A stretch of DNA of 64,000 bases, from contig NZ_JAHHIR010000035.1 of assembly GCF_018678075.1 (NCBI RefSeq), positions 1 to 64,000 on the forward strand, written 5' to 3'. The notes below the pieces were generated by a model. The model was not told where the DNA came from, did no database searches, and saw only the letters and a program-made list of their open reading frames with translations. Both the position numbers and the translations under genes were made by a program. Origin of the DNA: Epibacterium ulvae (GTDB lineage: Bacteria; Pseudomonadota; Alphaproteobacteria; Rhodobacterales; Rhodobacteraceae). Numbering within the stretch: the stretch's first letter is position 1; each line of letters opens with the position of its first letter. Positions 1 to 64,000 of the stretch are shown in pieces.

Positions 1-14
1 AAACAAAAAACCAG

Positions 15-91
<77 letters not shown>

Positions 92-200
92 AAATCCCTA
101 CGATACCAGACATACCAAAATCTGAACGTAATGGAATGGCAGTCGGAAATGACTTCAAGACATCTAAGTCAGCACTAACAGTACCCTCTTTAGGTTCTTC

Positions 201-686
201 ACGCACCATCCCCATGTCCACATGATCGTACCGGGTGGTGGTTTATCGAAAGCTGGCAGTCGTTGGGTCGCATGCAAACCGGGGTTCTTTCTGCATGTGC
301 GGGTGTTATCCCGATTGTTCCGACGTCTATTCATCGAGGGGTTGCTGGCATTGCACCGTGCTGGCGAACTGGTCTTCTTCGGTGATCTGACTGGACTGTC
401 AGATGCTGGCGCTTTTGCAGCATATCTTGCGCCACTGGGCAAAAAGGAATGGGTGGTCTATGCTAAACCACCCTTCGGTGGGCCCGAGCAAGTGCTCGCC
501 TATCTCAGTCGATACACCCACCGTGTCGCGATCTCAAACAGCCGCCTTATCAACGCTGACGCCAACACTGTCGCGTTCAAATGGAAAGACTCCGTCGCAT
601 CAAGCCGAAATGGAGCGCTCAGGCCCGCATCGAAAAACCTTAAACAAAGCGGGCTTTCGTTGCGACAACTCGAATGTCCGTTTTAG
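201..686 (+). pseudogene. IS91-family (Y2/HUH) transposase remnant
   Basis: The reading frame carries the middle and catalytic part of an IS91-type rolling-circle transposase. An HUH-like HPHVHMIVPGGG segment lies near 210-240. About 80 codons later comes a motif beginning VVYAKPPFGGPEQVL, followed by YLSRYTHRVAISNSRL, which holds the catalytic tyrosines. Recognisable similarity stops near 590, after FKWKD. The tail then drifts into unrelated residues, consistent with a frameshift. The N-terminal zinc-finger region and the normal C-terminus are absent, as are recognisable element ends, so the copy is almost certainly dead. It lies between the initiator tRNA and the tetR-type gene and marks past insertion at the island edge. 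Confidence 0.8.
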
Positions 687-1288
687 CGCAAAGGTGCTTT
701 CGACTTCGGTGGCGTACATAAGGCGTTTGTAACCACTTCCCGCGCTGCGCGCCCGGCAGATTCGATATAGGCCGGATCATGATGCACAAGCACAGTGGAA
801 AACGCACCGTCCATAAGTAAGACGATGTGCCTCGCCAATTCATCTGGGTCGGCAGTCCTACCTTCTCCGAACACCTCACAAAGCCACGCCTCAAATTTCT
901 TCTTGTGGTCAGCGCCTACCTTCATAGCTGGATGGCCCGGCATATTCGCTAACTCGGCAGCAGTTCGCAAAAACCCGCAACCCTTCCACTTTGGATGCCG
1001 GGCTGACTGAGCCAGATTCACGAAAATGGCCTCGGCTTTGTCAGCAAGATCGCCTTCCGCCTCATCAAACCATTTCCTGAAAAGTGCCAGATTGGGTTGA
1101 TCGCGAGATGCCAGGTAGGCCTCGATCAAATCGTCCTTGCTCTTGAAATGGTAGTAGAGTGTCTTTTTCGTCAAGCCAGCTCTGGTGGCGATGGCATCAA
1201 CACTCACAGCACGAATGCCTTCCCCGTAAAACAAGCGGTTTGCGGCATCAAGGATGCGGTTTTTCGCAGAGGGAGAAGGTGTTGACAT
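683..1288 (-). CDS. TetR/AcrR-family transcriptional regulator
   Basis: This 201-residue protein has a TetR-type helix-turn-helix at about residues 8-55, including the motif AGLTKKTLYYHFKSKDDL. A larger ligand-binding helical domain containing the segment CGFLRTAAEL follows. The gene is divergent from the enoyl-CoA hydratase gene, and the inverted repeat at 1291-1320 begins two bases upstream of its start codon. The family normally represses its own gene and the divergent operon until a small ligand, here perhaps an acyl-CoA or related acid, releases it. The ligand is not predictable from the sequence. Its 3' end touches the decayed IS91 fragment. Confidence 0.9.
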   Translation of the reverse strand: MSTPSPSAKNRILDAANRLFYGEGIRAVSVDAIATRAGLTKKTLYYHFKSKDDLIEAYLASRDQPNLALFRKWFDEAEGDLADKAEAIFVNLAQSARHPKWKGCGFLRTAAELANMPGHPAMKVGADHKKKFEAWLCEVFGEGRTADPDELARHIVLLMDGAFSTVLVHHDPAYIESAGRAAREVVTNALCTPPKSKAPLR

Positions 1289-1290
1289 AA

Positions 1291-1320
1291 TTGGTATACT
1301 ATACAGTGAGTATACACCAA
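1291..1320. promoter_or_regulatory. Probable TetR operator between divergent genes
   Basis: The segment reads TTGGTATACT, an eight-base spacer, then AGTATACACCAA. The outer TTGG/CCAA and inner TATACT/AGTATA arms pair, with a two-base insertion in the right arm. It sits in the short gap between the tetR-type start (1288) and the enoyl-CoA hydratase start (1363), where an autoregulatory operator is expected. Assignment to this regulator is an inference. Confidence 0.65.
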
Positions 1321-1362
1321 GTTCAACGCTCGATACCGTCTCCTAAACGAATGGAGGCCGTC

Positions 1363-2154
1363 ATGGCAGATTTGATCAAGCATGAAAAAAGAGGCGCTAT
1401 CGCCCTTCTCACACTGAACCGACCCGAAAAACTCAACGCTCTGAACTATGCGACAAACGATAGGTTGCTTGAGCTGTTGGATGTGATCGAGATCGACGCG
1501 TCAATAGCCGCGATTGTCCTTACCGGCACGGGTGACAGAGCGTTTTCGGCCGGTGGAGACATCCATGAATTCACGGAGAGCGTTAAAGCTGGCGTGGACA
1601 TCGCCGTCAGGGACTTCTGCAAACGGGGTCAAACGATGACGGCTAGGCTGGAGTCATTCCCAAAACCGATCATTGCGGCAGTCAATGGGATTGCTTTCGG
1701 AGGCGGGTGTGAGATCACCGAAGCAGTTCATCTTGCTGTGGCGAGTGAAAATACGCTCTTTGCGAAGCCGGAAATTAATATTGGCATTCCGCCCACATTT
1801 GGTGGAACTCAAAGACTTCCCCGATTGGCGGGTCGCAAGCGGGCGTTGGAACTACTTTTGACCGGGGATACCTTCGCGCCGCAGAGGGCATACGAGTTGG
1901 GGTTGGTGAACAAGGTCGTGCCGCACGACGAGTTGCTCCCTGCCGCCTTTGAATTGGCCGAACGCATTACCCGACACTCTCCTCTCGCTGCCGCGCGGAT
2001 TATCACCGCTGTAACCAGAGGCCTAAACACAACGATTGACGAGGGTTTGCTCATTGAGCGGGAGCAATTTGCAAGGATGGCTGCAACCAATGATGTCCAT
2101 GAAGGCTTAAGCGCGTGGATCGCGCGTCGGACACCAAGATACACAGGTGCATAA
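1363..2154 (+). CDS. Enoyl-CoA hydratase/isomerase (crotonase) family protein
   Basis: The 263-residue product is a crotonase-fold enzyme that would hydrate, isomerise or cleave an acyl-CoA thioester in the cytoplasm. The oxyanion-hole motifs are visible: AFSAGGDI and, some 45 residues later, NGIAFGGGCE. The segment PEINIGIPPTFGGTQRLPRL carries the glutamate position typical of hydratases. I chose the ATG at 1363 because GGAGG lies six bases upstream; an in-frame ATG at 1291 would add 24 unlikely residues and lie inside the operator. The gene forms a unit with the downstream DUF1330 gene and is probably repressed by the divergent TetR protein. The substrate is unknown. Confidence 0.9.
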   Translation: MADLIKHEKRGAIALLTLNRPEKLNALNYATNDRLLELLDVIEIDASIAAIVLTGTGDRAFSAGGDIHEFTESVKAGVDIAVRDFCKRGQTMTARLESFPKPIIAAVNGIAFGGGCEITEAVHLAVASENTLFAKPEINIGIPPTFGGTQRLPRLAGRKRALELLLTGDTFAPQRAYELGLVNKVVPHDELLPAAFELAERITRHSPLAAARIITAVTRGLNTTIDEGLLIEREQFARMAATNDVHEGLSAWIARRTPRYTGA

Positions 2155-2155
2155 G

Positions 2156-2584
2156 ATGAGTGACAGCGAGTTTCATACCAGTTTTTCCAAAGAAACGTGG
2201 GAAAAATTCAAGGAGGACCAGCGACCAGGACCAATCCACATGCTGAACTTCATCCGTCTGCGCGAGGAAGCGGATTACTCTGATGGCCGCGCCTGCACGG
2301 GCGCGGACGCTTATCAGGTTTATAGCGACATGAGCGCGCCCGTATTTCAAGAGTTGGGTGGCAAGATCGTATGGCGAGGCGGTCACGAGTTAACGATGGT
2401 TGGGTCTCACAACGAGATTTGGGACATCGCGTTCGTAGCGGAGTATCCGAGCGTCCAAGCATTTTTGGACATGATGAAAAATCCGACTTACCGCGAGGCA
2501 ATGGGCCATCGGCAAGCCGGGGTGCTCGATAGCCGCTTGGCTAGGTTCAGTGCGGATCGCCTAGGTAAGAGCTTTGCTGGATAG
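2156..2584 (+). CDS. DUF1330-family small protein
   Basis: A protein of about 142 residues with the ferredoxin-like dimeric alpha+beta barrel pattern of DUF1330: PIHMLNFIRLRE near the N-terminus, then Y.VYSDMSAPVFQELGGKIVWRG, and a C-terminal YPSVQAFLDMMKNPTY motif. Such proteins are of uncertain function and sit beside CoA or aromatic catabolism genes. The start at 2156 lies just after the upstream stop (2152-2154), so translation is probably coupled. A GTG at 2147 is the alternative start. It is co-transcribed with the crotonase gene under the TetR-type regulator. Confidence 0.8.
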   Translation: MSDSEFHTSFSKETWEKFKEDQRPGPIHMLNFIRLREEADYSDGRACTGADAYQVYSDMSAPVFQELGGKIVWRGGHELTMVGSHNEIWDIAFVAEYPSVQAFLDMMKNPTYREAMGHRQAGVLDSRLARFSADRLGKSFAG

Positions 2585-2599
2585 ATTTGCTATGGCACT

Positions 2600-2977
2600 C
2601 TCAGCGGTCGGGCGCTCGACGTAGTCATGAGCGTTGGGCGCACCACTTTTTCTACATCTATCCGGCGATAGCGGCCATTCGTAGTCTGCGCAGCATCCGG
2701 TAAAATGGGCTCTCCCGACACCTTCGCTACGCCAGTCACGAAAGACTGGCTCGACGACGACCACAATCTCATCGAGCGGCAATCGTCTTGCCTCATCCTC
2801 AGGTAAAAGCGGCGTCTCTTCTGTGCGCTCCGATTGACTGCGTCCTTCAAACGGGTTTTTCCCAACAGAGCGCGATCGCGTCACAACCGTCTTGGTGGTT
2901 TTACCGACGGCTTTGCTCAGTTCCTCGACGGTCTTCTCATCTGACGGCGTCAGGTAGAGTTTGATGCCGGCGTTATC
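2600..2977 (-). pseudogene. Fragment of a VirD4/TraG conjugative coupling protein
   Basis: On the minus strand, about 80 codons match the C-terminal part of VirD4/TraG coupling ATPases, which bring DNA to type IV secretion channels. The visible pieces are KLYLTPSDEKTVEELSKAVG, then SRSVGKNPFEGRSQSERTEE, then LLPEDEARRLPLDEIVVVVE. The Walker motifs and membrane segments are missing, and the frame shifts near 2740. The 5' edge of the fragment abuts the 3' end of the nitrile hydratase accessory gene near 2980. It is a relic of a conjugative element and supports horizontal acquisition of this region. Confidence 0.7.
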
Positions 2978-3363
2978 CCCGTATCGCGCGTGATCGGTTC
3001 GCGCATCGGGACGTGGGTGGGATGGGGCCAATCGGTCAGGGTTTCGGCCTCAAACGCTGCAAACTCTGCGTCTGACATCACGTCGCTAGCGACGAGGATT
3101 TTCTGCAACGCGGACACCCAGCATTCGTAGTAGCTCTGCTGCGGTCCGTCCTTTGCTTCGACCTGCGCGATCTCTGAGCTGAAGGTTTCGACCCAATCCT
3201 CCCATGCAAAGACGCCGGCCTTGTGCAGATTGACGACAAGTGCGAAGGCGCGGCCTTCCCATGGGGCGTTGAAAACGACCCCGTCTTCATTCTTGGGGAT
3301 GTTTGGTGCATTCAGGCAAAGTTCTAAGCTCACCACATCACCGTCCGCTTGGGGCCGGGTCAA
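2950..3363 (-). CDS. Nitrile hydratase accessory (activator) protein
   Basis: The 137-residue protein resembles the small activator of cobalt nitrile hydratases, itself related to the N-terminal part of the beta subunit, which helps load cobalt into the alpha subunit. Visible family features are FNAPWEGRAFALVVNLHKAG, an FAWEDWVETF segment and a YYECWVSAL motif. It overlaps the beta-subunit gene by 26 bases, the usual arrangement. The last roughly 15 residues, and the stop codon at 2950, come from sequence that in another frame encodes the TraG fragment. The native C-terminus therefore seems to have been replaced at a recombination junction. Activity may survive because the conserved core is intact. 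Confidence 0.85.
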   Translation of the reverse strand: MTRPQADGDVVSLELCLNAPNIPKNEDGVVFNAPWEGRAFALVVNLHKAGVFAWEDWVETFSSEIAQVEAKDGPQQSYYECWVSALQKILVASDVMSDAEFAAFEAETLTDWPHPTHVPMREPITRDTGITPASNST

Positions 3364-4018
3364 TGTGTTCTTCCCAGACGTTCAAGTTTAATTTGTCGAT
3401 GGCGGAGGCTTCAGGCCCCCACAATTCGCGCGCAGTAAAGGTGGCGGTATAGAGGTGCTGCGGGCGTTCATCCTGTTCGTTTGCGGCTGAATCATTAAAT
3501 GAAAAGATACCGTGGTGTTGCGTGATCACGCCGATCTTTTCGCGGGCATAGCGCGGCAGGCGGGTGTGACCTTTGATAAAGATATTGCGCGTCAGGATCT
3601 TGTCGCCAACCGCGTAGGCAGGCTTTGCGTCGGCCTCGCGCCGGAAGGTGAAGCCGTCTTTTATGATCTGCGGCACAATTTCAGCCGTCAGCGGCGTTTC
3701 GACGCCACCGACCTTCTTTTGTGGGGGCAGCGCACGGGCTTCGGCAATTTCGGCGGCCGTGGCGATGCCCTTTCCCACCAGCAAGGTTTCGACGCCGTAA
3801 AGCCATTTCGCGTAATAGGGATCGCCCAGATAATCGAGAACGGGACGGTTTTCCATTGCGTGGCGGTATTCGTCCTGATTCCAGAATCCATTCATCCCGA
3901 TGGCCCAGTTCAGGCCAAACATCCGGCGTTCCCAGTCGCCGTGGAAAACAGGTTCGTTTTTCTCTGGCAAGACAGGGCCGTGCCCGTCCATACCGCCGCA
4001 GTCATGAATGCCGTCCAT
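3338..4018 (-). CDS. nthB: Nitrile hydratase subunit beta
   Basis: This 226-residue protein matches the whole beta subunit of nitrile hydratase, the partner that closes over the metal site of the alpha subunit. It opens with the characteristic MDGIHDCGGMDGHGPV, continues with WERRMFGLNWAIG and YYAKWLYGVE, and has a C-terminal beta-barrel with GHTRLPRYARE and the LWG segment. The enzyme hydrates nitriles to amides in the cytoplasm. The gene starts 15 bases after alpha ends and overlaps the accessory gene, giving an alpha-beta-activator operon. The amidase at 7424 would convert the amide product to the acid. Confidence 0.95.
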   Translation of the reverse strand: MDGIHDCGGMDGHGPVLPEKNEPVFHGDWERRMFGLNWAIGMNGFWNQDEYRHAMENRPVLDYLGDPYYAKWLYGVETLLVGKGIATAAEIAEARALPPQKKVGGVETPLTAEIVPQIIKDGFTFRREADAKPAYAVGDKILTRNIFIKGHTRLPRYAREKIGVITQHHGIFSFNDSAANEQDERPQHLYTATFTARELWGPEASAIDKLNLNVWEEHIDPAPSGR

Positions 4019-4033
4019 TGCGATATCCCCTTT

Positions 4034-4663
4034 CTACTTCGTAAGGCGCGCAGGTTGGCCGGTGCCAATCATGCTGTCACGGGTGACAAGTTTTTCCAGT
4101 TCTTCTTCGGACAGGCCGTCGGTGCCCTCGGGGCGCTGCGGCAGCACCATATAGCGCAGCTCTGCATTGGCATCCCAAACACGTACCTCGACGTCATCAG
4201 CCACGGGCAGGTCAAAGTCCTCTTTCAAGACAACTCTCGGTTCCTTCACGATACGCGAACGATAGGGCGTGGATTTGTACCAGACGGGCGGCAGCCCCAG
4301 CAGGTTCCACGGGTAGCAAGAACAAAGCGTACAGACCAAAACGTTGTGGATTTTATCCGTGTTTTCAACAACAACGATGTCTTCACCCTGAAGCCGCGAC
4401 ACGTCGAGTTCTGCTAACGCCGCATTGGCGTCAGACACAAGCCGCGCCTTGTAGGCGGGATTAGCCCAAGCCCGCGCAACCACTTTCGCGCCAATATGCG
4501 GACCGATCCGGCGTTCGTAATGTTCCACGATTTCGTCGACGGCAGCAGGATCAACGAAACCCTTCTTTATCATCAGGTTCTCCAGCGCCTTGACCCTGAC
4601 AACAATGTCTTCTGGGGGGGCATGGCTGTGGCTGTGGTCATCATGGTCGTGATCATGGGGCAT
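4034..4663 (-). CDS. nthA: Cobalt-type nitrile hydratase subunit alpha
   Basis: A 209-residue alpha subunit carrying the metal claw CTLCSC at residues 111-116. Thr at the second position is the signature of cobalt enzymes; iron enzymes have Ser. The following [19 protein letters not shown] is also typical. The N-terminus is unusually rich in His and Asp ([15 protein letters not shown]), possibly for metal capture. The start is preceded by a GGAG ribosome site. Upstream, at 4712-4731, lies a palindrome shared with other units of this locus. Catalytic function follows from the family; the exact nitrile substrate is unknown. Confidence 0.96.
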
Positions 4664-4711
4664 GGATGTGCTCCGTCTTACGTGTTGTTCGATCTGTCTT
4701 CAAACTCATCA

Positions 4712-4731
4712 TTAACGAATGACTTCGTCAA
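4712..4731. promoter_or_regulatory. Candidate IclR operator upstream of nthA (site 1)
   Basis: On the plus strand the site reads TTAACGAA, TGAC, TTCGTCAA: an 8+4+8 palindrome with one mismatch. It lies about 50 bases upstream of the nitrile hydratase start codon. Very similar 20-mers occur upstream of the SDR gene, the amidase and the ABC binding protein, giving the consensus TTGACGAA-N4-TTCGTCAA. Binding by one of the two local IclR proteins is inferred from proximity. Confidence 0.65.
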
Positions 4732-4737
4732 TTAATT

Positions 4738-5487
4738 TCAGCCGGCAAGGTACCCGCCGTCAACGACCAGCGTCGTTCCGGTGACGTAGCTGGCCATATC
4801 TGAGGCAAGAAAAGTAGCGGGGCCGACGATCTCTTCAGGCTCTCCGAAACGGCGCATCGGGATACGGGCCAGAAAGGCCTCGCGCCGTTCGGGCACGTTT
4901 CGTGTGGCCTCGGTCATTGAAGTCTTCAGGGTGCCGGGTGCGATGGCGTTGACGCGCACCCCATCGCAAGCAAGTTCGGCGGCGAGATTTTGGGTCAGCA
5001 TCTTGATCGCGGCTTTCGACGTCGAATAGGAAATCGAGGTTGCGGTTGATACGAAAGACGCGATCGAGGCCATATTGATGATGTTGCCCTGGCTGCGCCG
5101 CAGGGCAGGCACAAAGGCCAAGGTCACATTCAATGCACCGTTCAGATTAACGTCGATGCCGAGTTTCCAGCTTTCGCGCACATCGTCTGCATCGATGCTG
5201 TTGCGGGGGCATACCCCTGCATTATTTAGCAAAAGGTCGATATCACCCTTGGTTGCGCCGACTTCCTTTGCAAGCGCGGTGCAAGCATCGGCATCGGTAA
5301 CATCAAGCGCGTAGGCCACCGCACTGCCGCCGGCCTCGATGATGGCGTCCGCAGTTGCCTGCGCACTCGGCAGATCAAGGTCTGTGCTGATGATGGTTGC
5401 ACCCTCGGCTGCTAAACCCCTGGCAAGCGTCGCGCCAACGCCTTGGCCCGCGCCGGTTATCAGGGCGAGTTTTCCCTTTAGCCTCAT
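4738..5487 (-). CDS. Short-chain dehydrogenase/reductase (SDR)
   Basis: A 249-residue classical SDR with the cofactor motif TGAGQGVG near the N-terminus, NNAG around residue 90, catalytic Ser and YSTSK, and the C-terminal signature YVTGTTLVVDGGY. It would oxidise or reduce an alcohol/ketone with NAD(P)(H); an Asp at the end of beta-2 (STDLD) suggests NAD(H). I chose the ATG at 5487 because GGGAGG lies seven bases upstream; a longer frame adds ten residues. It stands alone between nthA and the first iclR gene, with its own copy of the shared palindrome upstream. The substrate is probably an intermediate of the nitrile-derived compound. Confidence 0.9.
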   Translation of the reverse strand: MRLKGKLALITGAGQGVGATLARGLAAEGATIISTDLDLPSAQATADAIIEAGGSAVAYALDVTDADACTALAKEVGATKGDIDLLLNNAGVCPRNSIDADDVRESWKLGIDVNLNGALNVTLAFVPALRRSQGNIINMASIASFVSTATSISYSTSKAAIKMLTQNLAAELACDGVRVNAIAPGTLKTSMTEATRNVPERREAFLARIPMRRFGEPEEIVGPATFLASDMASYVTGTTLVVDGGYLAG

Positions 5488-5547
5488 TTCAAACCTCCCA
5501 TTTGGCACGGGTATCAACAGCCCGGCCGGTCGAGAAATTGTTATCCA

Positions 5548-5567
5548 AATACGAATAACTTCGCAAT
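5548..5567. promoter_or_regulatory. Candidate IclR operator upstream of the SDR gene (site 2)
   Basis: The plus strand reads AATACGAA, TAAC, TTCGCAAT. The inner CGAA-N4-TTCG core is perfect and the outer bases follow the same pattern as sites 1, 3 and 4. It sits about 60 bases upstream of the SDR start, between it and the stop of the first iclR gene. Confidence 0.55.
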
Positions 5568-5576
5568 TAAATAATT

Positions 5577-6380
5577 TTAAGTGAATGCGGGTGCCTTCGG
5601 ATTAAACCCCATCTGCTGCGATGTTTGACGTGTATTGGCCAGCAATTGCTGGACTTGCGGCCAGTCTGCCGCGCGTTTCAGTTGGGTCTCTGTGCCGACA
5701 AGCGTGACAACCGCTTGTATCTGGCCCACGTGGTCGAAGATCGGCGCGCCGACAGCAACGACGCCAGGCACTGGCGCTTTCTCAATTGCCGCAAACCCTT
5801 GCTGGCGGACATCCGCCAACTGCGCTTGGGTCAGTGGTTTCACGTCACCGACACGTTTTTCAGCAAAGCCTTTTGATTTCTCAAATTTCAACAAGTCCTG
5901 AATGATGTCGGGCGGCATGTGGGCTGCAAAAACATGCCCCGTTGTCGTTGCCGTGACCGAAAATACCGTGCCAACACGGGTGTTCATATGCAACTGCCCC
6001 TGACCTTCCGACACCTTGATAACCGTTGGCCCAAACGCACCCCAAATCGACAAAAGCACCGTCATGCCGGTTTCTTCGCGCAGGGCTTCTGCGGCATCGC
6101 TGAACAACTGTATGGAATCAAAATTGCGCATCCGTACGATCCCAAGGTCTAAGGCGCGCGGACCGATGCGGTAGCGCCCGGCTTGCCCGTCCTTTTCGAT
6201 AATTCCCAGCTTTCGGTAGCTCAGCAGATAGGCATGCGCCTGTGCAGGCGCTACGCCCGCCGCCGCCGCAATGTCTTTCAGCATCATCGGTTCGCTACGT
6301 TCGGCCAAAGCCTGTAGCAGCTTTGTGCCAACCTCAATTGACTGGACGCCGCGGCCTTCACCTTTGGGTGCTTTTGCCAT
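5577..6380 (-). CDS. IclR-family transcriptional regulator (first of two)
   Basis: A 267-residue regulator with an N-terminal winged helix (about residues 10-75, containing VQSIEVGTKLLQALAE and the MLKDIAAAAGVAPAQAHAYL recognition region) and a C-terminal GAF-like effector domain ending in VVTLVGTE. The family controls aromatic, amide and other catabolic genes as ligand-responsive repressors or activators. It is closely similar in layout to its neighbour at 6419, so the pair looks like a duplication or sub-specialised set. It probably reads the palindromes found upstream of nthA, the SDR gene, the amidase and the ABC binding protein; this is inference from location. Confidence 0.9.
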   Translation of the reverse strand: MAKAPKGEGRGVQSIEVGTKLLQALAERSEPMMLKDIAAAAGVAPAQAHAYLLSYRKLGIIEKDGQAGRYRIGPRALDLGIVRMRNFDSIQLFSDAAEALREETGMTVLLSIWGAFGPTVIKVSEGQGQLHMNTRVGTVFSVTATTTGHVFAAHMPPDIIQDLLKFEKSKGFAEKRVGDVKPLTQAQLADVRQQGFAAIEKAPVPGVVAVGAPIFDHVGQIQAVVTLVGTETQLKRAADWPQVQQLLANTRQTSQQMGFNPKAPAFT

Positions 6381-6418
6381 GTCTCAGTCTCCAAACCGGT
6401 AACAGGAGGGATGCCGCA

Positions 6419-7192
6419 TCACGATGTGCCCCCTGCTTTGGTCAAGTGCATTATCTCTGTCCGCACGGCATCCAGCGTTTGCAGAAAAGCATCCTCCTTC
6501 AAAGCGCCCTCCGATCCGATACAGGTAATCACACCTGCGAGCGTCTTGTCCGATTCAAACATTGGCAGCGCCAGGGTGAAGACATCGGGAACGATGGAAT
6601 TCTCGATCGTTGCGTAGCCATCCTTGCGGGCTTTCGCGACGCTCGCTTCAAATCCGCGTCTGTCTGTCTCGTTTGAAATGCCGGGCAATTCAGGCGAACC
6701 GGCTAGCTCCTCTTTGATACGGGCATGAACGGCGGCGTTTTCACCGAAAGCCGCGAACAGCTTGCCGCTGGCCGTACCCGTGACAGAGAAGAGCGTGCCC
6801 ATGCGGATATTGAGGTTGTATTGGCGGTGGCTTGGTTGGGCGACCGACACCGTTGTTGGCCCAAACGGCCCCCAGACGACTAGGGCCGACATGAAACCGT
6901 ACGTTTCGGACAGACGTAGGATTAACTGGCTAGCATCGCGGTATAGCGGGACAGATTGCAGTCGCGCCAGCCCAAGATTCAAGGCAAGGGGTCCTATGCT
7001 GTAGGGGCCGGATTCAACCTTTTGTTCAATCATGCCTGTACGCTTGAAGCTTGTCAGATAGGCATGTGTCTGGGCTGGCGTGAGGTCCGCCTCAGCCGCA
7101 AGGGCGCGCAAGCTCATCGGAACGCCAGAACGCACCAGACAGTCCAGCAGACGCCCACCCACTTCGATTGATTGAATGCCACGGCCTTCCAT
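6419..7192 (-). CDS. IclR-family transcriptional regulator (second of two)
   Basis: A 257-residue IclR protein: winged helix at about residues 3-65 with IQSIEVGGRLLDCL and the recognition segment LTPAQTHAYLTSFKRTGMI, then the effector-binding domain. A ribosome site AAAGGGG precedes the ATG at 7192. It is transcribed with the first iclR gene (38-base gap) and diverges from the amidase gene across a 231-base intergenic region holding two palindromes. It most likely controls the amidase or the whole nitrile locus. Sequence alone does not tell which of the two IclR proteins binds which site. Confidence 0.9.
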   Translation of the reverse strand: MEGRGIQSIEVGGRLLDCLVRSGVPMSLRALAAEADLTPAQTHAYLTSFKRTGMIEQKVESGPYSIGPLALNLGLARLQSVPLYRDASQLILRLSETYGFMSALVVWGPFGPTTVSVAQPSHRQYNLNIRMGTLFSVTGTASGKLFAAFGENAAVHARIKEELAGSPELPGISNETDRRGFEASVAKARKDGYATIENSIVPDVFTLALPMFESDKTLAGVITCIGSEGALKEDAFLQTLDAVRTEIMHLTKAGGTS

Positions 7193-7364
7193 GATGCCCC
7201 TTTATCTCATGCTGCCGCGATCAACGCAGCCATGAATGCAATTAAACGCTGGCGAATTCATTGCCAAGAAAATGATTCTCCCGACGGTGCGACGTAATAT
7301 CAGCCTGCTGGCGGAAGTAGGTGCTAGATCTGGAACCCTCCCACGGGGAACAGAAAATTTGTAT

Positions 7365-7384
7365 TTGACGAATAAGTTTGCCAT
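7365..7384. promoter_or_regulatory. Candidate IclR operator upstream of the amidase (site 3)
   Basis: The site reads TTGACGAA, TAAG, TTTGCCAT. The left arm matches the consensus exactly; the right arm is weaker. It ends 39 bases upstream of the amidase start and is followed directly by a second palindrome at 7384-7400. Confidence 0.5.
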
Positions 7385-7400
7385 AAGAATAATATTCTTA
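7384..7400. promoter_or_regulatory. AT-rich palindrome upstream of the amidase
   Basis: TAAGAAT, AAT, ATTCTTA: a perfect 7+3+7 dyad adjoining operator site 3 and ending 23 bases before the amidase start. A comparable GAATAA-T-TTATTC dyad follows operator site 4 at 10795-10807. It may be a second regulator site or part of the promoter. Confidence 0.45.
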
Positions 7401-7423
7401 GAAGATTCACAGGGAGGCCAAGC

Positions 7424-8848
7424 ATGCTTGACAAATTCCAAACAAGGCAATCGCAGCCATTGCACGCGCTTGAGCTTCATCAGGTTGCAAAGATGTTGCG
7501 TGCTGGGTCTGTGACGTCGGCAGCCGTTACCGATAGCCTGCTGTACCGCATTACCGCGACCTATCCACATCTCAACGCCTTTATCACGCTTTGCGCTGAC
7601 GATGCGCGCGCGCAGGCCCGCGAGGCTGACAAAGTGCTAGCTCAGGGCCGCGTGCTCGGGCCGCTGCATGGCGTGCCTGTGGCGCTGAAAGACATCTTTG
7701 ATGTGGTGGGCGTGGCAACCACTGCGGCCATGCCGTCACGTCAAACCGCTAAAGCTGCACAAGACGCTACAATCGTGAAACGCCTGAAAGCCGCTGGGGC
7801 GGTTACTTTGGGTAAGCTAAACATGTGCGAAGGCGTTTATGCCGAGCATGTCGACCCGTACGGGCCCCCGGTTAATCCGTGGGATGACACGTTATGGCCC
7901 GGCGCGTCCTCCAGCGGGGGCGGTGTCGCCGTTGCAGCCGACCTTTGTTACAGCGCTGTGGCCAGTGACACGGGTGGGTCAATCCGTTTGCCAACCGCAG
8001 CGAATGGCGTGACTGGCCTGAAACCGACATGGGGGCGGGTCAGCCGCCATGGCGTGTTTGAACTGGCCGCCACGCTGGATCACATCGGCCCGATAGCCCG
8101 CAGCGCGATCGACTGCGGTATGATGATGGGTGTGATGGCGGGGCTGGATCAGGATGATCCGACCACGTCGGCCCATCCTGTTCCTGAATTTCCGTCTGCT
8201 CCGCAAGATGGCGATCTGCGGGGTCTTCGCATCGGGTTGGACGACGCATGGCTGCGCAAAGATGTCGATCCGCAAACCACAGCGCGGGTACTTGATGCGC
8301 TGACGACGCTGCAGTCCTTGGGCGCCGAGGTGGTCGAGATCACCTTTCCCGACCCCACTCAAATCGCATTTGACTGGTTTAATGTCTGTGCTCCGCAAAC
8401 GGCACGGGCACATCAGGCAACATTCCCGTCAAATCGCGACGCCTATGGCCCAGCCTTCGCGCAATTGCTTGATCTGGGAGGTGGCATGTCAGCCATTGAC
8501 TACCAAGACGCTCTGCTGCGCCGCGAAGCTTTTGCCGGAAAGGTCCAGTCGCTGTTTCGCAATTGTGACCTTATCATCTGCCCCGCCCTTGGCATCGAAG
8601 TGCCGACCATTGAACGCATGTCGCAGGTGGACGACGATATGATCGTCGCCCTGCATCAGTTCACCTGTTCGTTCACCATGTCGCGCAACCCCACGATCAC
8701 CATGCCGGCGGGCTGGCGCGACAGCGGGGACGGACCGCCCATCGCCGTGCAACTGGTCGCCCCACATTTTCACGAAGACACGCTTGTGCGTGCCGGTGCT
8801 GCGTTTCAACGCGCCACCAACTGGCACACGCGCCACCCTTTGCCGTAA
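7424..8848 (+). CDS. Amidase (amidase-signature family)
   Basis: A 474-residue amidase-signature hydrolase. The Ser-cisSer-Lys machinery is visible: Lys89 in GVPVALKD, the serines in GASSSGGG (162-164) and the nucleophile Ser186 in SDTGGSIRLP. It would hydrolyse an amide to carboxylate and ammonia in the cytoplasm. Together with nitrile hydratase this completes the two-step nitrile to acid route. The start is preceded by GGGAGG. It is the first gene of a plus-strand unit, 46 bases ahead of the flavoprotein; the gap contains a short CGCGCCA/TGGCGCG hairpin. GatA is excluded by the catabolic context and the absence of GatB/C. Confidence 0.92.
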   Translation: MLDKFQTRQSQPLHALELHQVAKMLRAGSVTSAAVTDSLLYRITATYPHLNAFITLCADDARAQAREADKVLAQGRVLGPLHGVPVALKDIFDVVGVATTAAMPSRQTAKAAQDATIVKRLKAAGAVTLGKLNMCEGVYAEHVDPYGPPVNPWDDTLWPGASSSGGGVAVAADLCYSAVASDTGGSIRLPTAANGVTGLKPTWGRVSRHGVFELAATLDHIGPIARSAIDCGMMMGVMAGLDQDDPTTSAHPVPEFPSAPQDGDLRGLRIGLDDAWLRKDVDPQTTARVLDALTTLQSLGAEVVEITFPDPTQIAFDWFNVCAPQTARAHQATFPSNRDAYGPAFAQLLDLGGGMSAIDYQDALLRREAFAGKVQSLFRNCDLIICPALGIEVPTIERMSQVDDDMIVALHQFTCSFTMSRNPTITMPAGWRDSGDGPPIAVQLVAPHFHEDTLVRAGAAFQRATNWHTRHPLP

Positions 8849-8894
8849 CGCGCCATCTGGCGCGCCGCGCTAAACACTCTGCTGAGGAAAGATT

Positions 8895-10595
8895 ATGGAA
8901 ACCTATGAATGCGATGTTTTGGTTATTGGTTCGGGGGCCGGTGGGCTTTCGGCGGCCGTGACCGCCGCCCACAACCACCAAAAGGTTGTGGTGGTTGAAA
9001 AAGAGCCTGTCTTTGGTGGCACAACTGCCCGCTCTGGCGGATGGATGTGGATCCCCAACAACGCACCAGCGAAACGCGCCGGGGTTGAGGATTCTGTCGA
9101 AAAGGCACGGACCTATATGAAGCACGAAACAGGCGAGCACTATGATGAGCGCCGCGTAGAGGCCTTTCTCGAAAACGGGCCAAAGGCCGTAGAGTTTTTT
9201 GAGGAAAACACGACGCTTCAATTCGACCTTGGCCCAACCTTTGCCGATTATCATCCCGATGCGCCGGGCGGTATGGACGGCGGGCGATCCATCGTAGCCC
9301 GCCCATTTGATGGGCGCGAACTTGGCAAAGACATCAAGCGCCTGCGCCCGCCATTGGCCGAGATCACTTTCTTGGGCATGATGATCGGCTCGGGCAAGGA
9401 GCTGCTACACTTCTTTAACGTCACGCGCTCGCCTATCTCGGCGGCCTACGTTGGACAATTGTTTGCCAAATTCGTGCGGGATCGCGTGTTTCATGGCCGC
9501 GCGATGCGGCTGATGAACGGCAACGCGCTTGTGGCGCGGCTGGCGAAATCCTGTGCAGATCAGGGCGTCCCGATCTGGACCCGAAGCCCCGTGCGCGAGG
9601 TTCTGCGCGAAGACGGCGGGCGGGTCACGGGCGCCATCGTCGACACACCCACTGGTCAGAAGCATGTGATTGCCAAGAAGGGCGTCGTCATGGCTGCAGG
9701 TGGTTTCCCTCAAGACCCAGTGCGCCGGAAACAATTGTTCCCTCATGCGCCTGCGGGCCACGAACATGCTTCTCCCGCACCTCCTGGCAATACCGGTGAC
9801 GGCCTGCGAATGGGCGAAAAGATCGGCGCGCAAGTCAAGGATGATCTGCCCCATGCCGCCGCTTGGGTGCCTATTTCAAGACCCGTCAAGGCGGACGGCA
9901 CACTCGGTACTTTCCCGCATTTCGTGGACCGTTCCAAGCCCGGCGTGATCGCGGTGACGCGGTCAGGGAAGCGTTTCGTGAATGAGGCGAATTCCTACCA
10001 TGATTTCTGTCAGGCGATGTATGCGCGCTGTATGGACGAGGGCGGCGAGGTCTGTTCCTACTTCATCGCGGATTACAAGACCTTCCGCAAATACGGGCTG
10101 GGTTTTGCCAAGCCATCGCCGGTTCCGTACAAGTCACAGGTGAAATCGGGCTATCTGATCGAAGGGCGCACGCTCACTGATTTGGGTGACAAGATCGGCG
10201 CGGACCCCGCACAGCTAGAAAAGACCGTGTCGGAGTTCAACGTCCATGCCCGCAAAGGTGAAGACCCTGCGTTTCAGAAAGGCAGCACATCTTACAACCG
10301 GTCTCTTGGTGACCCCGAACATGGGCCAAACCCGTGCGTCGCACCGATCGATAAGGGGCCGTACTTTGCCGTAAAACTGGTGATCGGAGATCTGGGCACT
10401 TTTGCAGGGCTAAAGTCGAACGAGAACGCACAGGTGCTGGACGACAAGGACGAACCGATCCCCGGCCTCTACGCATCTGGCAATGACGCGGCAAGCATCA
10501 TGGGCGGCAACTATCCCGGTGGCGGCATCACGCTGGGGCCTGCCATTACATTCGGTTACATCGCGGCGCGTCATATGGCGGGTGCAAACGCCTAA
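8895..10595 (+). CDS. FAD-dependent oxidoreductase, KstD/fumarate-reductase-like
   Basis: A 566-residue flavoprotein. The N-terminal FAD-binding motif VLVIGSGAGGLSAAVTAA is followed by VVVVEK and FGGTTARSGGWMWIPNN. The C-terminal FAD segment IPGLYASGNDAASIMGG, then YPGGGITLGPA, resembles 3-ketosteroid delta-1-dehydrogenases and flavocytochrome-c-type fumarate reductases. It would introduce or remove a C-C double bond next to a carbonyl or acid. No signal peptide or haem motif is seen, so it is probably cytoplasmic. A GAGGAAAG ribosome site precedes the start. It ends just before a strong terminator, so the amidase and this gene form a two-gene operon. Its substrate may be the acid released by the amidase. 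Confidence 0.85.
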   Translation: METYECDVLVIGSGAGGLSAAVTAAHNHQKVVVVEKEPVFGGTTARSGGWMWIPNNAPAKRAGVEDSVEKARTYMKHETGEHYDERRVEAFLENGPKAVEFFEENTTLQFDLGPTFADYHPDAPGGMDGGRSIVARPFDGRELGKDIKRLRPPLAEITFLGMMIGSGKELLHFFNVTRSPISAAYVGQLFAKFVRDRVFHGRAMRLMNGNALVARLAKSCADQGVPIWTRSPVREVLREDGGRVTGAIVDTPTGQKHVIAKKGVVMAAGGFPQDPVRRKQLFPHAPAGHEHASPAPPGNTGDGLRMGEKIGAQVKDDLPHAAAWVPISRPVKADGTLGTFPHFVDRSKPGVIAVTRSGKRFVNEANSYHDFCQAMYARCMDEGGEVCSYFIADYKTFRKYGLGFAKPSPVPYKSQVKSGYLIEGRTLTDLGDKIGADPAQLEKTVSEFNVHARKGEDPAFQKGSTSYNRSLGDPEHGPNPCVAPIDKGPYFAVKLVIGDLGTFAGLKSNENAQVLDDKDEPIPGLYASGNDAASIMGGNYPGGGITLGPAITFGYIAARHMAGANA

Positions 10596-10613
10596 GACCA
10601 CGAGGCTACGCAA

Positions 10614-10647
10614 CAAAAGGGCGCGTCCTGCGAGGCGCGCCTTTTTT
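10614..10647 (+). terminator. Rho-independent terminator after the amidase-flavoprotein operon
   Basis: A GC-rich stem (AAAAGGGCGCG paired with CGCGCCTTTT) around a short loop, followed by a run of six T. It lies 19 bases after the flavoprotein stop codon. Confidence 0.85.
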
Positions 10648-10773
10648 CATGTGCACCTTTTTTGTCGGCTTCGGGGGTGTGGGATATCTGTGGCGAGTCG
10701 GATTTTGACGAGAGTTCTCTAGATAAAATTCTGAGGTTTCTGAACACTCAAGCAGGTGGCAGGTAATCTTCTG

Positions 10774-10807
10774 TTGACTAACATATTCGCTAATGAATAA
10801 TTTATTC
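10774..10807. promoter_or_regulatory. Candidate IclR operator upstream of the ABC binding protein (site 4)
   Basis: TTGACTAA, CATA, TTCGCTAA at 10774-10793 matches the TTGACGAA-N4-TTCGTCAA consensus in 13 of 16 arm positions. It is followed at 10795-10807 by the AT-rich dyad GAATAA-T-TTATTC. The pair lies about 90-120 bases upstream of the binding-protein start. The rest of the 10596-10895 gap holds only the terminator above. Confidence 0.55.
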
Positions 10808-10895
10808 TGAGGAAGTGAGAAGCGCGAACTTACGATTCGAGTGGGGCGGGACACGCTGCTGAAAACTAAGAATTCGATTTCTAGGGAGAAGACAG

Positions 10896-11993
10896 ATGAC
10901 GAACAGCAACACTATCAATTCAATCCGAGCAGGCCTGCTGGGCTCTGCGCTTGCCTGCGCCGGCATGGTGACGACGGCCGCAGCCGAAGAGCCGATCTTT
11001 ATGGACCAAGGCGCAGACATTGCGTCGATGTGCGGTGACAAGCCGATGCGTGTGGCGCTGATCGACGGGTTCGGTGGCGACACATGGCGCAAGATCACAC
11101 GTGCAGAATTCGAAGACGAGCTGAGCAAATGCGACAACGTCACTGAAGTCCGTTATGTGGATGCGAACGGTGACCAACAGAAATACAACGGCGACATCAA
11201 CAGCCTTATCGCGCAGGGCATGGATGTGATTGTGGCTTTCACCGACTTCGGCGATGCGGCACTGCAGACTTATCGCAAAGCCCACCGTGATGGTGTGACG
11301 ATTGTCCCATATTTCTCGAACATTTCTGGTGAAGCCGGGACGGATTACGCCGCGAACCTGTATCAGGATCAATACTATGTGGGTGGCCTCTGGGCTGACT
11401 GGATGGGCAAGACACTGAACGGCGAAGGCAATGTCGTTGTCTTGGGGGGCGTAGCCGGTGCGGCGTCGTCGCAGGTGTTTCTTGACGGGTTCAAGGCGGG
11501 CATCGCAGATTATCCAGGCATCAAACTGCTGGACGAGAACTTTATCGTCACAAACTGGAACCCAGCGGATGCGCAACGCGCCGTTACGGGCCTTATTGCG
11601 CAGTACCCAGAGATTGACGGCATCGCGTCCGACTATGGCGTAACGACCCTTGCTGCGATCAAGGCGTTTGAACAAGCAGGTCTGGATGTGCCCGCACAAG
11701 CGACACTTGCCAGCAACAACGAAATCAACTGCAAGTATGTTGAAGCAAAGGCCGCAGGCACTGTTTGGGAGTACTTCTCGTTAGATGGCACCGTGCGCAC
11801 TGTTCGCTTTGCGGCCCGTGCTGGTGTCGCGGCGTTCCAAGGCACCGAAAACTCTGACCCGACTTCTGTTGTGCCTTTTGTCTATGCCGACAGTGCAGCA
11901 GGTATTGATCCGCTGTGTGACCCGGCGGCCCCGCCGGATGCAGACCTGTCCAGCGGCCTGCCTGCCGACAAACTCAGCGCCCTGTTCCAGTAG
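10896..11993 (+). CDS. Periplasmic substrate-binding protein of a sugar-type (CUT2) ABC importer
   Basis: A 365-residue protein with a Sec signal peptide (hydrophobic stretch GLLGSALACAGMVTTAAAEE, cleavage after about residue 30) and a Peripla_BP_4-like two-lobe fold of the RbsB class: MRVALIDGFGGDTWRK, VDANGDQQKYNGDINSLIAQGMDVI and ASDYGVTTLAAIKAFEQAG. The family binds sugars, but members also serve other small polar solutes. The gene starts a transporter operon next to the nitrile genes and carries their shared operator, so the ligand may be the nitrile/amide or a derivative of it. That substrate is inference. The ATPase-permease fusion begins only nine bases downstream. A GGGAG ribosome site precedes the start. 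Confidence 0.88.
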   Translation: MTNSNTINSIRAGLLGSALACAGMVTTAAAEEPIFMDQGADIASMCGDKPMRVALIDGFGGDTWRKITRAEFEDELSKCDNVTEVRYVDANGDQQKYNGDINSLIAQGMDVIVAFTDFGDAALQTYRKAHRDGVTIVPYFSNISGEAGTDYAANLYQDQYYVGGLWADWMGKTLNGEGNVVVLGGVAGAASSQVFLDGFKAGIADYPGIKLLDENFIVTNWNPADAQRAVTGLIAQYPEIDGIASDYGVTTLAAIKAFEQAGLDVPAQATLASNNEINCKYVEAKAAGTVWEYFSLDGTVRTVRFAARAGVAAFQGTENSDPTSVVPFVYADSAAGIDPLCDPAAPPDADLSSGLPADKLSALFQ

Positions 11994-12002
11994 GTCAGGC
12001 TG

Positions 12003-14483
12003 ATGGGTGATCGTATCGAACAGCTGCTGACCCTTACAGGGGTCAGCAAGTCCTTTCCAGGCGTTCTTGCACTTGATGATGTGACCCTTCAGGTGCAGGC
12101 GGGGGAGGTGCATGGCCTTGTCGGAGAAAACGGCGCGGGCAAGTCGACGTTGATGGCCGTGGCCTCTGGCGCACTAACGCCGACAAACGGAACGATTGCG
12201 ATCAATGGAACCCAGATAAACTCCGATCCAGAGCAGGCGCGCGCTCTTGGTCTGGCCATTGTGCGGCAAGAGCCCGCGCTCATGCCTGATCTGACCGTGG
12301 CAGAAAACTTCTATCTGGGTGTGCCTGCCCAGATCGCCCCCCCAATGAGCAAGCTGGCGGCATGGAGCCGTGACCTTTTGTCCGGCTGGAGCGATGATGT
12401 CGGCATCTCACCGTCCGACCGTGTGGACACGCTCAACCCTGAACAGCGCTTTATCGTCGAGATCGTCAAAGCGCTGGCCAGCGAACCAAAGGTTTTGGTT
12501 CTGGACGAGCCGACCGAGCATCTGTCCGGCGACGACGTGAAACGGCTTTTCGAGCGAGTGCGCTCGGTTACCGCACGTGGGGCCTGCGTGGTCTATATTT
12601 CTCACCGCCTCAAAGAAGTCCGCGACATTGCGGATCGTTTGACGGTTCTGCGGGACGGCCAAGGGCAAGGAACCTACGACGTTGCTACACTAAGCGAAGA
12701 TGACGTTGTCCGGCTGATCGTCGGTCGTGATCTTGAAGAAGAATTTCCCACCAAAGCAGCGACACTCGGCCCTGCGGTGGTTGAAATCGAAGGGCTGACC
12801 GGCCAAGGCTTTTCTGATGCCAATCTGACAGTACGCAAGGGTGAAATTCTAGGCCTTGGCGGTATTTCGGAAAACGGCCAACTTGATTTTCTGCGCGCAC
12901 TTGCGGGACTGAACGCACCCAATCACGGCAAGGTCCGTGTGGGCGGCGATGATGTGCGCCTGGCATCGGTCAAACGGGCGATGAAACACGGGCTAAGCTA
13001 TCTGCCCGGCGACCGGCAACGCGAAGGCATCTTTGCTGACCTCACCGTCCGCGAGAATTTCACATCCAGAAGCCCGGCCAGTGACATGACGCTGGGGCTG
13101 GTCAGCCGCAGTTCTGAAGGATCGCGCACGCAGGATGCGATCAGCCAATATGCGGTGAAAACACCCGGCAGTGAAACGCCGATTGGGTTTTTATCCGGCG
13201 GCAATCAGCAAAAGCTGGTGCTCGCCTCGGTTGTCGCCACGGGCGCAAAAGTGTTGTTGGTGGACGAGCCGACCCAAGGCGTCGACGTCGGCGCACGTGC
13301 GGAAATCTACAAAACCTTGCGCGGGCTTGCAGATGATGGCGTGTCGATTGTTGTGCTATCTTCGGACGCGGCTGAGCTGGCGGGGCTGTGTGACAGCATT
13401 GCCGTCTTCTCACGCGGGCAGATCGTTGAAATGCTGGGCGGTGATGACGTCACAGAAGAGAACATTACCGGTGCGGCTTTGCGGTCCACCGCAGTGCGGG
13501 CAAAAGTCGGTCGCTCGGTCAATAAGATCTGGTCTTGGGCCGCAGGCGACGCAGCCCCAATTGTCATGATTGGTGCCGCAATCATTGCACTTGGGTTGCT
13601 CGCGGCGGCTTACAACCCGTTCTACATGTCGACCCGGAATTTCGGAGGGATGTTGGTCCTGATCGCGACGTTGGCGATGGTGGCTTATGGTCAGCAAATG
13701 CTGATGTTGGTGGGTGGGATTGATCTGTCGGTCGGGCCCCTTATGGGGCTGGTGCAGGTGGTCGCGTCTTTCTATCTGATAGACGGGGCGGGCCTTGGCA
13801 CACAAATGACGGGCTGGGCTGCGATGCTGGCGATTGCTGTTGCCGTGGGTCTGACCAATTGGTGCCTTGTGGAACCGTTACGCCTGCATCCCATGGTCGC
13901 AACGCTGGCCACCTATATGGGTGTGCAAGCCGTGTCCTTGCTGCTGCGGCCCACGCCGGGCGGTATGTTAGAGGGAGATTTGATGTTCACCCTTGGCACG
14001 CGCATCGGTTGGGTGCCGGTTATGTTTATCGTTGCACTCCTGTTGGCGATCCTGCTGGACCTGCTGCTGTTCAAGGGCCGCTTTGGCCTGACGCTGCGCG
14101 GCTTGGGATCACAGCCCGAAGCCGCCCGCGTGGCGGGCATCACACCCGCACGGGTCCGCCTGATGGCCTATGTGGGCTGTTCGGTCCTGACCTTCTTTGC
14201 AGCCGTCGCCATGATGGAGCAAGTCGGCATCGGTGATCCTCGCGCAGGCCTGAGCTACACACTCGCCAGTATCGCGGCTGTCGTGATTGGCGGCGGGAGC
14301 TTGTTTGGCGGGCGCGGTTCGTTCATCGGCGCGCTGCTGGGCGCCGCGTTCATCATTCAGGTGAACACGGTCACGAATTTCCTCGGCTTGAACGCGGCGT
14401 GGCAATCCTATCTTCTGGGCGTGATGATCATCGTCGCTGTCGCGCTGTATTCCAAAAGCAGACAAATGGTGGTGGCCGGATGA
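12003..14483 (+). CDS. ABC importer ATPase fused to permease (RbsA-RbsC type)
   Basis: At 826 residues this is one polypeptide holding what are normally two. Residues 1 to about 490 are a tandem ATPase of the RbsA/MglA class. The first half has Walker A GENGAGKST and Walker B VLVLDEPTEHLSG. The second has the usual degenerate Walker A (GISENGQLDF) but a canonical LSGGNQQK signature and VLLVDEPTQGVDVG. Residues about 510-826 are a multi-pass RbsC-type permease with GGIDLSVGPLMGL and GGGSLFGGRGSFIGALLG. No frameshift or stop separates the halves. The operon also encodes a second, free permease, suggesting a hetero-dimeric membrane channel with the ATPase tethered to one half. Confidence 0.9.
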   Translation: MGDRIEQLLTLTGVSKSFPGVLALDDVTLQVQAGEVHGLVGENGAGKSTLMAVASGALTPTNGTIAINGTQINSDPEQARALGLAIVRQEPALMPDLTVAENFYLGVPAQIAPPMSKLAAWSRDLLSGWSDDVGISPSDRVDTLNPEQRFIVEIVKALASEPKVLVLDEPTEHLSGDDVKRLFERVRSVTARGACVVYISHRLKEVRDIADRLTVLRDGQGQGTYDVATLSEDDVVRLIVGRDLEEEFPTKAATLGPAVVEIEGLTGQGFSDANLTVRKGEILGLGGISENGQLDFLRALAGLNAPNHGKVRVGGDDVRLASVKRAMKHGLSYLPGDRQREGIFADLTVRENFTSRSPASDMTLGLVSRSSEGSRTQDAISQYAVKTPGSETPIGFLSGGNQQKLVLASVVATGAKVLLVDEPTQGVDVGARAEIYKTLRGLADDGVSIVVLSSDAAELAGLCDSIAVFSRGQIVEMLGGDDVTEENITGAALRSTAVRAKVGRSVNKIWSWAAGDAAPIVMIGAAIIALGLLAAAYNPFYMSTRNFGGMLVLIATLAMVAYGQQMLMLVGGIDLSVGPLMGLVQVVASFYLIDGAGLGTQMTGWAAMLAIAVAVGLTNWCLVEPLRLHPMVATLATYMGVQAVSLLLRPTPGGMLEGDLMFTLGTRIGWVPVMFIVALLLAILLDLLLFKGRFGLTLRGLGSQPEAARVAGITPARVRLMAYVGCSVLTFFAAVAMMEQVGIGDPRAGLSYTLASIAAVVIGGGSLFGGRGSFIGALLGAAFIIQVNTVTNFLGLNAAWQSYLLGVMIIVAVALYSKSRQMVVAG

Positions 14484-15457
14484 TGCAGGCAGATAACTTG
14501 GTAGAACCCCCGAAAATGGCCCGCGTTCGTGTTGGAGAATTTGGCTGGATTTGGATCGCAACAGTGGTGCTGTTTGCAATCAGCGCCGTGGTTGCACCCG
14601 GAACGGTGCGGCCTTCGGCCCTGATCGCGATTCTGCCGTTTGCGGCGATGCTAGCGATCGTCGCAGTCGGACAAACCATCGTCATCCAGCAACGCGGGCT
14701 GGACTTGTCGAGCGCGGCGCTCATGAGCCTTGGCGGTATCGTCGTGGCCAAGCTTGGTTTCGTCACCGGCTCTATCCCGCTTGCGGTCCTTGGCACGGTG
14801 GGCGTGGCGGCTTTGTGTGGCATGGTGAACGGATTGCTTATCGCAAGGCTCAACATCATGCCAATTGTCGCGACCCTTGCTACCAACGCTATCCTGCTGG
14901 GCGGCATCACGACCCTTTCGGGCGGCAGCCCGATGTCGGTGCCAAATGCTCTTGAGAGTTTTTCCCATTCCGGAGTATTCGGCATTCCCAACACGCTAAT
15001 CTTGTCGGTCGTCTTTGTCGCCTTCGTGGCCTTCATAAGCGCGCAAACGGTGATCGGACGCCGCTTCATCGCAGTAGGTGCAACCCCCCGCACAGCGCGC
15101 GCAGCTGGCATGCCGGTCTTAACATATCAGGTGATGACCTATGCTGCCGCGGCGGTCTGTTTTGCAGTCGCAGGTATGCTCTATGCGGGCTTTATCGGCT
15201 CTGCCTCGCAGATCGCGGGGAATGACTTTCTGTTGCCCGGCATCGCAGCAGTGGTCGTTGGTGGCACCCCCTTCAGCGGGGGGCGCGGCAGTGTGATCGC
15301 CTCTGGCGTTGCGGCGATCTTTATGACGCAGCTAGGCATCTTAGTGCTGTCCCTCGGGGCAAGTTCTGCGGTGCAATTACTGGTTCAGGCCCTCGCGCTC
15401 GTGTTGGCTGTCACCTTGCGCAGCGTCTCTGGAATGACACGCAAAAAGACGTCCTGA
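14480..15457 (+). CDS. ABC importer permease (RbsC-like)
   Basis: A 325-residue inner-membrane permease with about eight to ten hydrophobic segments. It has the family signature IVIQQRGLDLSSAALMSLGG and the C-terminal GGTPFSGGRGSV loop contacting the ATPase. The ATG at 14480 overlaps the stop of the fused ATPase-permease (ATGA), so translation is coupled. It would pair with the permease half of the fusion to form the channel for the binding protein at 10896. It is the last gene of the nitrile locus; the following 840 bases contain no recognisable gene. Confidence 0.88.
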   Translation: MMQADNLVEPPKMARVRVGEFGWIWIATVVLFAISAVVAPGTVRPSALIAILPFAAMLAIVAVGQTIVIQQRGLDLSSAALMSLGGIVVAKLGFVTGSIPLAVLGTVGVAALCGMVNGLLIARLNIMPIVATLATNAILLGGITTLSGGSPMSVPNALESFSHSGVFGIPNTLILSVVFVAFVAFISAQTVIGRRFIAVGATPRTARAAGMPVLTYQVMTYAAAAVCFAVAGMLYAGFIGSASQIAGNDFLLPGIAAVVVGGTPFSGGRGSVIASGVAAIFMTQLGILVLSLGASSAVQLLVQALALVLAVTLRSVSGMTRKKTS

Positions 15458-16298
15458 TATGTACTGGCCTTTATAGGAACGGCAGAAGCTGTGCCTTGGA
15501 TATGGTGTTCGAAGACGCAAGGATTTGGCGCTCGATTGTTGTGTGATTTCGTGCCGCAGGACGCGACATATCAAACATAGCCTCGCCCATAGGGTGATGC
15601 GTCACCGTTCTAACGGACAATAGGGCCTCTCCAAGAGCGGTTGATGGCTACCCAGTCTGAAGTCGTTTGCGTGAGCCTCGCGATCTAGTAAATGCAGTGA
15701 CGAGATAGGGGCGGAACGCCAGTTTCCGATGATACTTTTGCACATTCGGACGTGGCACAGGACCGTTCCAGAACCGGCTATTCCCCAGATAATCAAGGCG
15801 CCATCTGATCTTTGCTGCGACTTGCACGAATGGCCGCATTTCCTACTATACTGCGACGCGATGTTTTTCGACCTTGCCACATCTTTAGCGCTGCGATCGC
15901 ATGCAGTATAAAAACATAGTGGCAGGGTTGGGCTCTTTCGAGCAATTCGCTGCGCAAGGTTTGAACGGCCGGTTTCTGTCTGTGGAGCGAAATGCATGAT
16001 ATCTGCACCACCCTAAGAAACCCTTGTTTTGCAAAGTGATGGGATGGTGCAGATATCAGGTGCAGAACGCAGCCGACTCGAACAGCCAGTTTTTTGCTTA
16101 GGGCACAAATTTTGCACAAGGTATATGAGCCCATTGGGGCAGGGGGGGCACTGCCGAATTTTGGTGAATGGTTCGACATAGGGGGCGGAATGCGGACATT
16201 CGCTGCGCTCGCGACTTTTCTAGTCTCATCGTCGAATGCCGACATTCAGCGTTGCGTTTGGGTTTCTGTAACAAGAATGGTTCTCACCATTTTAACCC
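15458..16298. other. Non-coding or decayed stretch before the IS3 element
   Basis: I see no convincing gene here on either strand. The open frames lack ribosome sites and known motifs. The one notable structure is an inverted repeat, TGATATCTGCACCA at 15997-16010 facing TGGTGCAGATATCA at 16045-16058, with no T-run. The rest of the integrase gene truncated at 17572 is not present here, so the IS3 element or a later deletion has removed it. Confidence 0.6.
15997..16058. repeat. 14-bp perfect inverted repeat with ~34-base spacer
   Basis: The left arm TGATATCTGCACCA and right arm TGGTGCAGATATCA are exact reverse complements. There is no following T-run, so it is not a standard terminator. Origin and role are unknown. 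Confidence 0.6.
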
Positions 16299-16337
16299 TG
16301 AGCTACCCCCCAATCCTTGGACAGGATCTGGCGTGAT

Positions 16338-17213
16338 TTAAGCTACTCTTTGCACCTGCTGATCGGGGTTGGTTGTTTCGTTTCGCTGCCAATAGATCAC
16401 AGCGGGTGGTTTGCCGCCAAGGGCAGAATGAGGATGCTTGTGGTTGTAGAATGCGATCCACTTTCTGACGCCAGCTTTGGCCTCTGATCCGGTCTCCCAT
16501 GCGTGCAAATAAACGGATTCGTATTTCAGCGAGCGCCACAGTCGTTCGACAAAGATATTGTCGAGGAACCGGCCTTTGCCGTCCATTGAGATGCGGATGC
16601 CTGATCGACGCAGGCGGTCGGTCCAAGCAAATGACGTGAACTGGCTGCCCTGATCCGTATTCATGATCTCAGGTGGGCCGAACTGGTGGATCGCTTCATT
16701 CAAGGCATCCACACAGAACTCGGCTTCCAGCGTGTTCGAGATGCGCCACGCCAGTACCTTCCGCGTGTGCCAGTCCATGATGGCGACCAAATATAGAAAC
16801 CCACGCCGCATCGGCAGGTACGTGATGTCGGCGCACCAAACTTGGTTGGGCCGACCCACGCGCAAGCCACGCAGCAGGTATGGATAAATCTTGTGACCCT
16901 TCGCTGCCTTGCTGGTGTTGGGCTTCTGGTAGATCGGCATGAGGCCCATCAGCCGCATCAAGCGTCTGATCCGCTTCTCGTTGACGAGGTGGTCGTCATT
17001 GCGCAGGTGCCACGTCATCTGACGTACGCCGTAAAACGGGGTTTCCAAGAACTGCTTATCGATCAGGCGCATCAGACCGAGGTTCATCTCACTTTCGCCT
17101 GTTGGCTCATAGTAAAATGACGACCGCGAGATCGACAGCAGCGAACATTGCTTGCTGACTGACAGACCTTTTAGGTTCGGCTCAATCATCTTGCGCCTCA
17201 CTTGCCGGCCCAA
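16338..17213 (-). CDS. IS3-family transposase OrfB (DDE integrase domain)
   Basis: About 283-291 residues with the HTH_21 region (RSSFYYEP, GVRQMTWHLRND) followed by an rve integrase core. The catalytic triad is visible: Asp in CADITYLP, Asp in MNTDQGSQFTS, and Glu in DNIFVERLWRSLKYE. Its own ATG is at 17189. The frame runs back to 17213 and overlaps orfA by 16 bases, so the active enzyme is probably made as an OrfAB fusion by -1 frameshifting. Six consecutive T just upstream on the coding strand could serve as the slip site, though this is not a classical A-type heptamer. The frame is intact, so the element may still be mobile. Confidence 0.92.
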   Translation of the reverse strand: MGRQVRRKMIEPNLKGLSVSKQCSLLSISRSSFYYEPTGESEMNLGLMRLIDKQFLETPFYGVRQMTWHLRNDDHLVNEKRIRRLMRLMGLMPIYQKPNTSKAAKGHKIYPYLLRGLRVGRPNQVWCADITYLPMRRGFLYLVAIMDWHTRKVLAWRISNTLEAEFCVDALNEAIHQFGPPEIMNTDQGSQFTSFAWTDRLRRSGIRISMDGKGRFLDNIFVERLWRSLKYESVYLHAWETGSEAKAGVRKWIAFYNHKHPHSALGGKPPAVIYWQRNETTNPDQQVQRVA

Positions 17214-17497
17214 GGTTTGAGCTTTCTGGCCAAAAAATCGTTGGCGACGGCCAACTCCCCAATCTTGGCGTGCAGGTCTTTGACCTGCTCCTCATCAACT
17301 TCCGGTGCCGTCCGCCCGCCGCGCTCAAATACGCCGGAAGCGCCTTCAAGTAATGCGCGCTTCCATTGATGGATCATCGTTGGATGCACGCCAAACCGAC
17401 TGGCCAACTCGCTGACCGTCTCCTCGCCTTTCAGTGCTTCCAATGCGACCTTGGCCTTAAACTCAGGGTGATGTTGCTTTCGTTTCGACATCGTCAA
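17198..17497 (-). CDS. IS3-family OrfA (helix-turn-helix)
   Basis: A 99-residue protein with an HTH_Tnp_1 domain: MSKRKQHHPEFKAKVALEAL, then VSELASRFGVHPTMIHQWKR, then a leucine-zipper-like coiled segment (VKDLHAKIGELAVANDFLARKL). This DNA-binding part recognises the element ends and dimerises. It overlaps the start of orfB in the arrangement typical of IS3 elements. Confidence 0.92.
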   Translation of the reverse strand: MTMSKRKQHHPEFKAKVALEALKGEETVSELASRFGVHPTMIHQWKRALLEGASGVFERGGRTAPEVDEEQVKDLHAKIGELAVANDFLARKLKPWAGK

Positions 17498-17571
17498 TCT
17501 CCTTCGTGTTGAAGATCAACAGACAACAAATCGTAGCTTACGTCAGTGTCCGATTTTCGGGGGGTAGCTCA

Positions 17572-18034
17572 GATGTTTGGTTCTGGTGAGGTCGATGAAT
17601 TCTTCCAGAACCGTGTCCAGAGGTGGATAGACTGGCTTCACGCCTCCAAGAATTGCTTCAGCTACTTCCGGCGTCGTCGGGTTTTTGTCCGTCCCTGCCG
17701 CGGTAAGCAGCCGTGGCAGATTTTCCTGAAACGAGCCCTTTAGCAATACATCACTCGGAATGTAGTCAAAGCCACGACTCTCAGCCGTCCGCTTTGCCGC
17801 CTCAAACTTCTGATGCGCGAGTGCTTCATTGCCGAGCGCCAGCAATTGCCATTCTGCCCGTTTGATCTCTTCGAGTTCAAAGGCCTTTCGCTTTGCCACG
17901 GTCAAATCCGCGGTCCTGAGTGCTTGACGCACTTGTCTAACAGGTTGCCCAGACTTGCCTCGGACTTTTCCAAGCAAATCCTTTGGTACGTTCAGCACAA
18001 AATAGTAACGGCCACGGTCCAAAGTCAAACCCAT
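17572..18034 (-). pseudogene. Tyrosine recombinase/integrase, truncated by the IS3 element
   Basis: The first roughly 155 codons of a phage- or island-type integrase remain. The N-terminal arm-binding region is visible (GRYYFVLNVPKDLLGKVRGK, VRQALRTADLTVAKRKAFEL), followed by a helical core-binding segment. The gene stops being native at the IS3 end (17571), where the frame reads the terminal repeat (SYPPKIGH). The catalytic Arg-His-Arg-Tyr half is absent from the window. It lies about 150 bases from the 3' end of tRNA-Ser on the same strand, the classic position of an island integrase. Its loss should have fixed the island in the chromosome. Confidence 0.8.
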
Positions 18035-18181
18035 CGCAATACCCCCTCAACGTTCCAAGCTATGCGGGAATTCATGCGGGATATTATGCGTATAAACATG
18101 TTTTCAATCAGAAAACTGACCGTACGCACATTGATATCATTGGGGTTTTTGAAAATTTGCACTGCCATAAGTGCATAATAA

Positions 18182-18271
18182 TGGCGGAGACGAAGGGATT
18201 CGAACCCTCGATACCGTTTCCGGTATACTCCCTTAGCAGGGGAGCGCCTTCGACCACTCGGCCACGTCTCC
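18182..18271 (-). tRNA. tRNA-Ser (anticodon GCU)
   Basis: On the minus strand the acceptor GGAGACG (from 18271) pairs with CGTCTCC, followed by discriminator G and encoded CCA (18182-18184). The anticodon loop is CTGCTAA with anticodon GCT, and a long variable arm, diagnostic of serine tRNAs, precedes the T arm GGTTCGAATCC. Integrase remnants beside its 3' end suggest it served as an attachment site. No second copy of its 3' end is seen in the window. Confidence 0.96.
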
Positions 18272-18433
18272 GCTGACCCGTATATTTGGCAGGCAAAGGG
18301 GAAACAAGGCCAAAATCGAAGCTTTTGTGAAAAATTCTGATTAACGTAGCATGAGGCCGGGCATCTGGGCATGCGGGCGGCAAGTCTTTAATAACTGGTT
18401 GATGTCAGAGCAGAAAACCGAAGTCGACAGGGC

Positions 18434-19105
18434 CTATCTACAGCGCGAGTTGGAAATGAACTGCAAAATATCTTCTTTGGCGTGATGGATGTGTTTGCGC
18501 AGTAATGCACAGGCGGCCTCCACGTCTTTTTGGGTGGCCAGGGCCAACAGCTCGCGATGCTCATCTTTTGCGCGGGCGATGTCCTTTGTGACGCTTAACT
18601 GCATCCGAACATATCGATCCGATTTCTGGTTCAAGGGCTGCAGCACGTCCTGGGACAAGGAGCGCTGTGCAGGCGCATAAAGCGCTGCGTGGTATTCCGA
18701 GTTCAAAGCGCCCCAGGTGGCCACATCACCCGCATAATAAGAGGCTTCCATCCGCGTCAGGGTCTGGGCACAGTCCTCGATGTGTTGCGGGGTCATATTG
18801 GGGATCGCGATGCGGAATAGTTCGACCTCGATCAGGGCGCGCAGGTCAAAGATTTCGCCTATGTCGCGCAAGGAATGCTGCGTCACCGTCGCGCCCTTGT
18901 TTGTGGTCAGCTGCACCAGACCTTCGGCATCCAGACGTTTCAACGCTTCGCGGATCGGCATGCGCGAGACGTCGTATTCGGCTGCCAATGTTTCTTGCCG
19001 AATAGGGGCCCCTTCCGCCAATTCACCTGATAGGATCCGTTCGCGCAGATCATTGGCGATCGTGTCGGGCAGGCTTTTGCGGGCGATGGCGCGGTTTGCG
19101 GTCAT
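18434..19105 (-). CDS. GntR-family regulator, FadR/FCD subfamily
   Basis: A 223-residue regulator: winged helix at about residues 12-75 (IANDLRERILSGELAEGAPI, then the recognition helix VSRMPIREALKRLDAEGLV) and an all-helical FCD domain with acidic and histidine residues typical of its metal/ligand pocket. It is the last gene of a minus-strand run after the deaminase, epimerase and D-amino-acid dehydrogenase genes, 67 bases downstream of the last. It probably represses that operon and responds to hydroxyproline or an intermediate. A candidate operator is the 12-bp palindrome at 22322-22333. Both statements are inference. Confidence 0.88.
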   Translation of the reverse strand: MTANRAIARKSLPDTIANDLRERILSGELAEGAPIRQETLAAEYDVSRMPIREALKRLDAEGLVQLTTNKGATVTQHSLRDIGEIFDLRALIEVELFRIAIPNMTPQHIEDCAQTLTRMEASYYAGDVATWGALNSEYHAALYAPAQRSLSQDVLQPLNQKSDRYVRMQLSVTKDIARAKDEHRELLALATQKDVEAACALLRKHIHHAKEDILQFISNSRCR

Positions 19106-19172
19106 GGTCTTTGGGTCTTCTTTGGGGGCGCCGGTGACATTTGTCCCCAGCGTCGGGTTTGATCTAGATAGC

Positions 19173-20411
19173 CTAAAATCGATTGGCCGAAAATGGTGTC
19201 AGATCGATGGGCGGCGGGGCATGGCTGACCAGGTTGGCAATGATTTCAGCCGTGGCGGCGGCCTGGGTCAGTCCAAGGTGGCCGTGGCCAAAGGCATAAA
19301 TCACATTGGGCGCGTTTGGGGCATAGTCGATCACCGGCAGGCTGTCGGGCAGGGACGGGCGATACCCCATCCATTGCTGGCCGCCTTGGGGATTAAGATC
19401 CGGCATAAAGTCTTGCGCCTTGTGCAGGAGTGCGTCGGCGCGGGTGAAATTGGGCGGCAGCTCCAGCCCACCAAGCTCCACAGCGCCGCCAATGCGCACG
19501 CCATTCTGAATGCGGCTTGCCACAAACCCATGCGCGGCGAAGGTCAGATGGGTGCGCAGATCAAAGGCACCCTGCGGCAAAGTCGTGTTATAGCCACGTT
19601 CGGTTTCCAGTGGGATCGCATCACCCAACCCTTTGGCGAGACTGTGGGACCACGCGCCCGCCGCCAGAATAATTGTGCTGGCGCTTTGAGGGCCTTGGCT
19701 GGTCTCCAGCCGGGTTTTTCCGCCCATCCTGGTCAGCGCTTTGACGTCGGTTTGATCGATGACACCGCCAAGCGACAGAAATTTTTGCGCCAAACGCTCG
19801 GTCCAGGTTTTTGGATCCACCGTGTTCATCCAGTTCGGCGTGTAAAGCGCATGGGTGAAACGCGGGTTCAAGCCCGGCTGGATTTCGGCGATGTCGTTGG
19901 TGGACAGCAGCTCATGGGCCAGGACGCCGTGTTCTTGCAGAAAGGCGCGTTGGCTCTGGTCCGCCTGCCACTGTCGCGGGTCATCATATAGGCGCAGCTG
20001 CCCGTCGCGCCGGATCAGATCTTCGCCTTGGACCAGTTTGATTTGCCGTTCGGTGGCTGCCTGTGCAAGGGTCATCAACGCGGTCTGTGCGGCGCGTGCA
20101 GCCCCAAATCTGCGGGCACGGCTGGCCCGCCAAAAGCGATACATCCAAGGTGCGATCTGCGCCGCATAACGTGGGGGGATCGACAAAGGTCCGAGCGGGT
20201 CAAACAGCCATTTTGGTGCCTGCCGCAGGATGCCCGGTGTGGCGAGCGGCGTGACCTCGCTAAAAGCAAAGGCACCGGCATTGCCCTGCGAGGTTTCGGC
20301 CGCAACGCCCTTGCGATCCAGGACGCGCACGTGGAACCCTTTGCTTTGCAATTCCAGCGCTGCGCTGATGCCGATGATCCCGGCGCCAATGATCAATACG
20401 GACTTAGGCAT
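19173..20411 (-). CDS. FAD-dependent D-amino-acid (D-hydroxyproline) dehydrogenase, DadA-like
   Basis: A 412-residue DAO-family flavoprotein. It starts MPKSVLIIGAGIIGISAALE (FAD GxGxxG), has GNAGAFAFSEVTPLA near residue 45 and a C-terminal FGHGHLGLTQAAATAEII segment. I chose the ATG at 20411, which overlaps the end of the epimerase gene by eight bases; the open frame extends a further 82 codons upstream but only as an antisense or off-frame extension. Next to a 4-hydroxyproline epimerase and a DapA-like enzyme it most likely oxidises cis-4-hydroxy-D-proline to pyrroline-4-hydroxy-2-carboxylate, passing electrons to the respiratory chain. A general D-amino-acid dehydrogenase is the alternative. 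Confidence 0.87.
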   Translation of the reverse strand: MPKSVLIIGAGIIGISAALELQSKGFHVRVLDRKGVAAETSQGNAGAFAFSEVTPLATPGILRQAPKWLFDPLGPLSIPPRYAAQIAPWMYRFWRASRARRFGAARAAQTALMTLAQAATERQIKLVQGEDLIRRDGQLRLYDDPRQWQADQSQRAFLQEHGVLAHELLSTNDIAEIQPGLNPRFTHALYTPNWMNTVDPKTWTERLAQKFLSLGGVIDQTDVKALTRMGGKTRLETSQGPQSASTIILAAGAWSHSLAKGLGDAIPLETERGYNTTLPQGAFDLRTHLTFAAHGFVASRIQNGVRIGGAVELGGLELPPNFTRADALLHKAQDFMPDLNPQGGQQWMGYRPSLPDSLPVIDYAPNAPNVIYAFGHGHLGLTQAAATAEIIANLVSHAPPPIDLTPFSANRF

Positions 20412-21336
20412 GAATACCGCCCACGAACGGGTCGCCTTCCTGGAAAAACAACCGACTTTCAGCGGTGATAAAAGCCGCGCCGGTGATAGACGGCAAAACG
20501 CCGCCTTGTGGACCGGGCCGATAGCTGAGGCGATACTGACTGCCGATAATGCTTTCCTGAATGATCTCGGTCTCGGGCGGCAATCCACCACGCGCCGCGA
20601 GGCAGGCCAGTCGCGCGGAGCTGCCGGTGCCACAGGGGGAGCGGTCGTAGGCGTCATCCGGGCACAGGGTAAAATTCCGGCTTAACACGCCCGCAACCGG
20701 TGATGGCGCCTGGAAAATCACGTGGTCCACCGCTTCGCCCTTTTCGCCGCAGATGTTCTGTGCCCAGGCTGCTGCGCGCACCATTTTGGCGGCCTCCGTC
20801 AGAGCCGGGATGTTATCCGGCTCCAGCGGCAGCGGGCTCGGATCAACGATAAAGAACCAATTGCCCCCATAGGCCAGATCGCCAGTCACGAGACCCAATT
20901 GCGCCACATCCAAGGTAACGTCGCGCCGCACCAGACGGCTTTCGATGTTTTCGACCGTGACCGTATGGCCGTCATGCAGCGTGACGCGCACGCGCCCGGC
21001 GGGGGTTTCGATCATATGGGTACCAAGGGGCAGCAGACCAGTGCGGTGCAACGTCACGGCAAGCCCGATGGTGCCATGGCCACACATGCCAATCACTGCT
21101 GCCGCGTCGAAATAGATCACACCGACCGCGCAATTCGGGTCGACCGGGTCCACCACAAATGCGCCAACCATCGCGGGCTGTCCCCGTGGCTCGAGCATGA
21201 TCGCGCGATAGAGGTCCTTGTGCTCTGTGGCCAACCGCGCGGCACGCTCTGCAAGGGAGCCACCGCCCAAATCCGGTCCACCGTCCAGGATCACCCGCGT
21301 CGGCTCGCCTCCGGTGTGGCTGTCGATCACGCGCAT
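20404..21336 (-). CDS. 4-hydroxyproline 2-epimerase (proline racemase family)
   Basis: A 310-residue proline-racemase-fold enzyme. Both catalytic cysteines are present: Cys85 in GMCGHGTIG and Cys235 in DRSPCGTGSSA. The Cys/Cys pair separates racemases and epimerases from trans-3-hydroxyproline dehydratases, which carry Thr at the second site. It would interconvert trans-4-hydroxy-L-proline and cis-4-hydroxy-D-proline. It overlaps the upstream DapA-like gene by ten bases and the downstream dehydrogenase by eight, showing tight translational coupling in one operon. Proline racemase itself cannot be excluded from the motifs alone; the neighbours favour hydroxyproline. Confidence 0.9.
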   Translation of the reverse strand: MRVIDSHTGGEPTRVILDGGPDLGGGSLAERAARLATEHKDLYRAIMLEPRGQPAMVGAFVVDPVDPNCAVGVIYFDAAAVIGMCGHGTIGLAVTLHRTGLLPLGTHMIETPAGRVRVTLHDGHTVTVENIESRLVRRDVTLDVAQLGLVTGDLAYGGNWFFIVDPSPLPLEPDNIPALTEAAKMVRAAAWAQNICGEKGEAVDHVIFQAPSPVAGVLSRNFTLCPDDAYDRSPCGTGSSARLACLAARGGLPPETEIIQESIIGSQYRLSYRPGPQGGVLPSITGAAFITAESRLFFQEGDPFVGGIHA

Positions 21337-22286
21337 TCAGACAGAACCCCGCCTTGTTTGGACCAATCGGTAAACCAGGCGCGAAACAGCGCATATTGCT
21401 GCTCACAATAGGCCTGTTGCGAGGGGCTCAGGGCGTCGGTTGCATTAAAGTGCAGGCGGTATTCTTCTTCGCCGTTCAGAACCAACAGATGTTTGTAATA
21501 CAGAACCAGATCGGGCCCTTCGTCAAAGCTGGACAGGACATGGATTGCCTCGGTCAGCTCTTGCGCCCGTTGGCGGGCCTCTGCGTTTCCGGTTGCGGCC
21601 ATGCGTGACAGGTCGGCCAGCAACAGTGCCTCTTTTGGAAGGGCGGTGCCGATGCCGGTGATCGACCCCGTCGCGCCGCAATTCACAAAGCCATGAAACA
21701 CCTGGGTGTCGACGCCAACCATCAGGGTGACGTCCTTGTCCTGCGAGGTGATGAATTCCGCCGCATAGCGCAGGTCGTCCGCGCCGCCGAACTCTTTGAA
21801 GCCCACCAGATTGGAATGTTCGGCACGTAAGGCAAAGAACAGATCGGCGCGGGTGGCAAAGCCGTAATAGGGGCTGTTGTAGATGATCGCGGGCAGATTC
21901 GGGGCGGCGGCGAGGATGGCTTTGAAGTGGTTTTTCTGCGCCGCAGCCGAGCTGCCACGGGACAGAACACGCGGGATGACCATCAGCCCCGCGGCACCGA
22001 CCTCTTGGGCGTGGGCCGCATGGGCGACAGCGGCGGCGGAATTGATCGCCCCGGTGCCGACGATCACCGGCACGCCAGCTGCCACCAACCGGGCGACACC
22101 TTCCATCCGCTCTGCGTCGCTCAGCAGTGGCCAATCCCCCATCGAGCCGCAGTAGACCACGGCGGACATGCCGGTCGCGATCAAGTCCTGCCCTTTGCGC
22201 ACCAGCGCATCAAAGTCGGGTTTGCGGTCAGCGGTGCAGGGGGTCATCAGGGCGGGCATCGTGCCGGTGAATATGTTTGCGGACAT
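21327..22286 (-). CDS. DapA-family lyase, probable 1-pyrroline-4-hydroxy-2-carboxylate deaminase
   Basis: A 319-residue TIM-barrel enzyme of the dihydrodipicolinate synthase/N-acetylneuraminate lyase family. The Schiff-base lysine is Lys164 in VGFKEFGG and the associated tyrosine lies in IIYNSPYYG (residues 135-142). The N-terminal GTMPALMTPCTADRKPDFD is typical. In hydroxyproline degradation such a protein turns pyrroline-4-hydroxy-2-carboxylate into alpha-ketoglutarate semialdehyde and ammonia. It is the first gene of the minus-strand operon with the epimerase and dehydrogenase. The aldehyde dehydrogenase for the last step is not in the window. Confidence 0.85.
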   Translation of the reverse strand: MSANIFTGTMPALMTPCTADRKPDFDALVRKGQDLIATGMSAVVYCGSMGDWPLLSDAERMEGVARLVAAGVPVIVGTGAINSAAAVAHAAHAQEVGAAGLMVIPRVLSRGSSAAAQKNHFKAILAAAPNLPAIIYNSPYYGFATRADLFFALRAEHSNLVGFKEFGGADDLRYAAEFITSQDKDVTLMVGVDTQVFHGFVNCGATGSITGIGTALPKEALLLADLSRMAATGNAEARQRAQELTEAIHVLSSFDEGPDLVLYYKHLLVLNGEEEYRLHFNATDALSPSQQAYCEQQYALFRAWFTDWSKQGGVLSECA

Positions 22287-22321
22287 TGGGGGCTCTCACA
22301 TATCGATTCTGGATTTTGGAT

Positions 22322-22333
22322 ATTGGATCCAAT
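22322..22333. promoter_or_regulatory. Perfect 12-bp palindrome, candidate GntR/FCD operator
   Basis: ATTGGATCCAAT lies 36 bases upstream of the DapA-like start, in the gap between divergent operons. FCD-type GntR regulators bind short palindromes of this size. A related GGATTTTGGAT sequence lies just beside it. Confidence 0.5.
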
Positions 22334-22454
22334 TGGAAGCGCGCTGTCAATTTCTCCCTGACGGTTGAATGTGTGAAGCCGTTGCCAAAGGTCTGTCTTG
22401 AGACTGAAACAAAACCGTCACTCTGGTTTCGTGTGAAGTCGATATCGCGTTCAT

Positions 22455-23264
22455 ATGAAACTTGAATCGGGATTCAAGCGCCCACCCACCGTGGAATGGG
22501 GCACAGAACGACAGGCCCAAGTGGCCGAGATCGTGCGTCAGGAAGGCCATGCCAAGGTCGATGACCTGGCGCAGCGCTTTGGCGTTTCAACCCAGACGAT
22601 CCGCAAAGACATAAATGCCATGTGCGCCGGTGGCCTGCTGCGGCGGGTGCATGGCGGGGTGGAGCTGTCTCCGGTCTCTGCCGGTCACTACGATCTGCGG
22701 CGGGTGCTGAACCTTGGCGCGAAACGTAGCATCGGTGAGGCTGCGGTGCGGATCATCCCGGATGAGGCCTCGGTCGCGGTCTCCATCGGAACCACACCCG
22801 AGATGGCAGTGGCCTTCATGGGGCAACATCGCGGGCTACGCCTGTTCACCAACAACCTGCATGTGGCAATGACGGCGCAGCGGTTTGAAACCACAAGCGT
22901 CACCATTCCAGGCGGCACATTACGCGCGGCAGAGGCGGACATTGTGGGCCCCACTGCGGTGGATTTTTTCGACAGTTACAAATTCGATGTGGGCTTATTC
23001 GGGGTAGCGGCGGTTGATGACAGCGGCGCGCTTTTGGATCTGTCGGCCGAGGACGTGCATTCTCGCGAAGCCATTACCCGCAATTCCGACATGCGCATTC
23101 TGGTTCTGGATACCAGCAAATTCCACCGCAAAGCCCATGCGCGCAGTGGCCTGATTACCGATGTGGAACATGTCATCTGCGACACCCGCCCCCCGGCCGA
23201 GATCTGCACCATGCTACATCAGGCCCGCGTTGCGCTGACCATTTGTGATGAGGTTGCGGCATGA
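22455..23264 (+). CDS. DeoR/GlpR-family transcriptional regulator
   Basis: A 269-residue DeoR-type repressor. The N-terminal HTH (RQAQVAEIVRQEGHAKVDDL, then RFGVSTQTIRKDINAMC, then the GLLRRVHGG turn) is followed by the DeoRC sugar-phosphate sensor domain with SIGTTPEMA, LFTNNL and PGGTLR. The family senses phosphorylated sugars, and GlpR senses glycerol-3-phosphate. It overlaps the start of the ABC ATPase gene by four bases (ATGA), so it belongs to that operon and most likely represses it. The bases TTCATATGAA around its own start form a small palindrome that could be part of an operator. Confidence 0.88.
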   Translation: MKLESGFKRPPTVEWGTERQAQVAEIVRQEGHAKVDDLAQRFGVSTQTIRKDINAMCAGGLLRRVHGGVELSPVSAGHYDLRRVLNLGAKRSIGEAAVRIIPDEASVAVSIGTTPEMAVAFMGQHRGLRLFTNNLHVAMTAQRFETTSVTIPGGTLRAAEADIVGPTAVDFFDSYKFDVGLFGVAAVDDSGALLDLSAEDVHSREAITRNSDMRILVLDTSKFHRKAHARSGLITDVEHVICDTRPPAEICTMLHQARVALTICDEVAA

Positions 23265-24325
23265 GCGTGCAGGGCCAGTCCATCTCTCTGCGCCAAGTGC
23301 GCAAATCCTGGGGAGAGACCGTTTCCCTGCGCGACATCGATCTGGATATCCCGGCGGGAAAGTTCACCGCTATTCTCGGCCCCTCTGGCTGCGGTAAATC
23401 CACCACGTTGCGGGTGATTGCCGGGTTGGAAGATGTCACAAGCGGCACAGTGAACATTGGCGACCGCGATGTCACCCAACAGCCCCCCGCCAAGCGTAAC
23501 CTGTCGATGGTGTTTCAATCCTATGCGCTGTTTCCGCATCTGAGCGTGGCGGAAAACATCATCTTTGGCCTGAAGGTCGCCCGGATGCCGCGCGCGCAAC
23601 GGCAGGCTCGGCTGGCTGAAGTCGCCGAGCTGTTGGAGTTGACGCCCTATTTGGACCGCAAACCGGCGGCCTTGTCCGGTGGGCAGCAGCAACGTGTGGC
23701 CCTGGGGCGCGCGGTGGTATCACGCCGTCCGGTCTGTTTGATGGATGAGCCGTTGTCGAACCTGGATGCGCGCCTGCGCGATGAAATGCGTCGGGAAATC
23801 CGCAAGCTGCAACGCGCGCTTGGCTTTACCATGGTCTATGTCACCCATGATCAGACCGAAGCGATCACCATGGCCGACCAGGTTGTCTTGATGAACCAAG
23901 GGGTGGTGGAACAAGTGGCCTCCCCGCATCAGATCTACACCCAACCGGCCACGCCCTTTGCCGCGCGCTTTATCGGCACGCCGCCGATGAACCTGCTGCC
24001 AGCGGCTGCTTTTGGCGATCTGTTGTCCGCCGCACCTGCGGATCTCTTGGTTGGGATCCGGCCCGAGGTGATGGTGCAGGACAGCCATGGTGCGTTGTTG
24101 TGCCAGGTGCAATCGGTCGAATTTCTGGGCGCGGACACGCTGGTGGAACTTACGGCCGCAGGTGCGCGGCTGCTGGCCAAATTGCCGGGAAATCACGCCT
24201 TTGAACCAGGTCACGCGTTGCGGTTCGCGCTGCCCTCAGACGCGGTGCATCTGTTTAGCACCGAGAGCAACCAGCGCATCGATGATCCTTCCCTTGTGGC
24301 ACGCATATCGGGGGGACATCCATGA
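23261..24325 (+). CDS. ugpC: ABC importer ATPase, UgpC/MalK type
   Basis: A 354-residue cytoplasmic ATPase: Walker A GPSGCGKST, Q-loop MVFQSYALFPHLSV, signature LSGGQQQRVALGRA, Walker B VCLMDEPLSNLD and H-loop VTHDQTEA, then a C-terminal OB-fold (TOBE) domain with GIRPEVM. It energises a CUT1-class importer with the binding protein and two permeases downstream. Unlike the common ugpBAEC order, the ATPase gene comes first here, directly coupled to the regulator. About 95 bases with two small hairpins (CCCGAA/TTCGGG and GCCGG/CCGGC) separate it from the binding-protein gene and may set differential expression. Confidence 0.9.
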   Translation: MSVQGQSISLRQVRKSWGETVSLRDIDLDIPAGKFTAILGPSGCGKSTTLRVIAGLEDVTSGTVNIGDRDVTQQPPAKRNLSMVFQSYALFPHLSVAENIIFGLKVARMPRAQRQARLAEVAELLELTPYLDRKPAALSGGQQQRVALGRAVVSRRPVCLMDEPLSNLDARLRDEMRREIRKLQRALGFTMVYVTHDQTEAITMADQVVLMNQGVVEQVASPHQIYTQPATPFAARFIGTPPMNLLPAAAFGDLLSAAPADLLVGIRPEVMVQDSHGALLCQVQSVEFLGADTLVELTAAGARLLAKLPGNHAFEPGHALRFALPSDAVHLFSTESNQRIDDPSLVARISGGHP

Positions 24326-24419
24326 CCCTCGCGCCGTGCTCAGGGCCCCAAATACTCCCGAAGGTTTCGGGATGTTGCCCGCCGGCTGAAGCCCGGCTCA
24401 TTTTCTGCGGAGAAATTCC

Positions 24420-25697
24420 ATGCTGATGACCAAATTCAAAGCGGCTGCGGCCGCCCTGGCATTTGCGGCTGCACCTGCAGCGGCTGATGTCGATCTTCAA
24501 TTCTACTTCCCAGTTGCGGTTGGCGGCGCTGCTGCAAACACCATCGAAGAGCTGACCCAGGACTATGTCGCAGCCCATGACGGTGTGAACATCGAAGCAA
24601 TCTATGCTGGCTCCTATCAGGACACCGTGGCCAAGGCGCTGACGGCTGCCCGTGGTGGTAACGCGCCACAGCTGAGCGTGATCTTGTCGGTCGACATGTA
24701 CACCATGTACGACGAAGACCTGATCCAAGCCTTTGACGACTATGCCACAACGGACGAAGACAAAGCCTGGCTCAAGTCCTTCTATCCGGCGTTCATGGAA
24801 AACAGCCAGATCGACGGCAAAACCTATGGCATCCCGTTCCAGCGTTCCACGCCGGTTCTGTACTGGAACAAGGAAGCGTTCAAAGCGGCCGGTCTCGATC
24901 CAGAACACGCGCCTGCGACCTGGGACGAAATGGTTGAGATGGGCAAAAAGCTGACCGTCAAAGACGCGTCCGGCAATGTGTCCCAATGGGGTGTGCGCAT
25001 CCCGTCCTCTGGCTTTCCCTACTGGTTGTTCCAGGGCCTGACGACAGAGAACGGCGCCATCCTTGCGACGGAAAATGGCACCAAGACTAACTTTGACGAT
25101 CCAAAGGTTGTCGAAGCGCTGGAATATCTGGTGGACCTGTCCAAAACCCACGAAGTCATGGCGCCCGGCATCATCGAATGGGGTGCAACGCCCAAAGCCT
25201 TCTTTGAAGGTCAGACCGCGATGATGTGGACCTCAACTGGCAACCTGACCAACGTGCGCAGCAATGCACCGTTTGACTTTGGTGTTGCGATGCTGCCAGC
25301 CAACGAACGCCGTGGCGCGCCAACCGGTGGTGGCAACTTCTACCTGTTCAAAGGATCTGATGAGGCACAGACCAAAGAAGCGTTTGAGTTCATCAAATGG
25401 ATCACCCAGCCGGAACAAGCGGCCAAGTGGACCATTGCAACCGGTTACGTCGCCCCATCGCCTGCGACTTGGGACACCGAGGTGATGCAGCAATACACCG
25501 TCGACTTCCCGCCAGCACTGGTTGCGCGCGACCAGCTGGAACATGCGGTTGCAGAGCTTTCTACTTACGAGAACCAGCGTGTGACCCGCGCGTTCAACGA
25601 CGCATTGGCCGCCGCCATCACGGGTGAGAAGACAGCAGCCGAAGCGCTGAAAGAAGCACAGGCCCAGGCCGAGGCGATCTTGAAGCCTTACCGCTAA
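24420..25697 (+). CDS. ugpB: Periplasmic substrate-binding protein, UgpB-like
   Basis: A 425-residue extracellular solute-binding protein of family 1 with a short signal peptide (AAAAALAFAAAPAAADVDLQ, cleavage near residue 22). Its body closely follows UgpB: EAIYAGSYQDTVAKALTAAR, GIPFQRSTPVLYWNKEAFKA and AGLDPEHAPATWDEM. That supports sn-glycerol-3-phosphate or a glycerophosphodiester as ligand, which fits the GlpR-like regulator. CUT1 binding proteins are versatile, so another polyol or sugar phosphate is possible. A GGAG ribosome site precedes the start. A strong hairpin follows the stop (25713-25743). Confidence 0.88.
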   Translation: MLMTKFKAAAAALAFAAAPAAADVDLQFYFPVAVGGAAANTIEELTQDYVAAHDGVNIEAIYAGSYQDTVAKALTAARGGNAPQLSVILSVDMYTMYDEDLIQAFDDYATTDEDKAWLKSFYPAFMENSQIDGKTYGIPFQRSTPVLYWNKEAFKAAGLDPEHAPATWDEMVEMGKKLTVKDASGNVSQWGVRIPSSGFPYWLFQGLTTENGAILATENGTKTNFDDPKVVEALEYLVDLSKTHEVMAPGIIEWGATPKAFFEGQTAMMWTSTGNLTNVRSNAPFDFGVAMLPANERRGAPTGGGNFYLFKGSDEAQTKEAFEFIKWITQPEQAAKWTIATGYVAPSPATWDTEVMQQYTVDFPPALVARDQLEHAVAELSTYENQRVTRAFNDALAAAITGEKTAAEALKEAQAQAEAILKPYR

Positions 25698-25712
25698 GCC
25701 CGAGACCCCGAT

Positions 25713-25743
25713 CTGCGCGTGGCCCTGTTGTGGCCGCGCGCAG
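25713..25743 (+). promoter_or_regulatory. Intercistronic hairpin after the UgpB-like gene
   Basis: CTGCGCGTGGCC pairs with GGCCGCGCGCAG around a short loop, 15 bases after the binding-protein stop codon and 30 before the permease. With no T-run it is likely an mRNA 3'-end protector that lets the binding protein be made in excess of the permeases. Confidence 0.7.
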
Positions 25744-25773
25744 GTTAACCTCCCGCACCAAAGGACAAAAGAC

Positions 25774-26649
25774 ATGCAAAGGATGCGACAGTGGATCCAT
25801 GCCTGGCTGCTTTTGCTGCCGGCCTTTGTCTTTCTTTTGGCCTTTACCCATATTCCCGCCATCACCACTCTGTGGAACAGTTTCTGGACCACTGCGCGCG
25901 GTCGCAGACCCAGCCGCTGGGCCGGACTCGACAATTACGAGACTTTGATGGCCGATCCGGTGTTCTGGAAAGTGCTGATCAACAACCTGTGGTTTGCGCT
26001 GGGCACCATTCCAACCTCAATCGCGATATCCCTAGCGATGGCGCTCTGGGTCAATCAGAAACTGGCGGGGCGTGGGTTTGTCCGCATGGCCTATTTCACG
26101 CCCACCGTGTTGCCGATGATCGCGGTCGCCAATATCTGGATGTTCTTTTACACGCCTGGTTTTGGATTGATCGACCAGATCACCGGCCTATTTGGCATGG
26201 CGCAGTCCAATATCCTGGGGCAAAGCGACACCGCGCTGATTGGGGTGATGGTGGTGACCATCTGGAAAGAGGCGGGGTTCTTTATGATCTTCTACCTCGC
26301 TGCGCTGCAAACCATTCCGCCCAGCCTGATCGAGGCCGCACGTATCGAAGGGGCAGGGGCCTGGACCATCTTTCGCCGTCTGACCTTTCCGCTGTTGATG
26401 CCGACGACGCTGTTTATCTCGGTCAATGCGGTGGTGAATTCTTTCCGGATGGTGGATCACATCTTTATCCTGACCGGGGGCGGGCCGGACAATGCCTCCT
26501 CCCTGCTGCTGTTTTATATATATGAGACCGCGTTTCGGTTCTGGGACACAGCCTATGCCGCGACCTTGACCGTGGTGTTGCTGGGCCTGCTGGCGGCGCT
26601 GGCCATCGGGCAGTTCTTCTTCTTTGATCGCAAGGTGCATTACAAATGA
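25774..26649 (+). CDS. ugpA: ABC importer permease, UgpA-like
   Basis: A 291-residue CUT1 permease with six predicted membrane segments and the cytoplasmic EAA loop (EAARIEGAGAWTIFRRLTFP) that docks onto the ATPase. The N-terminus WIHAWLLLLPAFVFLLAFTH is the first membrane helix. An AGGACA ribosome site precedes the start. It pairs with the next permease, whose start overlaps its stop (ATGA). It transports the ligand delivered by the UgpB-like protein across the inner membrane. Confidence 0.9.
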   Translation: MQRMRQWIHAWLLLLPAFVFLLAFTHIPAITTLWNSFWTTARGRRPSRWAGLDNYETLMADPVFWKVLINNLWFALGTIPTSIAISLAMALWVNQKLAGRGFVRMAYFTPTVLPMIAVANIWMFFYTPGFGLIDQITGLFGMAQSNILGQSDTALIGVMVVTIWKEAGFFMIFYLAALQTIPPSLIEAARIEGAGAWTIFRRLTFPLLMPTTLFISVNAVVNSFRMVDHIFILTGGGPDNASSLLLFYIYETAFRFWDTAYAATLTVVLLGLLAALAIGQFFFFDRKVHYK

Positions 26650-27452
26650 GCTGGGACCGTGCGTTGAACACTTTTGCGGCCTGGGCGCTGGCGCTGCTGT
26701 GGGTGCTGCCCCTGGCCTATGCGGTGTGGACGGCGTTTCACCCGGCAGCTTATGAGGCGCGGTTTGATCTATTGGCACCGCTCACGCTGGAAAACTTTGG
26801 CAAGGCCTGGAGTGCGGCGCCGTTTGGGCGGTACTTCCTCAATACGTTCTTTCTGGTCACGGCTATTCTGATCGGTCAGTTCATCCTCTGTACGCTCGCG
26901 GCCTATGCCTTTGCGCGATACCAGTTTCCGGGGCGTGGGGTCCTGTTTGGGCTGGTGCTGGTCCAACTGATGGTCATGCCGGACATTTTGATCGTGGAGA
27001 ATTACAAGCTGATCCGAATGCTGGATCTGATCGACACGATCCCTGCGATTGCCTTGCCTTATATCGCCTCTGGCTTTGGTATCTTTCTGCTGCGTCAGAC
27101 GTTCCTATCCGTGCCCAAAGAGTTAGAAGAAGCCGCCCAGATCGAAGGGATGTCAACGCTGGGTGTCCTGATGAAGGTATATGTGCCGCTCGCGATCCCG
27201 ACCTATCTGGCCTATGGGCTGGTTTCGGTCAGTCATCACTGGAATAACTTCCTGTGGCCGCTGATCATCACCAACTCAGTGGAAACACGGCCGGTGACTG
27301 TGGGCTTGAGCGTCTTTGCCTCGATCGACTCCGGGGTCGAATGGAGCGTGATCAATGCGGCGACCCTGATGACCTCCGGTCCGCTGCTGATCGCATTCTT
27401 GCTGTTTCAACGCCAATTCGTACAGAGCTTTATGCGCGCAGGGATCAAATAG
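26646..27452 (+). CDS. ugpE: ABC importer permease, UgpE-like
   Basis: A 268-residue CUT1 permease with six hydrophobic segments and the EAA motif EEAAQIEGMSTLGVLMKVYVPL. It is the second channel half and the last gene of the regulator-ATPase-binding protein-permease operon. Translation is coupled to ugpA through a four-base overlap. The C-terminal FLLFQRQFVQSFMRAGIK tail is typical of UgpE/MalG proteins. Confidence 0.9.
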   Translation: MSWDRALNTFAAWALALLWVLPLAYAVWTAFHPAAYEARFDLLAPLTLENFGKAWSAAPFGRYFLNTFFLVTAILIGQFILCTLAAYAFARYQFPGRGVLFGLVLVQLMVMPDILIVENYKLIRMLDLIDTIPAIALPYIASGFGIFLLRQTFLSVPKELEEAAQIEGMSTLGVLMKVYVPLAIPTYLAYGLVSVSHHWNNFLWPLIITNSVETRPVTVGLSVFASIDSGVEWSVINAATLMTSGPLLIAFLLFQRQFVQSFMRAGIK

Positions 27453-27898
27453 CCCGGTATTGCCCCGCAGAAAGACTCACCCCGCCGCGTGGAGGGAATT
27501 GTCCGGTCATTCCTTAAAATCTTAACAGTCTGGGTAACGGATGCGTCACGTCTTCGTAAGAAAACCCGCCGCATTGTTGCCTCAATCTAGAGGGAGTCGC
27601 GGGGAAATGCGCTCGTTTCCCACCGGGGACAGGGGGAAAACGGTGCTTTCTGCACGTTGACACCTTACCAAAAGGGTAATTGATTTCAGGTATTTAAATA
27701 AAATCTTTCCGGAAATCGCGGATTCTACGTGCACCTTTGGCGGATTTTGCGATGATTAGGGCGTTTTGACACTGGGGGTTAGTGTTTTGTTAAGTCTGCC
27801 ACAATCTATCCATGAAACCGCCGCTGCTTCGCGGCTTTGGGCCACATTCCAGCCGCACCACTAAACGAAATTGGTTAGGTGGGAAACTGGAGTGGAAA
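27453..27898. other. Intergenic region with two tandem stem-loops
   Basis: No gene is seen in these 446 bases. Two adjacent stem-loops, GGGAAA/TTTCCC (27602-27621) and CACCG/CGGTG (27621-27645), stand out and could belong to a leader or a small RNA upstream of the protease gene. No riboswitch family is recognised. No terminator with a T-run follows the ugp operon. Confidence 0.35.
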
Positions 27899-28609
27899 AT
27901 GAAACGACTTATAGCGGTTGTTGCGGCGTGCCTGTCTTTGGCGCTGCCGAACGTTGCAGCAGCGCAAGATAGCGCAGCCGCACGCTCAGTTACGGGATGG
28001 GAGGCTGTGGGGCGCCTTAACATCTCCGGGCGGAATATGTGTACGGGTGCATTGATTGCGCCCAACCTTGTGCTGACCGCAGCACATTGTCTTTTTGATC
28101 CCCAAACAGGACGGGCCGTGAACCCGGGCAATATCCGGTTCGAAGCCGGGCTAAACGGACGCTATGCAAAAGCCGCGCGTCAGGTTGTGAAAGCCGTGGT
28201 TCACCCCAAATATGTGTTCCGCCCGGTTGGCGATGCGCAAATCGGTCATGATCTGGCTGTGCTGCGCCTGGATCGCCCGATCAGCACGGAACATATCCAA
28301 CCTTTTGCTACCTCGTCGCAGGCGGGCAGAGGAGATGCTGTGGGGGTGATGTCCTACAGCTATGAACACCGCGATCGGCCCAATTGGGAGCAACCCTGTC
28401 ACGTTCTGGCGCGCAAAGCCCAAACTATGGTGATGACCTGCCGCGTTGAATACGGCGCATCCGGATCACCTGTATTCGAGGTTCTGCCAGGACGTCCGCC
28501 ACGCCTTGTCTCCGTAATCTCGGCCAAGGCTGCGATGGGCAATCGCCGCGTCTCTATCGGGACGGCTATCGATAATTCCCTGTGGGAGCTGGTGCAACGC
28601 GCAGGATAA
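27899..28609 (+). CDS. Secreted trypsin-like serine protease
   Basis: A 236-residue S1/V8-type protease with a Sec signal peptide (MKRLIAVVAACLSLALPNVA, cleavage after AAA near residue 22). The triad is visible: His63 in LTAAHC, Asp118 in GHDLAVLRL and Ser188 in YGASGSPVFE. Single-domain proteins of this kind act in the periplasm or outside the cell. I chose the ATG at 27899 because GGAG lies just upstream and the signal peptide starts there; a frame from 27812 would bury it. The gene stands alone and shares a bidirectional terminator with the convergent secretion operon. Confidence 0.88.
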   Translation: MKRLIAVVAACLSLALPNVAAAQDSAAARSVTGWEAVGRLNISGRNMCTGALIAPNLVLTAAHCLFDPQTGRAVNPGNIRFEAGLNGRYAKAARQVVKAVVHPKYVFRPVGDAQIGHDLAVLRLDRPISTEHIQPFATSSQAGRGDAVGVMSYSYEHRDRPNWEQPCHVLARKAQTMVMTCRVEYGASGSPVFEVLPGRPPRLVSVISAKAAMGNRRVSIGTAIDNSLWELVQRAG

Positions 28610-28634
28610 TGCCGCCAAACCCGCTCCGCTCTCA

Positions 28635-28670
28635 GAAAAAAGCCCGCAGCCAGGATGGCGCGGGTTTTTC
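28635..28670. terminator. Bidirectional rho-independent terminator
   Basis: AAAAAAGCCCGC faces GCGCGGGTTTTT around a short loop, with A-run and T-run on opposite sides. It can terminate both the protease gene and the minus-strand secretion operon. Confidence 0.8.
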
Positions 28671-28704
28671 ATTTTGCGGGTCTCCCAACTCCGGGCGCCC
28701 CAGG

Positions 28705-29874
28705 TCAGGGTTCGCGAAACGCATCCTTGGATTTGTAAAGCGGCTTCAACAGATATTGCAGTACCGTTTTGGAACCCGTTTGCAGTTCCGCAATGGCGCG
28801 CATACCGGGGCGGATCTCAATATCGCGTTGGCGTTCGGTGAAACTGCTACGGTCCACTTTAACCGTCACGCGATAATAAGGCTCAACGCGTGGATTGCGG
28901 TCGTCTTCAAACGTATCCGCCGACACAAAATCAACCTTACCCTTCAGTGCGCCATAGATCGTATAGTCATAAGCGGAGAGTTTGATCGTCGCCACCTGCC
29001 CGGGTTGCACGCTTGCGATGTTTTCCGGCTTCACACGGGCTTCGACAAACAGCTCTTCGCCAAGTGGGATGATCTCAAAAATCTCATCACCGGGGCGGAT
29101 GACGCCGCCAATCGTGGTCACCGCCATATTGTTCACTACCCCCTGCATGGGAGAAGTGATCACGGTGCGCGACAGCTGGTCAGATGCGATGCGCAATTCT
29201 TGCTGGTGGGATGTCAGTGTCTGCAGGGTAAGGGAGTATTCCTCGGCCAGTTGCAGCTCGGCCTGCGTCCCAATGTCATTGTATTTGGCCTCGGCGTCGG
29301 TGACGGCCTTCTTGGCGTTATTGACCTCAATCAGGGCCACAATGCGCTGCTTGTGCAAGCGTTCCATATTCGCCAGCTCTTCGCGCAGCTGATCCAGGAT
29401 CTTCTTGGCACTGTCGCGGCGGCTATTGAAATCGGCTTGTCGGGCGCGCAGCAATGCACGTTCAGACGCCAGAATATTGGGAGAGCGTTGCTGCAGCGAC
29501 GGGCTGACGTCAAATTCATATGCGCCCGAGGCTTCGGCTTCCAGACGATATTGCTTGATCTCTAAAGCGTCGATCTGGTCCTGCAGATCATCGGCTGTGG
29601 TCTGGAACCGGGTGTCTTGCAGTTTGGCAAGGATCTGCCCGGCCTCAACCGTGTCACCTTGGCGCACATAAAGCTCAGCCAGAATGCCGCCTTCGAGGTT
29701 TTGAATGATTTGCGACCGGGAGGAGGAGACAACTTCGCCATCCGCGCGCACAATCTCATCGATCCACGCAAAAGCCGCCCAGATCAAAAAGACCAGGACG
29801 GCGCCCGCTGCAAGATAGATGATGCGGCTTGAGCCCAATGAGCTGCGGGCCAGCTCCTGTTGCATCTGCGTCAT
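28705..29874 (-). CDS. Type I secretion membrane-fusion protein (HlyD family)
   Basis: A 389-residue periplasmic adaptor: one N-terminal membrane helix (IIYLAAGAVLVFLIWAAFAW), a lipoyl-type half motif (VRADGEVVSSSRSQIIQNLE), a long alpha-helical hairpin (about residues 110-250) and a C-terminal beta-domain with RVTVKVDRS and IRPGMRAIAELQTG. It joins the inner-membrane ABC transporter to the TolC-like channel. It overlaps the ABC gene by four bases and is the last gene of the adhesin-TolC-ABC-HlyD operon. Confidence 0.92.
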   Translation of the reverse strand: MTQMQQELARSSLGSSRIIYLAAGAVLVFLIWAAFAWIDEIVRADGEVVSSSRSQIIQNLEGGILAELYVRQGDTVEAGQILAKLQDTRFQTTADDLQDQIDALEIKQYRLEAEASGAYEFDVSPSLQQRSPNILASERALLRARQADFNSRRDSAKKILDQLREELANMERLHKQRIVALIEVNNAKKAVTDAEAKYNDIGTQAELQLAEEYSLTLQTLTSHQQELRIASDQLSRTVITSPMQGVVNNMAVTTIGGVIRPGDEIFEIIPLGEELFVEARVKPENIASVQPGQVATIKLSAYDYTIYGALKGKVDFVSADTFEDDRNPRVEPYYRVTVKVDRSSFTERQRDIEIRPGMRAIAELQTGSKTVLQYLLKPLYKSKDAFREP

Positions 29875-32177
29875 TTTTTGTCCCCTGCGGCCAGATGGGC
29901 CAGAACTTGATCACGCGGACCATCCACAACCATACGGCCAGCTTGCAGGATCAAGGTGCGGTTGGTCAGTTGCAGGATCGGCATACGGTGGGTGGCGATC
30001 ACAGCTGTACGTCCCTGTAGCCAAGTGTCCAGACGGCTCACCAAAGTGCGCTCCAACGTCTGGTCAAGCGAGGCTGTGGGTTCGTCCAACAACACAATCG
30101 ACGGGTTTTGCAGCCACAGACGCGCCCAGCCAATCGACTGGCGCTGCCCGATGGACAGGCCACCGCCGCCGTCGCTGATTTCCAGATCCAACCCCTTGTG
30201 GTGATTGCGCACATAAGCCCCAAGGCCAGAGAAATCCAATGCCGCCATCAGACGGTCGTCGTTGCGCTCCAACAGGTTCATGTTAAGGTTTTCGCGCAAG
30301 GACCCGGCAAACAGGCGAATGTCCTGGCTGAGATAGCCGATATGGCGGCGCAAATCACGTGGGTCTATCTGGTTCATATCGGTGCCATCAATGATGACAC
30401 GGCCCTGATCTGGCGCGTAAAGCCCGGTCAACAGCTTCAAAAGCGTCGATTTGCCAGAGCCGTTGACACCCAAGATCGCCACGCGCTGGCCGGGTTTGAT
30501 TGCAACGGCCGGCACGTCGACAGTCGGTGATCCGTCTTCGTCATAGCGGAAGACCACTTCGCGCAGCTCAAACTTGCCTTGCAGATTTTCACGGCGCAGA
30601 TAGGTGCGATCTTCTTCTTTTTCCTGGTCAGCTGATGCAATTGCATCCAGACCTTCCAGTGCGGCCTTAACATTGCTCCAGCGCGCCATAGCGCCTGCGA
30701 ATTGCGTCAGCGGGGCCAGGGTGCGGCTGGTCAGAATACCGGTAGCAATGATGGTCCCGACGGTGAATTCACCTTTGAAAACCATGAATGTGCCAAAGAC
30801 CACAGCGGCGATATAGGTGAACTGCTGGACGCCCTGCGACCAATAGGTGAGCGAGCTGGACAGGCGGCGTTGCTCTGCGGCGGAATGTGAGGACAGCGCC
30901 GACAGCTCGTCCCACAGACGCATCACACGGTCTTCGCCGCGCTGGGTCTTGAGAGTATCAAGCTCGGTGATCACCTCGTGTAGCAGACGGCCAGCCTTGG
31001 CATTGGCACCCTGTGTCTGGCGGGTCAGCGCGATCATCTTGCGCTGCATGAAATAGGCGGGCGCGAGCATCAGCACCGCGCCAAGCACCAGAACCCAGAC
31101 GATATTGCCAGCGATCGAGGCAACCAGCAGCAGGAAGATCGCGATAAAGGGGATATCCGCCAGCGTAGAGATGGTGGAGGAGGTGAAAAACTCACGCACC
31201 GCACCAAAATCGCGCATCGCGGCAAACAGGCCCGAGGGCGGCAACGGTTTCTTGTCCGAACGCATGCCGATCAGGCGGCGCATCAGGTTGCGCTGCACCG
31301 ACAATTCGATCTGGCGGCCGGCGGCATCGGTCAGCCGGGCACGGGCCAGTTTCAGCGCGCCTTCCAGCATGATCGCCAGCACGGCACCAAAGGCCAGAAC
31401 CCACAAGGTCGGCTGCGACTGGTGTGGCACCACACGGTCATAGACCTGCAGCGAAAACAGCGCGACCGAAACGGCCAGCACGTTTGCCACCAATGAGCCC
31501 AGCATGATTTCGATCACCTGGCGGCGGTATTTCTGGAATTCACCCCAGAACCAATGGTTCGCCTTCAGATTTGGCGTATGGCGCGCGGCAACCTGATCGA
31601 TCGACGGGCGCGCAGAAAGGGTCGAACCGGTGAAATAGGGCTGAAAATCCGCAACCGGAACCTCGGCGCGATGTTCGGCGCAGGTCAGATCAAAGATGCT
31701 GAGGGTGTCGGTATCTTGTCCCAGAACCAGAACACATTGGCCATTGTTCATCATTGCAACCGCAGGCCAGGCGTCTGGCTGCAGTCGAACATTGGAATTG
31801 ATGACCGGGTTCAGGCCGGTGTAATCCAGCGCACGCCCCATGGTTTCAAACGTCTGATCGCCGGGATTGTTACTCCACAGGAAGTCAGCCAGATCACTGG
31901 CCGGGGCTTCCACACCGTTGATGGCCGCTAGGGTCGACACCAATGTGGCGCGGTGTTGGATACGCGACGACGTGCCCTCGATCAGCGCATGCACTTCAGA
32001 GGCGCGATCCTCGCCACCCTCCAATTTGATATCGCCAAGTTTTACGTCCGGCGCCAGAATTTCTGGCTCAGCAGTTGGTCGTTCAGAGCCATCATTTTGG
32101 CCCCCGTCGACCGCGCGCAGGGTTGGGCGCGCGCTTTCGGAATGTTCATCCATATTCGGGGTCGTGTGCTCGCTCAA
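29871..32177 (-). CDS. Type I secretion ABC transporter (LapB/HlyB class)
   Basis: A 768-residue exporter. An acidic N-terminal extension of about 85 residues precedes a C39-peptidase-like domain without the catalytic cysteine, as in HlyB/LapB. Next comes the membrane domain (about 220-500) and an ATPase with Walker A GVNGSGKST, a signature reading LSIGQRQSIGWAR instead of the canonical LSGGQ, and Walker B SIVLLDEPTASLDQ. It powers one-step export of the adjacent adhesin. It overlaps the TolC-like gene upstream and the HlyD gene downstream by four bases each. The changed signature is an oddity but occurs in this exporter subgroup. Confidence 0.92.
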   Translation of the reverse strand: MSEHTTPNMDEHSESARPTLRAVDGGQNDGSERPTAEPEILAPDVKLGDIKLEGGEDRASEVHALIEGTSSRIQHRATLVSTLAAINGVEAPASDLADFLWSNNPGDQTFETMGRALDYTGLNPVINSNVRLQPDAWPAVAMMNNGQCVLVLGQDTDTLSIFDLTCAEHRAEVPVADFQPYFTGSTLSARPSIDQVAARHTPNLKANHWFWGEFQKYRRQVIEIMLGSLVANVLAVSVALFSLQVYDRVVPHQSQPTLWVLAFGAVLAIMLEGALKLARARLTDAAGRQIELSVQRNLMRRLIGMRSDKKPLPPSGLFAAMRDFGAVREFFTSSTISTLADIPFIAIFLLLVASIAGNIVWVLVLGAVLMLAPAYFMQRKMIALTRQTQGANAKAGRLLHEVITELDTLKTQRGEDRVMRLWDELSALSSHSAAEQRRLSSSLTYWSQGVQQFTYIAAVVFGTFMVFKGEFTVGTIIATGILTSRTLAPLTQFAGAMARWSNVKAALEGLDAIASADQEKEEDRTYLRRENLQGKFELREVVFRYDEDGSPTVDVPAVAIKPGQRVAILGVNGSGKSTLLKLLTGLYAPDQGRVIIDGTDMNQIDPRDLRRHIGYLSQDIRLFAGSLRENLNMNLLERNDDRLMAALDFSGLGAYVRNHHKGLDLEISDGGGGLSIGQRQSIGWARLWLQNPSIVLLDEPTASLDQTLERTLVSRLDTWLQGRTAVIATHRMPILQLTNRTLILQAGRMVVDGPRDQVLAHLAAGDKK

Positions 32178-33475
32178 ATCTTGTCCCCGTCTGCCAGAAG
32201 CCCCTGATCTCGCGCCATTTCAAGCTGGATCTGGATAACTTCATATTTTGCCTCAATGCGGGCCAGCTCGCGGCGGACATACTCTTCATAAATATTAATG
32301 ACGTCTATAACAGTCCGCTGTCCAGCTTCAAACTGTGCTTTGAAGAGTTTATATGTCTCATGGCTAGTGCGTGCCAGACGGCTTGTTTCTTCTTCTTGTC
32401 TGCGAAACGATGTCAGGCGCTGCAATTGGCGCGCATAAGAGCGACGTGCGTCCTCTTCGGCCTCGCCGATTTGACGGCGGGCCACTTCTTTGGAGGCTTC
32501 AACGGCTTTCAACGCCGCAGGGGTGCCAAGGCCCAAGGGCTGCCCGATGCCAGCAGTGATACCCGCACCAGACCCATCGCTGGTAATATTGCCTGCCGCA
32601 GAAACGGTCGGTAGCAATCCAGCGCGTTCCAAGGTGGCTTGGGCAATCGACCGGTTTGCTTCTGATTTGGCCAGTAGCACGTCAAGGTATCCTGCCGCCT
32701 CGGGCGGGGTGCCAATGGACAGATGCTGCGGCTTTTCGTCGAAATCTTGTCCGGTGAGTTCATAAAGCTCAGCACGCGCGGTTGAGGCACCTTCGCCGGC
32801 GGTTGCGACGCCTGACCGAAGGCCCGCGATCTTGCTCTGAACCACTTGGAGGTCAGAGCGATCCGAGACGCCGCCTTCGACGCGACCGATTACGACACGT
32901 TCGAACTCATGCATCTGGCTGACGGCTTTTTGGCCGAACCGCGCTTTTTCATCGTCGCGCTGCGCCAAAAGATACAGCGAAAGCGCCGTTTCGACCCGTG
33001 TGTTTTGGTCTACCGACAGGTTGACGGCGGCCACTTCGACATCGGCTGCCGCAAAGGCGCGCTCGGCCTTGCGCCGTCCATTGTCAAACAGAACCTGTTC
33101 GATCAGGAGGCCCGCGACCATGTCGCCCAGATCCGTCAGGCTGATCGTTGGGCCCAGGGTCGGCAGCCAGTTCTTGGCCCGGGCTTCGGCGCGCAGTTTT
33201 GCGCTGATCAACTCTGCCTCAGACGACCGCAAAGACGCGGTCAATGAGGCATTGGCCACCGAGCCATAGATGCTTTGTTGTTCCAAAAGGGAGCGGCGCT
33301 GCAAAAGCTGGTCGATAACCTCGGAAGGTTGTTCGTCACCACTTTGATCGAAATTACCCTGCGCGACCTGCGCCGTAGCACTGCTGGAACGCGGGCCTAA
33401 AATGCCTGCGTTTTCGGTGCAGCCCAAAACTGAGCTGACCGCCAAAATACCGATTAATGAACGCGCAAACCGCAT
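32174..33475 (-). CDS. TolC-family outer-membrane channel, probable lipoprotein
   Basis: About 433 residues of a TolC/OEP fold: two repeats of long helices with the characteristic SLRSSEAELISAKLRAEARA, LPTLGPTISLTDLG and, in the second half, GLLPTVSAAGNITSDGSGAG. The N-terminus MRFARSLIGILAVSSVLGC ends in a lipobox Cys, so it is probably lipidated. I chose the ATG at 33475 because GGGGTAGG lies just upstream and it gives a clean signal peptide. It forms the outer-membrane exit of the local type I secretion system and lies 65 bases downstream of the adhesin gene. Confidence 0.88.
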   Translation of the reverse strand: MRFARSLIGILAVSSVLGCTENAGILGPRSSSATAQVAQGNFDQSGDEQPSEVIDQLLQRRSLLEQQSIYGSVANASLTASLRSSEAELISAKLRAEARAKNWLPTLGPTISLTDLGDMVAGLLIEQVLFDNGRRKAERAFAAADVEVAAVNLSVDQNTRVETALSLYLLAQRDDEKARFGQKAVSQMHEFERVVIGRVEGGVSDRSDLQVVQSKIAGLRSGVATAGEGASTARAELYELTGQDFDEKPQHLSIGTPPEAAGYLDVLLAKSEANRSIAQATLERAGLLPTVSAAGNITSDGSGAGITAGIGQPLGLGTPAALKAVEASKEVARRQIGEAEEDARRSYARQLQRLTSFRRQEEETSRLARTSHETYKLFKAQFEAGQRTVIDVINIYEEYVRRELARIEAKYEVIQIQLEMARDQGLLADGDKI

Positions 33476-33539
33476 CCTACCCCCGCCGCCATTTCGTTGT
33501 ATTTGACCCGGCACATAACGCGCGCCGGGTCAAAAGGGA

Positions 33540-36134
33540 TTAGATGATAACGTTGACGTCTTCTTCGACAATCAACGTGGTTCCATCGCTGCCGACGGTA
33601 TAGACGTTGAAGTTCTCACCGTTGATGGTGCGGGTATCTTGCGCTGTGACACCGGTGACGGTGATCGTGTCGTCGCTGCCGCCGTGTACAACCAAAGTGT
33701 CTGTATTCTCTGACAGCGCTTTGATGTCATCTTCGCTGATCGTGATATTGGCATCCGCGCTTTCGTCCAGTTCCAGCGTCTCGATGTTGAAGCCGCTGAA
33801 GCCTGCATTGTCCAGGACATTGCCGGATACGGCGTCTTCTAAAATGAGCAGGGAGTCCGCAGTGTTGCCGGATGTGTCCGTGCCAGTGATCACCAGGCGG
33901 GAGCCATCGGGAACATCCGTCGGGTCCGATAGGAAGAACGAGGTTTCGGTGGAAACAACCGAGGTAAAGGGGTCGGTCACATCGTTTGTCTGGCTAACAC
34001 CGCTGACTGCGGTGACTGTGCCATCATCGGCAACCGTGTTGACGGTCATGCCGGTGATCTCTTCTTCAAAGATCAGCGTCTCGATGTTGCCGGAATTGGT
34101 TTCCAACCCGTGGTATTCGGGCGCACCGTATGTGTCGACGGCAAATGTCTCGCTGATGGAGGCCGTGTTGCCCGCAGCGTCGGTCGCTGAAATTGTTGCG
34201 GTCTCGCTGTAAACACCTTCGGGCAGGTCGCTGGCCTCAAAGTCGACAGACCAGTTGCCGCTGGCGTCAACGGTTGCGGTTCGCGTGATCGAATTGATCG
34301 TAACCTCGACGGTCGATCCGGCCTCAACCGTACCCGTCAATGTCAGCCCTGCCGCGCGTTCTGCGTTGTTGATCATGTCATCCGCAGTTTGTAACGCATC
34401 TGCTGTCAGCGGATTAACCAGAGTGTCGACTTCCACGGTATGGGTGACCGTTGGGCCCGTATTGCCCGCAATATCTGTCATCGTGACCGAGGCTGTCTGG
34501 CTGCTTTCGCCCGCCGGAACGTCGCTGGCTGCATAGTCCAGAGACCAAGTGCCGTCGTTTGCAACAGTTGTGGTTCGGGTTGTGCCGAGGAAGGTAACTG
34601 AAACGGTTGAGCCTGCTTCGCCGCCACCGCTGAGGGTGACACCATCTGCGGCTTCTGCTGCGTTCACAACGTCATCGCCTTCGACGGTATCGACCGTTGG
34701 TGTTGGCGCAACCGTGTCGATGGTCACGGTGTGTTCGCTGGTCTCGGTATTGCCCGCCGCATCTGTGCTGCTCACGGTAAAGGTCGTGTCGTATTCACCG
34801 GCGGTGATCACTGATGCACTGTACCCAACGGACCAGGTCCCATCACTTGCAACCGTGGTTGTCGCGATTTCACCCATAAAATCAACAGAGATCGACGCGC
34901 CTGCTTCGCCGGTACCGGACAGCACCACACCGTCTGATGCCTCAGCTGCGTTGATAAAGTCATCGCCCTCTACCGTCTCGATCCCAATGGGTGGGGCGAT
35001 GGTATCGACTTCCAGAATATCCGTTACAACGGTGGTATTTCCAAAAGCGTCCGAGCTGGTGATGGTGACGCTGGTTTCATATTCACCGGTCTCGATCTCG
35101 CTGGCGGCAAAGGTCACTGTCCAGGATCCATCGTCGCCGACGGTTGTGGTATGGGTGGTGCCGTTGATTTCCACCGCAATGGAGGCGCCTGCTTCGCCAG
35201 TGCCTGCAATAACGGGGCCGCCGCTGTGTTCGCTGGCGTTGACAACTTCGCCAACCGACTGGGTGCCATCTGTGATGTCAATCGGAGGCGGGGTTGTGTC
35301 GATGTTGATGGTCGGACCATCAAGATCAAATGTCTCGCCGTCTGGGTCTTCGACATGAACCGTTACATCGTAGTTGCCGTCATCCGGCAGGTCCGTGGGG
35401 TCAAAAGGCGCGGTCCAGATGCCGTCATCGTCGACGGTTACGGTTTGGGTTGCGGTGCCAATTGTCACTTCGACTTCCGAGCCTGGCGCGCCGGTGCCGG
35501 TAATTGTCACCGGATCTGTGGTGCTGCCTGAGACGTCATAGGTTGCGTCCGGATCGTCTACGGTAGGTGTGACGCCTGAATCGCCGCCGTCAGAAGATCC
35601 GCCGTCGCCGCCGGTTCCGCCGCCACCCGCAACGTCGTCGTCTCCGCCACCGCCAATCAGAGCGCCAGCACCAACAACGCCGGCTGCAGCTGCCGCTGCA
35701 CCAAGGCCGCCCAGGGCAGGGGCTGCGATAAGCGGTGCGATCACCGGCTCAACGCGGTCAAGCTCCAGAAACACCAATTCGTCGTAGGCGCTCCATTTGC
35801 CGGATACGTCCAGTGGCTCATACGTCGGATAGAGCATGCCTTCGGAGCCGCTTTCTATCACAACTTCGATGAATTCGCCATTGTCGCTCAGGAACAGGTT
35901 CTTTTGCCCGGTGAGGCCGGTTGCAAAGTAATTGTCCAGCACAAGGGTTTGACCGTCCATCGTCAGGATCTGCAGATCATTGCCAACACGTTGGTAGCTT
36001 TGAACGTCTGCGGTCGAAAGATTAAGGGAGATGTCCTTGGCGGAGGTTGCGTCCAGCACAGGGCTCGCATCGGCGAACTCGCCATGTTGTTTGGTGCCCG
36101 AAGGATCCCGGGTAATAAATGCAACAGTACTCAT
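33540..36134 (-). CDS. BapA-like secreted adhesin with Ig-like repeats
   Basis: An acidic 864-residue protein with almost no cysteine. An N-terminal BapA-prefix-like domain (about residues 1-130) is followed by an Ala/Gly-rich stretch (GLGAAAAAAGVVGAGALIGG) and a Gly/Asp linker. Then come five bacterial Ig-like repeats of about 90 residues, each with a GTGEAGASI..V and DGTWSV pattern and a DAAGNT end. The C-terminal 80 residues, rich in Asp/Thr/Val (ITISEDDIKAL, DTLVVHGG), fit an uncleaved type I secretion signal. No RTX nonapeptide array is seen. It is the first gene of the secretion operon and the evident cargo, likely a surface adhesin for biofilm. Confidence 0.85.
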   Translation of the reverse strand: MSTVAFITRDPSGTKQHGEFADASPVLDATSAKDISLNLSTADVQSYQRVGNDLQILTMDGQTLVLDNYFATGLTGQKNLFLSDNGEFIEVVIESGSEGMLYPTYEPLDVSGKWSAYDELVFLELDRVEPVIAPLIAAPALGGLGAAAAAAGVVGAGALIGGGGDDDVAGGGGTGGDGGSSDGGDSGVTPTVDDPDATYDVSGSTTDPVTITGTGAPGSEVEVTIGTATQTVTVDDDGIWTAPFDPTDLPDDGNYDVTVHVEDPDGETFDLDGPTINIDTTPPPIDITDGTQSVGEVVNASEHSGGPVIAGTGEAGASIAVEINGTTHTTTVGDDGSWTVTFAASEIETGEYETSVTITSSDAFGNTTVVTDILEVDTIAPPIGIETVEGDDFINAAEASDGVVLSGTGEAGASISVDFMGEIATTTVASDGTWSVGYSASVITAGEYDTTFTVSSTDAAGNTETSEHTVTIDTVAPTPTVDTVEGDDVVNAAEAADGVTLSGGGEAGSTVSVTFLGTTRTTTVANDGTWSLDYAASDVPAGESSQTASVTMTDIAGNTGPTVTHTVEVDTLVNPLTADALQTADDMINNAERAAGLTLTGTVEAGSTVEVTINSITRTATVDASGNWSVDFEASDLPEGVYSETATISATDAAGNTASISETFAVDTYGAPEYHGLETNSGNIETLIFEEEITGMTVNTVADDGTVTAVSGVSQTNDVTDPFTSVVSTETSFFLSDPTDVPDGSRLVITGTDTSGNTADSLLILEDAVSGNVLDNAGFSGFNIETLELDESADANITISEDDIKALSENTDTLVVHGGSDDTITVTGVTAQDTRTINGENFNVYTVGSDGTTLIVEEDVNVII

Positions 36135-36853
36135 GTTTTACCGCTCGTTTTAATTGTGGCACCGCCGCACGCGCGTGTAATGCCGCCGAAAATCGGAGGA
36201 TGCCTGATTTATGCCTAACTGCCTCATGGCCTTTTGGTGGCCGTTTTGTGGATATAATGGGGCGGAACTTACTGCTTTGTCCAGTACTGTCTGTGCACGC
36301 ATAAAGGTAAACGACTATGTGTTGTGGCTATTGTGTCGCAATGGTGGCATGAACTGCGCAACAAGAGTGGCGGTGTTGAAGGAAAGCCACAGCTTGTTAA
36401 CCTTTCATAAAGAAATTCCTGCGGTGCTAGGGGTAAGTATGGCATCATGGAAGGTAACCTGGATCCGCGCGCAGTTGTGTGCGGACTCAGCTGGGCTCAC
36501 GCTTGCGTCGACAGCGGCCCTTGCAAGAATGCACAAATCGCTGGCTTGTGAACCCTTGTTTATTAAAAGTTTGTAGCAATTAAGCTAAAATACATCAGTT
36601 ACTCATAGCGTGAGCTACACGAATATAGTAGTCTGATAGATAACAAACCGACGCCGCGGATCTGGTTCCCGGCCATTCATCGCCCACAGAGGCGAGAGGC
36701 GGGATCGCGTGCAATTGTCCGCGGCGCCGAGCAGAATTCTAAGTTTTAGACCGACGCGGACAGTCCTTGGCCCTCGTATGAGGGTGCTCTGTCTGTGTGC
36801 ACTGTGGAACCCCAGGAGGAACGGGCGCAACGTAGATCAGGAGGCTCGATCAT
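36135..36853. other. Long intergenic region between divergent adhesin and prkA operons
   Basis: No gene is supported in these 719 bases. The part near 36135-36350 should hold the adhesin promoter. The prkA-proximal part has leader-like structure: GTCCGCG at 36717-36723 pairs with CGCGGAC at 36755-36761, and CCCTC-GTAT-GAGGG lies at 36771-36784. I recognise no known riboswitch or attenuator there. Confidence 0.5.
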
Positions 36854-38788
36854 ATGATGAATATCGCGGAAATTTTTGCCGAGCAGTATGGGCAAGCGAA
36901 AGAGCAGGAGATGTCCTTGCAGGACTATCTGCTGGCCTGTCGCGACGACCCTAGCATGTACGCCAATGTGGCGGAACGCATGCTCAAAGCTATCGGGGCG
37001 GAAGAGCTAGTCGACACGTCGAAAGACGCGCGATTAGGACCCATATTCCAGAACCGAACGATCAAACGATACAAAGCATTCGAAGATTTCTATGGAATGG
37101 AAGACACGATCGAACGGATCGTGGGATACTTCCGCCACGCGGCGCAGGGTTTGGAAGAACGCAAACAAATCCTCTATCTCCTTGGGCCTGTAGGTGGCGG
37201 TAAGTCATCGCTGGCAGAACGGCTCAAACGCCTCGTCGAAGACCAACCTATCTATGTTCTGAAGGCTGGCGATCACATCTCGCCCCTCTTCGAAAGCCCC
37301 CTAGGTCTCTTTGATCCGGTAAAAATGGGCAAAATCCTAGAAAAAGAATTCGGGATTACCCCGCACCGCCTGCCGGGGCTGATGTCCCCATGGGCCGTTC
37401 AGCGCCTTGATGAATTCGAAGGCGATATCAATAAATTCTCAGTCGTGCGCGTCTACCCCTCCCGCTTGCGCCGTGTCTGTGTCGCCAAGGTGGAACCAGG
37501 TGACGAAAACAACCAGGATATTTCAACACTGGTTGGAAAGGTCGACATTCGACAGCTTGAACATTTCAGCCAAGACAACCCCGACGCTTACTCCTTCTCG
37601 GGTGGTTTGAACCGCGCAACCCAGGGCGTTCTGGAATTCGTGGAAATGTTCAAAGCGCCGATCAAGATGCTGCACCCGTTGCTGACCGCAACGCAGGAAG
37701 GCAATTACATGGGCACCGAAAGCTTTGGTGCGATCCCGTTTAATGGCTTGATCCTGGCACACTCAAACGAAAGTGAATGGCAGACCTTTAAGAACAACAA
37801 GAACAATGAGGCCTTTATCGACCGGGTGTCGATTGTCAAAGTGCCCTATAGTTTGCGGGTCTCAGACGAACGGAAGATCTATCAAAAGCTTGTTGAATAC
37901 AGTGAGTTGAAGGACGCGCCTTGCGCTCCTGAGACGCTCACAATCCTCAGCCGGTTCTCGGTTCTGACACGGCTGAAGCCGCATGAGAATTCAAACCTTT
38001 ACTCCAAAATGCGCGTCTATGACGGTGAAAGCCTCAAGGACACGGATCCCAAGGCCAAGACGGTGCAAGAATACCAAGACCGCGCCGGCGTGGATGAGGG
38101 GATGGATGGGGTTTCGACCCGCTTTGCCTTTAAGGTGCTGTCATCGGTCTTCAACTTTGACACCGAAGAGGTCGCAGCTGACCCTGTGCATCTGATGTAC
38201 GTGCTGGAGCAGATGATCAAACGGGAGCAATTCCCTACCGAGACCGAGGCCAAGTATCTTGAGTTTATCAAGACAGAGCTTGCCCCGCGCTATGAGGAAT
38301 TCATCGGGAATGAGATCCAGAAAGCCTATCTGGAGAGCTACACCGAATATGGTCAGAACGTCTTTGACCGCTACATCTCATATGCGGATGCCTGGATCGA
38401 GGAACAAGACTACAAGGACCCCGATACAGGTCAGCTCTATGATCGCGAAATTCTGGATGCGGAACTGTCCAAGATCGAAAAACCTTGCGGCATCGCTAAT
38501 CCCAAGGACTTCCGCAACGAGGTGGTGAAATTCTCGCTGCGTCACCGCGCGAACACCGGTGCGAACCCGGCCTGGAACTCCTATGAAAAGCTGCGCGATG
38601 TGATCGAAAAACACATGTTCAGCCAGGTGGAAGAACTCCTGCCGGTGATCTCTTTTGGTAGCAAGAAGGACAGCAAGACCGAAGGCAAACACCAGGAGTT
38701 TGTCGACCGGATGCAGAACCATGGGTACACCTCGCGGCAAGTTCGGCGTCTCGTGGAATGGTACATGCGTGTGAACAAGGCGGGTTAA
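36854..38788 (+). CDS. prkA: PrkA family serine protein kinase / AAA+ protein
   Basis: A 644-residue PrkA (YeaG) homologue at family length. The AAA+ domain has Walker A GPVGGGKSS at residues 111-119 and a Walker B-like GLILAHSNESEW segment; the C-terminal PrkA kinase domain follows (from about residue 400). AGGAGG lies nine bases before the ATG-ATG start. PrkA proteins act in stationary-phase and nitrogen-starvation responses and are almost always encoded with YeaH and SpoVR, exactly as here. Whether the protein acts as a kinase or an AAA+ protease remains debated for the family. An apparent structured leader lies upstream. Confidence 0.95.
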   Translation: MMNIAEIFAEQYGQAKEQEMSLQDYLLACRDDPSMYANVAERMLKAIGAEELVDTSKDARLGPIFQNRTIKRYKAFEDFYGMEDTIERIVGYFRHAAQGLEERKQILYLLGPVGGGKSSLAERLKRLVEDQPIYVLKAGDHISPLFESPLGLFDPVKMGKILEKEFGITPHRLPGLMSPWAVQRLDEFEGDINKFSVVRVYPSRLRRVCVAKVEPGDENNQDISTLVGKVDIRQLEHFSQDNPDAYSFSGGLNRATQGVLEFVEMFKAPIKMLHPLLTATQEGNYMGTESFGAIPFNGLILAHSNESEWQTFKNNKNNEAFIDRVSIVKVPYSLRVSDERKIYQKLVEYSELKDAPCAPETLTILSRFSVLTRLKPHENSNLYSKMRVYDGESLKDTDPKAKTVQEYQDRAGVDEGMDGVSTRFAFKVLSSVFNFDTEEVAADPVHLMYVLEQMIKREQFPTETEAKYLEFIKTELAPRYEEFIGNEIQKAYLESYTEYGQNVFDRYISYADAWIEEQDYKDPDTGQLYDREILDAELSKIEKPCGIANPKDFRNEVVKFSLRHRANTGANPAWNSYEKLRDVIEKHMFSQVEELLPVISFGSKKDSKTEGKHQEFVDRMQNHGYTSRQVRRLVEWYMRVNKAG

Positions 38789-38803
38789 CGACGAGGTCAC
38801 TAT

Positions 38804-40138
38804 ATGCACCACTTCATAGACAGGCGCGCGAACCCGAAGGGCAAGAGCATTGGCAATCGCCAACGCTTCTTGCGCCGCGCTCGGGAGAATATCAAAGAGC
38901 GCGTCGACCGTTCAGTTCGAGATAAGTCGATCCAGGATGGATCCGCAGATCAAGCGTCGGGCGAAAAAGTAACAATCCCTGCCAAGGGTTTGAAAGAGCC
39001 ACGGTTTTTCCATGACTCAAAAGGCGGACACCGGCGGCATGTGTTGCCGGGCAACAAGGACTTTGTCGTTGGAGACCAGATCAAACGCCCACCCGCCGGT
39101 GGCAGTGAGGGCGGCAAGAAGGGTTCTGACGACGGCGATGGGTCGGATGAATTCTCCTTCACTTTGACCCGTGAAGAATACCTTGAGATCCTGTTCGACG
39201 GCCTGGAGCTGCCGGATCTGGTTGAAAAACAAACGGTTGAGACAGAAACCATTGGGACCCGGCGCGCAGGCCTAACCACCGCGGGCACCCCCAATAACCT
39301 CAACCTTGTGCGCACCATGCGCAATTCTCTGGGGCGCAGGATTGCGCTCCAACGACCCTCCAAATCCACGCAAATGGCCTTGGAGGCGCAGATCGAAGAA
39401 CTGGAAGAAATCGATCCCCGCAACCCGGCCCAAGAAGAAATGCTCGCCGAGCTGAAACGCAAGCTTGAAGGGTTGATCCGCAAGCGCAAAGTGGTGGGTT
39501 ATATCGACCCTCTGGATTTGCGCTTTGATACTTATGTCCCTGAAAAGATACGAAATTCACGTGCGGTTGTGTTCTGCTTGATGGACGTATCGGGCTCCAT
39601 GCAAGAGCGGGAGAAGGATCTGGCCAAACGCTTCTTCCTGTTGCTGCATCTGTTCCTGACGCGCTGTTACGAACATATGGAAATCGTGTTTGTGCGTCAC
39701 ACGCACCACGCCCAAGAAGTGGATGAGGATACGTTTTTCTACGCGCGTGAGACCGGCGGCACGATTGTGTCGACGGCTCTGGAAAAGATGAAGGAGATCA
39801 TCGACGAACGCTATCCCCCGGATGAGTGGAATATCTACGGAGCGCAAGCCTCGGACGGGGAAAACTTTGGCAATGACTCGGCACGCTGCAAAACGCTGCT
39901 GCTCGAGGAGCTTTTGCCAGTCTGTCAGTTCTACGCCTACATGGAGATTGTGGAGGAGGCGGCAGATCACCTGCTGCTGAACCCGGAAGCCGGAGAGGAT
40001 CTGTGGCAGAACTTCCGTGAAGTTCAATCACAGGCGCCGCATTTTGAGATGCAGCGCGTGGCATTCGCCTCACATATCTACCCGATCTTCCGCGAATTCT
40101 TCATGCCCAAGGCGAGAGGGGGAGTGAATGCTGGATAA
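38804..40138 (+). CDS. yeaH: YeaH/DUF444 family protein (vWA-like)
   Basis: A 444-residue UPF0229 protein. It starts MHHFIDRRANPKGKSIGNRQ and has a basic N-terminal half with coiled-coil potential (about 180-235). It carries a von Willebrand factor A-like metal site, LMDVSGSMQEREKD, near residue 265, and the family motif ETGGTIVSTAL. It is the second gene of the prkA-yeaH-spoVR operon, 15 bases after prkA, and overlaps spoVR by 11 bases. It is thought to work with PrkA in the stress response; no enzymatic role is established. Confidence 0.94.
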   Translation: MHHFIDRRANPKGKSIGNRQRFLRRARENIKERVDRSVRDKSIQDGSADQASGEKVTIPAKGLKEPRFFHDSKGGHRRHVLPGNKDFVVGDQIKRPPAGGSEGGKKGSDDGDGSDEFSFTLTREEYLEILFDGLELPDLVEKQTVETETIGTRRAGLTTAGTPNNLNLVRTMRNSLGRRIALQRPSKSTQMALEAQIEELEEIDPRNPAQEEMLAELKRKLEGLIRKRKVVGYIDPLDLRFDTYVPEKIRNSRAVVFCLMDVSGSMQEREKDLAKRFFLLLHLFLTRCYEHMEIVFVRHTHHAQEVDEDTFFYARETGGTIVSTALEKMKEIIDERYPPDEWNIYGAQASDGENFGNDSARCKTLLLEELLPVCQFYAYMEIVEEAADHLLLNPEAGEDLWQNFREVQSQAPHFEMQRVAFASHIYPIFREFFMPKARGGVNAG

Positions 40139-41642
40139 AAATGGCGCGCCTGATCTGTTGTTCAACGGGCCCGAGTGGACCTTTGAACTGCTGGAAAAGG
40201 CGCGGGACGCGATTGAGGACATCGCGCTCAATGATCTGGGGTTGGACGTCTACCCCAACCAGATCGAGATTATCTCGGCGGAGCAGATGTTGGATGCCTA
40301 TTCCTGCGTTGGTCTGCCCTTGATGTACAACCACTGGTCCTTTGGCAAACATTTCGCCCGGGACGAAGCGCTGTATCGCACTGGCCGTCAGGGCCTGGCC
40401 TATGAGATCGTCATCAACTCCAACCCCTGCATCAGCTACAACATGGAAGAAAACACCATGGCGATGCAGACCCTGGTGATGGCGCATGCAGCTTTTGGGC
40501 ATAACCATTTCTTCAAGAACAACTATTTGTTCCAGCAATGGACCGATGCGGACGGCATTCAGGACTATCTGGCCTTTGCCAAGAACTATATCGCCGCCTG
40601 CGAAGAACGATATGGCTGGGACGCGGTTGAGGAAATCCTGGATGCGGCCCATGCCTTGCAAAACCAAGGGGTGTTCCGCTATGGCCGCCCGCCCAAGCCA
40701 ACGGCGGCAGAGCTGGAAGCGATGCAGCGGGTACGGGACGGTCACGCCAGCGCGCAAACCCTGTTGGACATCTGGACCGATTCAACCCTTGGCAAGGAAA
40801 AGCGCGAGGTCTCGCGAGATGAGCCTTACAGCAGCCGTCGCAAATCGATGAACATGCCGCAGGAGAACATCCTGTATTTCCTGGAAAAGCACAGCCCCGT
40901 GTTGGAAAGCTGGCAATGTGAGATCCTGCGGATCGTGCGGATGCTGGCGCAGTATTTCTACCCGCAGAAACAGACCAAAGTGATGAACGAGGGCTGCGCG
41001 ACCTTTGTCCATTACTACATCATCAACAAGCTCTATGAACAGGGGCGCATCACCCAGGGCGCGCTGATGGAGATGGTGCACAGCCACACCAATGTAGTGT
41101 TGCAGCCAGAGTTTGACGACCCGCGCTTTTCGGGGTTGAACCCCTACGCGTTGGGATTTGCGATGATGCAGGACATCCAGCGTATCTGTGAGAACCCGAC
41201 GGAAGAGGACCGGGAGTGGTTCCCGGACTTCGCAGGCGATCCAGACTGGCGCAAAGTAATGCGGAATGCCTGGGCCAATTACCGCGATGAGAGCTTTATT
41301 CAGCAGTTCCTGTCGCCGCACCTGATCCGCAAATTCAAACTGTTTACCCTGACGGATGACGCGACCCAGCCCAATATGGTGGTCAGTCAGATCCACAACC
41401 GCACCGGATACAAAACCATTCGGCGTGATTTGGCCAAGCAATATGATCTCGCCTATATTGAGCCGGATATTCAGGTCACGGACGCGGACCTCAAAGGGGA
41501 TCGGGAGCTGAAACTGACCCATACGGTGCGCGAAGGGATCCATCTGCAAGACGAAGACAAGGAACATGTCTTGCTGCACCTGCGCCGCCTGTGGGGCTAT
41601 GGCGTCAGCATGGATGCGGTGGAATTGGACGTATCTTCCTAA
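40128..41642 (+). CDS. SpoVR family protein (YcgB)
   Basis: A 504-residue SpoVR/YcgB homologue. Typical stretches are GLPLMYNHWSFGKHF, GLAYEIVINSNPCISYNMEE and HAAFGHNHFFKNNYLFQQW. It begins inside the yeaH end with GGGGGAG as ribosome site. Despite the Bacillus name it is widespread in non-sporulating bacteria with prkA and yeaH. Its biochemical function is unknown. It closes the operon ahead of a strong bidirectional hairpin. Confidence 0.94.
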   Translation: MLDKNGAPDLLFNGPEWTFELLEKARDAIEDIALNDLGLDVYPNQIEIISAEQMLDAYSCVGLPLMYNHWSFGKHFARDEALYRTGRQGLAYEIVINSNPCISYNMEENTMAMQTLVMAHAAFGHNHFFKNNYLFQQWTDADGIQDYLAFAKNYIAACEERYGWDAVEEILDAAHALQNQGVFRYGRPPKPTAAELEAMQRVRDGHASAQTLLDIWTDSTLGKEKREVSRDEPYSSRRKSMNMPQENILYFLEKHSPVLESWQCEILRIVRMLAQYFYPQKQTKVMNEGCATFVHYYIINKLYEQGRITQGALMEMVHSHTNVVLQPEFDDPRFSGLNPYALGFAMMQDIQRICENPTEEDREWFPDFAGDPDWRKVMRNAWANYRDESFIQQFLSPHLIRKFKLFTLTDDATQPNMVVSQIHNRTGYKTIRRDLAKQYDLAYIEPDIQVTDADLKGDRELKLTHTVREGIHLQDEDKEHVLLHLRRLWGYGVSMDAVELDVSS

Positions 41643-41669
41643 CGCAGTTGGTCCAAACTGCCACAAAAA

Positions 41670-41700
41670 ACAGCCGCAGAGAGGATCTGCGGCTGTCTGC
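41670..41700. terminator. Strong bidirectional terminator hairpin
   Basis: ACAGCCGCAGA and TCTGCGGCTGT form a perfect 11-bp stem with a five-base loop. A run of A precedes it and a weaker GTTTT follows. It separates the convergent spoVR and formaldehyde dehydrogenase genes. Confidence 0.85.
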
Positions 41701-41720
41701 GTTTTACCATGTGGCGCGGC

Positions 41721-42857
41721 TTAGAATTCCACAACCGCGCGAATGGATTTGCCTTGATGCATCAGATCAAAGCCTTCGTTGATCTGATCCAACGTCAGCT
41801 TGTGGGTGATCATCTCATCGATCTCGATCTTACCGTCCATGTACCAGTCAACCATTTGCGGCACATCAGTACGCCCTTTGGCGCCACCAAAGGCGGTGCC
41901 TTTCCAGACACGACCGGTGACCAGTTGGAACGGACGGGTTGAGATTTCGGCGCCCGCAGGGGCCACGCCGATCACAACAGAAACACCCCAACCCCGGTGC
42001 GAACATTCCAGCGCGTCGCGCATCACCTGCACATTGCCGGTCGCATCAAAAGAATAATCGACGCCGCCAAAGGGGTCTTTTTCGGTCTTAGTCAGTTCAA
42101 CAATGGCTTCCACCACGGTTTGGCCGTCCAATTTGGAAGGGTTCACAAAATCGGTCATGCCGAATTTCTTGGCCATCTCCGCTTTGTCATCGTTCAGGTC
42201 CACGCCGATAATCTTGTCCGCGCCTGCCATGCGCAGACCCTGGATCACGTTCAGCCCAATACCGCCAAGGCCAAAGACCGCAGCGGTGGAGCCGATCTCA
42301 ACACCGGCCGTATTGATCACCGCACCGATGCCGGTGGTGACACCGCAGCCGATGTAGCAGATCTTGTCAAAAGGCGCGTCATCGCGGACTTTGGCGAGCG
42401 CGATCTCGGGCAGGACCGTGTGATTGGCAAAGGTGGAACAGCCCATGTAGTGATAGAGCGGCGTGCCATCCAGCATCGAGAACCGGGTGGTGCCATCGGG
42501 CATCAGACCATTGCCTTGGGTGTCGCGGATCGCGGTGCACAGGTTGGTCTTCCCGGACAGGCAGGCGTGGCACTCACGACATTCCGGCGTATAGAGCGGG
42601 ATCACATGGTCGCCCGGTTTCAACGTGGTCACGCCTTCGCCGACTTCCATCACGATGCCTGCGCCCTCGTGGCCGAGAATACAGGGAAAGATCCCCTCGG
42701 GGTCGGCGCCGGAACGGGTGAATTCGTCGGTGTGGCACAGGCCTGTCGCCTTAACCTCGATCAGAACCTCGCCCGCCTTTGGGCCTTCGAGGTTCACGTC
42801 CATGACTTCAAGCGGTTTACCGGCTTCCAAGGCAACTGCAGCGCGCGTACGCATCAT
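41721..42857 (-). CDS. S-(hydroxymethyl)glutathione dehydrogenase / class III alcohol dehydrogenase
   Basis: A 378-residue zinc MDR enzyme oxidising S-hydroxymethylglutathione (glutathione-bound formaldehyde) with NAD. Catalytic zinc motifs are [14 protein letters not shown] and GHEGAGIV. The structural zinc cysteines lie in [15 protein letters not shown], and the Rossmann motif is [14 protein letters not shown]. The Asp-Glu-Phe following the first catalytic Cys-His is typical of class III enzymes. I chose the ATG pair at 42857/42854 after AAAGGAAG; the open frame extends 31 codons further without support. It provides formaldehyde detoxification or C1 oxidation and stands as a single gene. 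Confidence 0.93.
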
Positions 42858-43107
42858 GATGGCTTCCTTTGTTTTGCTCTTTGCGACAGGCATATTCAGG
42901 ACCCTGCCACAGATCATTTTTTGAGTCTTCTCAATGAAGATATGTCCCACCGCTAACCTGTCGACCCGTGGCAGGCAAGTTCGGGTCTATTATCCCGCCA
43001 TTTGCAAAACTTATCAAGTTTGGCGAAATTCACCGGGGTGTATTGAGTGAACGTTATTGTGAAAGGGTTTGGTCACAGATTTGGCGGCAAAACCAAATGC
43101 ATCGCCC

Positions 43108-43138
43108 TTGACCTTCCCCTAACTGGAACCCCCATATG
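43108..43138 (+). promoter_or_regulatory. CueR/HmrR-type copper-responsive promoter of copA
   Basis: The -35 box TTGACC, a 19-base spacer holding the dyad CTTCC-N7-GGAA, and the -10 region CATATG match the stretched promoters activated by CueR-type MerR proteins; the first half is nearly identical to the E. coli copA promoter. It lies about 45 bases before the copA start. The remaining bases back to 42858 hold the formaldehyde dehydrogenase upstream region. Confidence 0.75.
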
Positions 43139-43181
43139 CTGCGCAGCGCGACGCAATTAGAGACGACGGAAGTAACGTGGG

Positions 43182-45635
43182 ATGACAAGCTTGAGCACGC
43201 ATGAATATGCATTGCCGGTCACCGGATTGAGCTGCGCGGGATGCGCGGGCCGGGCCGAACGCGCCCTAAAAGCCGCGCCTGGCGTTTTGAGCGCTGCGGT
43301 AAATTTTGCCACCGCCACAGCCACGGTTGAGGTCGGCGCTGAAGCCTCGGTCGGGACGCTTGCCACAGCGGCGGCGGATGCGGGCTACCCTTTGGGCGAG
43401 GCAGAGGTGGTGTTTCACATCGACGGCATGCATTGCGGATCCTGTGTCGGGCGTATCGAGGCCGCGCTTTTGGCGCTGAACGGGGTGCGGGCGGCTCATG
43501 TGGCCCTGACCGATGGCAGCGCCCGGGTGCGATACATCGCGGGCAGCCTAATGATGGAAGATCTGCAAGCGACGATCCAACATGCGGGATATACGGCCAC
43601 GCCACGGGAGCAGGGCCACACAGACGACGGGTCAGCACAGCGCAAATTGCTGCGTGATTTTTGGCTGGCCCTTGTGCTGACGATCCCGGTGTTTGTGATC
43701 GAGATGGGCGGCCATATGGTGCCGGCTTTCCACCATTTGGTCCAACAGACCCTTGGCCAAACACTTAGCTGGTCGTTGCAGGCGGTTCTGGTGGGCGCGG
43801 TGCTTCTGGGGCCAGGGCGTCGGTTCTTTGCGCGTGGCATTCCGGGCCTGATGCGCGGCGCGCCGGATATGAACGCCTTGGTTGCGATTGGTACGGCGGC
43901 TGCGTTTTCCTATTCGCTGGTCGCGACGTTTCTGCCCGGTCTTTTGCCGGGTGAGACGGTGCAGGTCTACTATGAATCGGCGGCCGTTATTGTCACCCTG
44001 ATCCTGTTGGGACGGATGCTGGAAGCGCGCGCCAAAGGGCGCACAGGTGCCACGATCCGCGCCCTTGCCGAACTGCAACCAGATACCGCGCTTGTGATCC
44101 ACGGGGATAACACGGTTGAGACGCCAATCGCGCAGATCAACGCCGGAGATCACGTGCGCCTGCGTCCGGGTGAACGTGTGGCGGTCGATGCTCTGGTTCG
44201 GGCTGGCACCGGGGACGTCGATGAAAGCATGTTGAGCGGTGAGCCGCTGCCCGTGCAAAAGAGCGTCGGCGATACGGTCAGTGCGGGCACCATCAACGGC
44301 GCGTCCGTGCTGGAGATTGCAGTCACCGGCGTCGGACGCGACACGCGCTTGGCGCAGATCATCGAATTGGTGGAGCGTGCGCAGGGGGCCAAACTGCCGG
44401 TTCAAGCGCTGGTGGACCGGATCACATTGTGGTTCGTGCCCGCCGTTCTGGTCGTGGCGCTGGCCACTGTGATGACATGGCTCGCGCTGGGGCAGGGGAT
44501 CGCGGCGGGTTTGGTCTCGGGCGTGGCGGTTTTGATCATAGCCTGCCCGTGCGCCATGGGATTGGCGACGCCCACATCCATCGTGGTGGGCCTTGGCCGT
44601 GCTGCGCAAATGGGGGTTCTCTTTCGCAAAGGCACGGCGCTACAGGGGCTGGAAGACGTGCGTCTGGTGGTTTTTGACAAAACCGGGACGTTGACCAAAG
44701 GACGCCCAACCCTCACCGATCTGCGCTGTGTGCCGGGCTGGGACAGGGACACGGTGTTGCCCCTGGTTGCGGCGGTTGAGGCCCAGTCTGAACACCCGAT
44801 TGCCCGCGCCATTGTGGCCGCTGTGGACGCATCAGAACTGCCACAGGCCGTTTCAGTGACAGCGGTTCCGGGTCAGGGCGTGACAGCCCGTGTCGCCGGA
44901 CAACAGGTCGCCATTGGGCGTCTGTCCTTTGTCGAAGCGCAGGCCAAGGTGCCCGATGCGTGGCGCTCCACAACGTCACACATGGCCGCGCGGGGCGAGA
45001 CGCCGATTGCCGTCGTCATTGATGGTCAGGCCGCCGCGTTGATCTCGGTCAGTGATCCAATCCGACCTGATGCCGGTGCGACCGTCTCAAATTTGCGCGC
45101 AAAAGGTATCGAAGTTGCGATGATTTCCGGTGACGCCGAAGGCACAGCACGTCACGTGGCCGCGCATCTGGGGATTGAGATTGTCCATGCGGAATGCTTG
45201 CCCGATCAAAAGCTCACCGCTTTGCAAGAGTTGCAGTCCCGGTTCGGCCGCACCGCCTTTGTGGGGGATGGGATCAACGACGCGCCCGCGCTTGCGGCAT
45301 CTGACTGTGGCATCGCTTTGGGCAGTGGCACCGATGTGGCGATGGAAGCGGCCGAGGTCGTCTTGTCCTCCGGCAACCCATTGGGCGTGCTGCGCGCCAT
45401 TGACATCAGCCGGGCCACCTTGCGCAATATTCGCCAGAACCTGGGTTGGGCGTTTGGGTATAACATCCTGCTGATCCCGGTTGCTGCCGGGATATTGGTG
45501 CCCATTGGCGGACCACAGCTTTCGCCCGGCTTGGCCGCAGGCGCGATGGCCGCCTCAAGCGTTTTGGTTTTGTCCAATGCTCTGAGGTTGCGAAAATTGG
45601 ATCCGCGCATACATGATACGGAGGATGCGCGGTAA
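43182..45635 (+). CDS. copA: Copper-exporting P1B-type ATPase CopA
   Basis: An 817-residue inner-membrane Cu(I) pump. Two N-terminal heavy-metal-associated domains carry CAGC (about residues 18-21) and, in GMHCGSC, CGSC (near 90). The membrane metal site is the CPC of IIACPCAMGL (Cys at about 455 and 457). The phosphorylated Asp is in DKTGTLTKG (about 499), and the hinge motif is GDGINDAPAL. It exports excess cytosolic Cu(I) to the periplasm. The CueR-type promoter upstream and the adjacent regulator confirm copper control. Confidence 0.95.
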   Translation: MTSLSTHEYALPVTGLSCAGCAGRAERALKAAPGVLSAAVNFATATATVEVGAEASVGTLATAAADAGYPLGEAEVVFHIDGMHCGSCVGRIEAALLALNGVRAAHVALTDGSARVRYIAGSLMMEDLQATIQHAGYTATPREQGHTDDGSAQRKLLRDFWLALVLTIPVFVIEMGGHMVPAFHHLVQQTLGQTLSWSLQAVLVGAVLLGPGRRFFARGIPGLMRGAPDMNALVAIGTAAAFSYSLVATFLPGLLPGETVQVYYESAAVIVTLILLGRMLEARAKGRTGATIRALAELQPDTALVIHGDNTVETPIAQINAGDHVRLRPGERVAVDALVRAGTGDVDESMLSGEPLPVQKSVGDTVSAGTINGASVLEIAVTGVGRDTRLAQIIELVERAQGAKLPVQALVDRITLWFVPAVLVVALATVMTWLALGQGIAAGLVSGVAVLIIACPCAMGLATPTSIVVGLGRAAQMGVLFRKGTALQGLEDVRLVVFDKTGTLTKGRPTLTDLRCVPGWDRDTVLPLVAAVEAQSEHPIARAIVAAVDASELPQAVSVTAVPGQGVTARVAGQQVAIGRLSFVEAQAKVPDAWRSTTSHMAARGETPIAVVIDGQAAALISVSDPIRPDAGATVSNLRAKGIEVAMISGDAEGTARHVAAHLGIEIVHAECLPDQKLTALQELQSRFGRTAFVGDGINDAPALAASDCGIALGSGTDVAMEAAEVVLSSGNPLGVLRAIDISRATLRNIRQNLGWAFGYNILLIPVAAGILVPIGGPQLSPGLAAGAMAASSVLVLSNALRLRKLDPRIHDTEDAR

Positions 45636-45683
45636 TTGTCGCGGGTCTTGTGGTGGCAAAACCGCGAAGAGGGAAGGGTCAGG

Positions 45684-46091
45684 ATGAATATTGGTGATGT
45701 TGCGGAACGCTCGGGTCTGCCGGCAAAAACGATCCGTTATTACGAAGACATTGGCCTGATCCGTCCACATCGCAGTGCCAATGGTTATCGGTGTTTTGCG
45801 GAAACTGATCTGCACAAACTGGCCTTTCTGGCGCGCGCACGTGCCTTGGGCTTCACGATAGAAGATTGTCGGACTTTGCTTGGGCTTTACGAGGATGAAA
45901 CGCGGGCGAGTGCGGATGTAAAACAACTGGTGCAGGAACATCTCAGCATTATCGAGACCAAGATTACCGATCTGCAGGCCATGCGGGACACATTGACCGA
46001 GCTGGTCCAGTGCTGCGCCGGGGACAATCGCCCGGATTGTCCGATCCTGCGCGACCTGGCAGGTGAGTCTGACTGCACGCAAGGCGCGTGA
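45684..46091 (+). CDS. cueR: MerR-family copper-responsive regulator (CueR/HmrR)
   Basis: A 135-residue MerR protein: an HTH with IGDVAERSGLPAKTIRYYED, a dimerisation helix, and the C-terminal metal loop CCAGDNRPDCPIL, whose two cysteines (the second of the CC pair and the later Cys) bind Cu(I) in the family. I chose the ATG at 45684, preceded by GAAGGG, since the open frame upstream overlaps the copA stop region. It lies 48 bases after copA in the same direction and would activate the copA promoter by twisting its 19-bp spacer. Confidence 0.92.
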   Translation: MNIGDVAERSGLPAKTIRYYEDIGLIRPHRSANGYRCFAETDLHKLAFLARARALGFTIEDCRTLLGLYEDETRASADVKQLVQEHLSIIETKITDLQAMRDTLTELVQCCAGDNRPDCPILRDLAGESDCTQGA

Positions 46092-46445
46092 GCCGGTCTG
46101 TCCCGACACGATGTTAACGTAAGCCACCGAAACTGGCATTTGCCCAATTTATGATCGTTTGTCGTGTATGAGCGCGGCGCCCAGATCTTTTTCTGCGGTC
46201 TAAGCTTTGTGTAACATATTCCAATTGTAGAGATTTGCGGTAGACTTACTGCAACCTTTGCGATACATTCCATCGTGGGGGCACTGCTTTGCGGTGCCTA
46301 TGCAGGGAGCAAATTCAAATTTCTCAATTTGTCATACACCTCACCTTTAGCTTATTTTGCAATTTAAGGTGGTAAAGCTTGTGGAATTAAATTCATTGTA
46401 GGATAGTATTACTTATACGGTGTCTTACACATTTGGTGATCTAAA
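46092..46445. other. AT-rich intergenic region upstream of the winged-helix/TPR regulator
   Basis: About 350 bases without a gene, markedly AT-richer than the surroundings from about 46300. It should contain the promoter of the regulator at 46446. A weak GCAC/GTGC hairpin near 46281 is the only structure noted. Confidence 0.5.
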
Positions 46446-48089
46446 ATGGTTGTATTATTAAAAGTACGGCACTTCGGTGCTTTTGGTGTGTTTCACGCCG
46501 ATGGGCGCAGCATTCCGCTGGGCGCGAAACATCAAGCCTTGCTGGCTTTGTTGACGACAGGAGAAGGAGGGGTGCGAACGCGGTCATTCCTTGAAAACAC
46601 CCTGTGGTGCCTCTCTCAACCCGAGCAGGCGAAGGCAAGTTTGCGCACAGCGCTCTCCACATTGAAACGTCATCTGGGTTCTGATGCGGCGAAGATTTTA
46701 GTCGCCAATCGGGAACGGGTGACATTAAAAATTGAGTATGTCGAAATTGATGACGACCCGGCCAAAGGCGAATTCATGGAGGGGTTTGAGCTTTCCCATG
46801 AAGAGCGGTTCGCCAAATGGTTGGAAAAGATGCGCGGGCAATTTCAACGCCCGAATGCGATATCATCGCCTGCAACAGGCAGTGTTTCCAAAGGGCTGCG
46901 CAGCACCAAAGACAACGTGTTGCCCACAATCGCCGTACTCCCGTTTCAGGTGAGTAAGGATGGCGATGTGCCGATGCCCAATATCTCGTTCCTGACCGAG
47001 GATCTGACGCGCTGCCTGGCTCGGTCGCAATCGTTCAGTGTGACGTCCTTTTTGGCAGCCAAGTCATTTGACCAGCCCCATGCCAGTCGGCCAGACGTGG
47101 GCACCGGGTCGCAAGCGGCCTTTATGGTGGGCGGCTCTGTCTCGATCAATCGGGACCATGTCACCATTGATCTGGATCTCCATGACACGCAGCGCCAAAA
47201 GCTGATCTGGTCGCGCCGATATGAGGATGACGCGACAACCCAAGGGGCCTCGGGTGCCTTTGTGCATACGCAACGGATGGTGCGCGACATTGCCCGCACT
47301 ATTTGGGGCGATGCTATGGATACGGTCTCCTTTACCCAGACGAATGAGTTGGAAAACCATACATTGCTGATGTCGGCGATTGCCATGATGCAGATGGGGC
47401 AGCGGGCGATGTTCGATCAGGCCAAAGATATCCTGCGCACCCTGGCGGAACGGGAAAGCAATCACCCGACCGTCCGTTGTTGGCAGGGGATTTGGCACGT
47501 GATGCGGTTCGAACATGGTCTGTCCGACAGCCGCGCCGCGGATATGGCGGCCGCGCGCCACCATGCTGAGGCTGCGCTGGCGGTTGATCCGCTCTATTCC
47601 CTTGCGCATGCGCTGAACGGGATGATTGCCAGCCAGATGTCCTATAACTTTGATGCGGCCTATGCCTCGCTCGAACTGGCGTTGGAGGACAATCCAAACG
47701 AAGCGCTGGCGCTTGGTTTGAAAGGCCTCACTTGTGCCTATCTGGACATGCCCGAACGTGCCATTGCGCTGACCGACGCGGCCGTGACCCTGTCGCCAAG
47801 CGGACCGCAGAAATACTACTTTGATACGATGTCCGCAGTGGCGCATTTGTCGGCGGGGGCATTTGAACGGGCAACCGAACATGCGGAACGTGCCCTGTCT
47901 GAAAACCCGGGCTTCCCGCCAACCATTCGCGTGCTGAGCGTGATCAATCAGATCCAGCGTATTGGTGGCAGTGGGCGCGATGCGATCAAATTGCTGAAGT
48001 CCAAGATGCCCGAATTCTCCCTGCGCTCTCCGCGTCGCAGCTTTGGCGAATTGCCTTCGGTGCAGCCTGCGGCCACCGGCATCCGGTAA
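46446..48089 (+). CDS. Winged-helix DNA-binding protein with TPR repeats (SARP/CadC-like)
   Basis: A 547-residue predicted regulator. The N-terminal 100 residues form an OmpR/SARP-type winged helix (VRHFGAFGVFHADGRSIPLG, FLENTLWCLSQPEQAKASLR and TALSTLKRHLG). A TolB-like or adenylate-cyclase-associated segment follows from about residue 155 (TIAVLPFQVS, then GGSVSINRDHVTIDLDLHD). A TPR-rich C-terminal half runs from about 300 to 520 (ALAVDPLYSLAHALNGMIAS, LALEDNPNEALALGLKGL). No receiver domain or membrane helix is obvious. Ligand and targets are unknown; it precedes the glucosylglycerate phosphorylase gene by 183 bases on the same strand. Confidence 0.75.
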   Translation: MVVLLKVRHFGAFGVFHADGRSIPLGAKHQALLALLTTGEGGVRTRSFLENTLWCLSQPEQAKASLRTALSTLKRHLGSDAAKILVANRERVTLKIEYVEIDDDPAKGEFMEGFELSHEERFAKWLEKMRGQFQRPNAISSPATGSVSKGLRSTKDNVLPTIAVLPFQVSKDGDVPMPNISFLTEDLTRCLARSQSFSVTSFLAAKSFDQPHASRPDVGTGSQAAFMVGGSVSINRDHVTIDLDLHDTQRQKLIWSRRYEDDATTQGASGAFVHTQRMVRDIARTIWGDAMDTVSFTQTNELENHTLLMSAIAMMQMGQRAMFDQAKDILRTLAERESNHPTVRCWQGIWHVMRFEHGLSDSRAADMAAARHHAEAALAVDPLYSLAHALNGMIASQMSYNFDAAYASLELALEDNPNEALALGLKGLTCAYLDMPERAIALTDAAVTLSPSGPQKYYFDTMSAVAHLSAGAFERATEHAERALSENPGFPPTIRVLSVINQIQRIGGSGRDAIKLLKSKMPEFSLRSPRRSFGELPSVQPAATGIR

Positions 48090-48272
48090 GCTTTGCATCC
48101 ACGGCACCTGCCTGCCGTGGCCTCTGTCCGATTACAGAATGGTCGTATCCCATGTAATATGCATGGGGTGCGTTGTTTTTTGTGCGGAATATGTGCATCC
48201 GGTTGACAGCCCTTCCAAAGGGCCAAACACTGAACGCACGCAATCAACTATCTGAACTGAAAATAGGCCGCC

Positions 48273-50024
48273 GTGTCCCCCTCCAGTCTTACTTTGTCTC
48301 GCCGTCTCTGTGACCTTTTGGGTCAGGTTTATCCCGAACATGATATCGAAGCGATCTCCGATCAGATCATCGACGCCTTCTGGCCGGCCGGAACGCACCG
48401 CCGCAAACAGGGGCGAAAGCCAGGCAACAACCTGTGGTCGGAAAAAGACAGCGTCTTGATCACCTATGGCAACTCGATTGTCGACAAGGCGCATAAACCT
48501 CTGGATGTGTTACATGATTTTCTGGAACGTCATCTGAGAGACGTGATTGGCGGCGTGCATATCCTGCCGTTTTTCCCGTTTACCTCGGACGATGGCTTTG
48601 CGGTGACGGACTATCGCGCGGTGAACCCGCAGCTTGGCGATTGGCCGGATATTCAGCGGATCGCGGATGATTTTCCGTTGATGTCGGATCTGGTCCTGAA
48701 CCACATGTCGAGCCAAAGCCCCTGGTTCAACAACTACTTACAAGGCAAGTCGCCCCATGATCAGTTCTTTTTTGAGGCCTCACCCGATGATGATCTGAGC
48801 GAGGTTATCCGCCCCCGCACCACACCTTTGCTGCGCGAGGTTGAGACGAGTTCAGGCCCGCGCCATGTCTGGTGCACCTTTAGCCACGACCAGATCGATC
48901 TGAATTTTGCCAATCCCGAAGTGCTGCTTGAGATGTTGCGGATCATCCGCATGCATATCGACAATGGCGTGCGGATCCTGCGGTTGGATGCGGTGGCGTT
49001 TTTGTGGAAAGAGGTTGGAAGTCCCAGCATCCACCTGTCGCAGACCCATGCGATTGTGCAGTTGATGCGCCTGCTGTGTGATTACACGCAGGAAACCGTT
49101 GTTTTGCTGACCGAAACCAATGTGCCACGGACCGAAAACCTCAGCTATTTTGGCAATCGCAACGAGGCGCATGCGGTCTATAACTTCCCGCTGCCGCCTC
49201 TGATCCTGCATGCGATGCAATCGGGGTCGGTCGAATATTTGCTGCGCTGGCAGTCCGCGATGCCACCCGCACAATTGGGCTGCGCCTATCTGAACTTTAC
49301 CGCCAGCCATGACGGTATTGGCATGCGCCCCGCCGAAGGGGTGCTGCCACCGGAAGAAAAAGAGCGCATGATCGACACCGTGCGTACCCTTGGCGGATTG
49401 GTGTCCATGCGGGCGCTGCCAGGCGGCAGTGAGGAACCCTATGAGCTGAACTGTAGTTTTTTTGAGGCGATGGGCGCGACGTTCAAAGGCGAAGACGCCT
49501 ATCATCTGGCGCGCTTTATCTCATCGCAAACCATTGTGATGTCGCTCGAAGGCATTCCGGCGTTTTACATCCATTCCTTGCTGGCGACGCCAAATGACCA
49601 CGACGCGGTGGAACGACGCGGCATGAACAGGGCGATCAACCGTCATCGCTGGGATTACGCAGAGCTGAATGCGCGTTTGGCGGATCCGGGGTCGAACCAG
49701 TCGCTTGTTCTGGCTGAATTGTCCCGCCGTCTGCGCATCCGCCGTGAACAGCCTGCGTTCCACCCCAATGCGACCCAGTTTACCCTTCGTTTGGATGACC
49801 GGGTCTTTGGTCTGTGGCGGCAAAGTCTGGACCGGGATCAGTCGATCTTTGCCATGCACAATGTCTCGGATGAAACCGTTGGGATCAGCCCGATGGCGGT
49901 CAATCTGATCGAAGGGGATGACTGGATGGATCTGCTCACCGGTGAGGTGACTTTCCCCACCGGCAAAGATATCGTCTTGGCACCCTACCAGTGCCGTTGG
50001 ATCACGAACCGGAAGGCGAGTTGA
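48273..50024 (+). CDS. GH13_18 glycoside phosphorylase, probable glucosylglycerate phosphorylase
   Basis: A 583-residue alpha-amylase-fold enzyme of the sucrose phosphorylase group. Visible catalytic elements are the nucleophile Asp in RILRLDAVAFLWKE, the acid/base Glu in VVLLTETNVP and the transition-state Asp in NFTASHDGIGMRPAEG. It begins with GTG. Close group members phosphorolyse sucrose, glucosylglycerol or glucosylglycerate. The convergent neighbours encode a glucosyl-3-phosphoglycerate synthase-like transferase and an MPGP-type phosphatase, so glucosylglycerate is the most likely substrate, releasing glucose-1-phosphate and glycerate. Sucrose phosphorylase remains an alternative that sequence alone cannot exclude. 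Confidence 0.83.
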   Translation: MSPSSLTLSRRLCDLLGQVYPEHDIEAISDQIIDAFWPAGTHRRKQGRKPGNNLWSEKDSVLITYGNSIVDKAHKPLDVLHDFLERHLRDVIGGVHILPFFPFTSDDGFAVTDYRAVNPQLGDWPDIQRIADDFPLMSDLVLNHMSSQSPWFNNYLQGKSPHDQFFFEASPDDDLSEVIRPRTTPLLREVETSSGPRHVWCTFSHDQIDLNFANPEVLLEMLRIIRMHIDNGVRILRLDAVAFLWKEVGSPSIHLSQTHAIVQLMRLLCDYTQETVVLLTETNVPRTENLSYFGNRNEAHAVYNFPLPPLILHAMQSGSVEYLLRWQSAMPPAQLGCAYLNFTASHDGIGMRPAEGVLPPEEKERMIDTVRTLGGLVSMRALPGGSEEPYELNCSFFEAMGATFKGEDAYHLARFISSQTIVMSLEGIPAFYIHSLLATPNDHDAVERRGMNRAINRHRWDYAELNARLADPGSNQSLVLAELSRRLRIRREQPAFHPNATQFTLRLDDRVFGLWRQSLDRDQSIFAMHNVSDETVGISPMAVNLIEGDDWMDLLTGEVTFPTGKDIVLAPYQCRWITNRKAS

Positions 50025-51237
50025 ACTCAGACAGGTCGTCTGACACGGCCCGGTGCATATCTGGCAGAAAGCTCATGTCTGCCGAATGCACCCGGTTCCA
50101 CGTCGGGATAAAGGGTGTTTCATGGGGGTTCTCCAGGAACACCTGACCGGCAACCAAGATATTTTCGGCAAACAGCTCGATCGACTTTTCTTCTTTATGC
50201 CTGTCGAGCTCTAGACCGTTCATCTTGGCGTCGTTGTAATAGCCTTCCAAAAGATCCAGCGCCGAGCGGTAATAGGTCGCTTTCAGGGTGCGGAAGATAT
50301 TGGGCGTAAACACGGTGCCATCGGCCGCCAGTTTGCGGAACAAAGCTTTGCAGATGTCCACTGACATCCGGCTCAGGCCTTGGTTGGCGTCCTCGGGTGA
50401 CAGGTCCTGATGTTTGTGGTCATAGGCATCCGAGATTTCGACTTGGCAGACTGATTTTGGTGCCAGATTGCGCCAGGCCTCTGACAGGACGCCAATTTCG
50501 AGCCCCCAATCGGAGGGGATACGCAGATCCGGCAAAATCGGGGTGCGCATGGCAAATTCACCGGACAGCGGATAGCGGAAGCTGCGCAGGTAATCGATGT
50601 AGTCGCGATCCCCGATCACCCGTTTCAATGCGATCAACAGCGGGCTGACCAACAGGCGCGTCACCCGACCGTTCAGCTTGCCATCGCCAACGCGCGGGTA
50701 AAACCCTTTGGACATCTGGTAGGGAAATGCTGGATTCACAACAGGATAGATCAGACGCGCCAGCATTTCGCGTTCATAGGTTACGATGTCACAATCGTGG
50801 ATCGCCATGATTGAACTGTCAGCGCAGGCAATCAGATAACCGATGCAGGACCAGACATTTTTGCCTTTGCCGGGTTCTTGCGGTCCAAGGCCCAATTCCG
50901 CCAGTCGGTCTTGCAAGGCCAACATGCGCGGGCTGTCATTCCAGATCACCACATGTTCTTGCGGCAGCCGGGCAAAGAAGGCGCGCGCCTTGCGGTATTG
51001 TTCCTCGTCTGCGCGGTCCAGGCCAATGATGATCCGGTGCAGATAGGGGACTTGCGCCAGTTCATCCAGAATGTTCGAAAGCGCGGGCCCTTCCAGTTCT
51101 GAATAAAGGCAGGGCAAGATCAGCGATACTTTGCGTGACTGCGCAATGACCGAGATTTCATGGTCCAAACTCCCCAATGGGCGCTGCCGCAGATTATGCA
51201 GGGTGGTGATGTTGCCGTTTTGGTGAAAGTCAGCCAT
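50002..51237 (-). CDS. Glycosyltransferase, probable glucosyl-3-phosphoglycerate synthase
   Basis: A 411-residue GT-A-fold transferase without signal peptide. Features are VSLILPCLYSELEGPALSNI (nucleotide-binding start), GKGKNVWSCIGYLIA, the metal-binding IHDCDIVTYEREMLA, and a C-terminal YDHKHQDLSPEDANQGLSRM. This layout matches GpgS/MpgS-type enzymes that transfer a sugar from an NDP donor to 3-phosphoglycerate. It overlaps the HAD phosphatase gene by eight bases, forming a two-gene synthesis unit, and its end overlaps that of the convergent phosphorylase by 23 bases. It probably makes the phosphorylated precursor of the compatible solute glucosylglycerate; a mannosyl donor is the alternative. 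Confidence 0.8.
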   Translation of the reverse strand: MADFHQNGNITTLHNLRQRPLGSLDHEISVIAQSRKVSLILPCLYSELEGPALSNILDELAQVPYLHRIIIGLDRADEEQYRKARAFFARLPQEHVVIWNDSPRMLALQDRLAELGLGPQEPGKGKNVWSCIGYLIACADSSIMAIHDCDIVTYEREMLARLIYPVVNPAFPYQMSKGFYPRVGDGKLNGRVTRLLVSPLLIALKRVIGDRDYIDYLRSFRYPLSGEFAMRTPILPDLRIPSDWGLEIGVLSEAWRNLAPKSVCQVEISDAYDHKHQDLSPEDANQGLSRMSVDICKALFRKLAADGTVFTPNIFRTLKATYYRSALDLLEGYYNDAKMNGLELDRHKEEKSIELFAENILVAGQVFLENPHETPFIPTWNRVHSADMSFLPDMHRAVSDDLSEFNSPSGS

Positions 51238-52018
51238 GTGCGGTTGTGCCTTTGGTCAAGTTCAGGTCGTTCAGAAGTGTGAGGGTTGCAGAGTTCCAGC
51301 CCTTGGGGCCGTGCTCTGTCGTGCGGATAAGGTTTGATTGTGTATCAAGCTGCGGCATTGGCGGGGCCGATGGGTTTGCGACCAGCACGCCGTGATCAGC
51401 AGCGGCCAGCATTTCCATATCATTGGGGGCATCGCCAAGGGCGATGGTGGTGTCGGGCGCCAATTGCGCGACAACTTCGGCCATGGCATCGGCCTTGGTG
51501 CGACCAAAAGAGAGCGCCAGAAAACGTCCGCCTTGTCGGGCGTGAATGCCCAGTTCAGCGGCCGCCGCCAAGAAAAGTTGGAGCTCTTCGTCCGATCCAC
51601 GCCACAGTCCGGGTTCGCTGAAGCAACGTTGGCGGGCGTTGTGGGCATCTGGCAATGCCAGACCGGTCACATCAGCCACATCCTGATCGGTCATGTCGCC
51701 AAATCCATCAAAGCCCGCAGGCAGTGATGTGACGAGGTTCCGCAAGCGGTCATAGGCTGAGGTATCAAACGCGCCGCTTTCGCTGGCCCAGATGACACCA
51801 GCGCCGTTTTCCACAATAGCGGGCCATCGGTTGAGACCCATTTCAGATTGAAGTTTCTGGATTTCCACGGCGGTTTTGCTGCTGGCCAGAACGACACCTG
51901 CGCCACAGGTGTTCAGGGCATGCAGCGCGGGTTGTGCGGCCTCCCAGCGATATGTCTGGTGATCCAAAAGGGTGCCGTCGAGGTCTGAAAAAACCAACAG
52001 GGGAAGTGCGCTCGTCAT
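51230..52018 (-). CDS. HAD-IIB phosphatase, glucosyl/mannosyl-3-phosphoglycerate phosphatase type
   Basis: A roughly 262-residue HAD hydrolase: motif I LLVFSDLDGTLLDHQTY, motif II VVLASSKTA, and motifs III/IV in TIALGDAPNDMEMLAAAD, with the cap pattern of mannosyl-3-phosphoglycerate phosphatases. It would dephosphorylate the product of the adjacent synthase to give free glucosylglycerate. The start is uncertain: the ATG at 52018 gives the usual N-terminus, while an ATG at 52054 would add 12 residues and no ribosome site is strong. It is the first gene of the minus-strand pair. Confidence 0.82.
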   Translation of the reverse strand: MTSALPLLVFSDLDGTLLDHQTYRWEAAQPALHALNTCGAGVVLASSKTAVEIQKLQSEMGLNRWPAIVENGAGVIWASESGAFDTSAYDRLRNLVTSLPAGFDGFGDMTDQDVADVTGLALPDAHNARQRCFSEPGLWRGSDEELQLFLAAAAELGIHARQGGRFLALSFGRTKADAMAEVVAQLAPDTTIALGDAPNDMEMLAAADHGVLVANPSAPPMPQLDTQSNLIRTTEHGPKGWNSATLTLLNDLNLTKGTTAHG

Positions 52019-52310
52019 AACGCTACCGTAACAAGGCGTGAGAAGAGTGACCATCCTTGAGGTAGGAAAGCGACATCGAAAGTTATATTGGTACGCTTAT
52101 TTTTTAAGCACATGAGGGGGGTCTTCCAAATGCATGGATCGAATTTGCCCAGCTATGATGAAGGCTCCGCAACAAATTTCAGTCAAAAAGCGGCGCTAAC
52201 CTGTGCACTTGCAGTGAATTTTCGCGGAAAATTCGCGCATTTCGATTTTTTGGGTGGTTTTTACCTATCTCAATTTTGACAGAATCCACTTTAAATCGGC
52301 TACTGGATCT
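52019..52310. other. Intergenic region with divergent promoters
   Basis: No gene is supported. The region must hold promoters for the phosphatase-synthase pair (minus) and for the guanidine operon (plus); AT-rich tracts at 52095-52110 and 52225-52300 are candidate sites, but no clean -35/-10 pair stands out. Confidence 0.5.
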
Positions 52311-52426
52311 GCAGGGTGCTTAGGGTTCCGTTGTCGCAAATACGACAAGTCTGGTCCGAGAAGTGCCACCAACACGGCAAACTCCGTGTTGGCACACGGC
52401 GGGCCAAAATCCCGGGAGAGTACTGC
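52311..52426 (+). ncRNA. Guanidine-I riboswitch (ykkC class)
   Basis: Conserved ykkC blocks appear in order: TTAGGGTTCCG (52320-52330), CTGGTCCGAGA (52351-52361), CACACGGCGGG (52393-52403) and AAAATCCCGGGAGAG (52406-52420). The helices also form: P1 by GCAGGGTGCT with AGTACTGC (419-426), an inner hairpin TTGTCG/CGACAA at 52331-52348, and a long helix GTGCCA..ACACGG with CCGTGT..GGCAC at 52363-52395. It lies about 90 bases upstream of the binding-protein start and should switch the downstream operon on when guanidine binds. Bases TGCGCTGG (52424-52431) can instead pair with CCAGCGG (52461-52467), a plausible expression platform. Confidence 0.94.
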
Positions 52427-52518
52427 GCTGGTTTTAACCGCGCCCTATCTCTTTGTTCTGCCAGCGGCCCGAAAACCATCAAAAATAAAATTGGCGGGAC
52501 GCGACAACGGGGAAAGTC

Positions 52519-53589
52519 ATGACCAAGAAGACTAAGTTTCTGTCAGCAATCGCATTGGCATTGGGGGTACTTGCGGGTGCCGTCTCACCACTGGCCGCCG
52601 AAGAAAAAACTGAATTCAAACTTGCATGGTCAATCTATGTTGGCTGGATGCCTTGGGGCTATCTGGAAGATAGCGGCATCATGGGTAAATGGGCCGACAA
52701 ATACGGCATCGATGTCGAGATCGTGCAGATCAACGACTATGTGGAATCGATCAACCAATATACCGCAGGTGCGTTTGATGGCGTCTCAGCCACCAATATG
52801 GACACATTGTCGATCCCATCGGGCGGCGGCGTTGATACCACTGCGCTGATCATTGGCGACTATTCCAACGGCAACGACGCTGTGATCCTCAAAGGTGAAG
52901 GCACGCTGGAAGATCTCAAAGGCGCGTCCGTCAACCTGGTCGAACTGTCTGTGTCGCATTACCTGCTGGCGCGCGGTCTGGACACTGTTGGGTTGAAGGA
53001 ATCCGATCTGGATAGCGTCATCAACACCTCTGATGCGGATATGATCGCTGCCTATGCTACCTCTGACGTGAAATCCGTTGTGACCTGGAACCCACTGGTG
53101 TCCGAGATCACAGGCTCAAACCCGGATGCAACCGTTCTGTTCGACAGCTCCAAGATCCCAGGCGAAATCCTCGACTTGATGGTGGTGAACACCGAAACAC
53201 TGGCCGACAACCCCGCCTTTGGTAAGGCTGTTGCCGGTGCTTGGTATGAAGTCATGGCGCTGATGGCAGCAGGCGACGAAGCCACGTTGACCGCCATGGC
53301 CGAGGCCTCGGGCACCGATCTGGCAGGATACAAAGCGCAGCTGGCCGCGACTGAGATGTTCTTTGACCCTGCCGATGCCGTTGCACAGACGCAATCCTCA
53401 GCACTGCCAACCACGATGACCAATGTCGCCGAATTCCTCTTTGACAAAGGGATCCTGGGCGAGGGCGCTCCCAGCGCAGATTTCGTCGGTGTTGAATACC
53501 CAGATGGTTCGATCAGCGGTGATGCGGGCAATGTGAAGTTCCGTTTCGACGCGACGTATATGCAGATGGCTGCCGACGGCGCGCTCTGA
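52519..53589 (+). CDS. Periplasmic binding protein of a NitT/Tau-type ABC importer, probably guanidine
   Basis: A 356-residue protein with a Sec signal peptide (FLSAIALALGVLAGAVSPLAA, cleavage near residue 28) and the SsuA/NMT1-like fold of taurine/nitrate-type binding proteins: FKLAWSIYVGWMPWGYLEDS, YTAGAFDGVSATNMDTLSIP, VNLVELSVSHYLLARGL. Acidic residues common in the pocket would suit a cation. It is the first gene under the guanidine-I riboswitch and heads the operon leading to a GdmH-like hydrolase, so guanidine is the likely ligand by context. A GGGGAAAG ribosome site precedes the start. A hairpin follows the stop. Confidence 0.85.
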   Translation: MTKKTKFLSAIALALGVLAGAVSPLAAEEKTEFKLAWSIYVGWMPWGYLEDSGIMGKWADKYGIDVEIVQINDYVESINQYTAGAFDGVSATNMDTLSIPSGGGVDTTALIIGDYSNGNDAVILKGEGTLEDLKGASVNLVELSVSHYLLARGLDTVGLKESDLDSVINTSDADMIAAYATSDVKSVVTWNPLVSEITGSNPDATVLFDSSKIPGEILDLMVVNTETLADNPAFGKAVAGAWYEVMALMAAGDEATLTAMAEASGTDLAGYKAQLAATEMFFDPADAVAQTQSSALPTTMTNVAEFLFDKGILGEGAPSADFVGVEYPDGSISGDAGNVKFRFDATYMQMAADGAL

Positions 53590-53598
53590 TCCTCGCGT

Positions 53599-53626
53599 GA
53601 GGGCCGCGAACGGCGCGGCCTTCTTC
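53599..53626 (+). promoter_or_regulatory. Intercistronic hairpin after the guanidine binding-protein gene
   Basis: GGCCGCG and CGCGGCC form a stable stem followed by TTCTT, ten bases after the stop. It likely protects or attenuates the transcript so that binding protein exceeds permease and ATPase. Confidence 0.65.
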
Positions 53627-53659
53627 CATCACACGGAACATCAACGCGGGGTTTTCACT

Positions 53660-54472
53660 ATGCGACTCATGAACCACTTCCCGGGCCGACCCGGGGCGGT
53701 AGCGCTTGCTATGTTGCCATTTGTACTGGTCCTGGCGGCCTATGCCATCGGGTCCGACATTCGACTGACCGCCAATCCGGCCGACAAGCTGTTGCCGGCG
53801 CCGGGCACCATCTGGGACACTGCCATCCGGCTGTTTACCGAACCTGACCGACGCAGCCAGGAGATCCTGCTGTGGAACGACACATTTGCCAGCCTTGCGC
53901 GGCTTTTGGGGGGCGTGGCCATCTCGGCTTTGATTGCCATGATCATTGGCATGGCCATTGGCATTCTACCCTATGCCCGCAGCGGCCTGTCCGGTTTTGT
54001 TGCGGTTCTGTCCATGGTGCCGCCACTGGCGCTGCTGCCGATCCTGTTCATCGTCTTTGGCCTTGGGGAGGTGTCCAAAGTCGTGTTGATCGTGATTGGT
54101 ATCACGCCCTTTATGACGCGGGATCTGTCGCAGCGGGTGCTAGACATTCCGCGTGAACAATTCGTCAAAGCGCAGACATTGGGGGCCTCGACCTGGGTTG
54201 TGGCGCTGAATGTTGTGCTGCCGCAGCTTTTGCCGCGCTTGATCTCAAACGTGCGCCTGTCGTTGGGATCGGCCTGGCTGTTCCTGATCGCCGCCGAAGC
54301 GGTGGCGTCCAACGTGGGCCTTGGCTACCGCATCTTCCTGGTGCGCCGCTATCTGGCGATGGATGTGATCCTCACCTATGTCATCTGGATCACGCTTCTG
54401 GCTTTTGTTGTCGACTGGTTGCTGAAAACCATTTCGCGCAAGGCATTCCCATGGCTGGAGGCAGGCCTATGA
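53660..54472 (+). CDS. ABC importer permease (NitT/Tau type)
   Basis: A 270-residue inner-membrane permease with about six hydrophobic helices and the family's cytoplasmic loop (DIPREQFVKAQTLGASTWVV). It forms the channel for the riboswitch-controlled importer. I chose the ATG at 53660, since residues before it are off-family and lie under the upstream hairpin. Its stop overlaps the ATPase start (ATGA), so the two are translationally coupled. Confidence 0.88.
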   Translation: MRLMNHFPGRPGAVALAMLPFVLVLAAYAIGSDIRLTANPADKLLPAPGTIWDTAIRLFTEPDRRSQEILLWNDTFASLARLLGGVAISALIAMIIGMAIGILPYARSGLSGFVAVLSMVPPLALLPILFIVFGLGEVSKVVLIVIGITPFMTRDLSQRVLDIPREQFVKAQTLGASTWVVALNVVLPQLLPRLISNVRLSLGSAWLFLIAAEAVASNVGLGYRIFLVRRYLAMDVILTYVIWITLLAFVVDWLLKTISRKAFPWLEAGL

Positions 54473-55242
54473 GTTTCGTCGAAGTATCAAACGTCTGGCA
54501 GGCTTATGGCGATCGTTCGATCCTGGAGCGCGTCAATGTCGCCATCGAAGAGGGTGAATTTATCTCCATCGTTGGCGCGTCGGGCTGTGGCAAATCCACA
54601 TTCCTGCGGATGCTGCTCGCGGAGGAGACGCCGACGAAAGGCACCATTCGCATTGACGGCGGTGAGCCCGCTGTTGAACCAAACCCAGAACGCGGTGTTG
54701 TGTTCCAGCGCTATTCGGTTTTCCCGCATCTGACGGTGCGTGAAAACTTGGTTGCCGGCGAAGGGTTTGCCACCTTTTGGGGGCGTCTGTTTGGCGTGCA
54801 GCGCCGCGCAGCAGTAGAGCGCGCGGATGAGATGCTGGAGCGTATCGGCCTGAACCACGTGGCCGATCAATTCCCGGCGTCGCTGTCGGGCGGCATGCAG
54901 CAACGTCTGGCCATCGGACAGGCGCTGACCGCGAAACCACGCGTCTTGTTGTTGGATGAACCCTTTGGCGCGCTCGATCCGGGCACGCGGCTGCGGATGC
55001 ATGAATTCCTGCAGGAGCTGCGCGCCGAGACCAATATGACCGTCTTTATGGTCACCCATGATCTTGAAGAAGGCTTCAAGCTCGGGGATCGCTGTCTGGT
55101 ATTTGACAAGCCCCGCTGGGACCCCCACGACCCGGGTCGCTATGGGGCGACCATTACCTACGACTTTGATGCCCGTAACAACGGCATCCCGTTTCAAACC
55201 ACCAAGGAGACTGAAAATGTTGTTCACGCAGCGACTGCATAA
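54469..55242 (+). CDS. ABC importer ATPase (SsuB/TauB type)
   Basis: A 257-residue ATPase with Walker A GASGCGKST, Q-loop VVFQRYSVFPHLTV, signature LSGGMQQRLAIGQAL, Walker B VLLLDEPFGALDPG and H-loop VTHDLEEGF. Compared with nitrate/taurine ATPases it carries a C-terminal tail (DFDARNNGIPFQTTKE). It energises the importer whose permease gene it overlaps. Its last 26 bases overlap the start of the hydrolase gene at 55217, tying transport and hydrolysis together in one transcript. Confidence 0.9.
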   Translation: MSFVEVSNVWQAYGDRSILERVNVAIEEGEFISIVGASGCGKSTFLRMLLAEETPTKGTIRIDGGEPAVEPNPERGVVFQRYSVFPHLTVRENLVAGEGFATFWGRLFGVQRRAAVERADEMLERIGLNHVADQFPASLSGGMQQRLAIGQALTAKPRVLLLDEPFGALDPGTRLRMHEFLQELRAETNMTVFMVTHDLEEGFKLGDRCLVFDKPRWDPHDPGRYGATITYDFDARNNGIPFQTTKETENVVHAATA

Positions 55243-56491
55243 CCGATCGCACCATCCTGTCGATCAGCGGGCGCGATTGGACCGGCGCGAAAAACGCGCC
55301 CACCACCCGGATCTGACTAAGCTCGCGGGTTGGAAATCTATGCAGAAAGAAGCGGACCTGCCCGAAGGCCGCCACGAAGAAGAGCGCCGTTGGGCGCTGC
55401 GCATGGGCCTCACAGGGGCGGACACGATCGAAGATAAATCGATCCCGACCTTTGCCCGTGGCGAGCTGCCGCATTTCGCCGGCATCAACACCTTCCTCAA
55501 GGCGCCGTATGCCGAGGACGTGCTGGACGTTGCAAATTATGACGCAACCGTTCTGGGTATCCCGTTTGACGGTGGCACTACCTATCGTCCGGGCACGCGC
55601 TTTGGCCCGCAAGGCGTGCGCAAGATCTCGGCACTTTATACCCCCTACAACTACGAGCTGGGCGTCGATCTGCGTGAGCAGATGACCATGTGTGACGCGG
55701 GCGATGTCTTTACCATCCCTGCCAATATCGAAAAGAGCTTTGACCAGATCAGCCGTGGCGTCAGCCATGTTTTCTCGTCCGGCTCCCTGCCGATTATGAT
55801 CGGTGGCGACCACTCCATCGGTTTCCCTTGTGTGCGCGGCATTGCAGAGTGCACGTCCAAACGTATCGGCATCGTGCACTTTGACCGCCACGCCGACATT
55901 CAGGAAAAAGACCTGGATGAACGTATGCACACCACACCCTGGTTCCACTCCACCAACCTGCCCAATGTTCCGGCCACCAATCTGGTGCAGATCGGCATCG
56001 GCGGCTGGCAGGTCCCACGCGAAGCGGTCAAGGTCGCCCGCGAGCGCAACACCAACATCATCACCATGGGTGACGTTGAGAAGATGGGCATCGCCAAGAC
56101 CATCGAAATGGCGCTGGAGATGGCGTGGAAAGATGTCGACATGGTCTATATGTCCTTTGACATCGACAGCATCGACTGTGGGTTCGTACCGGGCACAGGC
56201 TGGCCTGAACCGGGCGGGTTCCTGCCGCGCGAAGCACTGGCGCTGGCCTCGGGCATTGCCGCCGAAGGTATCTGTGGCATGGAACTGGTGGAAGTCTCGC
56301 CACCCTATGACACCTCGGATATTACCGCATTGATGGGCACCCGCGTGATCGTGGATGTTCTGGGTGCGATGGTCTCTAACGGTAAGCTTGGCGCGCACAA
56401 GCGTCACATCGACAAGCCGGTCTCGCTGCCACACGGCGAATTCTCGGGTCGTCGTTGGGCCAATGCTGAACCACATAAGATAGGTGAGTGA
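55217..56491 (+). CDS. gdmH: Probable nickel-dependent guanidine hydrolase (GdmH-like ureohydrolase)
   Basis: A 424-residue arginase/agmatinase-superfamily enzyme predicted to hydrolyse guanidine to urea and ammonia. The two-metal motifs are GGDHSIG (196-202), HFDRHAD (221-227) and SFDIDSIDC (about 313-321), followed by GFVPGTGWPEPGG. Agmatinases read HFDAH and usually SxDIDxxDP with GTGTP. The HFDRH variant, the C for P change and the Trp resemble guanidine hydrolases as I recall them. The N-terminus is about 100 residues longer than agmatinase. AAGGAG lies seven bases before the chosen ATG. Guanidine-I riboswitch control and the adjacent importer strongly support the call; agmatinase is the conservative alternative. 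Confidence 0.85.
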   Translation: MLFTQRLHNRSHHPVDQRARLDRREKRAHHPDLTKLAGWKSMQKEADLPEGRHEEERRWALRMGLTGADTIEDKSIPTFARGELPHFAGINTFLKAPYAEDVLDVANYDATVLGIPFDGGTTYRPGTRFGPQGVRKISALYTPYNYELGVDLREQMTMCDAGDVFTIPANIEKSFDQISRGVSHVFSSGSLPIMIGGDHSIGFPCVRGIAECTSKRIGIVHFDRHADIQEKDLDERMHTTPWFHSTNLPNVPATNLVQIGIGGWQVPREAVKVARERNTNIITMGDVEKMGIAKTIEMALEMAWKDVDMVYMSFDIDSIDCGFVPGTGWPEPGGFLPREALALASGIAAEGICGMELVEVSPPYDTSDITALMGTRVIVDVLGAMVSNGKLGAHKRHIDKPVSLPHGEFSGRRWANAEPHKIGE

Positions 56492-56958
56492 TGCCGCACG
56501 ATCATCCCCATGACCACAGCCACGGTCACCACCATCATCACGATCACGCCCCTCACGGGGCGGGTCACAACCATGCGCACGCTGACCACCTGCATTCGCA
56601 CATGCATGCCGAAGATGAGGCCGCAGACCTTCAGGTTCTGGCGACACAGTTCATCGACGGGTTTTTGCAGGCCGCAGACAAGACCAGCTATCTGAAACTG
56701 GCCGGGGTGCCGTTTGAACGTCCTGCCAAGGACGGCTCAAAAGCATTGAAGCTGATTGATGTTGAGTTGAAAACCGACTGGCAGGTTGGCACGGCCTCAC
56801 CGTCCTTTGGCTCCCGCGAGCTCAGCTATCTGCCGTTTCCCGGTGAGATGGTTCAAGAACGCACCAATATGTCGCTGATCTATGTGTCGATGGATGAGAA
56901 ATCCACGTTCGACATCCGCGACTTTTTGAAACAACGTAAAATGGAAATCGAAACATGA
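56491..56958 (+). CDS. Histidine-rich protein of the guanidine operon, candidate nickel chaperone
   Basis: A 155-residue protein whose first 45 residues are dominated by histidine with Asp/Gly (HDHPHDHSHGHHHHHDH, then GHNHAHADHLHSHMHAED). The remaining 110 residues form a compact soluble domain I do not recognise (LATQFIDGFLQAADKTSYLK, SFGSRELSYLPFPGEM, TFDIRDFLKQRKMEIE). No cysteine, signal peptide or GTPase motif is seen, so it is neither HypA nor HypB. The ATG shares its first base with the hydrolase stop (TGATG). Its position and His-rich tail suggest metal storage or delivery to the hydrolase; this is inference. Confidence 0.8.
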   Translation: MPHDHPHDHSHGHHHHHDHAPHGAGHNHAHADHLHSHMHAEDEAADLQVLATQFIDGFLQAADKTSYLKLAGVPFERPAKDGSKALKLIDVELKTDWQVGTASPSFGSRELSYLPFPGEMVQERTNMSLIYVSMDEKSTFDIRDFLKQRKMEIET

Positions 56959-57113
56959 AACGCATTGCTTTGACTGTTGCAGCACTCGCCAGCAGCACTC
57001 CTGTCTGGGCCCATGATGGTGCACATCTTCACCCGCATGGCACCGAACTGACACCTGTTCTGGCGGTTCTTGCTGTTCTGGCCTCTGCCTATGTCTTCTT
57101 TCGCGCCCGCTAA
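56955..57113 (+). CDS. 52-residue His-containing membrane protein
   Basis: A very small protein starting at the ATGA overlap with the His-rich gene. It has a signal-like N-terminus (MKRIALTVAALASSTPVWAH), a short DGAHLHPHGTE segment and a C-terminal hydrophobic helix (LTPVLAVLAVLASAYVFF) ending in basic residues. The layout recalls the ends of HupE/UreJ-type nickel permeases without their middle. If translated it would present a periplasmic His patch anchored in the inner membrane. It closes the guanidine operon. Function is unknown; a role in metal binding is a guess from composition and position. Confidence 0.65.
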   Translation: MKRIALTVAALASSTPVWAHDGAHLHPHGTELTPVLAVLAVLASAYVFFRAR

Positions 57114-57294
57114 GCGGATGCGTTAAAGACGGCAAGACCCAAAAGCGCTTCCGGTTTTTCAAACTGGGAGCGTAACACATTATGGAATTTCTATATTAAG
57201 TACATCTTCACCGTGTTCTATCAGGGTACGCGCCATCAAATCATCCCCTAGGCCAAATCTATGGGGTGCTTCATGCGGCAGGGGAGAGCCTTTG

Positions 57295-58038
57295 ATGCGA
57301 ACACTACGCGACATTTTTTTGGCAGCGGCTTTGGCACTGGGGTTGCCCACGCTGAGCAGCGCGGAGACGTTGAAAATCGTAGCGGACGAATGGCCGCCCT
57401 TTTCTGGCGCATCGCTGCCGAGCAAAGGGATTTCATTGGATGTCATCTGCGAAGTCTTGAAACGGGCTGGCTATCAGGTCGAAACCGAGGTCGTGCCTTG
57501 GGCGCGGATCATGAATGGTGCGACCAGCGGGCAATATGACGTGATCGGCAGCTTGTTTTTCGACCCGGCGCTGGAAAGCTATCTGACCTATGCGGATGCG
57601 TTTTATGAAACCGATGTGCGCCTTGTGCAGCGCAGTGGCGCCGAGCACGCCTATACATCCGTGGACGCGCTGCGCCCGTTCAGCATCGCGGTTGGGGATG
57701 GGTTTCTCTATCAGGATGAATTTGACCGCGCCGATTACCTGAACAAAGTGGTGGTGACCACGACGTTGCAGGCCGTTCAAATGGTGGCACATGCGCGGGT
57801 CGATCTGACGCTCGACAGTGTTGATGTGGTGAACTACGCCGTCCATTCGGATGATCCGACATTGAACGGGCGGGTGGAATTTGCTCCCGGAGTCCTAGCG
57901 ACCCAGGGCATCCACATGGCGGTACGCAATGATCTGCCCAATCGGGATCAGGTTATTCAGGAATTCAACACAACTCTGGCCGCGATGCGCGCAGATGGCA
58001 GTCTCGCTAAGGTCCTGAAGAAACATGTGGGGCCGTGA
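57295..58038 (+). CDS. Periplasmic amino-acid-type binding protein (SBP_bac_3-like)
   Basis: A 247-residue protein with a signal peptide (MRTLRDIFLAAALALGLPTL, cleavage after SSA near residue 23) and the family 3 fold: LKIVADEWPPFSGASLPSKG, DVIGSLFFDPALESYLTYAD and a C-terminal MRADGSLAKVLKKHVG. Standalone proteins of this kind bind amino acids or similar solutes, or serve as sensor partners. I chose the ATG at 57295 after GGGGAG. No permease or ATPase lies beside it, so its partner is elsewhere or absent. The 180 bases upstream hold no gene. Confidence 0.82.
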   Translation: MRTLRDIFLAAALALGLPTLSSAETLKIVADEWPPFSGASLPSKGISLDVICEVLKRAGYQVETEVVPWARIMNGATSGQYDVIGSLFFDPALESYLTYADAFYETDVRLVQRSGAEHAYTSVDALRPFSIAVGDGFLYQDEFDRADYLNKVVVTTTLQAVQMVAHARVDLTLDSVDVVNYAVHSDDPTLNGRVEFAPGVLATQGIHMAVRNDLPNRDQVIQEFNTTLAAMRADGSLAKVLKKHVGP

Positions 58039-58048
58039 AGCCCCACAT
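58025..58048. terminator. Hairpin between convergent binding-protein and uspA genes
   Basis: ATGTGGGGC and GCCCCACAT form a perfect nine-base stem with a six-base loop, overlapping the stop codon of the binding-protein gene. A T-run is lacking, so termination would be partial. Confidence 0.55.
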
Positions 58049-58066
58049 CGGTTTATCTCGCGCTAT

Positions 58067-58492
58067 CTACCGGACAACAAAGACCGATTGCTGCGCGTGG
58101 CGGGCAATGCGGGCGGCGTTTGGGCCAATCAGATAGTCTTTGAGCTGGGATTTATGCGCCCCAACCACAATGGCATCAGCCTCGATCTGAGCCGCCTCTT
58201 TCAAGACCTGCTCATAGATCGTGCCTTGATCCACGTGTAACACCGTGGTGTCGGGCACGGCCTCCAGCCCCTCAACCCAGCCCTCCAACGCGGCCTTGGC
58301 TTCGGCCATGATCTGGCGGTTGTGGTCCTTGGTGAAAAACGATCCGACAATCGACATGCCAAAGTCGGGCACCACATTCATGATGTGCAATGTGGCCCCT
58401 TTGGATTTGGCAAGTTGCAGCGCGGTCTCAGCCGGGCGTTCAGATCCTTTGGGATCGTTCACATCCACGGCCAGAAGTACTGTCTTGAACAT
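58067..58492 (-). CDS. Universal stress protein (UspA family)
   Basis: A 141-residue UspA protein starting MFKTVLLAVDVNDPKGSERP. It has a C-terminal nucleotide-binding motif (VVGAHKSQLKDYLIGPNAAR, then ending VFVVR), suggesting an ATP-binding member. GGGAGAG lies upstream of the start. It follows the TRAP permease gene by 13 bases, a common pairing: in the ectoine TRAP system TeaABC, the UspA protein TeaD modulates uptake. It probably tunes the TAXI-TRAP transporter here. Confidence 0.9.
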   Translation of the reverse strand: MFKTVLLAVDVNDPKGSERPAETALQLAKSKGATLHIMNVVPDFGMSIVGSFFTKDHNRQIMAEAKAALEGWVEGLEAVPDTTVLHVDQGTIYEQVLKEAAQIEADAIVVGAHKSQLKDYLIGPNAARIARHAQQSVFVVR

Positions 58493-58505
58493 ATCACTCT
58501 CCCTC

Positions 58506-61139
58506 TTAGAACGCAGGCTGGGTTGCGCGGCGACGCTGGATCAAGACCAGGGCTGCTAGCAACAGGAAGGCCGGGATAAAGAAGATCTCTTTGGGCAGGC
58601 GGTCATTTTCCACCTGGATCTTCTCGATCACGACAGGGGTGTCGCCATAGAAATCATACTCGGTCCCTAGCGTGTCGAAATGTGCCGTGCCGGGGAAGGG
58701 CTCTTCCAGAACCAGTGTCTCGTCTTCTGGCAGAACCGTCAGCCCCTGTTCCTCCAACGCGGCAGTTGCGTCCTCGGCGATGGCGGGGATCACGATGGTT
58801 GTGCGCCTGATGTCGCCCGTGTCGAAATCAGGCCCTGCCACGATCAAACGTATGTCGCTGGCATCGGGTTGTTCAGACATCAAGGAAATCGCTGCCGGGC
58901 CTGAGGCTTCGGCGTATTTCTCTGAGATCTGATCCAGGAAATACCCGGGCCGGAACAGGGTGAAGGCGATCAACAGCAGAACACCGGTTTCCCACAGGCG
59001 AGATTTGGCAATGAAGTACCCTTGGGTCGCCGCCGCAAAAAGCAGCATCGCAATCAAAGCCACGGCAAAGACAAACACAGCCTTGAGCGGTCCCACATCA
59101 ATCAACAAAAGATCGGTATTGAAGATGAAGAGGAAGGGCAACAATGCGGTGCGAATGTCATAGCCAAAGCCCTGGATGCCGGTCTTGATCGGATCCCCGC
59201 GTGAGATCGCCGCCGCCGCATAGGCCGCAAGCCCCACGGGCGGCGTGTCATCGGCCAGGATGCCAAAGTAGAACACAAACATATGCACCGCGATCAGGGG
59301 TACGGTCAGGCCGGATTGCGCGCCGACGGTGACAATCACCGGCGCCATCAGGCTGGAGACCACGATGTAGTTGGCGGTAGTAGGCAGGCCCATGCCAAGG
59401 ATCAGCGACAGGACCGCCACCAGGAACAGCAACACCATCAGATGCCCGCCCGAGACGACCTCGATCACCTGGGCGATGACCTGATGGGCACCGGTCAGGG
59501 AAATCGTGCCAACGATGATACCTGCAGCACCGGTTGCAACACCGATCCCGATCATATTGCGCGCGCCCATGATCAGACCTTGCACAAAGTCGTTCCAACC
59601 CGCTGTCATCTCGGCCGCAAAATCACGTTTGCGGAAGAAAGCTTTTAGCGGGCGATGGGTAAGCGCCACAATGATCATAAAGATCGTCGCCCAAAAGGCC
59701 GACAGGGCCGGGGACAGGCGATCCAGACTTTCGGTGCGCACCATCAGGTTCCAGACCAGGATAAAGATCGGCAGGGCAAAGTACGCGCCGCCCAGCAGTG
59801 TCGGTGTCAGACGCGGCGCTTCGGGGACAGCAGCGTTTGGATCGTCGACCTCGACATCTGGATAGCGCGCGGCAACCGCGACAAGAAAGACGTATAGCAC
59901 CGCAACAATCGCCAGTGCGACATAGATCGTGTCACCCACAACAGGTTCCAGCAGCGCCCGTACACCAATCATCAAAAACGCTGCAACGCCAAGGAAGATG
60001 AACCCCGACAGGAATAGGATCAGGATCATCAGAACCCCAATCCGACGCCCGCGTTTCTGCAGACCTTCCAGTCCGATTTTCAGGCTCTCCAGATGCACGA
60101 TGTACAACAGCGCGATGTAAGAAATCACGGCCGGCAGGAAGGCGTGTTTGACCACGTCGATATAGGGGATATTGACATATTCCACCATCAGGAAGGCCGC
60201 AGCTCCCATCACAGGCGGGGTCAGCTGGCCATTGGTAGAGGACGCAACCTCAACCGCGCCGGCCTTTTCGGCGGAAAAGCCGATGCGTTTCATCAGCGGA
60301 ATGGTGAAGGTTCCGGTGGTGACTGTATTGGCAATTGACGAGCCCGAGATCATGCCGGTCAACATTGACGACAGCACCGACGCCTTGGCCGGGCCACCGC
60401 GCAGCGCACCCAGCATGGCAATGGCGACTTTGATGAACCAGTTGCCGCCCCCTGCACGATCCAACAGCGCGCCGAATAGAACAAAGAGGAAAATCATCGT
60501 CGTGGACACACCCAGCGCCACGCCGAACACGCCTTCGGTCTGCATCCAATAATGCCCCAGCGCCTTGCTGAGGGAGGAGCCGCCATAGTTGGTCAGCTCG
60601 CGGACCCATTCGGAATAGCCACCGAAAAAGGCAAACAGCACAAAGGTCGAAGCGATGACAACCAGCGGCAGGCCAAGCGCGCGGTAGACGCAGATCATCA
60701 AGACTATCATACCCGTGGCGGAGACCGCGATGTCGCTGCTGTTCCACAGGCCCGGACGGTCGGCGATCTGGTAGCGAAAGATCACCAGATACAGACAGGC
60801 CCCAACGCCAAGCGCCAAAAGCACCCAGTCATAGGCTGGGATACGGTCGCGCGGCGATGACTTGAACAGCGGAAAGGCAAGCGTTGCCAGTGCGATAGCA
60901 AAGGCCAGATGCACGTAACGCGCCTGGGCGACGATATTGGCGAAATCCGAAAACCCGGTCAGCTGTGCCAGAATGCCGGGTAGCTTTGATGCGATATAGA
61001 GTTGGAACACCGACCAGATGATGCAGAGAGCCAGGATGGCCTTTCCCTGCACACCGGTCGCGCTACGGGCGCCAGTATCCGCTTCGGCCACCATGGCGTC
61101 TGCGGCCGCACTCCCTTGGGTGTGGTCCTGTTGTGTCAT
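58506..61139 (-). CDS. TRAP transporter permease, fused 4TM/12TM (TAXI type)
   Basis: An 877-residue inner-membrane protein combining the small DctQ-like part (N-terminal helices, about residues 30-190) with the large DctM-like part (GGNWFIKVAIAMLGALRGGP, SSMLTGMISGSSIANTVTTG, AGAVEVASSTNGQLTPPVMG). The C-terminal extension of about 150 residues contains an extra-membrane segment and a final helix (FFIPAFLLLAALVLIQRRR). Fused permeases are typical of TAXI-type TRAP systems. The ATG at 61139 has AGGGGATT upstream. It uses a sodium or proton gradient to import the ligand held by the TAXI protein encoded just upstream. Confidence 0.93.
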   Translation of the reverse strand: MTQQDHTQGSAAADAMVAEADTGARSATGVQGKAILALCIIWSVFQLYIASKLPGILAQLTGFSDFANIVAQARYVHLAFAIALATLAFPLFKSSPRDRIPAYDWVLLALGVGACLYLVIFRYQIADRPGLWNSSDIAVSATGMIVLMICVYRALGLPLVVIASTFVLFAFFGGYSEWVRELTNYGGSSLSKALGHYWMQTEGVFGVALGVSTTMIFLFVLFGALLDRAGGGNWFIKVAIAMLGALRGGPAKASVLSSMLTGMISGSSIANTVTTGTFTIPLMKRIGFSAEKAGAVEVASSTNGQLTPPVMGAAAFLMVEYVNIPYIDVVKHAFLPAVISYIALLYIVHLESLKIGLEGLQKRGRRIGVLMILILFLSGFIFLGVAAFLMIGVRALLEPVVGDTIYVALAIVAVLYVFLVAVAARYPDVEVDDPNAAVPEAPRLTPTLLGGAYFALPIFILVWNLMVRTESLDRLSPALSAFWATIFMIIVALTHRPLKAFFRKRDFAAEMTAGWNDFVQGLIMGARNMIGIGVATGAAGIIVGTISLTGAHQVIAQVIEVVSGGHLMVLLFLVAVLSLILGMGLPTTANYIVVSSLMAPVIVTVGAQSGLTVPLIAVHMFVFYFGILADDTPPVGLAAYAAAAISRGDPIKTGIQGFGYDIRTALLPFLFIFNTDLLLIDVGPLKAVFVFAVALIAMLLFAAATQGYFIAKSRLWETGVLLLIAFTLFRPGYFLDQISEKYAEASGPAAISLMSEQPDASDIRLIVAGPDFDTGDIRRTTIVIPAIAEDATAALEEQGLTVLPEDETLVLEEPFPGTAHFDTLGTEYDFYGDTPVVIEKIQVENDRLPKEIFFIPAFLLLAALVLIQRRRATQPAF

Positions 61140-61162
61140 TTCAATCCCCTGAAACAAAGAAG

Positions 61163-61196
61163 GGCGCGCCGCATGTTTTTGCGTCTGCGGCGCGCC
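61163..61196 (-). promoter_or_regulatory. Intercistronic hairpin between TAXI protein and TRAP permease genes
   Basis: GGCGCGCCGC and GCGGCGCGCC form a perfect ten-base stem in the 95-base gap. It probably stabilises the TAXI mRNA or reduces read-through, favouring excess binding protein. Confidence 0.7.
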
Positions 61197-61234
61197 ACTT
61201 TTGCATTGTTATTATTGTGCGACAGGCGCGTCGC

Positions 61235-62197
61235 TTATTTCAGGCCCAGTTCCTCATAGGCTTTTGCAGCACCAGGGTGCAGCGGCGCGCTGAGGCCGTC
61301 GGTGACCATTTCGGATGGGTCAAGATTTGCAAACGCAGGGTGCAGCTTGCGGAAGTCTTCGACGTTTTCCATCACCGATTTGGCGACCACATAGACCACT
61401 TCGTCAGAGACTTTGTCCGACGTCACAAACGTTGCGCCAACGCCGAATGTTGTGGTGTCGCCATCGGTCCCTTTGTAGGTGCCGCCTGGAATGGTGGCCG
61501 TGCGGTAGAAGGGGTTTTCCGCAACCAGTGCGTCGATTTCCGGACCGGTGACCGAGACAAGATGCGCATCACATGTGGTGGTGGCTTCTTTGATCGCCGC
61601 AGACGGGTGACCGATGGTGTAGATCATCGCGTCGATATTGCCGTCACACAGCTGCTTGGCCATTTCCGAACCTTTGTATTCGGTCGCCAAGGCAAAATCG
61701 TCCATGGACAGACCATAAGCACCCATTACAACTTCCATTGTCGCGCGCTGACCAGAGCCGGGGTTGCCGACGTTGACGCGTTTGCCTTTGAGGCTTGCGA
61801 AATCTTCGATGCCGGTGCCGCCACGTACAACCAGAGTGAACGGCTCAGGGTGTACAGAGAAGACAGCGCGAATGCCCGGGAAAGGGTTTTCGGAGAATTT
61901 CGAAGTGCCGTTAAAGGCGTGGTACTGCCAGTCAGACTGGGCAACACCAAATTCCAGCTCGCCACCTTTGATGGTGTTGATGTTGTAAACGGACCCACCA
62001 GTGGACTCCACCGCACAGCGAATACCATGCTCTTTGCGGCTTTTGTTCACCAGACGGCAGATTGCACCACCGGTTGGATAATAAACGCCGGTGACGCCAC
62101 CGGTGCCGATCGAAATGAACTCATCTGCAGATGCAGATCCCGCAACAGCGAGAGAGGAGATTGCAGCAATCCCCGCCATTTTTACGATGTGTTTCAT
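61235..62197 (-). CDS. TAXI-family TRAP solute-binding protein
   Basis: A 320-residue periplasmic protein with a signal peptide (KMAGIAAISSLAVAGSASAD, cleavage near residue 24) and the TAXI fold: ISIGTGGVTGVYYPTGGAIC, RCAVESTGGSVYNINTIKGG, ELEFGVAQSDWQYHAFNG and GKRVNVGNPGSGQRATMEVV. TAXI proteins commonly bind glutamate, 2-oxoglutarate or related acids, but the ligand here is unknown. It lies between the RpiR regulator and the TRAP permease in one minus-strand operon. Confidence 0.92.
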   Translation of the reverse strand: MKHIVKMAGIAAISSLAVAGSASADEFISIGTGGVTGVYYPTGGAICRLVNKSRKEHGIRCAVESTGGSVYNINTIKGGELEFGVAQSDWQYHAFNGTSKFSENPFPGIRAVFSVHPEPFTLVVRGGTGIEDFASLKGKRVNVGNPGSGQRATMEVVMGAYGLSMDDFALATEYKGSEMAKQLCDGNIDAMIYTIGHPSAAIKEATTTCDAHLVSVTGPEIDALVAENPFYRTATIPGGTYKGTDGDTTTFGVGATFVTSDKVSDEVVYVVAKSVMENVEDFRKLHPAFANLDPSEMVTDGLSAPLHPGAAKAYEELGLK

Positions 62198-62247
62198 AGA
62201 TTACTCCCATTTGATTTTTGGTCTTGGTTTTAGTGCTTTTGAAGATC

Positions 62248-63114
62248 TCAGTCGGTCCAGAACTCTCCGAGACGTCTGTTTTGACCTTCGACTTCGGAGA
62301 TGCGGTTGGTGGCCGCTTCCCCTGTCTGCGCAACAACCATGGCCACCATGGTTTCCATCAGGGCAATGGTTGCGGCGTAGGATGAAAAAAACTGTGGGCT
62401 GTCCGATGGAATAATAAAGGGGAAATTTGCGTATTGAATTGCAGGACAGGCGTGGCTGTCGGTGATCACGATCACCTGCGGTGCGGCTTTCTGGGCCATT
62501 TCGGCAGCCAACACGGCACGCCGTGCATAGGGTGTCTTGGTGACGATCAGCAGCACATCTTCGGCGCCCAGTCCAGCCAACGCGCTGCCAAGCGATGCGC
62601 CCATACGTCCGGCCAAGGTCCAATTGGATGCAAAATACTGCGCCAAATAGGCCATATATTCAACAATCCCGGTGGAGCTGAACGCACCAAACAGCACAAC
62701 ATTGCGCGCGCTTTGCAGCGCATCAACCGCCGCTCCCAGCCGATTGGGTGAGATGCAGCCGGCCATTTCTGAGATATTGTTCATACAGGCCGACGAATGC
62801 CGGTTGAGGATCGTGTCACTGTCCTGCGTCGCATCGCTCAACCGTTCGGCACGTTCCGCAAATGACGCACCCCGATCCCACAGGCCGTGGCGGCAGGCCT
62901 CGCGCAGGTCTTCATAGACGTCAAACCCCAATGCGCGTGCAAGCCGCGAGAAAGCGGCTGGAGACACGCCGCTGCTGCTGGACACACTGCGTAAGGACCG
63001 GGTGGCAATATCCATCTGATTGGCCACCACAAAATCCGCCGCGGCGCGCAACGTCTGGCTGAGGTCGGTGTAACGTTCGGACACCACGTCTTCTATTCTT
63101 GTTTCGATATTCAA
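62248..63114 (-). CDS. RpiR/MurR-family transcriptional regulator
   Basis: A 288-residue regulator: an N-terminal HTH_6 domain (SQTLRAAADFVVANQMDIAT, then VSPAAFSRLARALGFDVYED) and a C-terminal SIS domain (NVVLFGAFSSTGIVEYMAYL, EDVLLIVTKTPYARRAVLAAE) that normally binds a phosphosugar. I prefer a TTG start at 63114 because AAGGGAG lies seven bases upstream; an in-frame ATG at 63144 has no ribosome site. It heads the TAXI-TRAP-UspA operon, diverges from the BKACE gene, and probably controls both through the dyad at 63165-63186. Confidence 0.88.
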   Translation of the reverse strand: MNIETRIEDVVSERYTDLSQTLRAAADFVVANQMDIATRSLRSVSSSSGVSPAAFSRLARALGFDVYEDLREACRHGLWDRGASFAERAERLSDATQDSDTILNRHSSACMNNISEMAGCISPNRLGAAVDALQSARNVVLFGAFSSTGIVEYMAYLAQYFASNWTLAGRMGASLGSALAGLGAEDVLLIVTKTPYARRAVLAAEMAQKAAPQVIVITDSHACPAIQYANFPFIIPSDSPQFFSSYAATIALMETMVAMVVAQTGEAATNRISEVEGQNRRLGEFWTD

Positions 63115-63164
63115 GGACGGTCTCCCTTGACACGATATTTTCATTCGTTTTAATCAAAGTCAAC

Positions 63165-63186
63165 GATTGAAACACCTGTTTCAATC
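63165..63186. promoter_or_regulatory. Candidate RpiR operator
   Basis: GATTGAAAC, ACCT, GTTTCAATC: a perfect 9+4+9 dyad midway between the divergent RpiR and BKACE genes. Its TGAAA/TTTCA arms fit the style of RpiR-family sites. Confidence 0.65.
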
Positions 63187-63255
63187 ATCATAATTGTGGA
63201 AGGTGACTTTGCTGGCATATCCTGTGAAGCACCCGCGCCATGTGGGGGACGTGCG

Positions 63256-64000
63256 ATGCAAGTCGACATAGAGACAGACAAAATCACAGGCAGCGCGGCC
63301 ACCGTTTCAGTGCGCTGTAAATCTCCGCTCAAAATCACCGTGGCTCCCAATGGTGCGCGCCGTCAAAAACGCGACCATGTGGCTGTGCCGATCAATACAG
63401 CGGAGACAGCTCTGGCGGCCAAAGCCTGCGCAGCGGCCGGCGCGTATGAGCTGCATTTACATGTGCGCGATGAACTGGGCCGCCACTCCCTGTCCGTTAA
63501 CACTTACGAACAGACGATTGCGGCGATTTCGGCAATTGTGCCCGGGATCTCCATCCAGGTCACATCCGAGGCTGCCGGTCGTTTTGGCGTCACCGAACAA
63601 TTCGACCTGCTGCGGGAATTGCGCCCGCAAGCCGCCAGTATTTCCGTGCGCGAGATGTCGCGAGATCTCGATCTCGCCGCGCAGGTGTATGCCTTGTGCG
63701 ACAGTGTCGGGATCGACGTGCAGCACATTCTCTATGATCAAAGCGATCTGGAGCGGCTGCGAGGATTTTTGGCCGAAGGGATCCTTCCCCAAAGCATGCG
63801 CCGCGTGTTGATGGTGTTTGGCCGCTTTAGCGAACCACAGGAAGCAAACCCGGATGAGGTCGCGCCCTTTGTTACGGCCTTGGGCGATGACTTTCCCGAT
63901 TGGACCGTCTGCGCCTTTGGGCGGACCGAATTGGCAGTGGCTGAGATCGCAATTGAACTGGGCGGACACGTACGCGTGGGATTTGAAAACAACTTCTTTC
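63256..64000 (+). CDS. BKACE (DUF849) beta-keto acid cleavage enzyme, partial at window end
   Basis: The first 248 codons of a BKACE-family TIM-barrel enzyme; the frame is still open at the window end. Family features are ITVAPNGARRQKRDHVAVPI, then AKACAAAGAYELHLHVRDEL, with the zinc-binding His-x-His, GRHSL, and later ELGGHVRVGFENN. These enzymes condense a beta-keto acid with acetyl-CoA to yield acetoacetate and a new acyl-CoA. GGGGGA lies six bases before the ATG. It carries about 25 extra residues before the usual first beta strand. It is divergent from the RpiR-TAXI operon, so the imported acid may feed this step. Confidence 0.87.
   Translation, partial: MQVDIETDKITGSAATVSVRCKSPLKITVAPNGARRQKRDHVAVPINTAETALAAKACAAAGAYELHLHVRDELGRHSLSVNTYEQTIAAISAIVPGISIQVTSEAAGRFGVTEQFDLLRELRPQAASISVREMSRDLDLAAQVYALCDSVGIDVQHILYDQSDLERLRGFLAEGILPQSMRRVLMVFGRFSEPQEANPDEVAPFVTALGDDFPDWTVCAFGRTELAVAEIAIELGGHVRVGFENNFF

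Follow-up and report, generated by a model that had tools for sequence, protein, structure and literature searches.

Within the window, by which we mean the whole 64,000-nucleotide stretch that was analysed, a guanidine-I (ykkC) riboswitch aptamer is followed by genes for a probable guanidine ABC importer, a hydrolase with homology to guanidinases, a His-rich protein that we call P5 and a much smaller protein that we call P6 (Table 1). The initial annotation described this order (importer, ureohydrolase, His-rich protein, small protein) as lying on one strand, with the genes coupled from the permease onward, and both statements hold: all six genes are on the plus strand, and the overlaps are 4 nt between permease and ATPase, 26 nt between ATPase and hydrolase, 1 nt between hydrolase and P5 when counted from the ATG of P5 (4 nt if an upstream GTG at 56488 is the start), and 4 nt between P5 and P6. 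Because a hairpin follows the P6 gene, the operon probably ends where it had been placed, after the small protein. Another, strong hairpin separates the binding-protein and permease genes (-35.4 kcal/mol, z -4.08, equalled by none of 200 shuffles).

Table 1. Genes and RNA features of the guanidine operon, with the basis for each assignment.
Feature	Coordinates	Strand	Basis
Guanidine-I (ykkC) riboswitch aptamer	52309..52420	+	RF00442 covariance model, full length
Possible terminator-like hairpin overlapping aptamer 3' end	52415..52452	+	centroid fold of 52395-52470; weak, putative expression platform
Binding protein gene, substrate-binding protein of probable guanidine ABC importer	52519..53589	+	TIGR03427
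Strong intergenic hairpin between binding-protein and permease genes	53590..53659	+	fold of 53585-53665
ABC permease gene	53660..54472	+	PF00528, 9.2e-20
ABC ATPase gene	54469..55242	+	PF00005, 8.4e-35
Hydrolase gene (GdmH, guanidinase, by homology)	55217..56491	+	similarity to 7esr/7oi1 and 9fek
P5 gene, 155 aa, His-rich, uncharacterised, proposed nickel-delivery factor	56491..56958	+	guanidinase linkage, composition
P6 gene, 52 aa, proposed envelope nickel-handling accessory	56955..57113	+	4-nt overlap with P5, urease-operon relatives
Hairpin 3' of P6 gene, probable operon end	57145..57173 (about)	+	fold of 57105-57180, z -3.03

The evidence that this operon concerns guanidine comes from both RNA and protein, as the initial annotation had argued. 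The aptamer, which it had called well formed, matches model positions 1-107 of 107 in the RF00442 covariance model, scoring 85.0 bits where the gathering threshold is 63 (E 9.5e-14), and a model built from this locus and 10 others detects the RNA at 78 of another 80 P5 loci, although one of these matches is weak. A terminator serving as expression platform just past the aptamer is at most putative, as the candidate hairpin folds no better than shuffled sequence (z 0.00) and went undetected in a terminator scan. Compared with solved structures, the hydrolase reaches 527.6 bits for the guanidinase 7esr/7oi1 and 526.2 bits for the guanidinase 9fek, with the next chain at 170.7. It is 63.2% and 62.6% identical to these two (Synechocystis GdmH 63%), whereas its identity with proclavaminate amidinohydrolase, guanidinobutyrase, guanidinopropionase and six paralogues from its own genome is 30-35%. 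Clustering with agmatinases had been named beforehand as the outcome that would count against a guanidinase; no such clustering appears in the tree, where those three other solved enzymes and the six paralogues form a clade apart from the hydrolase (support 0.998). The Thr, His and Trp used to define guanidinases (PMC11410670) are present as T122, H238 and W329, equivalent to N. inopinata positions 105, 222 and 313 when the numbering of that paper is taken as chain numbering minus 2 (Trp313 being chain residue 315), and the translation contains the previously noted HFDRHAD and DCGFVPGTGWPEPGG motifs. Homology thereby supports a GdmH-type guanidinase, with the activity predicted. For the binding protein there is a full-length match to TIGR03427, 'putative urea ABC transporter substrate-binding protein', at 517.3 bits where the cut-off is 333.9, and with the permease and ATPase it probably forms a guanidine importer, to judge from family and linkage. 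The expectation that generic annotation would give a nitrate/taurine transporter and an agmatinase stood in part: two annotated relatives do carry the names 'agmatinase family protein', ABC transporter parts and 'hypothetical protein', but the TIGR03427 match makes the binding protein more than taurine/nitrate-like. Viral contigs, searched with patterns from the window hydrolase, held no guanidinase.

Guanidine import and hydrolysis have already been published as a pathway (PMC8390497, PMC12186494), and therefore the riboswitch, import and hydrolysis part of the operon is of a known kind. The GdmH operon of Synechocystis sp. PCC 6803 (Sll1077, GhaA, GhaB and an ABC importer; PMC12186494, PMC8390497) shares with the window the riboswitch class, the ABC importer, a homologous hydrolase and the predicted route to urea and ammonia, but no hypA/hypB-like genes were found beside the hydrolase in the window, where P5 and P6 occupy that position. 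The genes hypA and hypB are frequent in published guanidinase operons (PMC8390497), and GhaAB is described as required for GdmH activation (PMC11271267). A similar logic of enzyme, chaperone and membrane protein is found in the metformin hydrolase operon of Aminobacter/Pseudomonas, in which hypA, hypB, two hydrolase genes and hupE serve a nickel ureohydrolase (PMC11399263); there, however, the chaperones are HypA and HypB, neither of whose families P5 matches, and the hydrolase has two subunits. For that enzyme one group reported that co-expressing the chaperones made no difference to activity in extracts, although the knockout was unable to grow on metformin (PMC11271267). The Nitrospira inopinata operon resembles the window in its Guanidine-I riboswitch, its homologous hydrolase (9fek) and its lack of nickel chaperone genes, but it has an APC permease where the window has an ABC importer, and no dedicated nickel protein is reported there, comammox guanidinases having no known chaperone (PMC11410670).

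Our own searches found neither HypA nor HypB beside the guanidinase in 100 loci. Among 57 guanidinase genomes, HypA above cut-off is absent from 41, that of the window included, and in the other 16 it never lies within 45 kb of the guanidinase on the same contig; urease is present in all 57, again including the genome of the window. P5 is present in 57 of the 57, all alphaproteobacterial (44 from 295 genomes of the family, 10 more from 337 of the class and 3 more from 398 of the phylum), and lies downstream on the same contig in 56. In 43 of the 44 family cases P5 and guanidinase share contig and strand and are no more than 610 nt apart, the 44th being split by contigs. The guanidinase is likewise upstream of P5 in every one of the 80 named-genome loci kept of 177 (L110-L189), and the sole P5-like match without a guanidinase is a decayed fragment. 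The counts are not fully independent, because there is some overlap among the genome samples, the named loci and the regions fetched; the contig of L110, for instance, equals one sampled contig (G184:C1) in length. At four guanidinase loci from actinobacteria P5 and HypA/HypB are all missing, which, together with the comammox enzymes, suggests that guanidinase can perhaps sometimes do without a dedicated factor.

The initial annotation recognised P5 as His-rich, and the window protein indeed holds 19 His within residues 1-39. There are no His or Cys beyond this tail and no Cys anywhere, and therefore no CXXC zinc site. P5 has no Pfam or NCBIfam match (hence no GTPase domain as in HypB or UreG) and no significant PDB relative; it is a 'hypothetical protein' in the annotated records examined and is apparently undescribed in the literature surveyed, which did not extend to the principal paper on GdmH (Funck et al. 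2022). The tail begins MPHD, and an in-frame ATG-P-H-D occurs in 80 of 80 named loci, while tail length varies widely, with roughly 7 to 28 His preceding the core. Nor is the tail universal: the first 45 residues hold four, three and one His in loci L097, L098 and L100, respectively, and in L096 the protein starts with neither MPHD nor MH. The core is under purifying selection (median dN/dS 0.18), and none of the residues that are invariant across a broad alignment is His or Cys. An AlphaFold model (mean pLDDT 72.9) leaves the tail below 50 and gives ten-residue blocks of the core 82-96, except at residues 101-120 (50 and 57); Foldseek against the PDB returned nothing significant, the best hit being a COMM-domain complex (E 0.12, TM 0.22). 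The N-terminus of P5 may resemble that of HypA, with a His near a free amine followed, in the MPHD form, by an acidic residue (MHE in HypA, PMC7055735; MPHD or MHx in P5), but in MPHD a Pro precedes the His, the likeness assumes that Met is removed from P5, and the PF01155 match and two CXXC zinc motifs of HypA are missing. With UreE it shares a His-rich tail on a nickel-enzyme accessory, as in the UreE of its own genome, although that tail is at the opposite end and P5 has no family match.

From this observed linkage and presence we infer that P5 is devoted to delivering nickel to the hydrolase and that P6 assists with nickel handling at the envelope, with chemistry, topology and contacts as predicted here. 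Guanidine would bind the leader RNA and switch on a single transcript, as the RNA family suggests, and the ABC transporter would bring guanidine into the cell. The hydrolase, presumably nickel-dependent like its characterised relatives, would convert it to urea and ammonia, and the urease encoded in the genome, another nickel enzyme, would free the remaining nitrogen. P5 would supply nickel to the hydrolase and so replace GhaA/GhaB, a pair of the HypA/HypB type. The metal would be held by the His-rich tail of P5, the M-P-H-D at the start of P5 (probably P-H-D once Met has been cleaved off) would work like the M-H-E of HypA, and the metal-free core of P5 would dock on the hydrolase through conserved, predicted-flexible residues 100-120. 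P6 would face the periplasm with a His at its mature N-terminus and collect or pass on nickel at the membrane, as HupE does. Taken as a whole, we consider this account likely.

By eye P6 has an apparent signal segment, then AHDGAHLHPHG, then one hydrophobic segment, and on this pattern it appears to be a membrane protein; like P5, it is apparently undescribed in the literature surveyed. Its gene overlaps that of P5 by 4 nt in 58 of 80 loci, and it is present in 58-62 of these close loci (the pattern fails to recognise it in 20, two of which have it by eye). In 18 of 41 urease operons, that of its own genome among them, a relative is encoded between ureA and ureB, and a small P6-like protein, found by pattern, occurs in a hyp hydrogenase region (L220). 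A P6 profile matched none of 23 control loci not fetched for P6-like genes (L002-L008, L093-L108); since 16 of these are guanidinase loci (the divergent L093-L108, 0 of 16), the zeros also show that P6 is missing there. The 17 loci L202-L218 gave matches and are no valid control, because they were fetched for DUF6732. Evidence for placing P6 in that family (PF20506, 27-bit cut-off) is weak and inconsistent: when three P6 proteins were scanned, one scored 28.3 bits, and the window P6 and another had no match. The DUF6732 matches lie mostly elsewhere in those genomes, two weak ones adjoining a urease and a hyp gene.

Rather than a nickel protein, P6 could be a small, fast-evolving membrane protein that takes part in handling urea or ammonium, or one that hardly matters. 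Urea and ammonia are also common to urease and guanidinase, and one might expect the median dN/dS of 0.69 and the patchy presence from such a protein. We nonetheless think this rather unlikely, since A-x-A-H followed by 3-5 His is kept in 53 of 58 P6 proteins, a full HupE (PF04955, 169 bits) occupies the place of P6 directly after P5 in L104, and the P6-like gene of L220 sits among hyp genes. P6 resembles HupE/UreJ in having His right after the signal segment, but the resemblance is confined to this N-terminal pattern, P6 having 52 residues and a single hydrophobic segment, and a PF04955 search of P6 reported no match at a limit of E 10, with filters that drop most weak matches.

Two other roles for P5 deserve weighing. 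It might help to build or assemble the hydrolase, much as a small subunit would, with the His tail secondary; the selection on a core without metal ligands and the overlap of the two genes are what one would expect of such a partner, but the N. inopinata guanidinase, a homohexamer that resembles the Synechocystis enzyme, was made and crystallised alone (PMC11410670), and the in-frame ATG-P-H-D kept in 80 of 80 loci would not be needed for assembly alone, so we regard this role as improbable. It might also store or buffer nickel, either to shield the cell or to hold the metal close to the enzyme, as the variable number of tail His could indicate; we find this quite improbable, because the one-to-one tie to guanidinase (57 of 57) and a conserved core that in the window P5 is free of His and Cys suggest a partner-specific role, and because the L100 homologue persists nearly without a tail. 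We consider it very improbable that the operon has been misread and that its hydrolase works as an agmatinase or on a different guanidino compound: the agmatinase-family names and a narrowly missed TIGR01230 cut-off (169.6 versus 174.3 bits) favour it, but the contrasts of 62-63% with 30-35% identity and 527 with 170 bits, the missed cut-off itself, the diagnostic residues and the upstream aptamer speak against it.

If P5 is a nickel-delivery factor, what is new at this locus may be P5 itself, a possible new way of supplying nickel in place of the cyanobacterial nickel-loading proteins. The initial annotation offered no reading of P5 or P6, the unexplained part of the operon. Tentatively, and with somewhat more doubt than confidence, we speculate that P5 represents a new class of nickel insertase, small and NTPase-free, that would carry nickel in a disordered His tail, use an (M)PHD site that evolved separately from the HypA MHE and serve one client, guanidinase; and that P6 is a member of a family of envelope proteins with one helix and a His cap, either reduced from or parallel to HupE, that would serve guanidinase, urease and perhaps hydrogenase in Alphaproteobacteria. 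P5 is a concrete protein with which the question of how guanidinases obtain nickel becomes testable, and it could improve recombinant guanidinase. P6, in turn, draws attention to a small membrane protein, apparently undescribed, that is encoded in urease operons of Rhodobacterales.

The operon sits in a host genome of 4.09 Mb (107 contigs, 97% complete), and its layout agrees with the initial annotation: a guanidine-I aptamer, which a covariance search recovered at full length, is followed on the same strand by the importer genes, a ureohydrolase gene, the gene for a His-rich protein (P5) and that for a tiny protein (P6), with successive overlaps of 4, 26, 1 and 4 nt from the permease through P6. 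The hydrolase had been read as acting on guanidine, and phylogeny supports this. In a FastTree tree of 28 sequences, 1gq6, 3nio, 3nip and six paralogues (six of the eight other matches in the host genome were used) form one clade (support 0.998), with the guanidinases outside it. Identity to the two guanidinases is 63.2% and 62.6%, against 30-35% to 1gq6, 3nio, 3nip and the paralogues; the top PDB chains are 7esr/7oi1 (527.6 bits) and 9fek (526.2 bits), and the next match is proclavaminate amidinohydrolase (170.7 bits). The hydrolase falls just under the agmatinase equivalog cut-off (169.6 vs 174.3), and it carries the Thr/His/Trp set which passages of PMC11410670 use to call guanidinases. By homology, the enzyme is a guanidinase. 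Together with the riboswitch, the importer and a urease in the host genome it makes up a guanidine nitrogen pathway, as predicted from the genes; the same pathway is already published for Synechocystis (excerpts of PMC12186494 and PMC8390497) and is of a known kind rather than new.

Coordinates of features in the window and in regions of the host and other genomes
Feature	Position	Strand	Evidence
Genes of a probable compatible-solute locus	48273-52054		NCBIfam, each match below equivalog cut-off
Guanidine-I aptamer	52309-52420	+	RF00442, 85.0 bits, E 9.5e-14, full length
Binding protein gene	52519-53589	+	TIGR03427, 517 bits
Intergenic hairpin	53590-53659		z -4.08
Permease gene	53660-54472	+	
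ATPase gene	54469-55242	+	
Ureohydrolase gene (guanidinase by homology)	55217-56491	+	
P5 (His-rich) gene	ATG 56491, end 56958	+	
P6 gene, 52 residues	56955-57113	+	one hydrophobic segment (by eye)
Two small genes, host urease operon (L196)	8039-8452 and 5965-6183		
P6-like protein, hydrogenase maturation region (L220)	near 13.2 kb of given strand (frame start 4780, reverse complement)	-	pattern

A hairpin lies 3' of P6 (z -3.03), and a very stable, stronger one separates the binding-protein and permease genes, where it perhaps allows higher expression of the binding protein than of the rest of the operon. Just upstream of the operon are sucrose-phosphorylase-like, glucosyl-3-phosphoglycerate synthase-like and mannosyl-3-phosphoglycerate phosphatase-like genes, which by their family matches probably form a glucosylglycerate-type compatible-solute locus.

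P5 accompanies the guanidinase wherever we sampled the host's relatives. Guanidinase was found in 44 of 295 genomes of the family, all 44 with P5; the two genes share contig and strand in 43 (gap -41 to 610 nt) and are separated by a contig break in the last. A further 10 guanidinase genomes among 337 of the class and 3 among 398 of the phylum, where every match belongs to the host's class, have P5 directly after the guanidinase (13/13, identity down to 27%), which brings P5 presence to 57/57. In the reverse direction, a P5 profile search of 200 phylum genomes gave three with P5, each also with guanidinase, and the sole P5-like match lacking one is a broken C-terminal fragment (genome G216), with no guanidinase within the 12 kb read. 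Among named genomes a scan picked up 177 P5 relatives, and guanidinase is upstream of P5 in all of the best 80. A riboswitch model built from 11 other sequences found the RNA in 78 of the same best 80 loci, one of them weak (L186, 29.4 bits, E 0.0014), and in neither L167 nor L171; at L171 the RNA may fall outside the stretch, because the ABC genes start at its very edge. Across 16 divergent guanidinase loci (L093-L108), RF00442 reached its gathering score in 10, the model added L099, and five were without a match by either.

Parts of PMC8390497 describe hypA and hypB as frequent in such operons, and parts of PMC11271267 describe GhaAB, the HypA/HypB-type nickel proteins of Synechocystis, as needed for activation of its guanidinase GdmH, so that P5 occupies the place where a nickel chaperone would be expected. 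With a single HypA and a single HypB query, neither was found beside the guanidinase at any of 100 loci (96 alphaproteobacterial, 4 actinobacterial); the only HypB match, at L095, was read as ureG of a urease cluster (1-4200) that adjoins the guanidinase operon. That cluster also matches Rfam 5_ureB_sRNA (RF02514, 104.7 bits) on the strand opposite the urease gene, a score that may reflect coding conservation. HypA exceeded the cut-off in 16 of the 57 genomes with P5 (17 at E 0.001), its gene lying on a separate contig or at least 45 kb off, and in the host genome no HypA did; urease is present in all 57. At the four actinobacterial loci P5 is absent along with HypA/HypB. On a plasmid of Rubrobacter indicoceani (Actinomycetota; L190), a guanidine-I-like RNA (5795-5905) precedes a guanidinase followed by sodium:solute symporter and urease genes, with no P5 or HypA/HypB found nearby.

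P5 itself matched nothing in Pfam or NCBIfam and nothing significant among PDB sequences or in a PDB fold search; of six divergent relatives scanned against Pfam, five had no match and the sixth two weak ones, both below cut-off. Its 19 His all lie in residues 1-39, with none in residues 40-155, and it has no Cys. In the AlphaFold model, helices and strands form a core predicted with confidence, and residues 101-120, where many of the most conserved residues lie, are of low confidence, as would fit a docking loop. Median dN/dS is 0.18 (816 pairs). An in-frame ATG-P-H-D occurs in 80/80 of the named relatives (best 80 of 177), mostly no more than 33 nt from the guanidinase stop, with about 7 to 28 His before the core. 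By eye, MPHD occurs in 8 of the 16 divergent P5 (in L097 and L098 just past another possible start); 7 show MH, placed at a plausible start codon or close to one, and L096 has neither at the start. MPHD is kept in L100, where residues 1-45 include a single His. Met is usually removed when Pro comes next. With Met removed, P5 would start P-H-D, a close parallel to the MHE of HypA, whose nickel ligands are given in sections of PMC7055735 as the N-terminal amine, His2 and neighbours.

At L107 and L108 a urea amidolyase-associated protein gene lies just 3' of P5 (221 and 217 bits against TIGR03424, whose cut-off of 284.7 neither reaches). Proteins of this type have a link to carboxyguanidine deiminase, so that one locus may combine parts of both guanidine pathways.

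P6 was recognised in 60 of the best 80 of 177 named loci by pattern and in two more by eye, starting 4 nt ahead of the P5 stop in 58 of these 80; 53 of those 58 have A-x-A-H at a likely signal-peptidase site and then 3-5 His, followed, by eye, by one hydrophobic segment. It evolves fast (median dN/dS 0.69, 264 pairs), and its profile, made solely from guanidinase-linked P6, found none at the 16 divergent loci. Applied to 46 regions (45 urease and one hydrogenase maturation, hyp), the same profile found a relative in 18. The genes ureA and ureB are both present in 41 regions, and in each of the 18 cases the relative lies between these two genes and on their strand; the host's urease operon is among the 18. 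That operon also holds two further small genes with no NCBIfam match: a lipoprotein-like one separates ureB from ureC, and one of 72 aa separates ureC from ureE. The hyp region encodes a P6-like small protein with AHSGHDE past a signal-like segment, matched by pattern and not by the P6 profile, and at L104 a true HupE (PF04955, 169 bits) directly follows P5. The metformin hydrolase operon, too, carries hupE, together with hypA, hypB and a pair of hydrolase genes (PMC11399263). These observations tie P6 to nickel enzymes, and the role proposed for it is a guess.

No published account of P5 was found in the literature searched, a scope that left out the main GdmH paper. Nickel supply of this guanidinase operon seems to run through P5, a protein family apparently undescribed, and the accessory pair of P5 and P6 is what sets the operon apart as a variant.
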